The notes under the pieces were generated by a model that saw only the letters and a program-made list of their open reading frames with translations, was not told where the DNA came from and did not search any database. Shown piece after piece: positions 1 to 64,000 of a stretch of DNA of 64,000 nt. A program made the translations under genes and the position numbers. Within the stretch, counting starts at the first letter, position 1. Every line of letters begins with the position of its first letter. Source of the stretch: Owenia fusiformis (taxonomy: Eukaryota > Annelida > Polychaeta > Sabellida > Oweniidae); contig CAIIXF020000003.1 in NCBI GenBank assembly GCA_903813345.2, forward strand, positions 14,212,931-14,276,930, read 5' to 3'.

Positions 1-927
1 AGCCGATTTGCAGTATATTACATTTTAACTTGTCTATTTTTCATTCTGGTTACGCCCCGTTCAGCTGCTGTGGCTCCTTTAATCTGCACTTCGCTTTGAT
101 TTTAATGTACTATGAACTACACAAGGTTTTCTTACATAATTGGACCTCCAAAACGTTTACTTACTAAGATAATCAATAGCTTGCCGTTAGAGTGAAAACA
201 CGCATAGATCGCACTCCCCCCCCCCCCCCCCACCCCCTTCATAACCAAGAATCATAGAACCATTAGAAAGAAGAAGACTTTAAAAGCTTAAAATGCTTTT
301 TATTTGAAGCGTCTAGCTCAATTTTGAAGGAAGTTGCATCAATTGTTGTAAACTTAAAAACACAATCTTAAAAAAATTTTTTTTTTGAACATCAGAATGG
401 ACAACATGTAAAATAATCATAATCAGTTGAGAGCTCGAGAACAGGATAAAACTTCGATTTCATTATTTAGTACAAATGTGCTAGTATGCGATATCAAAAC
501 ATGAAAAGCATTGCAACATGAACAAAATCGTGATAAAAATGCGAACGAATAAAATACCATTTCAGTACCCTTTATGTATTTAGGCTAAGATTTCTACCTG
601 ATCGTAATATTCATATTTGTTTACTTTCCATCGGATCTTGAATAACATCAATAAAGCACCAAATTTCGCGAACTTATTGATAATCATAGTATATAGTTCG
701 CTAACACACGATTCAAAAGCATCTACAACCGATGCAGTGTACGCCATCTGTGATGCAGTAGTCCTAAATTCCAACACCATGAAATAACAAAGAGTGAACT
801 TAACTTTGTACAAAATATACAAAATTGTAGGATAGGAGGGGGCATTATCAAACGGTAGAAAATGATCCAACTGTAGTATGAAGACAATGGTATTATTTCC
901 ATTGTTATGCATTGAATTCCACATATT
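1..927. other. No gene recognised; poly-C tract
   Basis: No exon or transposon protein is recognisable. A run of C with one interruption lies at about 217-237. Short open frames here (for example on the - strand at 580-930) have no recognisable domain and look like chance. Confidence 0.5.
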
Positions 928-2163
928 CACGCAGTCCTAACTTCGACCGTTAATTTGAATTTTGGACCTAACCGATGTTAGAAAATCAAGGATTACGAGT
1001 CTCATACTGTACCGTTTTTCTTCAAACTTGTTCCATTCAAAGCATAACAAAAATCCCTTTCTGATGGTACATTATTCTCTTAGACAGAGTCCCTACTTCC
1101 AGCAGCATTTTGGTCCCCAGCTGTGAGAAGACCTTCTAACAGCTGGGGACCAAAACGCTGCTAGAACGAGGGACTCTTTACAATAAATGCACCGACAGAA
1201 AGGCAATTTTGTTTTGCTTTTAATGGTATAAGTTTGAAGAAAAACGGTGCAGTTAGCCTTGCCCAAGTCGGTCTCTTTTACTTGTCTTGATTTCTATGAT
1301 GACCGCCTTTTACCAAAGAGAAAGCCACGTGCTTTACCGACAGTTTGTTGATGTCGGTAAAATTTGACCAATCAACGACGGCCCTGTAGCGTTAGCTCAT
1401 TATTATGCAGGGTCAAAAACAAGTACACTTTTCACCGGGACTTTTCACGAACAAATCTTGCACGAATCTAAGCACGAATTCATCATGAAAATACAAATAT
1501 TTTATGAGGTAAATATCAATGAGAGTTTAGTGAATGACGGGGCATCGATCGGATAACCAAAGGTGGGAAGATTTCAACAATAAACGTTGAAACGATCGCT
1601 GAACATGTAGGCTGATATTCAATCACCGATCGACGACAACATGGCCCGCTACATTGGACTTGGTATTCGTGCATTTTCATCGCGAAATCAGTTTTAAGTC
1701 AACATTGAATCGCACGATTTGATTTGATTAATGAATCTTACCTTCGAATGTATATTTAATTACATAATGTATTGTAACTCTAATGAAACACTCGATCAGA
1801 TCATTGAATTTCAAGTCGTAGACGGGAAGTTTGTTTTGTTTATGCTGTTCAACCTGGTAACGTTTTGATTGGTCATTCAGCCTGAAGTCACACGTCGTGT
1901 CCACGCGATATCTGTCAATCAATAAGGTTTCGCGATACCCCTGATAGCGTATGTATGGTGGAAATCTCGAAACCGTTGAATATTTCAGCATAATAACAGC
2001 GGAGATGTATTGGATTGTACAAGGCGGTAATAATTCAAGATCAGATAAGTAAAAAATACCGACTTGGGCAAGGCTACGGTGCAGTATGAGACTCGCAATC
2101 CTTGATTTTCAAGCATCTGGTAGGTCAAAAATTCAAATTAACGGTCGAAGTTAGTACCGCGTG
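928..2163. mobile_element. Palindromic foldback element, split by a later insertion
   Basis: The left arm (about 928-1120) is an imperfect reverse complement of the right side (about 1135-1253 plus 2077-2163). Landmarks are CTAACTTCGACCGTTAATTTG on the left against CAAATTAACGGTCGAAGTTAG on the right, and a strong central hairpin built from CAGCTGGGGACCAAAA and its complement around 1112-1156. Without the 823-bp insertion at 1254-2076 the element is about 410 bp and nearly fully self-complementary. No protein is encoded. This is a non-autonomous foldback or MITE; the superfamily is unknown. Confidence 0.75.
1254..2076. mobile_element. 823-bp TIR element with exact 9-bp target duplication
   Basis: It begins TAGCCTTGCCCAAGTCGG and ends with the reverse complement CCGACTTGGGCAAGGCTA. 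The 9 bases CGGTGCAGT flank it on both sides (1245-1253 and 2077-2085), inside the older foldback element. A 9-bp duplication is typical of Mutator-like elements, but no transposase is present, so the superfamily is inferred. A 90-bp relative with the same termini lies at 57394-57483. The body has no recognised gene fragment. Confidence 0.8.
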
Positions 2164-3724
2164 ATATTAAGATCAATCGCCGTGTGAATCCCACATACTT
2201 TAAAAACAGTAACCGTGCCTAGTGGATATTGTATATCACGGGGAAATCTGATCAGTGATCAATGATATCAAATCAAATAAATTCATATGGGTAGTAGTTT
2301 TCTGAGTGTATTTAAACTATTGAATCAATAGTAAATTCAATGTTTTCATTACTGTTATTTGGTATTGGAGTTCATGATATTATGGTTCGCCTACAAGAAT
2401 GTTGAGTAATTTGATTTTTTACATAGAGGTGAACAGTGTGATTTCATTCACAAACAGTTTCAAATGTCTTCGTACTCCACATCAGAGGCGGACCAAATTC
2501 CCCGAGCTGTCGGGGTCCTAAACGTTTAAGTTTCTCCAAGAGAATAACTTTAGTACACTAGTTTCACCCCCCCCCCCCAACACACACACACAACCCACTT
2601 AGTTTCCCTTTTCGTACAGGTTTTCTTCACCAGCCACTCTTCCGCATCCAAGTATGGGATTAGTTTGCGTCAAAACAATCTTGTGGCAATATCCCCGACC
2701 TTGGCTATTTTTTTTAAAGTTGTTCCATCCCCTCTCCCTGCTTTTGGCCCCCTCAAGTTTATTGGGAGTACATGAATTTCAGAAACCTTTTGGGCTGATT
2801 CTTTCATGTATTTTGTTGCTTGCATACCTCAATATTTACGGAAGTTGGCCCGATCTGAATCGAATGTACTCTTGTGTGTTACTAAAGAAAGATCACACAT
2901 GGATAGAACATTTGTTACACCAGATCTTGATAATTTTGGATATTACTAATTTACAAACGGTACTGGATATCGTCTGCTTTTGCACTGTTGCATTATGGTT
3001 GTTCTAAAAAACAGACGATAGTCATAACGAGCAACAACTTCCAATCTTGGTAGATCGGGGTCTGTTAAACTAGAATGAGTTTGCTGGAACTATTAAATCG
3101 ACGCATGCTTGTGCCTGTGTGAAATAGCAAAAAGCTGTATTTTTAGCTTCGGAGATTCGGTATTGTGGCAAACTTCGCTGTAGATGAGAGTCTGGTAAAT
3201 GAAAATGAGTTATGTCAGATTTATTACTTCGACGCGTGTGTGTGCCAGAGCCTGTGAGGTATCAAAACGATAGAATACTTAGCTACAGAATTATTTATTG
3301 ATTCCACCTTCATCTGGGATAAGAAAAACAGGGTTTTAAAACAAAATATAATTAGGCTGTCAAATCGATTTATGCTATCAGACTTCAGAAGGTCTGTTAT
3401 GTGCACGCACCTTACAGATTAGTGATATTTTTGGCACTTGCACGTAAATTTAGTGTTATTAATCCAAGGAGATGTATTCCCTTCGGTATCGAATACGATT
3501 GCATAAACCTATTTCCCAACAATCACTATGTAGAAATGTCATATTTGATAAATTGGTTGGTAGAATAAGTACCCATTCTTATTCGAGTAGGTTTTGGTAA
3601 ATTACCCATCTTCAGAAGTATCATTGCATTTACAATAACACAGTTTTACTAAAAAAGATCACAATAATTTTGTTTTCCATTTTTACAGATTTTACACTGT
3701 AGCCAAGACGACATAGAAGCTCCT
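2164..3724. other. No gene recognised; C-run and (CA)n
   Basis: A C run (about 2567-2578) is followed by a CA dinucleotide run (2581-2592). A 117-codon open frame at 2654-3007 (+) is hydrophobic but has no recognisable domain and no clear exon structure. Confidence 0.5.
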
Positions 3725-4545
3725 AGTACATTTTAATTAGCTACGCCGCTTGTCTAAGTACTATAAAGACAAACAATCACTGTAACCCCTTCCACCCACA
3801 TAATTTCAATAGAGATAACTCACAATCTAGTATTTCCAACACAAATAACACTGTAAAGCCGACCACCCATACAATTTCAACCGATTTAAATCACAATCAT
3901 TTTTTATCAACTACGCCGCTTTCCCATAGTACCTCGATACAAATAACGTAACGCCGACTACTCACACAATTTCAATAGATATAACTCAAAATCATTTTCC
4001 CATAGTACTTCGATACAAATAACATTGTAACGCCGACCACCCATACAATTACAACCGATATAAACCATTTTTTATCAACTACGCCGCTTTCTCACTGTCC
4101 CTCGCTACAAATAACACTGTACATAAGGCCGACTACCCACACAATTTCAATAGATATAACTCAAAATCATTTTCCCATAGCACTTCGAGACAAATAACAT
4201 TGTAACGCCGACCACCCACACAGTTTCAATAGAAATAACTTGCAATCATTTTTATCAACTACGCCACTTCCTACAGCACTTCGAGTACAAAGATACCGTA
4301 ACAATTTCAATAAAATAACTCAAAATGTTTAATGGTCTACGTCTCTTAACGCAGTAAATGACATAGCACTCTAAACACAAAAACACAGTAGGCACACAAT
4401 TTCTATAGAAATAACGCAAAATGTTTAATGGTCTACGTCTATTGTCGCAGTAAATGACATAGCACTCTAAACACAAAAACACAGTAGCCACACAATTTCT
4501 ATAGAAATAACTCATTTTACGTCACCTACGCCGCTTGTCTTATGG
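3725..4545. repeat. Degenerate tandem repeat, unit about 90-125 bp
   Basis: At least seven diverged copies of a unit recur. Its landmarks are CTACGCCGCTT, then a CCATAGTACTTCGA-like segment, ACAAATAACA, GTAACGCCGACCACCCA and CACACAATTTCAATAGA with ATAACTC. The last two copies carry a TTTAATGGTCTACGTCT insert and a shared sequence around GACATAGCACTCTAAACAC. Open frames across it simply follow the repeats. Confidence 0.75.
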
Positions 4546-6583
4546 CATTCTGGTCATGTCATCATCATCAACATTAAGTTGATCTATAAGATTATCACGG
4601 GGATATTAGGAACCAATCCTTCTTCCCTGGACACATAAAGATTTAAGATTTATCGTGGTACGAAATGATAAAAACTGATCCGAGATTTTCGATAGATTAG
4701 GCTATAAGCTTTAACCATAAAAAATGATTGAACTCGTCCTTATTATTAGGCCTACTCCAAAAATAGTTAGAATGTTAATAGTTCAATATGTTCTCTAATT
4801 TATGACCATTGCGGGGCATGTTGAAACCCATATACCATTGACAATGTAATTCCAATGGAAATTTCCCTGAGTTTGGAAGTGCCTTGAAATTATAATATAT
4901 CCCGTTCACGTGGTACGCGTAATGAACCGCGTGTTTTTTTACGTAGTCAATTTGTCAAGCTTAAGTGATTAAGAAATTCAACCATGCACGTATACAGATT
5001 TACAATTTTTGATTTTCCTTGGCAAAATATAAAAAACATTCAATGCATTTTCCTTGATTGCTTTCCTTTTAAGTTTAAAGTATATGATAAGGTAATCTTA
5101 ATAACCCCTTATTTGGATTACATACTGGTCTCATTTTTTATTAGATTTTCAAAAAAGTCTCATAAAAGGTTGTCGGCCATCTTTCTTGGGGTTATTCTAT
5201 GGCGTGTCTGCTGAGCATTTATCAGCATTTATATAACTTACTTATAACCTTTCAGCAAATATTCCATTAGCTTCCAATATGTCATTTTAGGTTAGACATT
5301 AACGATGGGTCATGTTGTGACAAAAACATCTAGAAAAGCTCATGACATGCAAAAAGGCAATGGAAGAGTGTATTAATCGCATTTGGCGTTACTTCTAAGA
5401 GTGGCGAAAATTAGATCTGAGAATTGCATCATGATAGTGAAATAAATGATGAATCGTGAAACGCCTGATTTATATTTCCCCTGTGTCTGACATCTCTTGT
5501 TCTGTTATCGCAGTTTTCTTGAAATACAAAGATATTCGATGTCGCATTCAGAGAGAAACACTTCAAAGAATTGTTTTAATCATGATGTCAGGAAATGATA
5601 AAACAGTATCATCTCAGTATGTTTTATTAATCGCCTTGTACGAAATGTCATTTCAATGTTACGAAACTGCGGTGATTGAGACAGTTATTGTGGCAAGGGA
5701 TGCGGATATGAATATAATAATGACTTTGCCTTCAAGTAAGGTGTCACGGAGGATACAAAACTGAATCATGCTAGCAATGATCCAACGGCAGACTCAGAGA
5801 TGGTTGCCAAATTCATCGACGTGTACAGTTGCTAACCAACTATTCTATTCTATTGAATATTCATGACAATCTCAGTATACCTCCCATCTCCCAAAAGATC
5901 AGTTATATCTCATCAAATATGAAGAAGCTGTTCCAAGTTCAAGTGCACACATGTGTAAATTATCCCAAATATGTTATTGACATTTATAGAACAGTGGTTC
6001 CTAAATCGAGAGGTTTCCTGTATATGAGCTTTAGGAAATTTTATGTATTAATGATACAAACAGAAAATAAACTGAAATTAGTACAATTTTTGCAAGGCTA
6101 CAATTGCTCGTTAGAGCATATTGTCTCTTTAATTAGCAGGCGAGAAGTTTATATCCTCACTTGCCATCGTACAAATGTTAAAAGGTAGGCTACATACTTC
6201 TTCTTGAGTAGGCCTTCGAGGCGTGTATAATGAAGATGGGCATTAAAAATTCAAGTGAGGTATACGAAAAATGACAATTGCAAATACCAAGTTTATGATA
6301 TTGACAACTGCATATTTACTAAGAATACGAGTCACCCGTCACGTGATATTAAAGCTTCAGTCACATTTGCTCTTCGGCGGGCGTACGGCGGCCGTAGCTT
6401 CACGAAATCAATATAGAAAATCTACATCGTACTGCTTATCCCTATATTTTATGAAGCAACTTCTATCGATTTTGGGGAGCTACGGTTGCCGTAGATCAAG
6501 TGTGACAGCTGGGGCATTACACATCTATAGATCTGCAAAAAGTCTTCACATTCAACGTTACTTCCTAAGTAATGGGTACAATA
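4546..6583. other. No gene recognised
   Basis: Three + strand open frames lie close together (5456-5764, 5829-6188, 6271-6615), each in a different frame. None has a recognisable domain, and I see no convincing splice sites joining them. Confidence 0.4.
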
Positions 6584-6871
6584 TCAGGTGTCCCAAAAAA
6601 GTGAATCTTTATTGAAAATTTTTATACAGGTTCCTTAGCGTATACTGCGCAAAATGTATACGAGTAAATATTAAAGAGATCAGTAACATAATATGTGAGA
6701 ATTTAGACTTTTGAATTTGTCAATTCTCACATAATATGTAACCGATCTCTCGTATTTGTACAACTTGTTTTACTGATACCCTAAGGCTACTATATAGAAA
6801 TTTCAAATTTTGAGTAATCATTTGCTGAAAAAACAGTTGGCAAAAAGCGATTCAGTTTTTGGGACACCCGA
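6584..6871. mobile_element. 288-bp MITE with TA target duplication
   Basis: Terminal inverted repeats are TCAGGTGTCCCAAAAA at the left and TTTTTGGGACACCCGA at the right, flanked by TA dinucleotides. An internal inverted pair (AGAGATCAGTAACATAATATG and its complement, about 6676-6755) makes the centre fold back. The TA duplication suggests the Tc1/mariner superfamily. No coding capacity. Confidence 0.8.
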
Positions 6872-9614
6872 TATATTTGAAATCAGTGTGAAAAAGCACC
6901 AGTGACAGAATTAAGAAGCAGATAAGAAGACACGAAAGTAACAAGGTCTTTACTTAGTTCATTAAATCAAAATAATTAATGACAGTCGTGGACAAGACTA
7001 TTCGACTTCAAAGACCATAAGGTAACTTTACGTGACAGTTTAGGCCTTTGTCCTGCAAATGCCATGGATAACACAGACCTCTAGATTATGAAACGTTTCT
7101 TTTCCTGCATCTACATTTATAACAAGTTTTTCAACTTAGTTATCTATTCTTATCTATAGACCCAATAGCTCAATGGCTAATTCTAGTTTGTTGGGAAATT
7201 GCTTTTGGAACATTTGTGAAATTGTATCAGTTCGTAATGAATTATTAAAGCAAATAACCATCGTAAGAATATCAATCAGTGAAGATTTGTTGAGCTAAAA
7301 TAGTGCAACTGATTATCACTATGGCATTGTATATCACAAAATTCTATTTGTAAAACATAATGGTGATCATGATTTAAATGAAAAGAATGCGAAAGGAGTG
7401 AAATCAGAGTTGAAATAAAAAGACAGGCAATAGTCAAAACTCAAAATAGCTCACACTTTTTCAAAATATATGTTGCTTTATTCAAATTTTAGAGAGAAAT
7501 CGCGTGAAATCAGCATTGCAAACGACATTTTTATGGTTGGGAGTACTGTAAATACTGATCGCAAGGAAACGTGATCATTCATGTTTTGCGACAATCAAGA
7601 AACCAAATTGAGTCGTTCATTTTGAAAATGGGCCGTAAAACAGAGCAATCTATGGACTGATTAAACAAAGCAGTAAAACCACGCTCTAAATTAGATAACA
7701 GGTTAGATCAAACAGTCGTTTACCCCTTTTTCCATCAGTCCCACTCGGCCATTTCATCGCCATGATATATTTTATTTTCGCTAATAGGGTGATAAAGGGC
7801 TTTATCTACGCTTGCCTTTTTCTAGAAGGATATGGTTAAACAGTTCTGTTAAATTCATCGGCTGCCGAAAAGGATAAAACTTGCCTATTGACAATATTCG
7901 TATTTTTATTTGCAATTCAGAAAAGAAACAATACATTTTACAATGTTTACAATGTGAAATATAACGCCATCTACAAGAATCTGTTATACATGTAAAAACG
8001 TCCATTTTGATTTAATGTTGTCGTTTTTATGTCACCACAAGAAACAGTGACGTATTGTTATAGTTTTCAACTTTTCAATGAACGGTCTTCGTAGTTCGGA
8101 GAATAACTTACAATAACTTACAAGGTGGTCGCATTTTGTCATGTTAATGCCTTGTTCCACTCGGTATTGTCACAATATGGCAAATAGGGCGTGTCCAAAG
8201 CTATATCTGCGTAAGATACATCTAGGCACGGCTTCCTTCAACGAGAAAATAATTATTTCAACCTTCAAGGCAAACAAGAGGTCGGCATCTCAGTAAAGAA
8301 AAGAAATACACACAACCCCAACAATAGAAACATCAAACGACGAAACCATCTATCAATGTCTAAACCATTTCATTTTTTGCTCTTACACAAAGGTTTCCAA
8401 TCTGGAGATTAATTGTCTCAACAAATTGGACAATGAATTTTAGCAGAGAATTAATGGCGATGTAGATCCAGTGTTAAATGACGTTAAAAGATTACATGCA
8501 TTCGTCTGAGTGAAACATCTAATCGAGATTGATTAAAGTGTTACCACCCTGGGATGAAATATCTCAATGTTTATATTCCAAAATGAAAAATGGATTGAAT
8601 TTGGAACAGATTAGGTAAAATGGTGCGTCCAATTCTTCAAAATGTACAAAATGTGATACAATTCTATAGGAGAGAGGTGAAAATACGGATCCATAGTAAT
8701 ATTTGACTCTAGGGTGTCCACATTTAAAACGAAAGCTCTATAATGAGATGGCTAAAACCGAAGATGGGAAATTGATAAGTTAAGAGATTGTTTCTGTCAA
8801 TAATGGTCGTTTCATCAAGTGATAAAAGGTAGGTTCTTCTCTGAGAGATGTTCTGGATTGTCTTATCTTTAATTGTAGTGGTTTTGAATTAAACATCAAA
8901 GTCGTCTAATGGAGATTCATCGTATTTTATGTCAACTTAGTAATACGAATCATTGCCCGGGTGCTTTTTTCCCATAAAGCGACTTCTTTACTCTAATCAC
9001 ATAAATTTGACGAATTAATGAGTAAACGGGCATAGCGGTTCTAGTTTTCTAGTGTTCCCAAGCGTCGTGTATGATTGGAATTTATCTCAAACTCCAGTAA
9101 TCGTTGGACACCAAATGGTTAAAAAATTACCAAGTCTTAATGTTTTTCACATTATTGTTATATGATTGTACCTTTGGGTGAACATTGTTAGTCTCAAAAT
9201 GTAGCAGAACTCATTTAGTAAGCAAATTATATCCCTGATTTGCACAAGGCGGAAATTGCCAAGAAACTCCCAGTTGGTATGTTCATAATAAACTTTTGAA
9301 GAAACAAATTAGAATCGCTCCAACCATATCTAATGTACAAGTGTGATAAAAGTTTAAATTGTTGAAACAACAAATTGTTCAACAACAGACAGCCCAGGGT
9401 TGACACAGGTAGTGATTGCGTAATCGGAAACGTTAAATGTGCACGTTGTGTTAAGCTAGGTTTCATGCAATTATTCGAACACTGTACATCGACTTGACGT
9501 TCTAAAGAAGAATGATATTCGTGTTCTCTCTCTTTCCCTCCCAACCTATCGCAAAAATGGAGCCAACATCTGCCCATAGTACAGTATGACGGTTGTCAGC
9601 CAATGATTCAAAGT
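6872..9614. other. No gene recognised
   Basis: AT-rich, without a recognised exon, RNA gene or clear repeat. Open frames of 67 codons (7802-8005, -) and 116 codons (9227-9577, -) show no known domain. Confidence 0.4.
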
Positions 9615-9805
9615 ATCAGCTTCTAAGTGCGAATGCAACTTTTGGCAGTCGGCTACCGGATTAACCTACTTCTTTGTGACCAACTCATTTAATATGAATA
9701 TAATAATGGCAGGCAATATTTGTATTTAAATGAGTTGCCCATAAAATAATAGGTTAATCCGGTAGCCAACAGCCAAAAGTTGCATTCGCGAATACAAGCT
9801 TAGAT
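9615..9805. repeat. Foldback repeat, arms 9629-9670 and 9750-9790
   Basis: The arms are GCGAATGCAACTTTTGGC...CGGCTACCGGATTAACCTA and its near-complement. The pairing continues inward through ACCAACTCATTTAA and TTAAATGAGTTGCCC. A solo copy of the right arm lies at 34561-34610, so this is a dispersed family. Confidence 0.75.
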
Positions 9806-10575
9806 TAAAATATATTTCATTTGCTTTAGTTGCCACAACATTGGTCATCGCGATCAAAACTGTCTTGAAAAACTGTCCACCAGAATAGAGGAATACAAAT
9901 CCAGATTTTATCTAAGAAGGTTTTGTTTCATTTGTATGACATTTCTCAAAGCTACTGATATAATAAAAATACAAACAACATTATTATGTAACCAATGCCA
10001 ACACCGTGCAGTTTGAGAATCAAAGCATATGTTTGTTTTACCCCGCATTGGGTCATCAAATTATATAAGTAATATCAAGTAGTCTAAGCCCTGGGAACTT
10101 GCTTTACGTTAAAGATGATTAAGTTGTTTCATACTTGGAACAATGGTTCCATCAACTGACTGTATGTAGATTAGCTTTGTAAAACTGCTCAGCTCTTAAC
10201 CCTATTTCCTCTTTGCGAATTTCCGTCAATGCACACCGGATGTGGCTTTTAGGTGTATCTATTTTATGAAATAATAAATCCCTGTTATTTGATAGCTCAA
10301 AACAAACCCTCTAATTGCTTGTATAAGTTATTGACGTATTGAAATAATTGGAATATTCCGTGGTTTATTGTTTTAGAAAACAAATCCATATTATTTACAT
10401 GTTAGAAATAGTTGTCTAATGATCGTAGCCAAAGGACTTGTTGGAATGTACTCTCGAGATAATTTATTCTCCCATGTGTTTTTCTCTCTCATTACGTAGC
10501 ACCTTTCCTGGTATTTCATTTACCATTAAAAATGCTTAATATAAGCAAAATTGTATTTTGAAACTCAACACGTTT

Positions 10576-10669
10576 GTATTCAACTGTACATTATAAAGAC
10601 GTCACGTCATGACGTTTTTATTGTATTCAACTTTACATTACAAAGACGTCACGTCATGACGTTTTTATT
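10576..10669. repeat. 47-bp direct duplication with CRE-like core, just before an exon
   Basis: Two adjacent 47-bp copies (10576-10622 and 10623-10669) differ at two positions. Each holds GACGTCACGTCATGACGT, which contains overlapping ACGTCA/TGACGT half-sites as bound by bZIP factors such as CREB. The pair ends about 15 bases before the 3' splice site of the exon at 10685, where it overlaps the branch-point region. A regulatory role is speculation. Confidence 0.7.
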
Positions 10670-10684
10670 GTTTTGTTTTTTCAG

Positions 10685-10799
10685 AGGCACTAGTGGTATT
10701 GACATTGATTTACAAAAGGTTGACATAGACCAGTGTCCAGGCGACAGGAATACAAATGTCTTCGCTGACTCTGCAAAATGTAAAAAGAAAACAACTCAG
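10685..10799 (+). CDS. GPR158-like: GPR158-like exon: start of EGF-like module
   Basis: The acceptor TTTTGTTTTTTCAG precedes it and the donor CAG|GTAAAA follows. It opens with the third base of a codon and then encodes 38 residues (GTSGIDIDLQKVDIDQCPGD and on), ending in phase 0. The stretch V-D-I-D-Q-C and a second Cys near the end match the beginning of the EGF-like module that precedes the membrane domain in GPR158/GPR179. It is the most 5' exon I can support; the previous exon must end two bases into a codon. Confidence 0.8.
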
Positions 10800-13700
10800 G
10801 TAAAACGCTTATGTTTTTTGGGGTTAAGTGTTTTTGTTCGCTTCGTTGTTGTGTCATCTTGATTCACAAAGTATGAGTTAATTAAACCTCGGGAGGTGAT
10901 GGTATTACACTAGACACTTTCGGTTTGGCTTTGTGTTCTTCTGAACATTTTTTCCCCCAATCAATCCTTTTGAAAAACAGAGAACCCAAAGACGGTTTGC
11001 AAGAGTAATCCACAGAAGCGTCCATAAAATACTAATGTGCTAACGTATTGCGAACAATGATTGCAACTTTGATGGGAAATTAAATGAGCAATAAACATTG
11101 TCAATTATTTACCATGTTTGTATTAAACGCACTAGTGATAACGTCATATCAAATTGCATATTGTGTGTTTTCCTTTAGAGGTTATTTGCCTTACTATCAC
11201 AGAATTATTTGAAATATTACTTTGACACTCGTCGAAACCCATTTAGAGAATCATTAAACATCGGATCTATAATTTCAATTGAAATTGTGTTTAATAAATT
11301 AGTATAAGACTTAATGATGCGTGTAGGTTGCAGGAGCAGATTTTCAATTCCGGGTGCTTACCTCGGATTATTATCTCTTAGACAATTCTTTTTCCGCATA
11401 TTGTACATTGGTTTGTAATAAAGTCCGCCTTCAACTCGTTTCGTATATTGAAATGAGGTTAGAATGACATTCTGCCTCAAGAAAAAGGTTTCTGTCCGGA
11501 AAATGTAAAGATTTTCACCTGTAACAGTAAAAGTGCGCCTTTGGATGATGTAACACTAACACGGCGTCACTTTGAACAAGCTATTTCCAACAGCGCAGTA
11601 TAAACTGAAGGAAACAGAAAATAAAACACATCCAATGCAGGTGTGATGTTGATAAAATGTAAGCTTTGATGGTTTTCACTAATTTGTTTCGGGTAAAAGC
11701 CAGGAAAAACTTAAGTCAACATTACCAACTAACAAAAAGGATAAATTCAATGTAAACCTTCTGATTCAAATTTTAATTGTTAGTCTTCGGGATCTGCAAA
11801 TTAAAATATGGGTACCTATAGTAAACCTTTCCTATGATACCATGGACACATTGGAAACATGGACCTCTTATTAAAACCAAAGTCAGACCCGTAGCGAAGG
11901 GGAGTCCGGGGGACCCCTTGCCCAGATTATTTTCAAAATCATACAGTTTTTCATCATTCTGAGCAGTTTTCAAATGATTTTGGGCAAAAGTTGTCAGCAT
12001 TTAAAGAGATGTCCGAGTAAAATATCGTGGCACTTTTAGTCTCTCTGTTATTTTATGTAAGATGAGATTGCCCTACTTATTTCCAGAGTGCTTATTTATT
12101 TACTATAGTTCAGTAAAGTTTAGTAATATTATTCTTTGAAAGATGATTTTCCACAAAAGTGCTGAGAGAACACTGAGAGAGTTTTTCCAGGGACTGGTGC
12201 GTTACAATATCTGAAACATGGCATGAAATGGCATCTTGACAATTTGTGTTATCTGCTCCGCTATGTCAACTAATCAATTTACAAATACATGTAGTTCCCT
12301 GTAGTGTATTTATGCATTAAAAGGACAAGGTCGCCTTCCATTCTTCCCAAGTGCATTGATCTCTACTGTTCTTTCTCTATTTATAATTTGTTACATGTTG
12401 CTTCGGTAACGAAGAGTTCAGAAAAAATGTAGATCTAATTCACCTGGAAGCCTAAACAGCAACACACCTCAGTTTTGCACCCTCTACGATTCCAATCTAA
12501 TGCAATAGATCTTAGTGTTTCAAAATTTGACCTTTCGTGACCTGTACAGATAGATTAATTTTTAAAAGTCTTACTAGAAAATAATAGGGTTTGCATTCTT
12601 AAATCTTCAGATGCATAGTAAATATTCATTATATTTTTGTTATGGACGAGTGGAATTTCGAAGTATTCCGCATTGCTTCAAATATCACAGAAACTGTCCC
12701 GAACTATTGAATCGGTTAAATCTAATCATTGACATACAAAAAATGTATGATTGGGTTTCTTTATACGATCTTTCGAGAAAAGGCCTCAGAATTTAAGCCA
12801 TAAACTACTAACGCCCATTATATGCTATCACCGAGTGGTGTCCATGTCCACGGGAAGCGATGAAGACCGATGATTCTCATCACGTCTTTCCGTTTTCCAT
12901 TTTTCTTTCCGGAAAGGAACTATTAAATGCCATGGTTTGTCATGATGGAGGGCGTGTGTAACGCTAGTTATAACATACCTATGATTATGTATAGTGCAAG
13001 GTGTACACAAGACAGCGGGCCAATATAAGTTTTGAAAAGCCCGCGCCCGCTAACTTTCTGATTGGTCAAGGTGCTGACGTCATAACCAATCAATCGAAGA
13101 TAAAACTGCGCGAGCAATTTTTGTAAACTCATTTCAATCATTTTCAAACCATTTGTTTGTCAATTCTATAATAAAACGGTACTCTCTGACCAGTCTACAT
13201 CAGCATAGGTATGTTATAAATCGTTTATGTCACTATCGTGGCACATATGCCACGATAGTGACATAACCTCTAAATATTCAGCGGACCGCATGGTTATATG
13301 ACATTATTATGCCAACACGTGAAAAGCCACTACTTTTGGTGTCATTTAAAGACATAGTTCCTCTTTCACGTATATTATCTCATGGAAATGGGCATACCAG
13401 CGCGAAGATCTTTGTTCCGTGGTAAAGAAAGGCTGTCAAACATTGTCTGAAGAGCAGATTTATCTCCGTAATTCTACTTTTAGCATGGCAACCTTGACCT
13501 TGAAAAATATAGCCATTTGGGCGATAATAGGTGATTCAAAAGTGAAAATGAGTGCTTTTTCGTAGTTTTACTTTGACCAAGCCTAGAAAAAAATCGAAGT
13601 GGTAAACCTACCCCCAATTTTTGACATTTTTGTTGTCTAGAAGTGTCCTAGATGATATCAAAGAAAATTTGTATGTTCAGAAATATTTTATTAATGAGTG

Positions 13701-16700
13701 CCATTATGGTGGGTTTGGGTGCTTTTTTGCTCTCATTTTTTATCCCATTTCTACGGTTGCCATGGCAACTATTACGCGTTGGTAACCATGCCAACTTGCT
13801 TTTTTGAAGGACATCCACCTGATAGAGGTTGGGCCAAGTTTGCTGGAAAATGGGCCTGGCTTGATATGCTGGCAGTGAGGTTGATTGTGGCAAGTAGTAA
13901 AACGGCAAAACAATGGGGGAGTCATACAATATATGAAATTAAGTTTTACAAGTTTTACTTTTAGATTGAATATATTCATAGTTTCCTTGTCTAATCATCT
14001 TGATTCTCAAGGTTTTAGTTGCTCCAACCTCGGTGTTATAACCACTTGGAATTCGAAGATGTTGTCTAATGCCCAATTCTAGGTCGGTTTGTCGTGACGA
14101 GCATAACAAGTTCCTTTGAATGGTCTCTGATACTGCAGCTTGTCTGGTTATCGTCACTTTCGTATTCTGGTGCGACATCCCTGAACACCCCTAAATTATA
14201 TTTAGTATGACACTGATGTGAACATATGGAATACCAACAAACTCAGCAAACTAGCCATGTACCCCTTACTCACATTTAACAAGTAGGTGTGGAATGAAAA
14301 CATGTATAGCAACATCTTGGAAAATATTACCTATTCCATCAATTTTTGCTAATCTTAATCTTGAAAATGTTCATTGGCTGATGCTCATCTACCTTAAGCT
14401 TGTTGAATTCATTGACTAGTTGGACATTATCTTCTTTTTTCTATATAAGCATCCCTATGTTGCTATTGGTCTAAATATAATATTGGGCAATGGGCATATT
14501 CAACGTCATGAATCAGGGGGGGGGTGATATGCCAAAGTTCAGAGTTGGTATTTGGTCACGTGGTATCCATGTGATAGATCCAGAATCCCCCCATGATAGA
14601 TCCATACTTTCTGTTGTGTGCCATTTTAATGTCATGTGATAGATCCGCATAAGGCCTGTAGGATCATATAGGAAAAGATAACGGGAAGCCTCTAATACCA
14701 AGTGATACCAAATAATTATGGGATCTAATCACTTCTTCTGGTTATGAATTAAGTGTCTGATTTCCTGTTCGTTTTATACTTTTCAATTTGTAGTTTTTAT
14801 CGAATTTCCTGTTCAATCAAGAATGTTTTTTCATTCCATGTTGTATCTTAAAATTTAATCACTGTGATATGATACGCAAGACTTTCTTCAAAGCATCATT
14901 GCTCAAAGCAGTAATTACTCTGTTTAATAGTGTTGATACAGGTGTAATCTTGATTCGGTTGCGTTAAACCGTACAAACGTGAATTCTAGACGATATAAAT
15001 CTAATCTAGTAGTAATCAATTGTTACTGCCGAATATATCAGAGGTCCCGATAGGATAAATGAAACACGAGTCTTGTCATATCAGCCACGGCTCAAATAGA
15101 GTGTTTCCTGGCCTAGGGGGCAGGGTATCACATTGTCTCGACAACAAGAACGACACCCTAGGCTTGAGATTACAATATATCATGCTTTGGCAATGGAAAA
15201 GTAGCATGTACCAAGGCTTTCCTCCGCTTAATGGCAAAAAGATCTTGTCAAAATGAAAAATTCTGCAAAGGTCGAGGGAAAGAGCTCCATCACGACCAAA
15301 AAGGTCTTCCACTCAATGGCAGATTAATTTGTGAGGGCCTAAACTTGAATCTTCTTTAAATCTAGACTCTTGTTATTTTGAGTGGATTTGATTGATTTAT
15401 AAATGGATAATTAAATTGGGATTTTTTCTCCGTTAATCGTCTAGACTTGTCAACATTATTTGTCGATTATTCTTCCGAAAGTGGGTCACCGAGGACTCCG
15501 GTCGAATAATGTCGTCTTGGTTGGAAAATGGCCACAGTCAATACAATTCAATTTATTTGATAATTTCTTATATTGTCGTGATCGCTAGCGTGGTCATTAT
15601 GGCGTCCCACTTTCTTGTCGCCTCTCGTCGGACCATTTCCGGATGGTTTTCGATATGGCTGATATTTCTCGTCATAGATATTCGTGGTAAACTGCTCACG
15701 GGGTATACTTATTTGTTTAGTTAATTGTTACATGATCTCAAGTTCTGGAGCTGATTAACTTTTTGGCGATTATCTTTAGCTCTATCGGCCATTTAGGATG
15801 TTTATATACTTTCTTTTCGTATCAATTTCAGGAAATCCGCTTATCTAATTTGTTCTATATACAGCGATATCAGAAGTCATCATGTTCTGGTGGCCATTTT
15901 GAATGTTTTCCTTTTTGTCAACGCTACTTTAATTAACTAGTGGCCACGTGAAGGTTTGATCTCGTTCACGCTGTGCTTTGTTAATTTCTTTATATTTTAC
16001 ACTGATCTTTTATATCATGTAAATAAGCATTTTTATTGAATTTAGGTTTATTCATTGGATCATATGTACTTTTATTTTCCCCGAGGCTTTTGACTATATT
16101 GTGTTTCTGAACTAATGGATGGCTTCTCAATTGATGGAATTCAATATAAGAGATCGAGTAATTTATATTTCACAAGACAGTTGATTTCTTAATTTTGATT
16201 GATGCAGTAATTTATTCTGACCGTTGTCCCCATAATATGAGAATAATTGAATAGGTTTCGTCGTCTGGTCGCCCTAACCTTCTCGATAAAATGATTGTCT
16301 GTACTCATCAAATTAATTCGCTATTGGTGCGTAAAATATGACATTCACAATGGGCACTAACGCTACGATGACAATAGTGTCCGAAACACTTTGGATTCAA
16401 AATGGCAGAAATGTAGGCCTACGTATTTACATTTTGCTCTCTGTCGTTTTTTATCAGTATCATAATGGGTATTAATTTGATAAATACTTTACAGCCCCAA
16501 TATCTAAGGCTTATTTCCGAATATAATTTAGAACCTGGAGTATTGAAATTTGTGTTTATGCGTATAAGTGAATAAACGCAAGGAGCACACGCGTCTCGAA
16601 CTCGCAACCTCGTGGTTACGGCCCCAATCGCCTAGCCTAAACGTGCTGGCGCTCAAGCCCTCTCGGCTTACAGTTCGCTAAGTTGCGTGAACTCAACAAT

Positions 16701-19700
16701 TGGTGAAACACTTGTAGAAGCTCGGTTTCATTTTAGCCTCGTTGGTTTAACGATACTTATTCATTAATATTGACTATTTCTCATAATAATGATTAAAATA
16801 AGATCGATCCATGGCGATTATCAGGAAATTTATTTCAATACTAACCAATGCTCCACCTACCAAGTGTTCAGGTGCAAAATGTTAGACTTTCGTTTTTTCG
16901 CCATTTTGTACATGTTCACATGGAAAATATAGTCATCGAAACAACTACCGCATTGTGATAATGAAAACCCATTTGATGATAGTGATGTGCGAGTGAATTT
17001 AATTTACATTAACTAATGTTTCAGAGATCTCAATTTACGTTTGGTCACGTGCCTTTATTCAGCCAATTAGATTTGCTCATCTTCTCACGTGATTATCGGG
17101 TCGACAACAACATTTAGCTAATTTTTATGCATAGACAGTCACTTAATAAGTATCCATTAAAAATCTGAGTAAGTAAATATGTCGAAACGAATTATTATCG
17201 CATATAACGTTGCGCAATGGGAATCTCATTTAACAATACTTAAAATACCAATCTGCTAATATGAGGCCTAAAATTGTCTGCTAGTTGGCCAGAGACCAAT
17301 ATTCTAGCAGAATTTGAGAACAGAATCGATTTTTTCGTTCTGCGTAGGGCAAACAATGATTTGAAATCACTTTCAACCATTCTGTGAGTATAAGAATGGT
17401 CATAAGAAGCCCGTGGAGGGTCTGGAATGAAAGAAAGCCCTCTGAAATTCCGTCAAAATTGCAGGTTATTTTTTCGTTTTTTGCTAAAATTACATGATTT
17501 TCAGGGCCCATATCTCAGTGAAATTGCTACAATGTAGCGATTTTTCATTTGTACAGGCTAGATACACGTGTCAGGTCGACAGAAACAGTAAGCATGTGTG
17601 ATTTTTAAATTGCTACATTGTAGCAATATTTATTTCAAAATACAGGTGTGAGGGAAACTGCAATTTAGTTAGATTTGGGCGAAAATGGCCAAATTTCAGT
17701 CAAAATCCTCGGGACATAGGGCCTTTGTCTTAGATTTAGTCAATGATGCAACTCTTAGTAGAAGGTGTGCCATATAGGGAATGAAAGCTGTTTGTCAGAC
17801 GTATCATTTTCTTCAATAAACTCAGAGATAGTCAGGTTAGATTTGTGACGTCACAGTGGCAAAGTTAGACTAGCATATTTAGACGTATTTGGGGTAGGGC
17901 AAATTAACCCTTTCTAGCCTAAATGGATAAATTTTTCACATATTCAGCCAGTTCCGACGTTTTTATGCATTTTTGAACTAGAAATGATATTTTCTGCCAA
18001 AAAAAGTTGCAGAGACAAAAGTCAGTGTGATGTCATAACACATTAAGGTATGAGGTTCCATATCCATCCGCCAAAAGGTATGACCCCTATATAGTCCATT
18101 TAAAACTCGTGGTATTGTTCTAAATAACGCCATAGTTGGCTTCTAGGGTACCTAGTATGCCACTATTTGGTATCAAAATAAAGAGGAGGAGTTCAACTTT
18201 CATTTGAATTACGAAAATAGCGATGTAGGTCAAAAATAGTTCCGACGTGAGCATGTTTACTACGCGTTTGCCCATCATATCAGAATTGAGGAAGTGGTAG
18301 CAAACGCGAGTCACAATAAATGGACGCTGATATCTCAAAAAGTAACCTGACTCCCTATAATTTGATGTAGATCAATCGAACCCCTATATGAACAGGTACA
18401 TTTTGATATATAACACTATGGGGGGTAAGCGTTTTATAGTTGGTCACGAACGCCATATGTGCAAAGTATTGTTATGAATTTTCGAATTTGGTGTTGGATT
18501 ACGGTACTCATACCCTAATATTCATATCACGCCATTGTTCACTCAAATTCGAATAAACCTAATGTTTTCGTAAATTGTACTCAAATCAGACTGTTAAATT
18601 CATGGATGGATGTCTTATTTGCAGCTCAATTCAACATTTTCTTAGAAAATTGAAATTTTGAAACAATTCGGCGTGATATTCTTCCACGGGTTAAATAATG
18701 GAATTGCACTGTATGTTAGATGAGCACTTATTTCTTACGCAACTGTCAAATTATATCAATACTTTATGGGTACTATTTGTGCATGTCATGATTCAATATA
18801 TCATATATTATTTATGATGAGCTTACCAAATAATTGTATTGTTAAGCGTCATAAAAAACTTCTAAAACTTTATAAACGACCCTCGGAGGACTGGTCAGGT
18901 CATCTCATCTATAATCTGTCAAAGATGTGTGTTTAAACGCAGCTGTTTTCGAGTGATGTGCATCTACAAGGAGATTAATCTAAAAAAATTCAGAATTGAT
19001 AGCTTGAGACTGAGACAAACGAGTTATCAAATCCCGGACTTATAACAGACCAGTCCCTGACTTTGATATGTCAGTGTTCTATCAAATCCGGCGAGGCGAG
19101 AATACAAACGTGCCATAATATTATCAATAATGAAGACTTATCTGTGACCGGCCAATAGTTCATTTTTAAATGCACTATTGTTCGGTTATTTGATGTAACA
19201 CGATAACCTTAGATTTGGGATCTTGTCTCTGGATACATGTTCTTGATCTGCCTATGTGCACTTCATCATATACGACGAAGATTATCGAAATATTAATGTA
19301 ACAAATGATTGATGCAAAACTCCTATTTATGAAAAATTCATCCGGAAAATATTTTTTTGAAGTTATATCTGGTTCAACTTATACCAATTGTAATTTATTA
19401 ATTCTGATAAATATTGAAGCATCGGTAGGTTACTGACACCATTAAGGGAATACAAGATGGACTGGTTTAACATCAACAAAGATGGAACTGGTGGGTCAAA
19501 TTTTGGGAAAAAAAATAAATGTGTCAAATGCCTCTTTTTGGTCAGGAAGATAATCAAATGCTTCAAATGTTTTCTATGAATAAAAAAGTAATAAAAAAAT
19601 AACAATAATCCATGTGATAGATCCAGAACCAATGTGACCCCGAGAGAACATTGCAAAAATGAGTTCTGTAATGTTATGGACTGAATCTAGTACCTTACCC

Positions 19701-22700
19701 CCCTATCACACCAAACTAGTTCTTGCCCGTTCTTGCCAGTCCTACGAAAACGTCGTAAAACGGGCTCAATCTAGCTGTGGTCGGGAAATATGTCTAAAAT
19801 AATTAGCTACTTCGTTCATAAACAGTCTTCAATACGTCCATCTCATTCGCAGTTCGTTCAGGTCGCACCACGTCGGTGTGCAAACGTCGTGTAACGCGTC
19901 CCTTAGTATAGAAGGTCATCATGACCTGATTACAGAACGGTATGGTCGTCATCGAATTTTGAATCGATTCAAAATTCTAAAATCACCCTCCCGTCTGAGA
20001 ACGTTCATGAAATTCGTAAATAGACCTTAGAAAGTTACAGTTACGTTCATTCCGTTCGCACACATTTTAAAACCAGTTTTGAAGAACGCAGTGGCAACTT
20101 GTTTGGTGTGATAGCTTTATTTTTGCTAACTCGTTCATAAGCAGTCTTAAATACGTTTTTAATCAGTTTAAACCCGTTTGCAATTAGTTCTACCTCATTC
20201 TCAATACTTCCTCAGACAGTTCAACTCGTTGTTAAAACGTCCCTAGTAGGATTGAAGTAAGACGGTTCCGTTCGTAGTACGTCCAGCTCGTCGTTAGTAC
20301 GTTGTCACTCGTTCTAATTGTAGAACGTATCGACCACGAGAACATTTTGAGCATGTTCTAAGTTCTAGAGGACTTACCCGTTCGAGTACGTTCGATGAAG
20401 TTTGTAAATAGACTCCAAACAGTTCTTAGTACGTCCAGTCAGTTCGTACACAGTTGAAGCCCGTTTTCGAGAACGTAGTGAGAACTAGTTTGGTGTGATA
20501 GTAGGGTTACTGATTTTTTCTACCACTCATAAGTTCTTAGAATAGTTTTCTCTATTCTGTCAGATTTTTCTTATCACATTTTCTTGATGCTGAATCAATT
20601 TTTCTTCATATTAATACTGATTTGTCTTACGTTACTTCTAATAATCCAATTTTGTTTTGAATTAATTTCAGAATATATTGCAACGTGTCTCGCTGACAAT
20701 CTTGTACTATTATTTGAGGCATGACTAATATTGTTGTTTCGAATATCAATCTTACAACTTAATCAATTTTGACCTCATCATTCTTATATGAATACCATTA
20801 TGTCACCATCATCACCATCAAATGTGGTGGCTTATCATGGTCTCCAACATTTTGTGACGGTAGTTGGCGTTCGGCGTCTGCAACAAATAGCAGATAGTGA
20901 CATTTTGCTTGTTAATGCCTTGCATTCTATAGCATCAGCAACAAATATCGGTAATCAATTTAGAATTTACTCTTCATCGTGTATGTTGCACTAGGCTTGG
21001 ATACTAATCGTTAATAAGTTACAGGGTAAAATGTTATAATGGCCACCTATGGGAAACTCTACTGTGATCTTCAACCTATTAGAAGGCGCTTTTTTGGGGC
21101 ATTTTGAAGGTTTTATCCCTTTTTGAGGTTTTTTAGTTCATTGAGAAGCCTAATAGCGCATATCATATTAAAGGGCTGTATATTAGCTGAACAATGCTAC
21201 CAAAATCGTGACATTTTGAAGCAATTTTGGTGTTTTGGGGGCAAGGCCACTGTGCCAAGTAACCCGAATTCCATTCTCCCGTGCCATTCAATTGTTTGCG
21301 GGGCAGTTTTGAATGAACCTTTGTTTCTTCCTACCAATATGACGTCATAAGATGCAATTGAACGCCTTGGCATGGATATCACTTGAACTTTATTGTAGAA
21401 ATCGCTTTCCAATGATACCCCATATGGCCATGTTCACCTCAGTTGGGTGTACTCAATCTGTGATGCAATCTGTAAGGTGTACCCCTACCCCAAAGAAATT
21501 TCAAGAAATCTCAAAATCAAATTTCCTGAATTTTGCTAAAAGGACCTGTGTCTATAAGGATTGAATTTTCCTCCGTGCTTTTTCTCAAATATAGGATTGT
21601 TATATACCATTGTGATCGGGATAATGCCTACAATGCTTATATAACCATGTTGGAAGAAAACAAACTAATTCAGTTTACTATTAGAAGGCGCTTTTTTGGG
21701 GCATTTTGAAGGTTTTATCCCTTTTTGAGGTTTTTTAGTTCATTGAGAAGCCTAATAGCGCATATCATATTAAAGGGCTGTATATTAGCTGAACAATGCT
21801 ACCAAAATCGTGACATTTTGAAGCAATTTTGGTGTTTTGGGGGCAAGGCCACTGTGCCAAGTAACCCGAATTCCATTCTCCCGTGCCATTCAATTGTTTG
21901 CGGGGCAGTTTTGAATGAACCTTTGTTTCTTCCTACCAATATGACGTCATAAGATGCAATTGAACGCCTTGGCATGGATATCACTTGAACTTTATTGTAG
22001 AAATCGCTTTCCAATGATACCCCATATGGCCATGTTCACCTCAGTTGGGTGTACTCAATCTGTGATGCAATCTGTAAGGTGTACCCCTACCCCAAAGAAA
22101 TTTCAAGAAATCTCAAAATCAAATTTCCTGAATTTTGCTAAAAGGACCTGTGTCTATAAGGATTGAATTTTCCTCCGTGCTTTTTCTCAAATATAGGATT
22201 GTTATATACCATTGTGATCGGGATAATGCCTACAATGCTTATATAACCATGTTGGAAGAAAACAAACTAATTCAGTTTACTATTAGGATATAGTCCTGAG
22301 TAAGGACATTAGCGGTTACCGTTAGTGATTTGGTTTTCTGAATAAAAAGTCATTTTCTCCTTCCCTACCCCATTGGAGCGCCATCTAGCGTTTGGGAAGT
22401 TAATCGGGAATAAATATTTATAGGGTAGGTCCTAATTTATCTGAAAACATGTCAGAGTTCAGTGGGAAATCTCATTTTAAGCTGGCGGCGGAGTGATTTT
22501 GACCTTGGTGATTTTACCAGAATTCTCTGAGAAATCTGACGATAGAGGGGGTTAGTGTCTTCAAGTTTATTTATTTCAAAAATTCGGTGGACAACCCATG
22601 GTAAGATTGTTATAGCAGGCTAGGCGAGTCTCTCCCGAACACTGTGGTATGTTGCACTAGGCTTGGATACTAATCGTTAATAAGTTACAGGGTAAAATGT

Positions 22701-25700
22701 TATAATGGCCACCTATGGGAAACTCTACTGTGATCTTCAACCTTATTTGTACTCGTGCCTTTGCAAGATCATCCATTCTTGATTTGCTGTTATAACAACT
22801 GGGTATAGAAGACCTGTCAAAGCTCATAAAGAATGAATGAGACACAAGTACACAAATACACAAGTATTCATACAAAAACCTTTCTATCCAAGATCCATGG
22901 TTTTTCTAATAACCCTTTATTCATCCAGAAGTTGCGAGGATATGTCAAAATTTGTATTTCATTGCTTATTTTACGCTTCTCGAGTCTGCAATTGATTTTG
23001 ACATCTTTGATGAACGTATAGCTAATATATGAACGGATGGTTAATATGACAAACTAACTTCACTTGATGATATCATCAAAGCCTCCTACATTGATTTCAA
23101 GCCATATTATGAGCTTTCAAAGAATATTAATCGCATCTTGTTGTCAAACTTACCTTCATTTTAGGTGCTTTCTATTCAAAATCAGTCCTTTTCTCGAACG
23201 ATATGTCAATTTATATTTGAATAACGATCTCTTCGAGCTCCTTTGGGACTCGAGGTTCTGACAATGTCAATCGGGGACAAGGTAAATACAAGACTCACAC
23301 TGTCTCCAGAGAATGCATTTGATGACATCGAGCTGTACTCACCCACGCCAAATAAAAGTACAATATTATGTATACAAGGGGTGGTCAATAAGTAATGGAC
23401 GCTTTTTTACACAGATACTTTTAATAGACCAATCCCTTTGATTTTCCTACCAGTGATACATCATTCAATTATCTATCAATTCTGAAGATTTGAAGACAAA
23501 ATATGTAATACATGTTGATATATCCTTATTTCCGTGAAGGAGGTACAGGTACCCCGGGATCGACATTTACGTCACATATTCAGTTTTTAGCCAGTTTGAT
23601 AAATTTCCGTTAGATTTGAACTTTTTATATGCAACACGTGTTGTGTTGTTTGAAATCTTTTGCTGACTGGTAACACATAAACAGAAAGTATTGTGATGTC
23701 AGAGTGTTGTATGGAAGGGGTTTGCAGGTCAATTTGAGAAAGCATTGTGGAAGAAAGGGGTGGTGAGAGAAGGGAACACCCTACTCCATATGGACAATGC
23801 ACCTGCCCACAGATCTCAAAATGCTCAGAAAACAATATCCCTGTACCTCAAAATTGAGCCCTTGGCCAATGCACCATATTGTCCAGATCTGCTCACATGT
23901 GACTTGTTTATTTCTATACTACTTATTTCTATAGAGAAAGGACACAGGTTGATTGACATTGATGAAATAAAACAACCCGTGCAATTGCATCTTGCTACCA
24001 TGTCAGAGAATGCATTCAGCCTTGTCTCACAATCTTGAGTTAAGAGGATGAGGAATTCTGTACATGTAGCACTTGATGGAACCTATTTAGAGGGCCCTGT
24101 GGAATGAATGTGGCATAAATACCACATAGTGATGATAAATTATTTAAAATCAACTATGGCATAACAAAATGGGGTAATTCATGACCATTATAGTTTGTTT
24201 TGTTCAGCCTGCATTCAACTGCATTGCATCTTAAACAAGCTAAAATAGCTTCAGAATGTTTGACGTCATGTCGGTCCCGGGGTACCTACACATCCTTCAC
24301 GGAAATAAAGATATATCAAAATATATTACATGTTTTGTTTTCAAATCTTCAGAGTTGATAGATAATTGAATGATGTATCACTGGTAAGAAAATCGAAGGG
24401 ATTGGTCTATAAAAAGCGTCTGTGTAAAAAAGCGTCCATTACTTATTGATCACCCCTCGTATTGTATACGTTAATGTAACTGCTTTCAATTTTTTTCTAT
24501 GAATAAAAAAAGGAATAAAGAAAAGTATGACAGATAAGCCCTAACCGTGCCATGTTATATTACTTTTGCAGCTTGTTCCAATACCAGGGTTTTTATATTT
24601 AAAATTCTTTTTTATTTCAGATAATTTAAAAAGATTACATCAATTTAAAAATTTGTTTACATAAGTTACCTGTTGCATTACATAATAATATTTCTCTTGG
24701 AGAGCTCTATTTTAAAATTATAGTACAAGTCAATAGTATTATAAAACCCTAGAGTATGTTTATGTATACACCACTTTGCAATGAGTATAATATAATTTAA
24801 CTTGTTAGTTTGAACATCATCTTTAAAAATGCCTTGTATTATTTCATCTTCTGACATGTTATACATAAAGTGTTGTTTAATTATACCCCATAAAGGTTGA
24901 ATAGAAGTACATGATGCAAATCTGTGCTTCACAGTATCTAGCACATTATCAGCACATTTTGTACAATGAGGGGTTTCTTTTTTCTTCATTTTGAATAAAC
25001 TATTATTTGTGACAACAATGTTATGGAGTATTTTCCACTGAAATGTAATCAACTTTGTTTCTTTTGTCAAATGATGTGCAAGTGTCCAATAAAATTCACT
25101 ATTTTGCACATCTGTTATTACAGTTGATGTGGGGTTTTGAAATAAACTCTTAATAAACACATTATAAATGTATTTTGTGTCTACTGTTTTTACTTGTGTT
25201 GTTTTACATCGAGATATACCCTTTAATATGTTATACTCTAAGATACAGTTTAAATTGGTTCTTTCATTTAACAATTGTAGAGGTATTAAATTGTCATTTT
25301 CATATATGTGATCTAAAGAGAATATATTTTTCTTCATTAATCTCTCTAAGTATAAAACCTTATGTTTATATTTTACATTCTTGTTTAACCATAGACTATT
25401 AGCCACTTCTTGTTGTGATTGTGTTGATTGGTTGTTAAAATTAATCCAAGAACTGATAACATTTTTATAAAATAAAGGTACATCTTTATGAACATATTTA
25501 GCAACATTGTCATAACACTCACTAGCTCGTAACAAAATATTTGAATTACATACTTTACTAAGGTAATATTTTGGTAAAATTTTCCATGATTGTTTGTTGT
25601 CATTTTTATTCTCTTCCATGAGCTTTTTGGCCCATTTACATAAAAGACTATTGATTTTACTTTTCAAGTCAATCATTTTGTAACCTCCTTGTTTATAATT

Positions 25701-28700
25701 TCCAATTAATGTCTTTCTTTTAACCTTATCAGGTTTTCCATCCCATATAAAGTTATACATTGCTTTCTCTAAATCTAAAAGTACATTTTCTGGCATGGTA
25801 ATAACAGAGGCTAAGTAAAGTAATTGTGGCAATGCATTTGTTTTTACGATGGTTATCTTTCCATGAATAGTCAGATCTCTTTTCTGCCACTTCTTTAATT
25901 GATCTTTAAACTTTTTTACCCTGAAATCCCAGTTTTTTTGATTACTTAGTTTCTGATCATTACATATGTATACACCTAGGACTTTAACTGGATCATTTTT
26001 CCAGCTAAGACCAGCAAATTTCATATCTCTGTTTTGTGTGTTATTTCCTATATACATTGCTTCAGTTTTTGTTTTATTTATTACTAACCCAGATACTTTT
26101 CCAAAATCATCTAAAATTTTAAGAACGTTTTCAACAGACTGATTATCTTTTAAAAATAAAGTGGTATCATCTGCTAACTGTGCAATTTTGATTTCTTTCT
26201 TACCAGGTGTTTCGATACCACAAACATTTTTTTCTTGACGTATCTTACATGATAGGATTTCTGCACATAGAATGTACAAATACGAACTGATTGGATCTCC
26301 CTGACGAATACCAGGGTTGGGATATAGCCGAGGATCACACCTCATACCTGTAAATTAGTAAAACTGTATATTTCTATTGTGTGTTTGGAAAGATGACAGA
26401 GACAATATTGCAATGTGTTTGCTTTACAATGTGTTTATTTTTAAAAATTGATATATTCGTTTCTTTTGCAGTCTGTTTATATGTGTTTATTTTATGTGAA
26501 TATTTTCTTTTTATTTGCATACCAATACAACGATTCAACCGAGGATCGTAGCTGGTACCAGTACATTTATACGACAATATTTTTTATTGTGTTTTGACAG
26601 ATGATGGAAAAATACAAATGGAGATTCAGAGATGGATTATGATAATCCGTTTAATTCAAGTGGGGATTTTCTTTTCTTTTGTAGTGTGTACCAATACTAG
26701 GGCAAGGATTCAGCCGTGGATCGTACCAATGTGTTTGTAAAGATGGTTTTTACTTCCCAGATACATCATCAGTCCAACAATACTTTAACGGAACTGAGAT
26801 TGAAGCACAATACGACAAGAAAATGCAGGTGAGAATGGTTCGATGGACGTTTTGGCTTGTATTATTTTCCAGTTTGGTATGTTTTGCAGGTGTATCGTGT
26901 TTTATTATCCTATTAGGTTGAGTATGCGTTAAAAGGGCATCTCGTTTGCTGAATGCTACAAGGCTTTTTTCCTGGTATTGTCTCCGCGTTTTCTGAGTAC
27001 AATACGTACATGTAGGTAAACATCGGGAACCTTTTATTTAACCTTCATCTAAGGCCTATCAATTAGAAAAAATCAAAATATTTTTCTCTCTCGAAATCTT
27101 AACAAAATTAACGTTAATTGGCTTCCAATAAAAATTCTTCAAATCAATTTTATCTGTTGAAAGCCCATGGTTATTTTTAAAACAAATGTTAGGATCCGTC
27201 GCAAGGGCTTATACTCATTTCTTATGACACAGGCCTTATGAGATCCTCTCTTCCTGTTCGGATTAACACTTCTCTTAGTCGACGGTTTGTAATTACTGAT
27301 TGCGTATACGAGATAATCCGCCTAGAGTTAAACCAGCTAGAAAAAAAAAATTAAATAATGTTGAAACACATTTAGTTGATCTGCTTAGTCCGTCTTATAC
27401 CACGCGTTGAACTCCTTCTTGCACTACCTCCATATTAAGCTCTATTATAGTTAACTAACGACTGATGTACTTTCTGTATCATTTATCTTGACATATGAAG
27501 GCTTGTGATTTCTATCCTTCAGTTAGGACAATATAGAATAAGACATAAACACGAAAAATGTCACCACCTGCCATTTGTTACAGACGCCGAACACCAACCG
27601 CCAAACACCAACTGCCAAACACCAACTGCCAAACACCGTCCGCAAAAAGTGGTGCCTCAAAAACGTACAGTTCGCCATTATTTAGATCTTAATGTGTCCA
27701 ACAAGTAGCCACCGTGACTTTTCGTAGGATATTGAATATGAAATAAAAGCTAAAGAATGTTTTGAATTATCTGACCGTAAATCTGATTGGATAGTCGGGG
27801 TTTTGATAAACTTACTTTGGTTGGGTAAGGCTAGATCAAGGGATTATATCTTATTGAAAGAGTGAAAATGAAGACTCTTCAAAAAGGGAGGTAAGAAAGG
27901 GCATCACGTGTTTCAATTTCATTAACCATTTTCCCTTAAAGTAATATGGTCCGTCCCACTTTGCCCTGATGACATTTCCCTACAACTTTCTCATTCAACT
28001 CTTCATGTACCACGTTTCGAATCGCTTGGTATACTGCATCGTGTACCAGGGGTCTGTACGGTACCCCTTTTATTAGCGTGTACGCATCTTTTTTGCATTG
28101 CTCCAACACTTATACTTATACTTGTAGAATCAACACCTTGAGAGCAGTTCGTACAAAATTGTTACATTTGTGTCATTAGGAATGGCGTTAAATACATTAG
28201 GGTATACAATGATGCGTCGTTTACAATATTACAATATTATATATTGTATACACTTTCTAGTAGTGTTATAGTTATATTTCTAGTTCGTAGAAAAATCTTT
28301 TTCTGCAATCCACTTCACCGTAATATCGTTATCACTTATGATTCACACTTGTATTGGAACTTGACAAAAAGTTCGACAACTGAAATAAATTGAATTCTAT
28401 TTTCATAGGATAATCCCATGGATAACTACTACGACTCGTCCTTCTCCTGTCTTCCTTGCGCCCCTGGCTGTGATAAATGTGTTGATGACAAGCCGTGTAT
28501 AATCAGCCTTCACTGGGACCAAAGGAGAGCCATTCTAGGCCTCAACTCACTAGTTATGGTGTGGATATTTGTACTCATGTGGTTTACTATCAACTATAGA
28601 GACGTTAAGGTGGGTAAAGGTTCAAATGAAGTGTTTTCGTGCCCCTGGCCATTATTTGTTCCGAAGATTTGCTGTTTGACCACATGTTCATGTTTGTTTA

Positions 28701-31700
28701 TATTTGGCGATTTCAACAAATTCATTTCATTCTCCGACCTTGGAACAAATAAATATTAAAACAACAAATACATAGAGTGGCCAAAATGTTCAAAAAAGCC
28801 TTAGTTAAGCCTTATATCCTGTTAAAGAACCTCTATTCTTACTCATTAGCTCAGAAGAACTCAAGTTGATTGAGTCTAAATAAGTACAATGTAGATTCTT
28901 GTTGGATAGTATTGCTAGAATCCATTTTCAATAGTAAGAATAGGGGTTCTTTAACAGGACATCGGACCTGCTTTCTAGAATTTTTTGATGGCTCAAATAC
29001 TTTTTGCACGCTGCCCAGCAGGGACCTTTTGGTTGTCAAACCTGAAGAGGGTGAGAATTTGATTCGCGTAATATGAAATGAAACGGGTCGTACTTGTAGT
29101 GAAAATGATCGTGTTGGATATCCAAGCTCAGGATGAATCTACGAAGTATTTTTGATTGAAATTCAAGCTACTCAAGCTGGAAAGCGAGTATGGAAAATGA
29201 TGCCGTTATTGGTAACTGTTGACAGGTTCATGGCATTGACAAATGTATACCATTAGCAAACACACCTGATCACCTGTTTACGTGAATTGTAAAGGACTGT
29301 CAAATCATCACTATTAGCACGATGTAATGGATGGTAGAATTATACAATACCAATACGTAAAACACCATGGCGGTCATGTATAAGATGCGAAATTCAATGG
29401 AACAAATGAAATGAAGAAGACATCAAAGTTCATCATTATATACTCTATGTACAAACTGACCAACGATGTCCGAAGGTTGATACCTCAGTCAATGGTTAAA
29501 AAGAAATTACGTGGAATTAATAAGCCGATGTTAACTTTCAAGAATTGATACGGAGGCCCATTTCCCATTGTTCTGTCAGGTTCTTTCATAAAGTTGATTA
29601 AATATTGTCGATACGAACTGTATATGGGTTTATTGACATCAGTATATCCCATTCTTAAAATCACTTCTTTTACATGTTAACGACATTCTCTTTGAAATGG
29701 TAATGAACTGCCTGATTTTCTGGCATTTTTGTCAAATTAGAATTATTGATTACATGTGCGCTGACTTGTCTCCCCGGCAATTTGAATCTTTTCTAAGCCA
29801 TGTTCTTAATTTTGATCACGTCACTACTATGAAACCTGTATTACTAGTTGTATCAATTTATCAGGATATTCATCTTGCTAATTTAGTATTTGATAGAATC
29901 GTAAATAATTGCTGGTATGAACTGGGATAAGGCGGTAGGAATTCGATTCTACGTTACGCATTGTTTTATTTCTGTATACGGATGAAACAATATGCCTTTT
30001 TGTTTTTCTTGGATTCCTGAAATTGACGCATCACGATGTTTCTCTCATCTAATAGAAAATGTGTTATCAAAATGCTGAACATGTTGTACAATGTTGTACA
30101 AATGTAATACAATAAAACATATATCTATATTATATGTATTATGTAGTATGCAAAAATCACCACTGTTTTTAACGATACATGCATCGCACGTTTTTTTCAT
30201 AATGAAAGGGGAAATACCTGGCTTTCTATTTATCAACACCTACCTTCCTAATTTGTTTGCATAAATCGGCCTCTCTTGTCACTGTCTCTCGATTCGAGAT
30301 TGTTTAACGGATTAATGATCATCTTTTTCGACCCTAACACCGGCGGCGGCACGATCGATCGTGTGTATCAACAAATAAAGTGGAGGGCCATTGATCCTGG
30401 AAATGTCTATTAGAGACCCTGATATATCGTTAGGTAACACTAACACAATATGACAGTGTTATTGGTGTACGTGATTTATATATTGTCGAGTGTGAATACA
30501 CACCGTGAACCTGTAACCCATTCGACACATTTCCCTTGATAGAAATTGTTCTCCATTGATTTTTCTGTGGTACAACAAGACATACGATAGCACGCTTCGC
30601 CATTCTTCCGTTGGTTGGAGTGACACTTAAATGGGTATAGATTGTGAGGTTCCTAGATTGAATTCAGCTTTTTGTTTATGTTTACTTTGGCTTTTAAGAT
30701 TTATATGAGTCGTTATTGTTTCGTTTTTAATGTTTCCCTTTATGCTTCTTGTTCCGGGAATCGTTCCATATATGCTTTCTCACTGCACAGATTTTTCAAT
30801 ATTTGCAAGAGGCTTCAGAGACAGGAGCTAAGAAGGCGTCAATACGATTTAATTAAAGAACTATGATATCCACTAAGAGAATATCCCCCCTTGTGATATA
30901 TCACTTGTAAATATCAATGGCGTTTTGTATCATCGGGTAATACTTAAAATCATATCAATTTCAATCACCGACATACGGCACGTCTAGATTCTGGACGTTT
31001 TTGATACTGACATTTTGTTTCGTTATTGTGTATTGTAGGTCCTAAAAGCCGCAAGCCCAATGTTGTTGCGGATCATCCTATTAGGAGCCTTGTTGTTATA
31101 TTGCCCGGTAAGTGTGCCTGTTAATACAGCAGTGTCCTTTTATATGTTAATAGAAATCAAGGTTAAAGGAAATAGCGGGGATTGGAGTTCATATTATTAT
31201 TTTGAACCTCATTAAGTTTTAAAGGGAACTGTCCAAGAAAAAGCAAAGATTAGAGTTCACATCGTTTCAAATTTGAACCTTTTTGAGTTTTAAAGGAAAC
31301 TGTGCAGGAAATAGCAAGGATTAGAGTTCATATCATTTTAGATTTGAACCTTATTGAGTTTTAAAGGGAACTGTCGAGGAGAAATCAGGCATGAGATTTT
31401 TTATTTCAGTTTGGCATAAGTTCAGTATGCAATTTGTCAACTATGATTTATGGTCGTCTGGGGAGTGAAAAGCGGATATATTTTATCTTCGTTTTTAATA
31501 CACTATTCTAATTTGTACTTTATTTGACATCGTGTTCTGATTTATGCTATCCTCTCGGTACATATTAAATCAGAGTCCGAGCAAAGCTTTGGCGAAACCT
31601 GACAAGAAAATATTTTGATGCAATCAAGTGGACTTGTACATCATTAAACCAATTCGAGATTTACACGGACTGGGCTTTGTAGTAATTAACACGTTCTGGC

Positions 31701-34700
31701 CTTGGAGAAATAAGTATCCCACTATTTCTGCCATTTTTTCACGGAAACAATGTAAGAAGAAACCAGTCCCATACCCTCACCCTCAGCACCTAGAAACCAC
31801 CCAGAAACCACAAGACCATGGAACGATAGTAGATATTTGCGATTAACTTCCATAGCAGAGAGAAAAAAGAAAAACAATGCATAATAAACAGTATTGGAAT
31901 AGAACTGGTTTACGAAGATTTATTAGATTGTACACTTTATGAATCTAAAGTACTATTGTTAGAAAATATTCTAATCTTACAGACACATTCAAAAACACAG
32001 ACACCTGTAAATACCAACGTGTCAACTTTTAAATAGGATATTACTATTTTTCTCATATTTATTGCGATATTTGTAGAATACGAGCAACACTTTATAATAG
32101 TACACTAAACCCCTAGTTATAGTGCATTATATTTTTCCCTTAGACAAAACACAACGTTGACATGTTTGATTCCTTGACCTTACCTTGCTCTTAATATTTG
32201 TAATATTGGCAAAACTGCCCTAGTACCCGTCACTTCCGCTGAATATAAAAAAGTAGTTTTAAAAAATGAATGTAGTCCGAACACAATTTTGATCATGACG
32301 AGTCAGTAAGCTAGTATGTAGGTACAGTGTTCATTTTTTGCAATGATAACATGCCATTTCTTCTGAAAATGCGTTTATTTGGGTTGCCTGAAGGAAAATT
32401 TCGAGTCAAGTGGCGTATTGATTTTGGCTTCATTTTTGTGAATTTCAATTTCTGTCGGTAGTGTTTATTTCAAAAAGTAGATGTTTGACCCCTATTGAGT
32501 TTAGTGTCAAAATGTAGCTTAGACATTGCTTTTGAACCTCAGATAGGCAAGTTGGGCCACATAAATCCATAACTCGAGATAAGAAACCAGGCGTTTGCCC
32601 ATTTGCCCATTGACTAGTATGGTGACGTGAATAATTTCGACGTGGCATGTTTTGCTTGAGAGAATTACGTTCTTTATCAAATAAAGAGCAAACAGGAATG
32701 AATACGTTTGATGATATCACATAATGATACATAATATATTTGTAAGTACTAATTGAACTACATGATTATACCATAACTTTCAACTTCCCAAAGATTATAG
32801 AATACGTATGTGTGTAGTTATGTGAAAACAACCGTATGCGTTGTACGTGAGTCATGACGTCATTATCAGTGCTTCATTTCCAGTTCAAATTTTCCTCCCT
32901 TAACCAAAAAAAAGCTAGAAATGAATAATTGGAGAATGATAATTTGATGTTCTTTTGGGATGTTGGGGATTTGGTTTCTTTGGCTGGTTTCTTTGTTCAT
33001 CTGTTCACTCTTTCAGCTTTGGTCCTTTTGCTATTGTGGTACCAGTTAAAAATAAGATTTGGTGATCGAGCAACATAAAGTCATACACACTAAATTATTT
33101 TAGCATCTTGTACTGTGACTTTAAGTCGTATACTGGGACTCTTCAATTTATTTAGGGAAATCATATATGTTCATACGTCTTACAAGTGTTTATATATTAT
33201 ATCATATATTTGCAGATGATTGTGAATTATTTTGAGCCTACTATACTCACCTGCTCATTAAGATTGTGGCTACGGGAGTTAGGGTTTTCTATATCATATG
33301 GCGCACTATTACTCAAAACGTGGCGGTAAGTACAAAGGAGCTCAAGGGTTTTCTTTATCATATGGCGCACTATTACTCAAAACGTGGCGGTAAGTACAAA
33401 GGAGCTCAAGGGTTTTCTATATCATATGGCGCACTATTACTCAAAACGTGGCGGTAAGTACAAAGGAGCTCAAGGGTTTTCTATATCATATGGCGCACTA
33501 TTACTCAAAACGTGGCGGTGAGTACAAAGGAGCTCAAGGGTTTTCTATATCATATGGCGCACTATTACTCAAAACGTGGCGGTAAGTACAAAGGAGCTCA
33601 TACTCTATATGAAGTGAAAACAACCACAACCACAACAAGGTAGCCACGGCCAGGTGTTCGTTATAATAGAGAGATTTCGCAACTCACTTCTAGCATTTTT
33701 ATTTTTCCCGTATAACGTATAACTTATGAAGCGTTTTATTGCGCAGCTCTCTATGTTCATAAGTGTGATATTGTTACGTACAGACAACGATTTATAGGAA
33801 TGTCACATATATAGTGCTGCGCAATAAATGATGACGTAATCAAACGCTTCATATAAAAGTATGATAATGTCAAAGTTTCTTCCAAGGTTAAATATAAGAG
33901 GGTTGCGCGTAAGCTATTACCGAACCAAGGTCTGGAAAATCTCAAGTTGTCTTTTCAAATTATTCTGGTTAGTTCAAATGAATGCTCCTTATGACTTACA
34001 CAGGAATTTTCTTTTTCAGCATATCCGTTGTATTCAGAGTAAGATCTGCCGCTAGGATAAAGATATCAGATATGGACCTAATAAAGCGTTTGGCATTAAT
34101 AGTATTGATATTTGTCATATACCTTTCAATACGAATGGCAGTTGGCAGACCATATATAACAAAAGGTAAACGAATTAAATCAGTAGCTACACATTTCAAA
34201 AAAATCCAAGAGCATCTTGTCGAGACTTATTGATTATTTTCTTGTTTTACGATGTAAAACATCTTCGTGAAACTTCGCCTGCTTTACTTTTGCGAATTCG
34301 CGAATATAACTTTCGAGTGTCGGCCATCGGAATAACCTACTCGTTCCATTAATCTCTAGTTTTAAATTGCTTGTTGTTTGTTTTATATCACTGCATGCAT
34401 GTATTGTTATGAATGTTGTAAATAAATATTTTATGTTGCAAAATTTGTTGCATTGATTATTTGCACTTTGAAATCCTTGTAAAGGCCCTCTGTCCGGTCT
34501 TCTTTTTGCTAGATTACATTCAGTATCATCTTGATACCCCTAGAAGGGTCTCATTACACTAGGTTAATCCGGTAGCCGACAGCCGAAAGTTGCATTCGCG
34601 AATACAAGCTTACAGTAAACTTTTAAATGTTTGGAACTTCTTTGAACCTCAAAAATAAGCAGTTAAAGTACCATATTGAAACAGAATATGTAAAAATAGA

Positions 34701-37700
34701 AACATTTATACATGTCCTAACTTTTGTATATTTTAGTTTGTTTTGTAGTTTAGCTATCATATCTGTCGTCTCTTATATTTTGATGCTTCTCTGCCATGTT
34801 ATTTTCGAAAAAAATTAACATGGTTGAAACTCCCTAAATTACAAAAGGGCACAGCTTTGCTGCACATTATACATAACTATCTGAAATATACAAAAGTTGG
34901 GACTTGTACACATGTTTCCATTTTTTATATACTGTTGCAATATAGTCATTTGATTGCTTATTTTTTAAATTCAAAGTAGTTCCAAACATTTAAAATTTTA
35001 CTGTAGTTATACAGTTGGACAGAACATTCGTTTTGGTCATGATAAAAATACGTCATCTCTGCTATAAAAATGTAGTTATTCACATCGATTGTATAAGCAA
35101 TAAATGATTATACAGTATTATGCCACAAACATTTGCGAAATTACAAAAAAACGTGTGTTGGCAAAAGTTAATTGAGATAAAAACGAATATTACTGAAACA
35201 CTTTGACATTAAAACCTCTTTTCAATATAGAACTTACCCAAATGATTCTATTTCATGCCATTTTGATGTAAGTTGTTGTTCCAATCTGAAGGCTACAATG
35301 AAATTGTTTTTATCACTATTGACATTTGACAGCAAGTATTACTTAAAATACACTTTGGGAATTTTCATTGCATTATTTCTATTTGGAGACTATAAAATGA
35401 TTACATTAAGGATTATCAGTGTTGTTTATAATGGGAGATTATTACATATATTTTGAAAATTAAATTTTATAATTATTAACCAGAAATAAACTTACATATT
35501 CGTCCATGTAGAGTCAAATACCTTATCCTATTAAAAGATGGCAGGCTTTATTTAACAAATTATAAACAAATTAATTATTACATTTTCCTAATATACCACT
35601 ATTAATATAAATATACGAGGGTTGATCATAAAGTTCTCATAATATCTCTCTAATTTCTTTGTTTTTCAATATATTCTCATGAAATTTTCACAGATTGTGC
35701 AGCATAGAATGTCTTATTAATTCAGCAAAAAGTATTAAGTTCAACAGAAATATTTAATAAGAAATGGTTGCCATAGTTACGGGAAATCAAGGCACCCGGG
35801 GCAAATAAAAATAATTGAGAGAATGAGCTTAATTAACCATGTATGCATACATAATAAACTCTCTCATGAATTACCAAACACGTTAAAATGTTAACTTGGA
35901 TATGTTGTTAAGTGCTTTAACAATAACAATGATATAAATCGATCGTGTAAATTGTGTGATGTCACAGGGGATGATTTCATGCTTCATTAGATGTGATACC
36001 ACAGTCGAGACTCAACCAAATGGGCAAAACCAATTTTCCTCGGGATATTTGACAAAACAGTCATGGGGTCTAACCGTCACTTCTAATGAAGCATAACAAT
36101 CATCCATTATGAGATCACACAATCCACATGACCATTATAATAGTTCACAATGATCAAGAGCACATATTATTTGACAATTTAATGTGTTTGATAGCTTATT
36201 TGACAACTTATTATGTATTTAAACATGGTTAATGGGGGCTATTCTAGCTAGTTTTTTTATTTGCCCCGGGTGCCTTGATTTCAAGTTACTATGGCAACCA
36301 TTTCTTATTTGATGTTTCTGTTATTTTAAATCTTTTTTGCTAGAATAATAAAACATTCCATGCTGCACATTCTGTGAAAATTTCATAGGAAAATATTGAA
36401 AAATAAAGAAATTAGAGAGATATTATGAGAACTTTATGATCAACCCTCGTAGATAATAAATTTGTTTGCTTTGTAACTTAGTGATCTTTACTCCTCTTTT
36501 TATTAGAGTAGATAGTCATTAATTTTAGAACGGGGACACAATATACGTCATAGTTCTATTTAGGTCAATATTTATTTGTTTAATTATACATAATGTATAT
36601 AAGTATCTAATATATAAATATACATTCCCCTCCAAAGGTTTGGAAACCGAAGATTCATTTTGGTAAAATGTTAAAGCCTGTCTATGTTTGAAGAAAAAAT
36701 TGCACAATATCCAAAGGGACTTTTGGTGTGCACGCTATCCGAAGGGACTTTTGGTGTGCACGCTATCCAAAGGGACTTTTGGTGTGCACGCTATCCAAAG
36801 GGACTTTTGGTGTGCATGCTATCCAAAGGGACATTTGGTGTGCACGCTATCCAAAGTGACTTTTGGTGTGCACGCTATCCAAAGGGACTTTTAGTGTGCA
36901 CGCTATCCAAAGGGACTTTTTGTGTGCACGCTATCCAAGGGGACTTTTGGTGTGCACACTATCCAAAGGGACTTTTGGTGTGCACACTATCCAAAGGGAC
37001 TTTTGGTGTGCACACTATCCAAAGGGACTTTTGGTGTGTACGCTATCCAAAGGGACTTTTGATGTGCCAATCGTATGGAAGGGAATGTAGGTATAAGAAG
37101 GTATTCGAAAAATCCACAAAATATCCCAAAATTTAAAAATGAATAAAAATAACACCTTTGGGGTGATACATCCACGATATAAATTAATTATAGAGATTTC
37201 AATATTGTTATATAACTTGCTTCTTTATTTCAGGCGTTCATACTAGTGGTTTATATGCATTCCAATGTTCCTGGGACGTTTGGGACTACTGTGGGGCCAT
37301 AGGTAATTATAACAGCCGTCACGATTATTTTTCAATTAGCTAGAGATTTTGATGAATGAATAAGAAATTACACACACATGAGCAGAGTATTTTCTATAGG
37401 ATATAGGAACACAGGAAATAATTAATACATTTTGTTAAAAATAGATAGATGTGTGATCGGATTAACATTTTTAGCTATGCATAATTAACGTTGCTTAACG
37501 TTTAATTAACGTTCGCTATCAGTTAGAATGTAACCATCTGGCGGGAAGTTCATCGAGGCTTCCTGCACGCAAGTTGATTACCTTAATTATCTCAAAAAGC
37601 ATGAATGCCAAATGTATTTAGAAACACCTTACGAACTCCGTTGCAGGCTTGAGTAATTTGAAATTACGTTTAAAAATGGTCCCATTAGATAACACAAATT

Positions 37701-40700
37701 GTATTGAGACTTCGATTAGGTGATGCTAAATGCGTTTAAGTACTTAGCACGAACAAGTGGCTATGTCTTAAAGTGCAGCTTTAATAATAAATGGTATCTG
37801 TTGAGTTGAAAGATTGGTACAATTACTAGATATTGACCTTAGTTTCGTATGTCACAATAACTTTTCCATTTTTACCTAATATGTTTCCATTTCCATGACC
37901 CCGTCTCCTTTCTACGATAGTCTTTCCAATTATGGAATTGAAAACTGGAGACGAGGAGCTAATCTAGCCTTGTTGAGCGCAGTGGATTTTTTACATTTAC
38001 ATATCTTTCTTTTTCAGGTGAACTCTTATTTCTAATATGGGGTATTCGGCTATGCATAGTGGTTCGAAAAGCACCCTCAGAGTTTAATGAAAGTAGATTT
38101 ATCAGTTGGGCCATATACAACGAGACCCTACTTTCAGTCTTTCTTAATGTAACAATGTAAGTGTCATTTTAATCATTTAGTGCCTCTCGAGTCATGTTCA
38201 ATGTAAAAAGACGAGTCTCGGTTTGGAGAACGAAGTGCATTAGTCTCCTTAACGCCTACTTTGGACAGTGTTTTGATATTTTTACATGTTGTCGATTTAA
38301 ATGTCCTCTTTTGAATATCCATAATTTAATTTGGGTGATATTTTTATATTTTTCTTGAAAAAATGATTAGCGCAGTAGACTGATAAACTTCGTTCTCCAA
38401 ACCGAGACTTGTCTTTTATTGAATCGGTCTACTGCACGTTACGCCTCCTTCGGTCAATTTTGATATTTTTACGTAAATGTCCTCTTTTGAATATTCATAA
38501 TTTAATTTGGGTGTTATTTCTATATTTTTCATAAAAAATTAATAGCCCAGTAGACTGTTCTCCAAACCAAGACGTCTTTTTGTAAAAACAGGGAAATAAC
38601 CAAGGAATAAAGTACGCATTTAGTTTACACTCTAAAATGTATGGAAATATCGGAAAATAAGGAAGTCTAGTTCAGGCTGTGGAAATAAATTTTGAAAATT
38701 TGTATGACCTTGGGATGACTTGTAATATATCACTATGGGAAGTTTTGGTTGAATTATTAGAAATCAAATGCCAATGATTTTAAAAGCACAATTCTAAAAA
38801 TAAATGTATTGTCTTCGAGCGATCCAAGATATCCTGTAAATACTATTAAAAATGATTTAGACATACTTATTATCCGTTTGCTACTAACTCAGCGTTTGAA
38901 CAATAGGTCACGCCGATCTTTTTTCCCATTCAAAAATGAAAATAACTCGATTAAAGAAATCGGAAGTGATATACACTGTAGAGTTAAAGTGCTGGAAGTA
39001 ATCTTATAAATGCCGAAATTTTTCTTTACAGTCATAATTTTATTTTGTGAATAAAAAATTGGGATGTTGATTTCATGATGATCTAAGATGCAGAAAATTC
39101 CAAATTCACTAGAATTTAAAGGGCGACATTACATTTCCAATAGTCTTGACAGATAAACTTTAAAAAATGGAAAGACTTTCTTGAAACAAAGTCAGAACTG
39201 TTTGGACCACGTGTAAATAGGGACCACGTGGAATGAGCGTAGCAAAGATTATTATGAAATAATACTCACTTTTCACAAGAAGAACAAAACAATTTCATTT
39301 TGCCATTAAGAACAGTTAATAATGCAAAGTTGAAATTTCTTTCTGAACTAATCGTAACAAAATATATCTACATACAGTATACAGTTCACAATAACCCGTA
39401 CTTAAATACAGACAAAGTAAACGCATTGTATTACAGCGTTTGATTCACGCTGATTGATTTTATTGAACGTTAATCTATTCCAGGTTTTTTCTCCAAGAGC
39501 CTGCAAATCCAGATCTGCTGTATTTAGTTGTATTCATCCACACTCAGTTAACAACAACAGTCACATTAGCTTTTCTATTTGGCAGTAAGGTATGTGATTA
39601 AATCATTGTAACCATGTTTTTAAAATTCAACATTAAGTAGAAAAGAAGTGCGCTGGCAAGATTTGAAAAAGCCAGCCATGTAGCTGGCATTCTGAATTGT
39701 CTCGTATAGAAATGCAAGAAAATCAGCTACTTCTAGATTTGGAACAATCGCTTATCTATTCATCAAAATAGTAGAAAATAGTATACTCGCAAGATTTGAA
39801 ATAGCCAGTCATGTAGCTGGCATTCTGAATTGTATAGAAATGCAACACTGTGTACACTGGCTAAATCTGAAAAAAGATGAAATGGAAAAGTTTAAAGGAG
39901 TGGTATCGATATGGTGAACTTTTTGAACACGCATTTTTCTTAAATCAGTCATCAAAACGTTCTGAAAATTTTACACATCTTCAATTTAATGGTCATCTTT
40001 TGGATGGTAGCATTATAATTTGAAGTATATATATATACTTTTCTATATATGGTTTTAGAAAACACATCAGACACTTCTTTTGTTCTTGGTATCATATGTT
40101 CGGAATGAAATAAAACATCTATCCGAACCTCATTGGAGCAAAACGACATAAACACAACGTGTTTAGGTCTCTCGATATTGTAATTGTAAAAAGGAAAATT
40201 TGGTTCCACCATTTGATTTTAAAAAAGTATCTTGTTAATGAAATAAAAGGTTTATCTTAAATTTTTATCTATTTTGGGGGGTTTGTTTTAGGTTTTTGCA
40301 CACATTTTGTTAAATCAACCAAAAGTATAACTATAATATTGAGAGGTTTAAGAAAATGTTGTATGCTATTTTGTTCCAACAAGGTTCGGAAAAACATTTT
40401 ATTTCATTCTCAAGAATTGGTAGAAAGGAACTGAAATAGGTTTTTGAACTGAAATAGTTCATGTCAAAATCTATAAATGTTGAAATTTGTAGATTGCAAT
40501 TGTTTAATATTGATGGATTTAAGGATCAAGGTCAGGACCGGGGTTGGTTTAATATTTAAAATATTTTATTTCAGGCCTATGTAGTGTATAAATATTCCGA
40601 TAAGGAGAGTTGCCCAACAGCCATGAGTCGAGGGTCAAAATACATGGCCGCGCCAAAATCCCAGGGAGGGGGCACAATGCTTAGTAATCTAGACTCTAGT

Positions 40701-42324
40701 GGTAATACTACAACCTTCCTACTTGAAGAATGCCAGCAAAATGGTGGTATAGAAAAAGATGTACAGGTTTGTAAAGTATATTACGAGTGGTGATCAAAAT
40801 GTTTTATACCAATCGCAAATTTCTTTTTGAGACTTTTAATATGATTAAACTATTTTGAGCACGTATTTCTCTGAATTTCAAAACTAAAAATTTGACAGAA
40901 TGATTTAGAATTTTTTAGATTAACCCTAGTAAATTGTAATTGCAGTAAATCAGAACTATTCGAAAAATACATCCCTTTAATTCCTCAGACCGTCTTTGCC
41001 CTTTTTGCGAAACTAAATGTAGATATAGAGAAACACTTGCTTATATACAACGCTGGCAGCGTTATTCTTATCTCGCTTACTCCAATATCCCCTTTCTTTT
41101 TGTTTCCCTCTATCCCCTATTTGCTCTTCCTTCATTGGAGTAAAACAAAGTGTTATATACTACTCAAGCGGAAAATCTCTTTAATCTTGAGTCTTAAGGT
41201 AAAACTGTATATCATAATGTTACACAGTTTATTGCAACATGGGCACATGGTGACCTAACAAATCTGTCTCCAGGTCATAGGCCCTGGTACGTGTATGATT
41301 AAGTAGAAAATATTTTTCTCAGATCCGTTTTTAATGTTACCTCAACAATTTGCAAGAAGTGACATATTGTTTTGGTCTCCAAATTTTTGTGGACGGTTTT
41401 TGGCGTTCGGGGTTGTTGTTCGACGTTCAGGACTCGGGTGTCGGCGTTCGACATCTGTAATTAATGGCAGCTTGTGACATTTTGCATGTCAATGCTTTGA
41501 TTGTACATGTTCCAGGCCCTATGTATGTGATGTTGTTGATTTTCGAGAGAAATTCAAAACACAGTTTAAATATTTTAAGTATACTGTTATTGGTCCCAGA
41601 AAAATTCAAAATATGTAAATTTAGTCATAATTTAACAATTTTTCAATATATAAATTAATGTGTTCACATCATTTCCGCATACAAACGTGATATTACTTTT
41701 AAGGAAAAATTTAGAATGCGTTGAAATTAAGAAAGTCTCAATTTTGATGTCAACAAGTGGTGTTATCGGTATTTTTCAAGAAGAACTCAAAATATGAATT
41801 TAAGAGATTTAGTATTACAATCAAAATGTTCCCAATATATTAATGTTCTCAAGTGACGCAATTGTTTTTCAAGAGGAATTCTAAAGACGTATAAAAGTTA
41901 AAAACCAAACGTATTTTCAGCGTCATAAAGTGATGTAAATGTTTTTCAAGAAGAATGTTAAAGGCGCTAAGGTATTCTCAGTATATGAATTATTTTTACT
42001 TGGGGTGTACCTTTTTAAGAAGAATTTAGAATAAACTTTCCTTAAGTAAAATTATTCTTAGTATATAAATGTTTAATATTGATCTAATTGATTTTTCAGG
42101 AAGAATTTAAAAGACTGTATATGCAGATAGAGACGTTAAAGTTAAAAAATATGAAACTGGGTAATCCTCATCTAACCAATAAACTATCGGCGATGGCCGA
42201 CCTCGCAATGAAAGAGGAACCCCCAGACGACTCAACACCATCAACGCCAAACCTCAACACAAACATTAATGGAAAACGTGTAGTTATAAACTTAGACGAT
42301 TTTAAAGATGCCACTGCCTTATAG
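10685..42324 (+). CDS. GPR158-like: GPR158/GPR179-like orphan class C GPCR, last 11 coding exons (5' end not found)
   Basis: Eleven exons join in phase to give 504 residues ending at a TAG stop: 10685-10799, 26685-26828, 28409-28609, 31039-31107, 33216-33325, 34020-34165, 37234-37302, 38018-38156, 39484-39589, 40575-40766 and 42100-42324. All introns are GT-AG. In order the protein has an EGF-like module, a cysteine-rich juxtamembrane segment (CLPCAPGCDKC), seven membrane helices with the class C cysteine pair (TM3 start and second extracellular loop), and a cytoplasmic tail of about 140 residues with a likely coiled coil. Vertebrate GPR158/GPR179 are plasma-membrane receptors with a Cache ectodomain and very long tails that recruit RGS7-Gbeta5; GPR158 has been reported as a metabotropic glycine receptor. 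Ligand and coupling here are unknown. The tail is much shorter than in vertebrates. Signal peptide and Cache exons must lie upstream, in or before this window. Confidence 0.88.
10800..12961. other. Intron 1, first part; nothing recognised
   Basis: The start of a 15.9-kb intron. No exon, RNA gene or complete element is recognised. A GC-rich fragment near 11886-11920 (CCGTAGCGAAGGGG) looks like a piece of a dispersed repeat. Confidence 0.4.
12962..13226. repeat. Inverted-repeat element enclosing CRE and CCAAT sites
   Basis: GTTATAACATACCTATG (12967-12983) pairs with CATAGGTATGTTATAA (13204-13219). Between them lie a GC-rich stretch (about 13039-13050), an inverted CCAAT (ATTGG, 13061-13065), a perfect CRE TGACGTCA (13075-13082) and a direct CCAAT (13086-13090). 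The layout resembles a compact promoter. It may be part of a mobile element or an intronic promoter; no transcript is evident. Confidence 0.5.
13225..13266. repeat. Perfect 18-bp hairpin, 6-base loop
   Basis: TTATGTCACTATCGTGGC at 13225-13242 is exactly complementary to 13249-13266, with loop ACATAT. It directly follows the inverted-repeat element. Function unknown: a cruciform-forming site or the centre of a lost foldback. Confidence 0.85.
13267..16569. other. Intron 1, nothing recognised
   Basis: No exon is recognised. The phrase ATGTGATAGATCCAGAA and close variants occur near 14570, 14596 and 14636 and again near 19610, marking a diverged dispersed repeat. A G-run lies at about 14516-14525. 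Both-strand open frames at 13650-14180 carry no domain. Confidence 0.4.
16570..16690 (-). repeat. Possible tRNA-derived SINE fragment
   Basis: On the - strand a GGTTGCGAGTTCGAGAC segment (16593-16609) resembles a polymerase III B box. It is preceded by a GC-rich, tRNA-like stretch unlike its AT-rich surroundings. No complete cloverleaf could be drawn, so a working tRNA gene is not claimed. Confidence 0.3.
16691..19695. other. Intron 1, nothing recognised
   Basis: Two copies of a self-complementary AATTGCTACA(A/T)TGTAGC motif lie near 17523 and 17618 as the only structured elements seen. No exon, RNA gene or transposon protein is recognised. Confidence 0.4.
19698..20507. mobile_element. TIR element with duplicated internal body
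   Basis: Termini are CTATCACACCAAACTAGTTCT at 19703 and AGAACTAGTTTGGTGTGATAG ending at 20501; the inverted match extends outward through CCC/GGG toward TA dinucleotides. A third, internal copy of the right terminus (TTGTTTGGTGTGATAG) ends at about 20114. The two halves (about 19703-20114 and 20115-20501) align as diverged direct copies: both contain CGTTCATAA(A/G)CAGTCTT, GTAAATAGAC and AGAACG(C/T)AGTG. The body is rich in GTTCGT and ACGTC words. No transposase is seen. Confidence 0.7.
20832..20940 (+). repeat. Dispersed repeat (TTGGCGTTCGGC family), copy 1
   Basis: Shares CTCCAACATTTTGTGACGG, TTGGCGTTCGGCGTCTGCAA, CAAATAGCAG and GTGACATTTTGC with copies at 27552-27656 (- strand) and 41370-41505. 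Neither a coding role nor terminal repeats are apparent. Confidence 0.65.
20981..21077. repeat. 97-bp direct repeat, left copy
   Basis: Begins GTATGTTGCACTAGGCTTGG and is repeated without visible change at 22647-22743. The pair brackets the 602-bp tandem duplication and about 370 further bases. Confidence 0.9.
21076..22279. repeat. 602-bp tandem duplication, two apparently identical copies
   Basis: Copies are 21076-21677 and 21678-22279. All open frames recur at an offset of exactly 602 with the same translations, and I see no difference between copies. This implies a very recent duplication or an assembly artefact. The unit contains no recognised gene. Confidence 0.92.
22280..22646. other. 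Spacer between tandem duplication and right direct repeat
   Basis: No gene recognised. It contains CATTGGAGCGCCATCTAGCG near 22372. Confidence 0.4.
22647..22743. repeat. 97-bp direct repeat, right copy
   Basis: Matches 20981-21077 over the full length; the two copies are 1,666 bp apart. Confidence 0.9.
22744..23372. other. Intron 1, nothing recognised
   Basis: A + strand frame at about 23263-23396 (starting MSIGDKVNTRLTLSPENAFD) has protein-like composition, but it runs into the mariner terminus, lacks splice-site support and has no recognised domain. Confidence 0.35.
23375..24459 (+). mobile_element. Mariner-family transposon relic, about 1.1 kb
   Basis: TA dinucleotides at 23373 and 24460 flank termini C(A/G)AGGGGTG(G/A)TCAATAAG in inverted orientation. 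The inverted repeats reach about 190 bp inward, to GGTACCCCGGGA on the left and TCCCGGGGTACC on the right. Inside, 23745-24038 encodes the catalytic end of a mariner transposase. The N-terminal helix-turn-helix region and the first catalytic Asp are absent, so the copy is internally deleted and non-autonomous. Confidence 0.9.
23745..24038 (+). pseudogene. Mariner transposase fragment
   Basis: The frame carries HMDNAPAHRS, which holds the second Asp of the mariner D,D34D triad. PYCPDLLTCDLF follows, where the usual family pattern is PYSPDLAPCDF with the third Asp. Only about 97 codons remain of a protein normally near 340-350 residues. DNA-binding and early catalytic parts are missing, so it cannot be active. 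It lies inside matching terminal inverted repeats. Confidence 0.9.
24561..24591 (+). pseudogene. Left part of a split EGF-exon copy of the GPR158-like gene
   Basis: TTTTGCAG followed by CTTGTTCCAATACCAGGGTT closely resembles the acceptor and first codons of the working exon at 26685 (TTTTGTAG, TGTGTACCAATACTAGGG). The sequence resumes at 26307 on the far side of the LINE. The last 12 bases (AATACCAGGGTT, 24580-24591) are repeated there as the LINE target-site duplication. Confidence 0.65.
24592..26306 (-). mobile_element. 5'-truncated LINE with 12-bp target duplication
   Basis: The 12-mer AATACCAGGGTT flanks the element at 24580-24591 and 26307-26318. The element reads on the - strand and is cut off at its 5' end within the reverse transcriptase. 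It retains an open C-terminal frame of about 550 codons and a 3' UTR of about 86 bases rich in A on the sense strand (about 24592-24625). No long poly-A is present. The open frame suggests a fairly young insertion. It lies antisense in intron 1 of the GPR158-like gene. Confidence 0.8.
24678..26345 (-). pseudogene. LINE ORF2 C-terminal part (reverse transcriptase, L1/Tx1-like)
   Basis: The 555-codon frame begins within the reverse transcriptase: GIRQGDPIS at residues 12-20, then the catalytic LADDTTLFL (57-65, in place of the usual F/YADD), the thumb region, NFIWDGKPDKVKR (198-210), GGYKMIDL (220-227) and a C-terminal zinc-knuckle-like C461-x2-C464...H474-x4-C479. The endonuclease and the palm motifs before GIRQGDP are absent. 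The first 11 or so codons come from flanking host DNA, not the LINE, so the Met start is accidental. The sequence style suggests the L1/Tx1 group; a phylogeny would decide. Confidence 0.85.
26307..26352 (+). pseudogene. Right part of the split EGF-exon copy
   Basis: AATACCAGGGTTGGGATATA, then GCCGAGGATCACACC, aligns with the working exon's AATACTAGGGCAAGGATTCA, GCCGTGGATCGTACC. Read in the exon's frame it gives VPIPGLGYSRGS against VPILGQGFSRGS. The downstream cysteines of the EGF module are lost, so this is a decayed duplicate exon. Confidence 0.6.
26500..26580 (+). pseudogene. Second decayed EGF-exon copy
   Basis: TTTTCTTTTTATTTGCATACCAATAC, AACGATTCAACCGAGGATCG and ACCAGTACATTTATACGAC follow the acceptor and first 60 or so bases of the working exon. 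There is a 6-7 base deletion, a small insertion and an in-frame TAG. A further acceptor-like TTTCTTTTGCAGTCTGTTTA at 26459-26478 hints at another remnant. The similarity is judged by eye. Confidence 0.5.
26685..26828 (+). CDS. GPR158-like: GPR158-like exon: rest of EGF-like module
   Basis: The acceptor TTTTCTTTTGTAG and donor CAG|GTGAGA bound 48 codons in phase 0. The protein starts CVPILGQGFSRGSYQCVCKD and continues GFYFPD, an EGF-like Cys-x-Cys pattern. NGT is a possible N-glycosylation site. It completes the module begun in the exon at 10685, across the 15.9-kb intron. Confidence 0.88.
26829..27551. other. Intron 2, first part; nothing recognised
   Basis: AT-rich intron without recognised repeat, exon or RNA gene. 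Confidence 0.4.
27552..27656 (-). repeat. Dispersed repeat (TTGGCGTTCGGC family), copy 2
   Basis: On the - strand it reads TTTTTGCGGACGGT, then four tandem TTGG(T/C)GTT(T/C)GG words, then CGTCTGTAACAAATGGCAG and GTGACATTTTTC. It matches copies at 20832 and 41370, with the short core word expanded into a small minisatellite. Confidence 0.65.
27657..28408. other. Intron 2, second part; nothing recognised
   Basis: No repeat or exon recognised before the acceptor TTCTATTTTCATAG at 28395-28408. Confidence 0.4.
28409..28609 (+). CDS. GPR158-like: GPR158-like exon: cysteine-rich linker and TM1
   Basis: 67 codons in phase 0 between acceptor TTTTCATAG and donor AAG|GTGGGT. The segment FSCLPCAPGCDKCVDD is a short cysteine-rich linker. 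It leads through RRAILGLN into the first membrane helix (about LNSLVMVWIFVLMWFTI) and the first intracellular loop NYRDVK. Arg/Lys-rich ends support cytoplasmic loop placement. This is the strongest single exon for the GPR158/GPR179 assignment. Confidence 0.92.
28817..28959. repeat. Short foldback repeat in intron 3
   Basis: TCCTGTTAAAGAACCTCTATTCTTACT (28817-28843) pairs with 28933-28959 except for one or two bases. Overlapping open frames on both strands are by-products of the symmetry. Confidence 0.75.
28960..31038. other. Intron 3, nothing recognised
   Basis: No exon, RNA gene or element recognised. AT-rich runs lie near 30050-30150. Confidence 0.4.
31039..31107 (+). CDS. GPR158-like: GPR158-like exon: TM2
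   Basis: 23 codons in phase 0, acceptor TGTATTGTAG, donor CCCG|GTAAGT. The peptide starts VLKAASPMLLRIILLGALLL and ends YCP, a single hydrophobic helix. The VLKAASP opening is typical of TM2 in this family. Both flanking exons match in phase. Confidence 0.9.
31165..31386. repeat. Three tandem copies of a unit of about 73 bp (intron 4)
   Basis: Units contain GATTAGAGTTCA, TTGAACCT and GAGTTTTAAAGG(G/A)AACTGT and are diverged from one another. Confidence 0.75.
31387..33215. other. Intron 4, nothing recognised
   Basis: No exon or element recognised before the acceptor ATATATTTGCAG. Confidence 0.4.
33216..33325 (+). CDS. GPR158-like: GPR158-like exon: TM3, ends at first of five repeated donors
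   Basis: It encodes MIVNYFEPTILTCSLRLWLR, then ELGFSISYGALLLKTW and two bases of an Arg codon completed by the next exon. The Cys before the helix is the expected class C disulfide partner of the second extracellular loop. The donor is GCG|GTAAGT. The last 45 bases plus the donor belong to a 64-bp tandem repeat, so four further identical donors follow. Using any later donor adds a TAA right after CGG, so only the first gives an open product. Confidence 0.9.
33281..33600 (+). repeat. Five tandem 64-bp copies of an exon 3' end with its splice donor
   Basis: Copies start at 33281, 33345, 33409, 33473 and 33537. Each has 45 bases of TM3 coding sequence (to GGCG) plus 19 bases of intron starting GTAAGT (GTGAGT in copy 4). 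Otherwise I see one substitution (copy 2, CTTTATC for CTATATC). Such uniformity means a recent expansion. Confidence 0.95.
33601..34019. other. Intron 5 remainder
   Basis: GAAGCGTTT(T)AT near 33730 and its complement at 33845 (AAACGCTTC), with GCGCAGC and GCTGCGC between, suggest a weak foldback at about 33715-33860. No exon recognised. Confidence 0.4.
34020..34165 (+). CDS. GPR158-like: GPR158-like exon: second intracellular loop and TM4
   Basis: Acceptor TTCTTTTTCAG, donor AAAAG|GTAAAC. Its first base completes the Arg codon; it then encodes ISVVFRVRSAARIKISDMDL and the fourth helix LIVLIFVIYLSIRMAVG, ending one base into a Gly codon. The basic loop (R-V-R-S-A-A-R-I-K) is the usual G-protein-facing second loop. 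Confidence 0.9.
34561..34610. repeat. Solo arm of the 9.6-kb foldback family
   Basis: AGGTTAATCCGGTAGCCGAC and TTGCATTCGCGAATACAAGCT match the right arm at 9751-9800. The partner arm is missing. Confidence 0.75.
34611..35004. mobile_element. 394-bp foldback element
   Basis: TACAGTAAA and TTAAATGTTTGGAAC at the left pair with GTTCCAAACATTTAA and TTTACTGTA at the right. Pairing continues inward through TATACAAAAGTTGGGAC. No coding potential. It abuts the solo arm at 34561-34610, so the two may form one element. Confidence 0.75.
35005..35613. other. Intron 6, nothing recognised
   Basis: Very AT-rich; no repeat or exon recognised. Confidence 0.4.
35616..36449. mobile_element. 834-bp, almost fully palindromic MITE (Tc1/mariner-like)
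   Basis: Flanked by TA at 35614 and 36450, it opens CGAGGGTTGATCATAAAGTT and closes with the exact complement. Pairing continues most of the way in: GGTTGCCATAGT against ACTATGGCAACC, GCACCCGGGGCAAATAAA against TTTGCCCCGGGTGC, TTAACCATGTATGCATACATAATAA against TTATTATGTATTTAAACATGGTTAA, and ATTGTGTGATGTCACA against TGAGATCACACAAT near the centre. It encodes nothing. The TIR resembles mariner ends (compare 23375). Confidence 0.9.
36623..37087. mobile_element. TA-flanked element with a minisatellite as its body
   Basis: TA at 36621 and 37088 flank ends CATTCCCCTCCAAAGG and TATGGAAGGGAATG, which are imperfect inverted copies. The left end resembles that of the 933-bp element at 62488 (CACTCCCCTCCATAAG), including a shared GTC(T/G)ATGTTTGAA about 65 or more bases in. 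Between them sits the 28-bp repeat array. Confidence 0.6.
36708..37068. repeat. 28-bp minisatellite, 12 full copies plus a partial one
   Basis: Consensus TATCCAAAGGGACTTTTGGT followed by GTGCACGC. 28 is not a multiple of three and the unit has no stop in the three forward frames, so long open frames with a 28-residue period appear; these are not genes. Confidence 0.95.
37234..37302 (+). CDS. GPR158-like: GPR158-like exon: second extracellular loop
   Basis: 69 bases between acceptor TTTATTTCAG and donor ATAG|GTAATT. It encodes HTSGLYAFQCSWDVWDYCGA with split Gly codons at each end. The Cys of FQCSW is placed to pair with the Cys at the TM3 start, and the C-S-W-D-V-W-D-Y pattern is characteristic of this loop in the GPR158 family. 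Confidence 0.9.
   Translation, partial: AFILVVYMHSNVPGTFGTTVGP
37303..38017. other. Intron 7, nothing recognised
   Basis: No repeat or exon recognised. Confidence 0.4.
38018..38156 (+). CDS. GPR158-like: GPR158-like exon: TM5, third loop, TM6
   Basis: Acceptor TTTTTCAG, donor ACAAT|GTAAGT. It encodes ELLFLIWGIRLCIVVRKAP, then SEFNESRFISWAIYNETLL and SVFLNVT, ending two bases into a Met codon. TM5 runs into a short loop (RKAPSEFNESRF) and TM6 begins at about ISWAIYNE. Two NxS/T sequons occur by chance at membrane positions. Confidence 0.9.
38205..38582. repeat. Foldback repeat with an extra half copy (intron 8)
   Basis: AAAAAGACGAGTCTCGGTTTGGAGAAC at 38205 pairs with GTTCTCCAAACCGAGACTTGTC ending near 38414. 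A second, partial unit repeats ATGTCCTCTTTTGAATAT and ends GTTCTCCAAACCAAGACGTC at about 38577. Confidence 0.75.
38583..39483. other. Intron 8 remainder
   Basis: Nothing recognised. The + strand frame at 38809-39009 has no domain. Confidence 0.4.
39484..39589 (+). CDS. GPR158-like: GPR158-like exon: third extracellular loop and TM7
   Basis: Acceptor AATCTATTCCAG, donor AAG|GTATGT. It encodes FFLQEPANPDLLYLVVFIHT, then QLTTTVTLAFLFGSK, ending in phase 0. The hydrophobic helix with an H-T-Q-L-T-T-T-V-T-L core fits TM7 of the family. Confidence 0.9.
39590..40574. repeat. Intron 9 with two diverged copies of a unit of about 65 bp
   Basis: CAAGATTTGAAA(A/T)AGCCAG(C/T)CATGTAGCTGGCATTCTGAATTG occurs at about 39657 and 39789. 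A self-complementary AGTATATATATATACT lies at 40024-40039. Otherwise empty. Confidence 0.6.
40575..40766 (+). CDS. GPR158-like: GPR158-like exon: proximal cytoplasmic tail
   Basis: 64 codons, phase 0 at both ends, acceptor TATTTCAG, donor CAG|GTTTGT. It starts AYVVYKYSDKESCPTAMSRG and continues with a Gly/Ser-rich, polar stretch (SQGGGTMLSNLDSSG) to EKDVQ. This is expected for the intracellular tail just after TM7. Confidence 0.9.
40767..42099. repeat. Intron 10, with dispersed repeat copy 3
   Basis: 41370-41505 matches the family at 20832 and 27552: GGTCTCCAAATTTTTGTGGACGG, repeated GGCGTTCG words, CATCTGTAATTAATGGCAG and GTGACATTTTGCATGTCAAT. From 41700 to 42080 several AAGAA(G/T)AATTTAGAA-like segments recur. 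No exon recognised. Confidence 0.55.
42100..42324 (+). CDS. GPR158-like: GPR158-like terminal exon: coiled coil and C-terminus
   Basis: Acceptor TGATTTTTCAG. 74 codons then TAG. EEFKRLYMQIETLKLKNMKL has heptad spacing for a coiled coil, like the helix that follows TM7 in GPR158/GPR179. A Pro/Thr/Asp-rich linker follows (EEPPDDSTPSTPN), and the end is VVINLDDFKDATAL. The whole tail is only about 140 residues, far shorter than in vertebrate members. Confidence 0.9.
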   Translation, partial: EEFKRLYMQIETLKLKNMKLGNPHLTNKLSAMADLAMKEEPPDDSTPSTPNLNTNINGKRVVINLDDFKDATAL

Positions 42325-42581
42325 TGTTGTAAATACTACATATACACATCAACAAAATCCACCAGCTTCAAAATAATCATCTTAAAATGTCGAATTTGTG
42401 ACTGATGGAGAAACTGATATACTGGTATCATATCGCCACTGATATCCAAAGAGCTACGCCGGGAGTTACGCTTATAATAGGCATTGGTATTATCATATAT
42501 TTACGAGTATATCGCCACTGATATCCACAGACCATCGCTTCTAATAGGTATTTAATAGGCATATAGGTTTATATGGATACG
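42325..42581. other. 3' UTR or intergenic start
   Basis: Immediately downstream of the receptor stop codon. No AATAAA followed by a clear cleavage context was found, so the transcript end is not placed. Confidence 0.35.
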
Positions 42582-42820
42582 CACTGGCGGGTCCAGGGGA
42601 GGGGGGCATCCTTACCCTGACCCTTGGGTGATCCCAGAAAAAAAATTGGGCCCAAGAATTTTGCAGGGCCTCAGTTAGTGGGCCTTTTGGGCATTACTTA
42701 GCCTTTTGGGGCCTTTTTAGCCAAGTTATCATAAAATGGGCCTTAAATTTTTAGATTTAGGCGCCTAAGTTTTTTTCTGATTTGAAATGTGCCCCTTGTT
42801 AGCTTCTGGATCCGTCAGTG
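42582..42820. mobile_element. 239-bp MITE, ends CACTGGCGGGTCCAG
   Basis: CACTGGCGGGTCCAG at the left and CTGGATCCGTCAGTG at the right are imperfect inverted copies; ATACG flanks both sides as a 5-bp direct repeat. The body is rich in GGGCC words. A fragment of the right end recurs at about 63575-63594 (CTCCTGGATCTGCCAGTG). Termini of this kind are common for hAT-type MITEs, but the 5-bp repeat does not fit hAT's 8 bp. Confidence 0.6.
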
Positions 42821-43200
42821 ATACGAATGAAAAAAGTTGATGACGATGTCAGTCGTTAATGGGAAATGTCAATAGTTGATATCATTGTCAGTTGTTGATT
42901 ATGATTGCCCATCGTTAATGGTAATTTCAATAGTTGCTGACCAATAATTGATGTGGTGAAGACTAGATGACAGAAATATGATGAAACGATGTAAACCAAA
43001 TAGCTGATGACGATAGTGATTATCGATATGTAATGCTGATGCCAATGCAATAGTCTTTCATGGCCGTACCTTTTGTTAAGGAGGGCACAGGAAGATGATA
43101 ATAAATGCGATGGAGTATGGGTCAAAAAGCTCTGATAACGATGTTAGTTGTGAATACAATTAAAATGTCAATATGTGACACTAGTCCGTTTGTCATTTTC
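42821..43200. repeat. Loose GTTGAT/GATGA-rich repeats
   Basis: Diverged short words such as TCAGTTGTTGAT, TCAATAGTTG and GATGACGAT recur between 42840 and 43140. No gene recognised. Confidence 0.4.
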
Positions 43201-44808
43201 TGAACTTAGAAATATGTAAAAGTACGATGTTTTATTGTGTATTCACTATTATAAGGGTTTTATGAAGTGATTTAGCTGGGTTGGACAAAAGGCAACTTTG
43301 GGGGAAAAATTATATATGCAAATGAAGTGGCCAATTATCTTAAACGGGATTTTCTTCAATATTCTGAAAACTAAGTACAGAAACATCACAATATTGGTAT
43401 CTAACCCCAGGTTTTCAGGGTCAGGGTATAAGATGAAATTACAATAATCAAGATTAGAACAATTATTTTATTATTTTGCAAAGTAAAGGCAGCCATTATT
43501 GAAAAAGTGATTACCTTCAATATTTTGAAGACGAAGTACAGTAGTATCACAATATTGGTCCTTAAACCTAGGTTTTCAGGGTCAAAGAATACAATAAATT
43601 GGGCCTTATCAGAAAAAGATTATTGATTATGATTATGCAAATTAGGGCGGCCATTATCGAATTATTGGTTATCCCTAATATTTCGAAAACTAAGCACACA
43701 AAACTCACAATGCGGGTGTCTAAACCCAGTTTTTAGGGTCAAATAATAAGATAGATAATCAAATAGTTTAAACGACAATAATGATTATGATTATGCAAAT
43801 TAAGGTGGCCTGGCGTGGCCATTATCAAATTATTAATTATCTTCAAAATGTCTGAGACTAAGGAAAGTAGCATAACAAAACTGGTGTCTAAACCCAGGTT
43901 TTCTGAGTCAAAGAATAAGATAAAATGATAATAAAAAGGATTAAACCATTAATCATTGTGATTATGCAAATTAGGGCAGCCATTGTTGAATTATCTCAGA
44001 AATATTCAAGACTACGAATTAAGTAAAGTTACAATATACAATAGTTTTGTCTAATTATAATACTATTATACTATAAAAAGTTATTTTTGGCAACAAACTT
44101 AAATCACGAAGGGAAACCCTCAATTAGTGAGTACTTTCAATTGCACTGTAAACCTGATAAACGAAATATTTTGAATAAATGTGATATTTCGATTATAAAA
44201 TATGCTAATTTTCATATTCACATTAATATATAAGGAGTTATTCTTGTATCTTGTTACATTATCTTATTCATTGACCCTGAAAACATGGGTAAGGACACAG
44301 TAATTGTGGTGCTATCATTATTACTTTTAAAAGAATGTAAAAATTCAATTCTTCAATATTGGCCGCCTTAATTTACATATATGATTTTCCCCAAAGGTTA
44401 TTTATTTAATTTCCCCCAAATTAATCACTAAGGAAACCCTTGATTACTTAGCCAGTTATATTCATTGTTTTGTAATCTTGACATACAAAATATCTTTAAT
44501 AAATGCGATATTTCAATCATAAAACGTGCTTATTTGCACAATATCTAATTAGCTGTTCTTGTATATTTTAACATTATCTTATTCATTAACCTTGAAAACA
44601 TAGGTTTAGACAAAATAATTATGCTGCTACCATTGTTACTTTTCAAGGTATTGAAAAAATCAATGTTTCAATAATGGCCTCCTTAATTCGCCTATATTAT
44701 TTTTTCCCCAAACTAACTTTTTGTCCAACCCAGTTAAATCACTTCAAAAAAATCTTATTATCATGAATTGACCATAATACTTTGTACTTTTAATAATTTC
44801 TAGGTTCA
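43201..44808. mobile_element. 1.6-kb foldback element with tandem-repeat arms
   Basis: TGAACTTAGAAAT at 43201 pairs with ATTTCTAGGTTCA ending at 44808. A stronger block, GAAGTGATTTAGCTGGGTTGGACAAAA (43264-43290), pairs with TTTTGTCCAACCCAGTTAAATCACTTC (about 44719-44745). The left arm has about four copies of a 175-bp unit (AACCCAGGTTTTCAGGGTCA, ATTATGCAAATTAGG, GCCATTATTGAA). The right arm carries inverted relatives (TGACCCTGAAAACATGGGT, TTGGCCGCCTTAATT). No protein. Confidence 0.85.
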
Positions 44809-46068
44809 CTATAGGATGTATAGGGGTGACAAATGGACTACACCGTCAGTATTTCACAACGATATCATTAATTTATTAGGTCCTTGATATTTTATAAAGA
44901 TGGCAATACCTCATTGCGGTTTCAATCGTTTTATCATTAACATCTCTCAAAACTTTAAGCATTTATGAGGTCGGGATTTAGTACTTATTAGTTTAGACAA
45001 AATACAGGACAATAGGACATATGACTCGCTACATATTCCCAATCACATCGGTTTCATTGAATCATTACGATCGTAAACAAAGGCTATACTTATACAAATT
45101 GCAATATTCAAGCAGAACATGTTCCACGAGGATTAGTAAAATATAAGCATCATTTCAATGCACATAACATACAGTAGTGTGTTTTATTTATGACATTCGT
45201 GTTATTTATGCTAGTATTCGACACAAAACCATAAAAATATAATTGCATTGACATTTATATGGACAACAATGCCATATCCGCGTTGCCCTTGATCATTCAA
45301 ATACAGGGTGGACAAAATATATATGTCCGTATATCACATTACCATGCCCCCATACTGTAGCCTGTATTTCTTTGAATGGGATACAGGCTACAATGAAGTT
45401 GCAAATGAAGCGGGTATTCTCTATCTTAGTTTAGTTATAGGGCTTTTCTTGTAATAATACAACACAAACTGCTCGATGGATCTATAGTCTCTAACCTGCT
45501 CCAAAAATTGAAGTATTGTTGCCCTAAAAACAACTTCTTGTGTATATTTTTTTTTAATTTTTAGCACATAAGTGCATTTCAAGTACGACATCAATTGATT
45601 TTTTATAAAAATGAATACAAGTTTAGAGAATATAGAATTTGCAAAATTTCAAAAAGATGGTTCAAACAGGATGCAAACGTCTGCAATAGTAAAAAATATG
45701 CATGTGGTAATGTTTTGGTGTCAATACATTTTAAGTAATAAAAACAATGTCTTAATGCTTTAAAAAAGATTAAATGACATGTATAAAAGGTACAGGGTGA
45801 CAAAATAAACGAAGTCCTCCATTTGCAACTTCACTGTAGCCTGTACCACTTTTAAAGAAAAGAGATTACTGTATGGGGGTAGGCTAGTGTGTATAATGTT
45901 ACAGCATGTTTTGAAACAATTATTCCACGGCAACATTGACCACCTAACACAAATACATAATTAATCATTAGTTAATCATGAAATAACCAGTTTTTAAAGT
46001 ATACGTACGTATGTTCTAACGTCATTAAAAATGTTTTCCTGATCGTAGAACTTTGTAACAAAATATGT
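44809..46068. repeat. Intergenic, with short inverted CAGGGTG(G)ACAAAAT segments
   Basis: ACAGGGTGGACAAAATATA at about 45304 and ACAGGGTGACAAAATAAA at about 45791, along with CCCCCATACTGTAGCCTGTA, CTTCACTGTAGCCTGTA and TACTGTATGGGGG, form a loose inverted and direct repeat set. No gene recognised. Confidence 0.5.
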
Positions 46069-46476
46069 ATCGTCGCATGAGAATAACTTTGTACTATCTC
46101 ACATTTTTACGGAACTGAGAAATCAAGGTTTGAAAGTTTAGAGGTCTGTATCTTACTTAGTATTGCTATGTGAAACTTGATTTTTTGTATGTCACCTGGT
46201 CTCACCCTAGAGATATCTTATATGAAATATCATACCTTGAAACAATTTACAAGATCCTTTTTTAAAACTATGGAAATGGAGTTGATACAATTTCCCACTG
46301 GAATAACAGCTTATTTCTAATTTCAAATTGTCATATCTGATATCAACTGTTTCAACCAATCAACTCTCTAAGAATTGGTCATGTGACTTGCAAAACTTGG
46401 AGTTATAACAATCTTATATTAAAACAAAGTATGCCAATATGCATGTTATTGTATCTAGAATGAAAAATAATGTTTT
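46069..46476. repeat. Left arm of a large inverted repeat (partner 54667-55003)
   Basis: CGTCGCATGAGAATAACTTTGTACTA matches the complement of the right arm's outer end. AACAGCTTATTTCTAATTTC through ATCAACTCTCTAAGAATTGG and CATGTTATTGTATCTAGAATGAAA matches its inner part closely. The middle is diverged. Confidence 0.85.
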
Positions 46477-47215
46477 GCTTCGTAAAAAAATCTTCAAAAA
46501 CCAAAGAATATTATCTAATAAAATAAAGAAAATTCAATTTATAAAACTTTAAAATCAATTTCTCAAATAAGTACAATTATTTCTTAATTTTGGAATCTCA
46601 GGACACCCTTCAAAAAGAATTTATTGCCTTTGAAACTAAGGCAGAAGTACAATGCATTGAAACCAATGATGCCAATAGGGTCCCCCACATATTTCCCTCG
46701 GTATAAACCCTGTAGCCTAAACCTCCCAGCACATTACAATGTAGCCCCTAAGGGCCTTAGCTGGTTATTATCAGGTTATTTTTGATAAAGACCGTTGTTT
46801 TTTTCACTGGGTATAGGAGAATAACATTGCAACTGGTCTGTAATTCCATTTTGACCAGCAGGTTTCAGATCCTTAGGGCCTAAGACATAACCAATTTTTA
46901 TTACATGCACACGGAAGAAATTTGAAAATAGAAAAATAATTTCTAATTCATTTTAGATTAATGAAAGTGATGAAACCTCGATTTAGGTAATCACATTTTG
47001 TTCATTGGGATGCAGCTATCATTATCCATTCATTTTCTGTTGTTTGCTACTCTGTGGAGTACAATTGGGAATTGAAGCAATTGTAGAAGTGGAGACTAAG
47101 AGTGGCTCTTTGTAAAGAAATTGAACCAATTTGTTACTTTTCCAAAATAAAATGTAGATGATCTAAAAACAATGATCCAAAAAATGCAAAAGAAAGGACA
47201 AATCTGAAAAACATA
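46477..47215. other. Intergenic, nothing recognised
   Basis: AT-rich, no repeat identified within the window. Confidence 0.4.
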
Positions 47216-47802
47216 CTACCGTATTCTCTGTAATTAGCGCCCAGGGCGTTTAGAAAATTGAAAATACATTATTTAGACCATTCTAATAAGCGCCCTTGTA
47301 TGAAAGAAATCAGAAATCCCGAGGAATTTCATGTATGGCAATTTTTCTTGACAAGAATGCATTTTCTTCAACATATTTTTATAATAATATGACAAGTGCT
47401 GTTATTGGAGAGAATACGGTAAAGATCGCTTAGACAATATTGACAGTGGTTGAATTTCCGGCACGCCCACTTTGTCATTATCGCCGATTACCTTCAATAT
47501 TTCCACTAGAGACTGCTGGATATCGATCTAAAGTTATACATTATTTCTAATTTGATGAGAGATCATCATTATTCGTGCAAAAGTCGTGTAAAAGTCGAGA
47601 AACATTAAAAAGAAACCAGAAAGTTCACGACCTTGACATGCGCAGAACATCTGCGCAGTAGCTTTTGAAATTTCTGAATGCCGATAAAGAACAATTCCTT
47701 CATTCATTATGGATTATTATGATTCCTCGATGTTTCTTGAACTTTGTGAAGCGGGGTGGGCGCTTATTAGAGAGTGGGCGGTAATTACAGAGAATACGGT
47801 AG
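47216..47802. mobile_element. 587-bp MITE, ends CTACCGTATTCTC
   Basis: CTACCGTATTCTCTGTAATTAGCGCCC at the left and GGGCGGTAATTACAGAGAATACGGTAG at the right are near-perfect inverted copies. A third copy of the motif (GAGAGAATACGGTA) lies inside at 47408-47421. No coding capacity. Confidence 0.85.
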
Positions 47803-48112
47803 TAATAAAATAACTTAAAAGATCCCAGATGTTCAGTGAAAAGCGCAAAGTAAATCATAGATGAAGAGAAAATAAGATAAGTGTTTTAAGGGACTATACT
47901 AACATAAAGATAACTCCTTATTGATATAGTGTATGGTCAGTAAAAGTTAAAGCTAGTTTAAATAGATTTAGCTTTTTTCCACAAACTATAAAACATCATT
48001 TTGAAAGAGATTTCATTAGCATACAGACAGTGATTGCCTTTGAGCAATGTAGTGCAAAATATGACAGTTACTATTTGTTTTGATTACTATATCTAGTATA
48101 TAACCTATTATT
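47803..48112. other. Intergenic, nothing recognised
   Basis: Short AT-rich spacer before the Helentron-like array. Confidence 0.4.
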
Positions 48113-50717
48113 AGACTCCAGATGAAAATCTGGAGTCTATTGCTTTTGCCAGTTTTCTTTATTATTAGACTCCAGATGAAAATCTGGAGTCTATTGCTTT
48201 TGCCAGTTTTCTTTTTATTATTATTCTTTCTTCCTCTTCCTCCTTCCCAGATTTCTCGCCAACTAGAAGAGCTTACTTTAAGCTGCTTACATGATTAACT
48301 AGGGAATGTATCTGGGATGATGGGAAATTAGGTCAAATTTTTATCTAGGTCAAAGGTCAAGAACTAGGTCAAATCCAGTACTTTGTCACTTTTTCCCATT
48401 ATCTCGGTCGTCCTTCAATATTTTTGATCCTGGTTTTTTTCATTGTGTTCCTCATAAAAAAGTAGAAAACCTAGGGTCGATTTAGTTTTTTGGTATCTCA
48501 AACCGATTTCGAGATATCAGTGTCCGAAAACGAGGTCCAAAAAGAATTTCACCGAATCCAATGTCCAGGATATCAGTCTTATAGGAAATTTTCTCTGGAT
48601 TTTGAATCTGAAAACCGAATTTCGATCAGACTTCCGGTTCAGAAGTTATGGCGTTTTGAAAATTCAAAAATCGCTAAATTTGGTGCCCCATGTTAATTCA
48701 ATGGGAAAAAATATGTTTTTGAAGTGTAAAATACGAGATATAGACTAAGCACAGCTAAACATAATGGAAGCCCATAAAAGAAAGGGAGCACAAGACCTTC
48801 TTTTCATAAAAATTTGGACACCAAAATGCCTAGGTCAAAATCTAGGTCAAATTCAAAGTTTTTCCTTATTTTTGCGATTCTGACACTACAGATTAATTAT
48901 ATTCTTCGAAAATTTGTATACATGTAGCCAAGAGTGTGCTAATAGCGTAAGCCTTTTGCCGTCAGAAAGTATTTTGACCCACTTTTGAGATATGGTGTCC
49001 GAAAAGTAGGTCAAAATAAAAAATTCTCCAAATTTTACATATGAGTTATGAATTAAGAGGAGAATTTTCTCAGGAATCCGAATCTGCAAACCAAATTTCG
49101 ATCCGACTTCCGGTTCCAAAGTTATGGCGTGTCCGAAAAGTAGGTCAAAATAAAAATTCGCCAAATTTAACGTATGAGTTATGAATAAGGGGTAGAATTT
49201 TGTCAGGAATCCGAATCTTTAAATCAAATTTCGATCTGACTTCCGGTTTGAAAGTTATGGCGTTTTGAAATTTCGAGAAAAATCGATCTGATGTTATCCT
49301 GATAGAAAGTCAAGGAAAAAAGATTTTTTTGAAGTGTAAAATACGAGATATAGATTGAGTACAGCTTAAGATAATGAATTCCTATAAAAGAAGGGGACCT
49401 CAAAAGCTACCTAGTTTCAATATTTGGACACCAAAATGCCTAGGTCAAAATCTAAGTCAAATTCATAGTTTTTCCTTATTTTTGCGATTCTGGCACTACA
49501 CTTTTAGGATTTGCTTCAAAATTTTGTATACAGGTAGCAAAGAGTGTGCTTATAGTGTAAGTCTTTTGCCGTCAGAGAGTATTTTGACCCACTTTTGAGA
49601 TATGGTGTCCGAAAAGTAGGTCAAAATAAAAAATTCTCCAAATTTAACATATGAGTTATGAATTAAGAGTAGAATTTTCTCAGGAATCCGAATCTGCAAA
49701 CCAAATTTCGATCCGACTTCCGGTTCCAAAGTTATGGCGTGTCCAAAAAGTAGGTCAAAATAAAAATTCGCCAAATTTAACGTATGAGTTATGAATTAGG
49801 GGTAGCATTTTGTCAGGAATCCGAATCTTTAAATCAAATTTCGATCCGACTTCCGGTTCGGAAATTATGGCGTTTTGAAATTTCGGAAAATCGATCTGAT
49901 GGTATCCTGATAGAAAGTCAAGGAAAAAAGATTTTTTTGAAGTGTAAAATACGAGATATAGATTGAGTACAGCTTAAGATAATGAATTCCTTTTAAAGAA
50001 GGGGACCTCAAAAGCTACCTAGTTTCAATATTTGGACACCAAAATGCCTAGGTCAAAATCTAGGTCAAATTCATAGTTTTTCCTTATTTTTGCGATTCTG
50101 GCACTACACTTTTAGGATTTGCTTCAACATTTTGTATACAGGTAGCAAAGCGTGTGCTAATAATGTTAACATTTTGCCGTCAATAAGTTTTTTGACCCAT
50201 TTTTGAGATATGGTGTCCGAAATGTAGGTCAAAATAAAAAGTTCTCCAATTTTAAAGTATGAGTTATGAATTAGGGGTAGAATTTCCTCGGGAATCCGGA
50301 TCTGAAATTAAAATTGCAATCCGACGCCCGGTTTAGATTCTACGCCATTTTGAAGTTTGAAATTCGCACTTGCCAGTATTCACGATGCAGATTGATCAAA
50401 TATACTTTCAAAAATTCCTGCATACCCTACTTTACCTCTCTACCTACTCAGCTACTTATTTGACTACTTACTCAATTACTTAATTAGTTATTACTTACTT
50501 AGCAACTTACTCAGCTACTAACTCAGGTACTTACTCAGCTACTTACTCAGCTACCTACTCAGCTTTTTACTCAGTTACTTACTCAGCTACTTACTCAACT
50601 ACTACTAAGGTACTTACTCAGCTAATTACTCAGTTACTTACTCAGCTCTTTACTGATATATCTAGGTCAAATAAATCTGGAGTCTTAAATTGAACTTGTT
50701 CAATTTCACAAATCTAG
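48113..50717 (+). mobile_element. Helentron/HINE-like element, copy 1 (with a duplicated 5' head)
   Basis: The 5' head is a hairpin: AGACTCCAGAT, loop GAAA, ATCTGGAGTCT (48113-48138). It is repeated at 48168, so the first head is a stub. The 3' end has ATCTGGAGTCT (50675-50685) as an inverted partner of the head, then hairpin ATTGAAC-TT-GTTCAAT, a 9-base spacer and CTAG (50714-50717). This is the terminal layout of Helitron-like elements. Inside are diverged direct repeats of about 600 bp (each with TTGGACACCAAAATGCCTAG) and a TACTTACTCAGC minisatellite (about 50447-50655). No Rep/helicase is present, so it is non-autonomous. Family placement is inference. Confidence 0.7.
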
Positions 50718-52190
50718 TTATTAGACTCCAGATGAAATCTGGAGTCTATTGTTTTCGTCAGTTTTCTTATTCTTCTTCTTCTTCTTATTATTATTCTAAC
50801 CCAGTTTTCTCAATGACCATTAGGCTTTCAGTAAAGTCAGTCATTTGGTCAATTTAGGTTCAGAATCTAGTTCCTCGGAAATTGGGTCAAATTTTTATCT
50901 AGGTCAAAGGTCAAGAACTAGGTCAAATCCAGTACTTTGCCACTTTTTTCGATTTTCTCGGTCGTCCTTCAATATTTTCGATCCGGGTTTTTTTCATTGT
51001 GTTCCTTATAAAAAAGTAGGAAACCTAGGGTCGATTTAGTTTTTTAATATCTCAAACCGATTTCGAGATATCAGTGTCCGCAAACAAGGTCCAAAAAAAA
51101 GTTCTCCGAATCAAATGTCCAGGATATTAGTCATATAGGAAATTTTCTCAGGATTCCGAATCTGAAAACCAAATTTAGATCGGACTACCGGTTCAGAAGT
51201 TATGGCGTTTTGAAAGCTCAAAAATCGCTAAATTTGGTGCCCATGTTAAGTCAATGGGAAAAAGGATTTTTTTGAAGTAAAAAATATGAAATATAGACTG
51301 AGTTTAGCTAAATATAATGAAAGCTTTTAAAAGAATGGGACCTCAAAAGCCATCTAGCTTCAAAATTTGGACACCAAAATGCCTAGGTCAAAATCTAGGT
51401 CAAATTCAAAGTTTTTCCTTATTTTTGCGATTCTGACACTACAGATTAATTATATTCTTCGAAATTTTGTATACATGTAGCCAAGAGTACGCTAATAGTG
51501 TTAGCCTTTTGCCGTCAGAAAGTATTTTGACCCACTTTTGAGATATGGTGTCCGAAAAGTAGGTCAAAATAAAAAGTTCTCCAAATTTAACGTTTGAGTT
51601 ATGAATTAAGAATAAAATTTTCTCAGAAATCCGAATCTGCAAACTAAATTTCAATCCGACTTCTGGTTCCGAAGTTATGGCGTGTCCGAAAAGTGGGTCA
51701 AAATAAAAATTCGCTAAATTTAATGTTTGAGTTATGAGTTAGAGGTAGAATTTTGTCAGGATTCCGAATCTGCAAATCAAATTTCGATCCGACTTCCGGT
51801 TCGGAAGTTATGGCGTTTTGAAATTTCAAGAAAAATCGATCTGATGGTATCCTGATAGAAAGTCAAGAATAGAGAAGAAAATATTGAAAATACATCCATC
51901 CTTCCTTTCTGATCCTATCCTATCCTTCCTATCTACCCTTGCTTCGTATCCTCTCCTTCCTATTCTATCCCTTCTTCCTATTCTATTCTATCCTTCTTTC
52001 CTATTCTATCCTATCGTTCCTTCCTATTCTATCCTATCCTTCCTTTTTTATCCATCCATCCATCCATCCATCCTTCTTTTTCTTAAGGACTTAGCTTATT
52101 TTGGATGACTTGGTTTATTCTGGATGACTCGGCTAAAAAAAGTCTAGATCTGGAGTCTGAAATTGAACTCGTTCAATTTCCAAAATCTAG
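50718..52190 (+). mobile_element. Helentron/HINE-like element, copy 2
   Basis: It starts exactly after the CTAG of copy 1 with TTATTAGACTCCAGATGAAA and ends with ATTGAAC-TC-GTTCAAT, then CTAG at 52187-52190. The internal repeat unit is shared with copies 1 and 3, but the microsatellite is different: (C)CTATCCTTCC words and (ATCC)n at about 51895-52075. Head-to-tail abutment is typical of Helentron-associated repeats (HINE/DINE). Confidence 0.7.
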
Positions 52191-54245
52191 TTATTCTTCC
52201 TCTTCCTCCTTCCCAGATTTCTCACCAACTAGAAGAGCTTACTTTAAGCTGCTTACATGATTAACTAGGGAATGTATCTGGCTTTCTGGGAAATTAGGTC
52301 AAATTTTTATCTAGGTCAAAGGTCAAGAACTAGGTCAAATCCAGTACTTTGTCACTTTTTCCCATTATCTCGGTCGTCCTCCAATATTTTTTATCCTGGT
52401 TTTTTTCATTGTGTTCCTCATAAAAAAGTAGAAAACCTAGGGTCGATTTAGTTTTTTGGTATCTCAAACCGATTTCGAGATATCAGTGTCCGAAAACGAG
52501 GTCCAAAAAAAATTTCACCGAATCCAATGTCCAGGATATTAGTCTTATGGGAAATTTTCTCAGGATTCCGAATCTGAAAACCAAATTTCGATCTGACTTC
52601 CGGTTTAGAAGTTATGGCGTTTTGAAAATTCAAAAATCGCTAAATTTGGTGCCCCATGTTAATTCAATGGGAAAAAATATTTTTTTGAAGTGAAAAATAC
52701 GAGATATAAACTAAGCACAGCTAAACATAATGGAAGCCCATAAAAGAAAGGGACCACAAGACCTTCTTTTCATAAAAATTTGGACACCAAAATGCCTAGG
52801 TCAAAATCTAGGTCAAATTCAAAGTTTTTCCTTATTTTTGCGATTCTGACACTACAGATTAATTATATTCTTCGAAAATTTGTGTACATGTAGCCAAGAG
52901 TGTGCTAATAGTGTTAGCCTTTTGCCGTCAGGAAGTATTTTGACCCACTTTTGAGATATGGTGTCCGAAAAGTAGGTCAAACTAAAAAGTTCTCCAAATT
53001 TAACGTATGAGTTATGAATTAAGGGTAGAATTTTCTCAGGAATCCAAATCTGCAAACCAAATTTCAATCCGGCTTTTGGTTTGGAATTTATGTCGTTTTG
53101 ATAGCTCAAAAATCGCTAAATTTGGTGCCCCATGTTATGGCAATGGGAAAAAAGATTTTTTTGAAGTGTAAAATACAAGATATAGACTGAGTACAGCTTA
53201 ATTTAATGAAAGCCTATTAAAGAAGGGGACCTCGAAGGCTACTTAGCTCCAAAATTTGGACACCAAAATGCCTAGGTCAAAATCTAGGTCAAATTTATAG
53301 TTTTCCCTTATTTTTGCGATTCTGACACTATATTTAAATGATTTGCTTTAAAATTTTGTATACAGGTAGCAAAGAGTATGCTAATAGTGTTAGCGTTTTG
53401 CCGTCAGAAAGTATTTTGACCCACTTTTGAGACATGGTGTCCAAAAAGTAGGCCAAAGTAAAAAGTTTTCCAAAATTAACGTATGAGTTATGAATTAAGG
53501 GTAGAATTTTCTCAGAAATCTAGATCTGCAAACCAAATTTCGATCCGACTACTTGTTCTGAAGTTATGGCGTTTTGAGATCTCAAAAATCGCTAAATTTG
53601 GTGCCCCATGTTAAATCATTGGGACCGAATAATTTTTTGAAGTGTAAAAATACGAGATATAGAATGAGTACAGCTAAACATAATGAAAGCCCATAGAAGA
53701 AGGGGACCTCAAAAGCTACTTTCCTTCAAAGTTTGGACACCAAAATACCTAGTTTAAAAAATCTAGGTCAAATTCATAGTTTTTTCTTATTTTGCGATTC
53801 TGACACTACACTTCAATGATATTCTCCGAAATTTTGTATACTTGTAGCAAAAATTGCAATCCGACCCCAGGTTTAGATTCTACGCCATTTTGAAGTTTGA
53901 AATTCGCACTTGCCAGTATTCACGATGCAGATTGATCAAATATACTTTCAAAAATTCCTGCATACCCTACTTTACCTCTCTACCTACTCAGCTACTTATT
54001 TGACTACTTACTCAATTACTTAATTAGTTATTACTTACTTAGCAACTTACTCAGCTACTAACTCAGGTACTTACTCAGCTACCTACTCAGCTTTTTACTC
54101 AGTTACTTACTCAGCTACTTACTCAACTACTACTAAGGTACTTACTCAGCTAATTACTCAGTTACTTACTCAGCTCTTTACTGATCTATCTAGGTAAAAT
54201 AAATCTGGAGTCTTAAATTGAACTTGTTCAATTTCACAAATCTAG
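52191..54245 (+). mobile_element. Helentron/HINE-like element, copy 3 (lacks the 5' hairpin)
   Basis: It begins at the CTAG of copy 2 but lacks the AGACTCCAGAT head, starting instead with TTATTCTTCCTCTTCCTCCT. Its last 380 bases are nearly the same as the end of copy 1, including the TACTTACTCAGC minisatellite (about 53985-54185), the 3' hairpin (54217-54232) and CTAG at 54242-54245. So copies 1 and 3 share a recent source. Confidence 0.7.
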
Positions 54246-54666
54246 TTATGTACTGTATTTGAAGAAACAAATAAGTAGTCTTTCATTTTCAACATTTAAT
54301 GATGACAGCTTCGTATATGCATTTCTATTGCATTTGGCCATTCAAACCCCTATAAGACCTGGTAGCAAGGAAGATAAAGGGTACTTTTGACTGCTCACAT
54401 GATCTAATTAACTGGTCATTTGTACTTTTCATCTTCCCTGGTAGCAAGGATTTAGGTTTTCGAGGAAATTAGTAATTCTATTTCATATCATGTGGCCATG
54501 AATAATCCAATGAGCATCCATAATACAAAGAGTAATTGAGGGCATATAATTTGAATATGCATGGGATTACACATACTGTATCATTTTATTTTTTTGATCT
54601 ACTTGTAATAGTTCTTAAACTAAAACATGAAAGGACAGGCATGCAAACTGGCATGGTATTGTGTTA
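54246..54666. other. Intergenic spacer
   Basis: CTGGTAGCAAGGA occurs twice (about 54359 and 54439). No gene recognised. Confidence 0.4.
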
Positions 54667-55003
54667 CAAAACATTATTTCATTCTAGATACAATAACATG
54701 CATATTGGCATACTTCGTTTTAATATAAGATTGTTATAACTCCAAGTTTTGCAAGTCACATGACCAATTCTTAGAGAGTTGATTGGTTGAAACAGTTGAT
54801 ATCAGATATGACAATTTGAAATTAGAAATAAGCTGTTTGTCTGGAGATGGTACAATTTCACACTGAATTCTAGCTTAATGAGAGGGAATTGAGATGGGGC
54901 ATGTATCTGAGATGAAAGCCTGTGTTTCAAATAGTAAAATTCCATGTCTATCTCAATTTTTTTGAAAATGGCAGTTAGTACAAAGTTATTCTCACGCGAC
55001 GGT
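54667..55003. repeat. Right arm of the large inverted repeat
   Basis: Complement of 46069-46476 at both ends, with a diverged middle; shorter than the left arm. The pair brackets a 48-54 kb array and about 8.9 kb in total. Confidence 0.85.
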
Positions 55004-55197
55004 ATGACTTATTGATTTTGTTTTTTATGATTGTAAATTGTAAATAAATCATCATTTATGATCAAATAAAACATTATGCCATTATCAATACAAACAAACT
55101 AGTCTTGTTTTTCAGTACTCGCAACAAACTTAAGTCTATCTGTGTACTTAAATTTTAGACAAAGTATAGGGTGATTTAATGGTTTATTCTTGTTAAG

Positions 55198-55335
55198 GTT
55201 GGCTGGGATTCTCTAAAGTGTATTGGTCCATCATACTACAACAAATTACCAAATAAAATTAAGGAATGTGTCAATATTAATTCATTTAAGGCAGCTCTCA
55301 AAAACACATCATTTCAAATTATTAGATATAGTTAG
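55198..55335 (+). pseudogene. C-terminal end of a LINE reverse-transcriptase protein
   Basis: The frame reads GPSYYNKLPNKIKECVNINS then FKAALKN and ends TAG at 55333-55335. The pattern W-x-L/Y-N-x-L-P-x-x-I-K-x-C-x-x-x-x-S-F-K is the usual C-terminus of CR1/Jockey-group non-LTR retrotransposon polyproteins. Everything upstream is missing (5' truncation). A 3' UTR follows to an A-tail at 56037. Confidence 0.75.
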
Positions 55336-56037
55336 TTATTTTCTATGATTACTCTGCAGTCCTTTCACTCTTACTTCTTATGTTCCAACACTTCAGCTAT
55401 AAATTATTATTCTCTTATATGACCTTTATCTTTTATACAAAACACAATATACGCTCCGCGTCACATTGTTATACTGGAGAGGTTAAGCTTTGCATATATA
55501 ATCGAAACTGAACCTGTACGTATCACTCGACCATATACAAATTCATGTAGCCTTCTCATATAAATAGCCGTTCAAATCCAGTGTTTGTTTAGACTACACC
55601 ATAGCGTGTAATGATTCTATAGTATGTCATTGATGCGGTTTTATAGCTGGTTTTCTAATACATATTTTAAACGAGCTCGTTTCGTAAGATTTTTGGCGCT
55701 AAATCATGCATGACATACATCATCGTGTTCAGCAAGAATTCAACTGTACATCGAAATCAAAATTTACAGCATAGTGTTCAATAGACACGAGTAAAATGGT
55801 TCCCGTTGACCCAACGTCAAATTTTAAATCTCCCGTTCTAAACCCGAAACTCTGAAGCTGAAAGAGTATCTGAAGTAGACTAAGCGCGCATAAAACTATG
55901 AGCGCTCGATACATTCCTTTGTTAATTTTTGTACTTTGCGTTCACGGTTACGTTGTGAAAAACATCGTTAGCTTAACCTCTCCAATATGTATGTATATAA
56001 ACTGAATGGAACAATAAACTTAAACTTAAAAAAAAAA
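55336..56037 (+). mobile_element. LINE 3' UTR and poly-A, interrupted by a foldback element
   Basis: AATAAA at 56013-56018 is followed by an A run at 56028-56037. The UTR is split by a later element at about 55475-55984. Confidence 0.6.
55475..55984. mobile_element. 510-bp TIR element, ends TGGAGAGGTTAAGC
   Basis: TGGAGAGGTTAAGC at the left pairs with GCTTAACCTCTCCA at the right; the match may extend outward through ATA. No coding potential. Inserted in the 3' UTR of the LINE fragment. Confidence 0.75.
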
Positions 56038-56340
56038 TGAAACCATGTGATAACTGAAAAATATTAAAATTGTTCCTAATTAGTCTTTGGAAACTTCAAA
56101 AACCTCTAATTATTGGTATTCATAACATGGCACGTTGAAGCCTGTTAAATCCAGGGTGATGATGGTATAAGGGCCAACTTCATTCGACCACAAACAAATG
56201 AGAACCATTTTAATCTGTCAATTTTGATTACCTGTTCTTGAAATGTGTAATTAGTTAAAACTACATTCTACTACCCCCTCCCCGTCCAAATGAATCATTG
56301 TATTGCTTTATTGTGAATGCGTGACGTATTTGTATGTATT
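56038..56340. other. Intergenic, nothing recognised
   Basis: Short spacer; no feature recognised. Confidence 0.4.
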
Positions 56341-56686
56341 TCATACTTGAGTGGGTTTGGGGAAGATATCCCCCGGATTATATATCATATCTGAGGAGCG
56401 GGCAGGATATATTGTATATGTCCCGCTCTAGGCCAAATGCGGGCAGATACAATATATCCATCCCGCTCACGGGAATTTTTTCAAAAGTTTAAAAAAAATT
56501 AAAAATTTAAATTTCAGAAGTTTAAAATTTTTCAAAACGTTTAAATGTTACAATTCTATTGTATTGAGCTGGAGGAATATTATGAAAATGTTAAATATAA
56601 ATTGTGCTTATTACAGTATAGGCCTATCTTGTCATTTGAAAAAAGATGGTAAAGGTTATATCTACCCCAAACCCACTCAAGTATGA
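56341..56686. mobile_element. 346-bp MITE, ends TCATACTTGAGTGGGTTTGG
   Basis: TCATACTTGAGTGGGTTTGGGG pairs with CCCCAAACCCACTCAAGTATGA. Inside, CGGGCAGGATATATTGTATATG and CAGATACAATATATCCATCCCG form a second hairpin (about 56400-56466). Confidence 0.85.
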
Positions 56687-56695
56687 GATACACCA

Positions 56696-56836
56696 GTTAT
56701 GTACGGTTGGTTTTGGATATAGGGTATATCCCTCGGGAAATATTTATATCTCCCCTTGGTCCCTTCAGTCCCTCGGGGAGATATAAACATATCCCCCAGG
56801 ATATACCCTATATCCAAAACCTTCCAGTACATAACC
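56696..56836. repeat. 141-bp hairpin element
   Basis: GTTTTGGATATAGGGTATAT pairs with ATATACCCTATATCCAAAAC, bounded by GTTATGTAC and GTACATAAC. Directly follows the 346-bp MITE. Confidence 0.85.
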
Positions 56837-57057
56837 CTTATATATTTGATACCTGGGATTGTTTATCTAACACAGACAAGAACATAATTGTGGTTTGTCA
56901 TCAAAAATATTGAACAAATATTTCACTCTATTGAGGTGAATACCTGTACATCTTTCACAAGTGATATTCCACGAAGATTCTGCAATCACATAAAAATAAC
57001 AAAATTAGAACACGACTAACGTCTTAAAAGAGCCACCAGTCCCAGTTCTAGATGTTA

Positions 57058-57173
57058 GGGAGTTTAAGCTTGCAATGTTTTTCACAACCTAAACGTGAAC
57101 GGAAAATATTTAAGCGATGCATTTGTATGGGCGATTGGTCATTTTTCGATTTTATATGCCAGCTTAAACTCCC
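57058..57173. mobile_element. 116-bp MITE with TA duplication
   Basis: GGGAGTTTAAGCTTGC pairs with GCCAGCTTAAACTCCC, with TA at 57056 and 57174. Confidence 0.8.
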
Positions 57174-57393
57174 TATTATTAGTATAGTATAGAACATTCC
57201 TAAACGCTCCAAATAAATCTGACCATCTGCAAATGTGCAGACAAGAAAAATAAGACTCCGATATAGCACTATTATGATATGACCATATCTTAACTACAAC
57301 AAAATAATAACAAATAATATGAATAATACAATGTAAAAAATATGTTCAATTCTTTATACAAATATTCCAATTCTCGATAGAATGGCACAGATA

Positions 57394-57483
57394 TAGCCTT
57401 GCCCAAGTCAGTCTCTTTTACTTGTCTGTATATAAATTGAAAATCAAGATAAATAAAAAATAATACAGACTTGGGCAATGCTA
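57394..57483. mobile_element. 90-bp relative of the 823-bp element
   Basis: TAGCCTTGCCCAAGTCAGTC pairs with GACTTGGGCAATGCTA. Flanking 9-mers GCACAGATA and TCATAGATA match at 7 of 9 positions, consistent with an aged 9-bp duplication. Confidence 0.75.
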
Positions 57484-57665
57484 TCATAGATAGTATGATG
57501 GTGTATAGTACCGTACTGTTCCTTTCTGTCTATCTTGATGTTTCAGTAACTTAGAGGTAAGTCTTATGACTTGGACACTGTTGGAGGTATCAATTCCCAG
57601 CATTAATTTGACAACGTGCTCACTGCACATGGTGCAGATAATGTTCACGCGTACGTATTAAATTG

Positions 57666-60527
57666 TTAAGAAGGAGAGCTATGACTCCGTGCAGGCCCTT
57701 TGTGACTGTCTGGAAGAATCAGCAACTTGGAGGTATCTATTCTACAAAGTGCACATGTTTCTGATGTGCAATGCGAGTGGTTGAGTGGCCCCTGATATCG
57801 ATATTTGTCCACTGACAATAAAGACAGCTTAAGTTCCTTCCAAAATTTATTTATGTTACTCTGTTTCCGAGGCCAGTACAAAACAACAGCATAGTCAAGC
57901 AACACACTTAGCTTCTTTGGAAGATGTTTTTTGACGATACAGTGATCAAGAATAATAACAATAATACTGTGTCTACGTCCTTCGTAAAACTGATCAGTTG
58001 CCAGTTCAATCTCAAGTTTGTGAACACCTTCGGAGCTCTGTAATAGAGCCTTACTTATTACCAAAATTGTCTTTCTACTTGTTTGTACTGCTCGTAGTAT
58101 ATTATCTTCCCGCCAATTTCCAGGAATGAAATTTCTCTCCTCCAGACATAACGTAAATTTAAGATCTGGAGATTCCTCGAGATTTGGAAGGAGGTTATCC
58201 ATTACCCACAATAGGTCGGTATCGTGATGGACGACATAGGCATCAAATGAGAACTGGACCGACGGGACGCCCTTGTATCCTCTATCAAAGACGTGGACAC
58301 TACAATCCTGATAACAAATAGCAGCTTTGAATTTGATCTCCACCCAAAAGTGATGCACAAAGGCCGCAGTAATAATGATCACAATGAGGAAAATGATTAT
58401 TGGAATTGTGATTTTGAAGATATTTCCATCGCACAATATTTCATTCGGGAAAAAATCAACAACTTTCGTTTCCCTATTCCAAAGAGCTATAGGATACTTG
58501 CATTCGCTATCATATCCCCGGAGTAGAGCAGTCTCGTTCTTTTTGACGAATTCTCTCATCCATTTACTGAATTCTCGAATATCACAGTCACAACGGAATC
58601 GATTGTTCTCGACGTTAACATAGGTAAGAGGAAGATGTTGAAAGTTATTGGGATCGATAAATGTTAGTTGGTTTCCTTGGAGATACAACTCACGAAGTGA
58701 AGACAAGCTGTTGAAAATCCCATTTGGAAGATGGCCAAGAATATTATAACTTAGGTCAACAAGTACGACTTTGGGCAACCCGTTAAAAACATTCTTAACT
58801 AAGTGGCTGTCTCTTAATTTGCAGTTAGACAATCGTAATTCTTTTAGGTTTTTGAGCTCAAGGTCAGCTACGATGATTTGTATTTCCGTGTCCTCTAAAA
58901 TAGACCAATCATTATCACTAAAGTCAAGAACTTCGAGTGCTGACCCTTTGTCAAACATTTTGAAAAAGGTGATAATGTCACGCCCGTTGAACGTCTCCTC
59001 ATTTCTAAACACGACTTCGGTGAGCTGTGAAATAACTGCATCATCAATATCAAGTCCACGTAATCGAATTCCGGAATTGGTTAATTCAAGGTCAGATAGT
59101 GTACTTAGATTCCATAGTTTTAAACTGAACTGGAACGGTGAATCTATTATTCTTAGTTTTTGTAAGTTGTGTGCATTTTTTAATTCAAATTGTTTCTCCG
59201 ATGAATAGCTATCCTCAATGTTTGAAATAGTTAACGTTTGTAAACTGCCAGGCAGGGACGCGAATAACTCTGGGACGTATCTAGGATGTATACTATGTAC
59301 TGTCAAGTGTTTAAGATTTGTATGAATAAACACTTCAGGTTGGTGTAAATTTGAAACAATCAATTCTCGTAAATGTGGAAGAAATCGAAATACATCCCGG
59401 TCTATAGAGTGAATATGATTCTTTGATAGATCAAGAGTATGCAAGTCACTATTCCTCAATGGTTCAAAAATATCCGCGTTGAGTTTATTCAAGTCAATGT
59501 TGTTATCATTCAAAAGCAATGCATGGATCGGTACATCTCTAATACTTTTGAAGAGTCGAATAATATCAGAACCTTTTAAACGGTTTCTACTCAAATCCAA
59601 AACTCCAAATCGTGAGATATTGGGGAATATTCCTTCTTCTATAAAGTCCATGTCGTTTTCTGGCAATATCAAAGAAACCTTTTGAAACTGGTAATAGTTT
59701 GCCGTCTGAATTGCTGTGATTTTCGATATTTTATTGCCCCTCAAGTTCATTTTCAAGTCCCCAATAGTTATGTCTTTAGAGAGTCTAGGAATGTCCAGTG
59801 ATTTGATTTTATGTCCGGAAAGCTCGACGTTAATGACCTTGCTAGATTCCCATTCGAAAATCACACGTGGAATGCATTTTATATTATTCCCATGGATACT
59901 TAGGTTGAAAACCCTAGTCAAGCCTTGCTGGTATTTAGGTTCGAACGCTTCAGCGTCATCGGTGTAGACAATTAAGTTCACAATTGATTGTCCATCCCAT
60001 TTTTGTTCACTTGTAAGTATGCGTGCATCGACGCTGAGGGACTCTAAACACTTTGGTAGATGCTTGGAAATTCCGAACGTACTCGTATCTAGTATATTAC
60101 CATGGAGTAGCAGTTCCTTCAGGTTTGTAAGTTCTCTGAAGGCTTCCGAGTGGACATGTGATAGCTCGTTATAGCTTAAGTCTATCTGAATCACTTGTCC
60201 TAAGTGTATGCAGTCCTCCTTGGCTATACTTTGAATACGATTGTGACTCATGTTAATGCTGATCGGGACATCCTGTGGTAATCTGTCGAAAGTTGGCATA
60301 TATGTAATCGCCATGTTGCTACAGTCGATGTTGTAAATATCATGGTTGGTGCAATGGCATCCCGATGGGCAGAATTGTCCCCCATCTCTACTTTGGTAAG
60401 CGCCTGTGATACAACCCACCAAAAGCACATACAAGACAGGATATCTGTTATACGTGCTAAACATGGTAGTCAGTAGAATGACTCTCTGGGTGACTCCAGT
60501 TTTGTCAACTGTACCGAATAGTCTCAA
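57666..60527 (-). CDS. Toll-like receptor, single exon, 953 codons
   Basis: A type I membrane receptor, expected at the cell surface or in endosomes, where TIR signalling acts through MyD88-type adaptors. Order: signal peptide (about 22-44), LRR N-cap with CPSGCHC (53-59), about 20 leucine-rich repeats (about 86-640; clear ones include VLDLSRNRLKG and LHTLDLSKNHIHSI), LRR C-cap (C646, C648, C676, C699), membrane helix (about 704-726), TIR domain (about 758-905). TIR box 1 is FDAYV, box 2 is ERNFIPG (Asn where RD is usual) and box 3 is FW (895-896). One C-cap makes it a single-cysteine-cluster (vertebrate-like) Toll receptor. The second Met (60464) directly precedes the hydrophobic leader and is the likelier start. 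No intron; no frame damage. Ligand unknown. Confidence 0.95.
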   Translation of the reverse strand: MRLFGTVDKTGVTQRVILLTTMFSTYNRYPVLYVLLVGCITGAYQSRDGGQFCPSGCHCTNHDIYNIDCSNMAITYMPTFDRLPQDVPISINMSHNRIQSIAKEDCIHLGQVIQIDLSYNELSHVHSEAFRELTNLKELLLHGNILDTSTFGISKHLPKCLESLSVDARILTSEQKWDGQSIVNLIVYTDDAEAFEPKYQQGLTRVFNLSIHGNNIKCIPRVIFEWESSKVINVELSGHKIKSLDIPRLSKDITIGDLKMNLRGNKISKITAIQTANYYQFQKVSLILPENDMDFIEEGIFPNISRFGVLDLSRNRLKGSDIIRLFKSIRDVPIHALLLNDNNIDLNKLNADIFEPLRNSDLHTLDLSKNHIHSIDRDVFRFLPHLRELIVSNLHQPEVFIHTNLKHLTVHSIHPRYVPELFASLPGSLQTLTISNIEDSYSSEKQFELKNAHNLQKLRIIDSPFQFSLKLWNLSTLSDLELTNSGIRLRGLDIDDAVISQLTEVVFRNEETFNGRDIITFFKMFDKGSALEVLDFSDNDWSILEDTEIQIIVADLELKNLKELRLSNCKLRDSHLVKNVFNGLPKVVLVDLSYNILGHLPNGIFNSLSSLRELYLQGNQLTFIDPNNFQHLPLTYVNVENNRFRCDCDIREFSKWMREFVKKNETALLRGYDSECKYPIALWNRETKVVDFFPNEILCDGNIFKITIPIIIFLIVIIITAAFVHHFWVEIKFKAAICYQDCSVHVFDRGYKGVPSVQFSFDAYVVHHDTDLLWVMDNLLPNLEESPDLKFTLCLEERNFIPGNWREDNILRAVQTSRKTILVISKALLQSSEGVHKLEIELATDQFYEGRRHSIIVIILDHCIVKKHLPKKLSVLLDYAVVLYWPRKQSNINKFWKELKLSLLSVDKYRYQGPLNHSHCTSETCALCRIDTSKLLILPDSHKGPARSHSSPS

Positions 60528-62485
60528 TACTCTTTTGTATCATCAATCAAACTCCGTTCCCTGATTTCTTGAACTGTATAGGCCTTAATCCGAATACAGG
60601 TACTTTTTAAAGATTCCTATCAAACAAATTGTTATACAGTGTCGAATGCGTTCATAGTATCAAGTGTATCGTTCCATCCTGGGCCTTCCAATACAGTCTC
60701 ATTTTCTTTTATCTCAATTACATAAACTCTATTGTCAAAATATCTGATCTGCAATATCGATATCAACATAGTCTCTTTACGTTCAATCCTTTAAAATATA
60801 AACATCCTGTTGACTATATATACATATAACATGTTATACACCCAATCGTGTAAAACCACTGCACTGTTCAAAGTCACAAGTATCTTATCATGTTCTTCAC
60901 TTTAAAACACTCAAAACATAAACTGGGTCGTGTTAAGTACAATTTATGGCGTTATGAGTATGGCTCTTATCGAATTCTTAAGAATTAACCTGGATATTTG
61001 GACTACTCCAAGGGACTAGTGAAAATTCGGCAATTAATTAATGAATGGATGCTTTAATAATATAATTCAATAATTACAATCCGTGTTGTATTTTCTGGAA
61101 AAATTGAGATATCTGATCAAACGTAGAAGATAAGTGCAAAAATAGTCGATTTTTGTGACTCTTTTTATTCAACCTAATCTGTTCCTTTTCTTATATTAAT
61201 ATATGTGGCATTCCATTGTAGTTTTTCCAGTATTAATATTTTAATAAAGCGCCATATCGTCTTCCTTATTCGGCTCCTTTACTTGATTTTTTCTTTCAAA
61301 ACTAATTTCCTCGTCATGGACTTCCTCGCAATAACCTCACTCGAATTCTACGTAATCAATGAGGAAGGTAATTCAGGTGAGAACAGTGCCTGTCATCTGT
61401 GACATTAATGCCATGTCTATACAGATAACTGCCATCTTATAGCGGACAGTCATTTTATTTTATCTTTCAACCTGGTGGATTTATTTGCCGGCTTCCTTGG
61501 GGAAGTGGAGCCTAGTTTTGAAATATTTTATAACGTATACACTTTGTCTGGTCAACCATGCGATTATGATGATTCTTAGTTACACAAATTTTATTTTAAA
61601 ATTAAATTCTAAATCTTATGTTGTCTTAAAAACTTGGAAGAAAATATTAAAGCGACTGCCATTCGACACTAGCTCCATTACGAAACATTATGAAGATATT
61701 AAAAGCATGAGTCCAGGGGTTATGTCATTGTTGTTGCCAACGTTTTTTTAATCTTGAACGCAGGAATTGAAAAAATTAAAAAGTTTGAGATGTGAGAGCT
61801 TTTCCTTCATTTGAATGCCATTTTTGCGTGCGGCAATTTTTCCAAAATACGTTGTTCCTTCACTACTCATACGATAAAAATGCGTAAACGCCTTTGAAAA
61901 AGCAATGGTTTGTTAGGACGAGTTTGAAAAAATCAGTTTTGGACGGCTCAATTGAAATACCAAGTAGGAAAATAAACAAATTATTTTCACACCTTGCAAA
62001 ATATTATCTGCCATGTCACTTAAAGATACGAAATCACTAAAGAACAAATCTTCGATGAAACACTTTGCAAGGGTCAAGTTGGCAAGCATCAATTTCAATC
62101 TCTAGAGTCAAGTTGTCACCTTGACAACCACGTAAGGAGTGACTTTGGATGCGGTGATTGGTGATATAATCCACTGCAGTTATATGAAATATTGTGTTCG
62201 GATTGGCTGGAATCGGACACTCTTTGCAAATCAAATTCTTTTTTTCAACTAGAAAGTGACATGGCAGGTGAACTAGTAACCCACGCACCACTTTTAAAAT
62301 GTGATTTATTCACGATCCTTTGTAAATGTTTTTCAGGTGCTGATCTTTTTTTGTTTTCATATGACCTGTTTATTTTAAGTTAACTTTTCCTATTTCAATT
62401 TGATAAAGGTTTATTTTAATGACAGATTGTCAAGAAAGTAGCCCCTTTAAATATCTCCGAGGATTTCAGCACCATTCGTTTTACA
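60528..62485. other. Upstream of the Toll-like receptor; no gene recognised
   Basis: This stretch should hold the promoter and any 5' UTR exon of the - strand receptor gene. I could not place a TATA box or initiator with confidence (a TATATATACATATA run lies at 60815-60828). Open frames at 61205 and 61485 (+) lack domains. Confidence 0.4.
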
Positions 62486-62487
62486 TA

Positions 62488-63420
62488 CACTCCCCTCCAT
62501 AAGTTTGACATCCGGATGTTTTCATTGGATAGTTTTTTATCAATAGGTTTATTTCATAAATACAAACAAATATAAAACGAATAGACAGGGTTTGGTATAC
62601 CAAAATCTGTCGATGTTTGAATCTTATTTTTGTTCCTCAATTACAAAAATTCGGAAATTGACAAAAGACCATGTGCAGTATGGCAAGTGATTTTAGACGG
62701 TCATATCTTTTACTATGAGTACTTTCTGGCCATAAATACAATGGTTTTTATTAAAACAATATTTTCTTTCAAGTGAAATACCTATGATGATAAAAACATA
62801 AATCAAACAATCCGAAAAATTATGAATAGGGACCCCATGTCAACATCTATTTACTCAAAAGAGCATCTTCTTTTCTGATTTTTATTGCATGAAAACATTA
62901 TTCAACAAGGGGTCTAAGACATGTTCAAAAATAGAATGGTATTGAAAGTCTAGTTTTGAAGATATCAATTTTCGATGACCAAAATTATGATGAAAACAAT
63001 GGAAAGCACGAGTTTTCCCTACGGGGAAATAACATGGGATATGTGGTTAATAACTTTAACTCATTTCAATACCCATCCCCTTTTCAGAAATTGTTAATAT
63101 AATGTAGAGGAGACTTTCGATATGTATAGATTGAGAAAAACAAGATCCTCTTTTTAGAAAATAAGCCTAACATTTTCCAAAAAGTGCCAAGGTGGGGCAC
63201 TAATCCATAATTTTTCAGAGAGTTCGATAGATATTTTACTATCATGGGGACTTCACTTGAAAGAAAGCATATTGTTTCAATGAAATCCACTGTATTTATG
63301 GCCAGAAAGTACTCGTGGTGAAAGATATGACTGTCTAAAATCACTTGCCATACTGTACGTTTTCTTATGTTGGGTTACCAAAAAGGAGAGTTCTGGTTGT
63401 GACACTTATGCAGGGGGGTG
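62488..63420. mobile_element. 933-bp Tc1/mariner-type foldback element
   Basis: TA at 62486 and 63421 flank CACTCCCCTCCATAAGTTTGACA and its imperfect complement (TGTGACACTTATGCAGGGGGGTG). Long arms pair further in: TATGGCAAGTGATTTTAGAC against GTCTAAAATCACTTGCCATA, TTTCTGGCCATAAATACA against its complement, and CTTTCAAGTGAA. No transposase. The left end is related to the element at 36623. Confidence 0.9.
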
Positions 63421-63422
63421 TA

Positions 63423-64000
63423 GATTTGAATATTATATGTAATTGTTTCTTGTTCTATTTTCAAAATTTGGCCCCAATTTTGTGATTTAGGGGCGGAATT
63501 GTTTTTCTAAATAAATAAATAAATAAAAAAAATAATAATAAATTGAAATATGCCCCCCCCCCCCTTAATTGTTAGCTCCTGGATCTGCCAGTGGGACGGT
63601 GATATGTAAAGCGTATGTGACGTTTACCAAACTATCCACAATTTTAGACTTGTGATTTCATTCCTGGAGAAATATTTACGGGACCGTCATAGACAAATAC
63701 GTTAGGCCACAATAATAAAAAGTTTTGCACCAGGGTTTTGCATCAAGCCTTTGAGAATTTTATCCCATCTCCCACAAATATGCCTTTATATGTAGAGAAA
63801 TTATAGAATCAATTATTTGAAGGAAGAATATGAAAATAACGCATCTCAATGAGGTGACATATGTTCAATACAATACTGTATGAGCACAATCTGTACATAA
63901 ATCTGTTATTTAGCCTATAATCAACAAAATAATGATTAATCTGGATTCACATTTTATGGGCATTGGTATCCTTTGCATTGAACTAATTCGTGTTGTGCCC
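63423..64000. repeat. Low-complexity tracts and a MITE fragment
   Basis: (AAAT)n at about 63508-63542 and a C run at 63552-63566 precede CTCCTGGATCTGCCAGTG, the right end of the 42582-42820 MITE family. No gene recognised to the window end. Confidence 0.5.

Follow-up and report, generated by a model that had tools for sequence, protein, structure and literature searches.

A mirage in the amphioxus Adh3 gene was reportedly described by Canestro in 2002, and a minisatellite that supplies multiple splice donor sites to the IFI6 (or 6-16) gene is said to have been reported by Turri in 1995. The IFI6 minisatellite is built of a short 12-nt unit, and its donors are used in vivo. According to the accessible part of the source, amphioxus mirages are minisatellite-like duplications of exon-intron boundaries, as in the globin genes BflGb6 and BflGb9, and they vary in length, with globin haplotypes of six and three units (PMC3087553). 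In the same accessible text, globin RT-PCR suggests normal splicing, although cryptic use of some copies is considered possible; the Adh3 mirage is described as somatically unstable, either boundary of an exon can be affected, and mirages were proposed as a route to new introns. Human segmental duplications contain boundary minisatellites with units of ~30 bp and about four copies on average, which can alter splicing and create introns, as stated in the available portion of PMC2812944. Furthermore, the available excerpts of two other reports describe a tandem duplication across an intron-exon boundary in the potato RdRp gene (PMC4974935) and some novel intron positions in Drosophila that arose with tandem duplication (PMC2891723). 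The accessible text of PMC8724738 held nothing usable on duplicated donors, and a literature search for such arrays in annelids, in which the term ‘mirage’ was not used and few subscription papers were included, brought up no report.

The array analyzed here lies in a stretch of 64,000 nucleotides of the annelid Owenia fusiformis, referred to below as the window. Three above-threshold matches to the annelid haemoglobin linker family, which is not known outside annelids, lie on C6 of the same genome and point to an annelid; a hemerythrin search returned no match. The original prediction had placed the array in the TM3 exon of a GPR158-like gene, an assignment that is borne out by the ten-exon product. 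Among solved structures, this product matches GPR158 best (E 3.2e-65), followed by GPR179 (1.1e-56) and then mGlu7 (9.4e-14), i.e., the product is far closer to GPR158/GPR179 than to the glutamate and GABA-B receptors. The ten exons extend from 26685 to 42324, are bounded by ordinary splice sites and form one open frame of 466 aa, which contains a class C seven-helix domain (Pfam 7tm_3, 153.5 bits). The GPR158_179_EC profile returned 26.3 bits versus a cut-off of 28.1, with query residues 1-23 matching the end of the profile in a query made of the exons from 26685 on. The host gene is predicted, from its sequence, to encode a GPR158-like receptor with GPR158 as its nearest solved relative. Its exons, all on the plus strand and in open frame, are as follows.

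26685..26828, +, Cys-rich extracellular exon (GPR158 alignment)
28409..28609, +, Cys-rich/TM1 exon (GPR158 alignment)
31039..31107, +, TM2 exon (GPR158 alignment)
33216..33325, +, TM3 exon, 110 nt, phase 0 to phase 2, predicted productive form (TM3-GPR158 alignment)
34020..34165, +, TM4 exon, acceptor TTTTTCAG
37234..37302, +, extracellular-loop exon (GPR158 alignment)
38018..38156, +, TM5-TM6 exon (GPR158 alignment)
39484..39589, +, TM7 exon (GPR158 alignment)
40575..40766, +, C-terminal exon
42100..42324, +, last coding exon with stop, the first part of which aligns to GPR158

The end of the TM3 exon was found to lie in a tandem array at 33281-33600 (TRF: period 64, 5.0 copies, 98% matches, score 626), and the five near-identical copies of exon end and donor that had been claimed are thus present. 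Only two substitutions distinguish the five units, both private, one each in units 2 and 4. In each 64-bp unit, 45 nt from the end of the TM3 exon are followed by the 19 nt with which the intron begins, so the repeat takes in 45 nt of the 110-nt exon, which is roughly the 3' half that had been described. The TM3 donor window recurs downstream at 24/24, a match that none of 500 dinucleotide shuffles attained (top 16/24), while a DNA search of the assembly (498 Mb, 525 contigs), in which very common words were skipped, located no second place with this array. RNA folding of 33281-33600 showed nothing special (z 0.60) and, by eye, the unit contains only CTCAAG and no acceptor with a pyrimidine tract. 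The units and the intron are arranged as follows.

33281..33344, +, unit 1: 45 nt of exon end, donor 33326 and 19 nt of intron; predicted productive copy
33345..33408, +, unit 2, decoy donor at 33390
33409..33472, +, unit 3, decoy donor at 33454
33473..33536, +, unit 4, decoy donor at 33518 (GTGAGT)
33537..33600, +, unit 5, decoy donor at 33582
33326..34019, +, intron from donor 1, 694 nt (438 nt if from donor 5)

The donor GTs thus begin at 33326, 33390, 33454, 33518 and 33582, the fourth being GTGAGT, and no further GT between 33216 and 34019 scores high enough by the simple donor measure that these five pass. The five donors had been called equal, which is so for strength, with a U1 pairing energy of -10.7 at four of them and -10.8 at the GTGAGT donor, but not for position, since donor 1 lies 110 nt from the acceptor and donors 2-5 lie 174-366 nt from it, these being also the respective exon lengths. 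It had further been predicted that only the first donor keeps the frame, and the joined-exon translation agrees: with donor 1 the ten exons remain open over 466 aa, whereas donors 2-5 lead to an immediate stop at CGG TAA. This stop arises because a phase-2 exon that runs on into GTAA, GTGA or GTAG always gives NNG and then a stop codon.

In its architecture, the array resembles the amphioxus mirages of the accessible source text, i.e., boundary-spanning minisatellite-like arrays at donors or acceptors, with one authentic copy joined to the exon and units of tens to about 160 bp in many copies with AG/GT signals. The 33281-33600 array (64 x 5) spans an exon-intron boundary, and both 5' and 3' exon boundaries are struck in this one genome (3 donors and 8 acceptors in the survey below). 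It differs in its annelid host and in that arrays were counted here, at 2.5-3% of sampled edges, from DNA alone, whereas the accessible text on amphioxus covers splicing, haplotype variation and somatic instability, and the available part of the human study (PMC2812944) concerns recent paralogs with RNA support rather than conserved gene families. The potato and Drosophila cases (PMC4974935 and PMC2891723, in their available parts) are alike in that tandem duplication copied splice signals, but there the duplication gave a new intron, while the TM3 array has five copies and shows no sign of an added intron. The IFI6 and TM3 repeats are both minisatellites with several donors, although the former has a 12-nt unit and the latter a 64-nt exon-intron unit. 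The TM3 array is likely a young minisatellite across an exon-intron boundary, of the amphioxus mirage type, of which this annelid genome, rich in repeats, contains many, and the repeat is probably tolerated rather than a designed switch. The earlier suggestion that copy number may vary between individuals has support in so far as repeats of this kind are reported to vary in length in amphioxus (PMC3087553). The array probably grew by tandem duplication followed by unequal exchange or slippage, and the presence of only two substitutions in five units indicates that it is recent.

Exon edges were surveyed in four unrelated gene families of the same genome. Tandem arrays copying a splice site occurred at 8 of the 286 edges of sample 1 (143 kinesin and myosin exons, 142,710 bp) and at 3 of the 146 edges of sample 2 (73 dynein and ABC exons; L075, L084 and L095), giving 11/432 when pooled, a figure that includes L095 although its second acceptor derives from exon-internal sequence, and 13/432 with the cases added by alignment (2.5-3%). 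The latter are a donor (L065) and an acceptor (L022) of sample 1, both confirmed by reading the sequence. Of the 11 TRF cases, 3 concern donors and 8 acceptors, in arrays of 2 to 17 copies; those of sample 1 are listed here.

L023, donor array, at least 5 copies (the array runs to the end of the sequence taken around L023)
L024, donor array, 17 copies
L057, donor array, 4 copies
L009, acceptor array, 3 copies
L016, acceptor array, 4-5 copies
L021, acceptor array, 3-4 copies
L047, acceptor array, 2 copies
L064, acceptor array, 4-5 copies

The rows used (kinesin 91/144, myosin 52/92, dynein 29/29, ABC 44/83) were picked for clustering, some with many stops being skipped, and repeats played no part in the choice except that 18 dropped kinesin rows are copies within L007. 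In sample 1, edge positions came from a simple score based on consensus frequencies and are approximate, 100 donors and 123 acceptors of the 143 exons lying above the splice-score threshold; arrays of sample 2 were judged by reading. The alignment scans covered 258/286 edges of sample 1 and 116/146 of sample 2. Three candidates were set aside: the array of L025 ends short of the acceptor; L092 has a weak array over its donor (2.5 copies, 24 bp, 75%; best downstream match 14/24), the inclusion of which would raise 11 to 12; and a second match in L057 (21/28 at -294) was doubtful on reading.

The edge arrays differ in age and size, those of L009 and L064 being older and diverged. The 17 copies in L024 (G000:C6:40703800-40708400, minus strand) repeat the end of a kinesin exon together with its donor, and an intron from the last decoy would be only 33 nt long. 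Outside the sample, the kinesin exon L007 (G000:C2:23265900-23270100, minus strand) has its acceptor and 5' part repeated 18 times as a 159-bp unit; only the last copy is joined to the rest of the exon, all 18 acceptors keep AG, and the frame ends in a stop in all three decoy units that were read. At the start of an ABC transporter exon, L095 carries a 67-bp duplication (414-547 of G000:C9:24353600-24356800), through which the present acceptor appears to have arisen from sequence inside the exon.

An unlikely alternative is that exon edges are preferred targets of tandem duplication, through a process tied to splice sites or to transcription. When each array is counted as one unit, the other arrays predict 3.5 edges and 11 are seen (Poisson P 0.001), and this excess over the neutral expectation might reflect seeding of arrays close to splice sites. 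A control with points placed 100-400 nt inside the introns, however, gives an expectation of 5.05 for the same 11 edges, and 8 were seen versus 4.5 expected in sample 1 when edge arrays were included in the density. Raw coverage of edges is no higher than that of introns, at 13/430 match edges versus 3.5-6.2% of points 100-400 nt away, a comparison in which a point may fall in any array copy and an edge only in the one authentic copy. Nor did the alignment test (window of 28 nt for acceptors and 24 nt for others) give an excess at edges in either sample: donors 4/129, acceptors 7/129 and intron points 41/774 in sample 1, and donors 0/57 and acceptors 2/59 in sample 2. These edge tests are confounded in that the sequences taken end ~450 nt to either side of an exon and exons that were not listed pass for intron. 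Exon centres of sample 1 lay in repeats in 1/142 cases, as expected of coding sequence. A genome-wide pattern of three AGGTAAGT words matched 562 windows versus 284 for the backward word, but among the AGGTAAGT rows listed there were 6 arrays versus 13 for the backward word, which speaks against enrichment, and genome-wide enrichment of donor-word triplets was accordingly rejected. Edges are thus not clearly depleted of arrays and perhaps somewhat enriched.

Relatives of the host gene in the same genome bear on the same alternative. L002 (C7) and L003 (C8) share with the host gene a phase-2 intron at the same arginine, with the following exon located in both, and L004 (C3) has a possible donor at the same codon as the TM3 donor. 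At this TM3 donor, L002 was found to carry, at 585-685, four decaying copies of 22 nt of exon end and donor with spacings of 34, 22 and 23, the best of which matches at 21/24 (0/500 shuffles), whereas the same shuffle-tested match showed no such copies at the TM3 donors of L003 and L004. Since their units are unlike and exons matched between the window gene and the C7 gene are 38-58% identical, we take the two arrays to be separate events. Arrays at the same TM3 donor in two of the four GPR158-like genes examined favor seeding at edges, and they exceed what we can explain.

With regard to the reading as a tolerated minisatellite, edges are struck about as often as intron points, so removal by selection is not visible. 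A rule of exon definition would account for such tolerance. The copy joined to the exon is always the one nearest to the partner site across the exon, being the first donor or the last acceptor, so a shortest-exon rule would pick the right copy and a shortest-intron rule the wrong one. At the TM3 exon, the acceptor before 33216 would be paired with the nearest good donor, 110 nt away, and splicing would mainly use donor 1. As the authentic copy lies nearest to its partner site, such arrays would do little harm in most cases and would drift as intron repeats do, and the lack of clear depletion at edges suggests that the exon rule holds here. Duplicated strong 5' sites often favor the downstream one, which here would give nonsense. 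In human genes, the intron-proximal (downstream) one of two competing 5' sites can win, for example through SRSF1, as described in the available part of PMC5585400. Some use of decoys would thus be possible, perhaps at a low level and removed as nonsense message.

The original prediction went further and proposed a splicing-based dimmer, in which a fixed share of splicing goes to donors 2-5, the resulting nonsense messages are removed and receptor level is adjusted through copy number. This now appears very unlikely. The donors are equal in strength, all four decoy donors are intact, and each leads to an immediate stop upstream of later junctions, as a dimmer would have it; the stop, however, results from phase 2 followed by GTAA or GTGA, and arrays of this kind also strike unrelated genes (the 11/432 edges above) and acceptors. 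When the nearest decoy was read in 13 arrays (L022, L065 and L095 being left out), 11 were predicted to run into a stop or shift the frame, and the other 2 to stay open with an in-frame insertion, namely of 19 aa in L024, whose first decoys would bring in 19-aa repeats in frame, and of 14 aa in L021. This mixture of outcomes fits chance and not a device. Moreover, in the accessible text of PMC3087553 amphioxus mirages are suggested not to disturb splicing, and conservation of the TM3 array could not be shown.

The fate of the decoys themselves was followed in ten arrays. Core GT/AG bases were changed at 0 of 112 positions in 56 decoys, where ~5 changes were expected from the ungapped rate. In gapped alignments, variable columns made up 19/126 of the motif columns versus 87/622 of the others (P 0.78), and selective conservation of decoy motifs was rejected as its signal vanished after gapping, the unchanged core bases excepted. 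Exonic columns vary less than intronic ones (P 0.004), a difference that is probably inflated by misalignment of flanks and poly-T in L007, L021 and L024. The decoy motifs are neither eroded nor clearly protected, and the 0/112 core changes leave room for weak constraint on decoys.

It is similarly improbable that the reference carries a rare, mildly harmful young allele, which lowers correct splicing in carriers and is to be lost. The two substitutions among five units would suit such an allele, as would the ability of downstream donors to win the competition, both as a general expectation and in the accessible part of PMC5585400, but edge arrays are not clearly rarer than intron arrays and old, diverged arrays persist in L009, L064 and the C7 gene. 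An assembly artefact with a true copy number of one is hardly credible, even if one amphioxus mirage appears misassembled in the genome draft (PMC3087553 supplement, in its accessible part), since two of the five units have private substitutions, 320 bp is short for long reads, and arrays of the same kind with diverged copies occur at other edges.

As a boundary-spanning minisatellite, the TM3 array is a mirage of a known kind; the high frequency of mirages in the genes sampled from this genome may be new. More tentatively, and with considerable doubt, mirages might occur genome-wide here at ~3% of splice sites, somewhat above chance, with a spliceosome that ignores up to 17 intact decoys by position alone. 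If true, the genome would constitute a large natural set of splice-site competition experiments, in which arrays of identical sites separate splice-site strength from position. If the sampled rate holds genome-wide, which is an extrapolation, ordinary RNA-seq could test exon definition among equal sites, and the effect of copy number and spacing on errors, as well as turnover into new introns or exon extensions, could be read. For the GPR158-like gene alone, the finding is modest.

Of note, several other repeats and exon groups were observed. Elsewhere in the genome, tandem units that resemble a tiny whole exon by eye, i.e., an acceptor, 6 or 11 nt and AG|GTAAGT, are repeated several times at G000:C1:51116462-51116989 and C1:45656224-45656491. 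About ten myosin exons at G000:C9:37986009-37994334 match the same part of the profile at irregular spacing, and are probably alternative exons of one muscle myosin gene. Within the window, the intron that follows the TM4 exon contains 13 copies of a 28-bp unit (36701-37067), and a minus-strand open frame of 558 aa at 24678-26354, upstream of or inside the receptor gene, is non-LTR reverse transcriptase-like by eye. Three 133-bp double repeats and a 476-bp unit present 2.7 times, with shared sequence by eye, occupy 48995-53851. The 12-bp unit CTACTTACTCAG occurs in 16-17 copies in each of two arrays, at 50440-50647 and 53980-54175, and reads on the minus strand as CTGAGTAAGTAG, a donor-like word.
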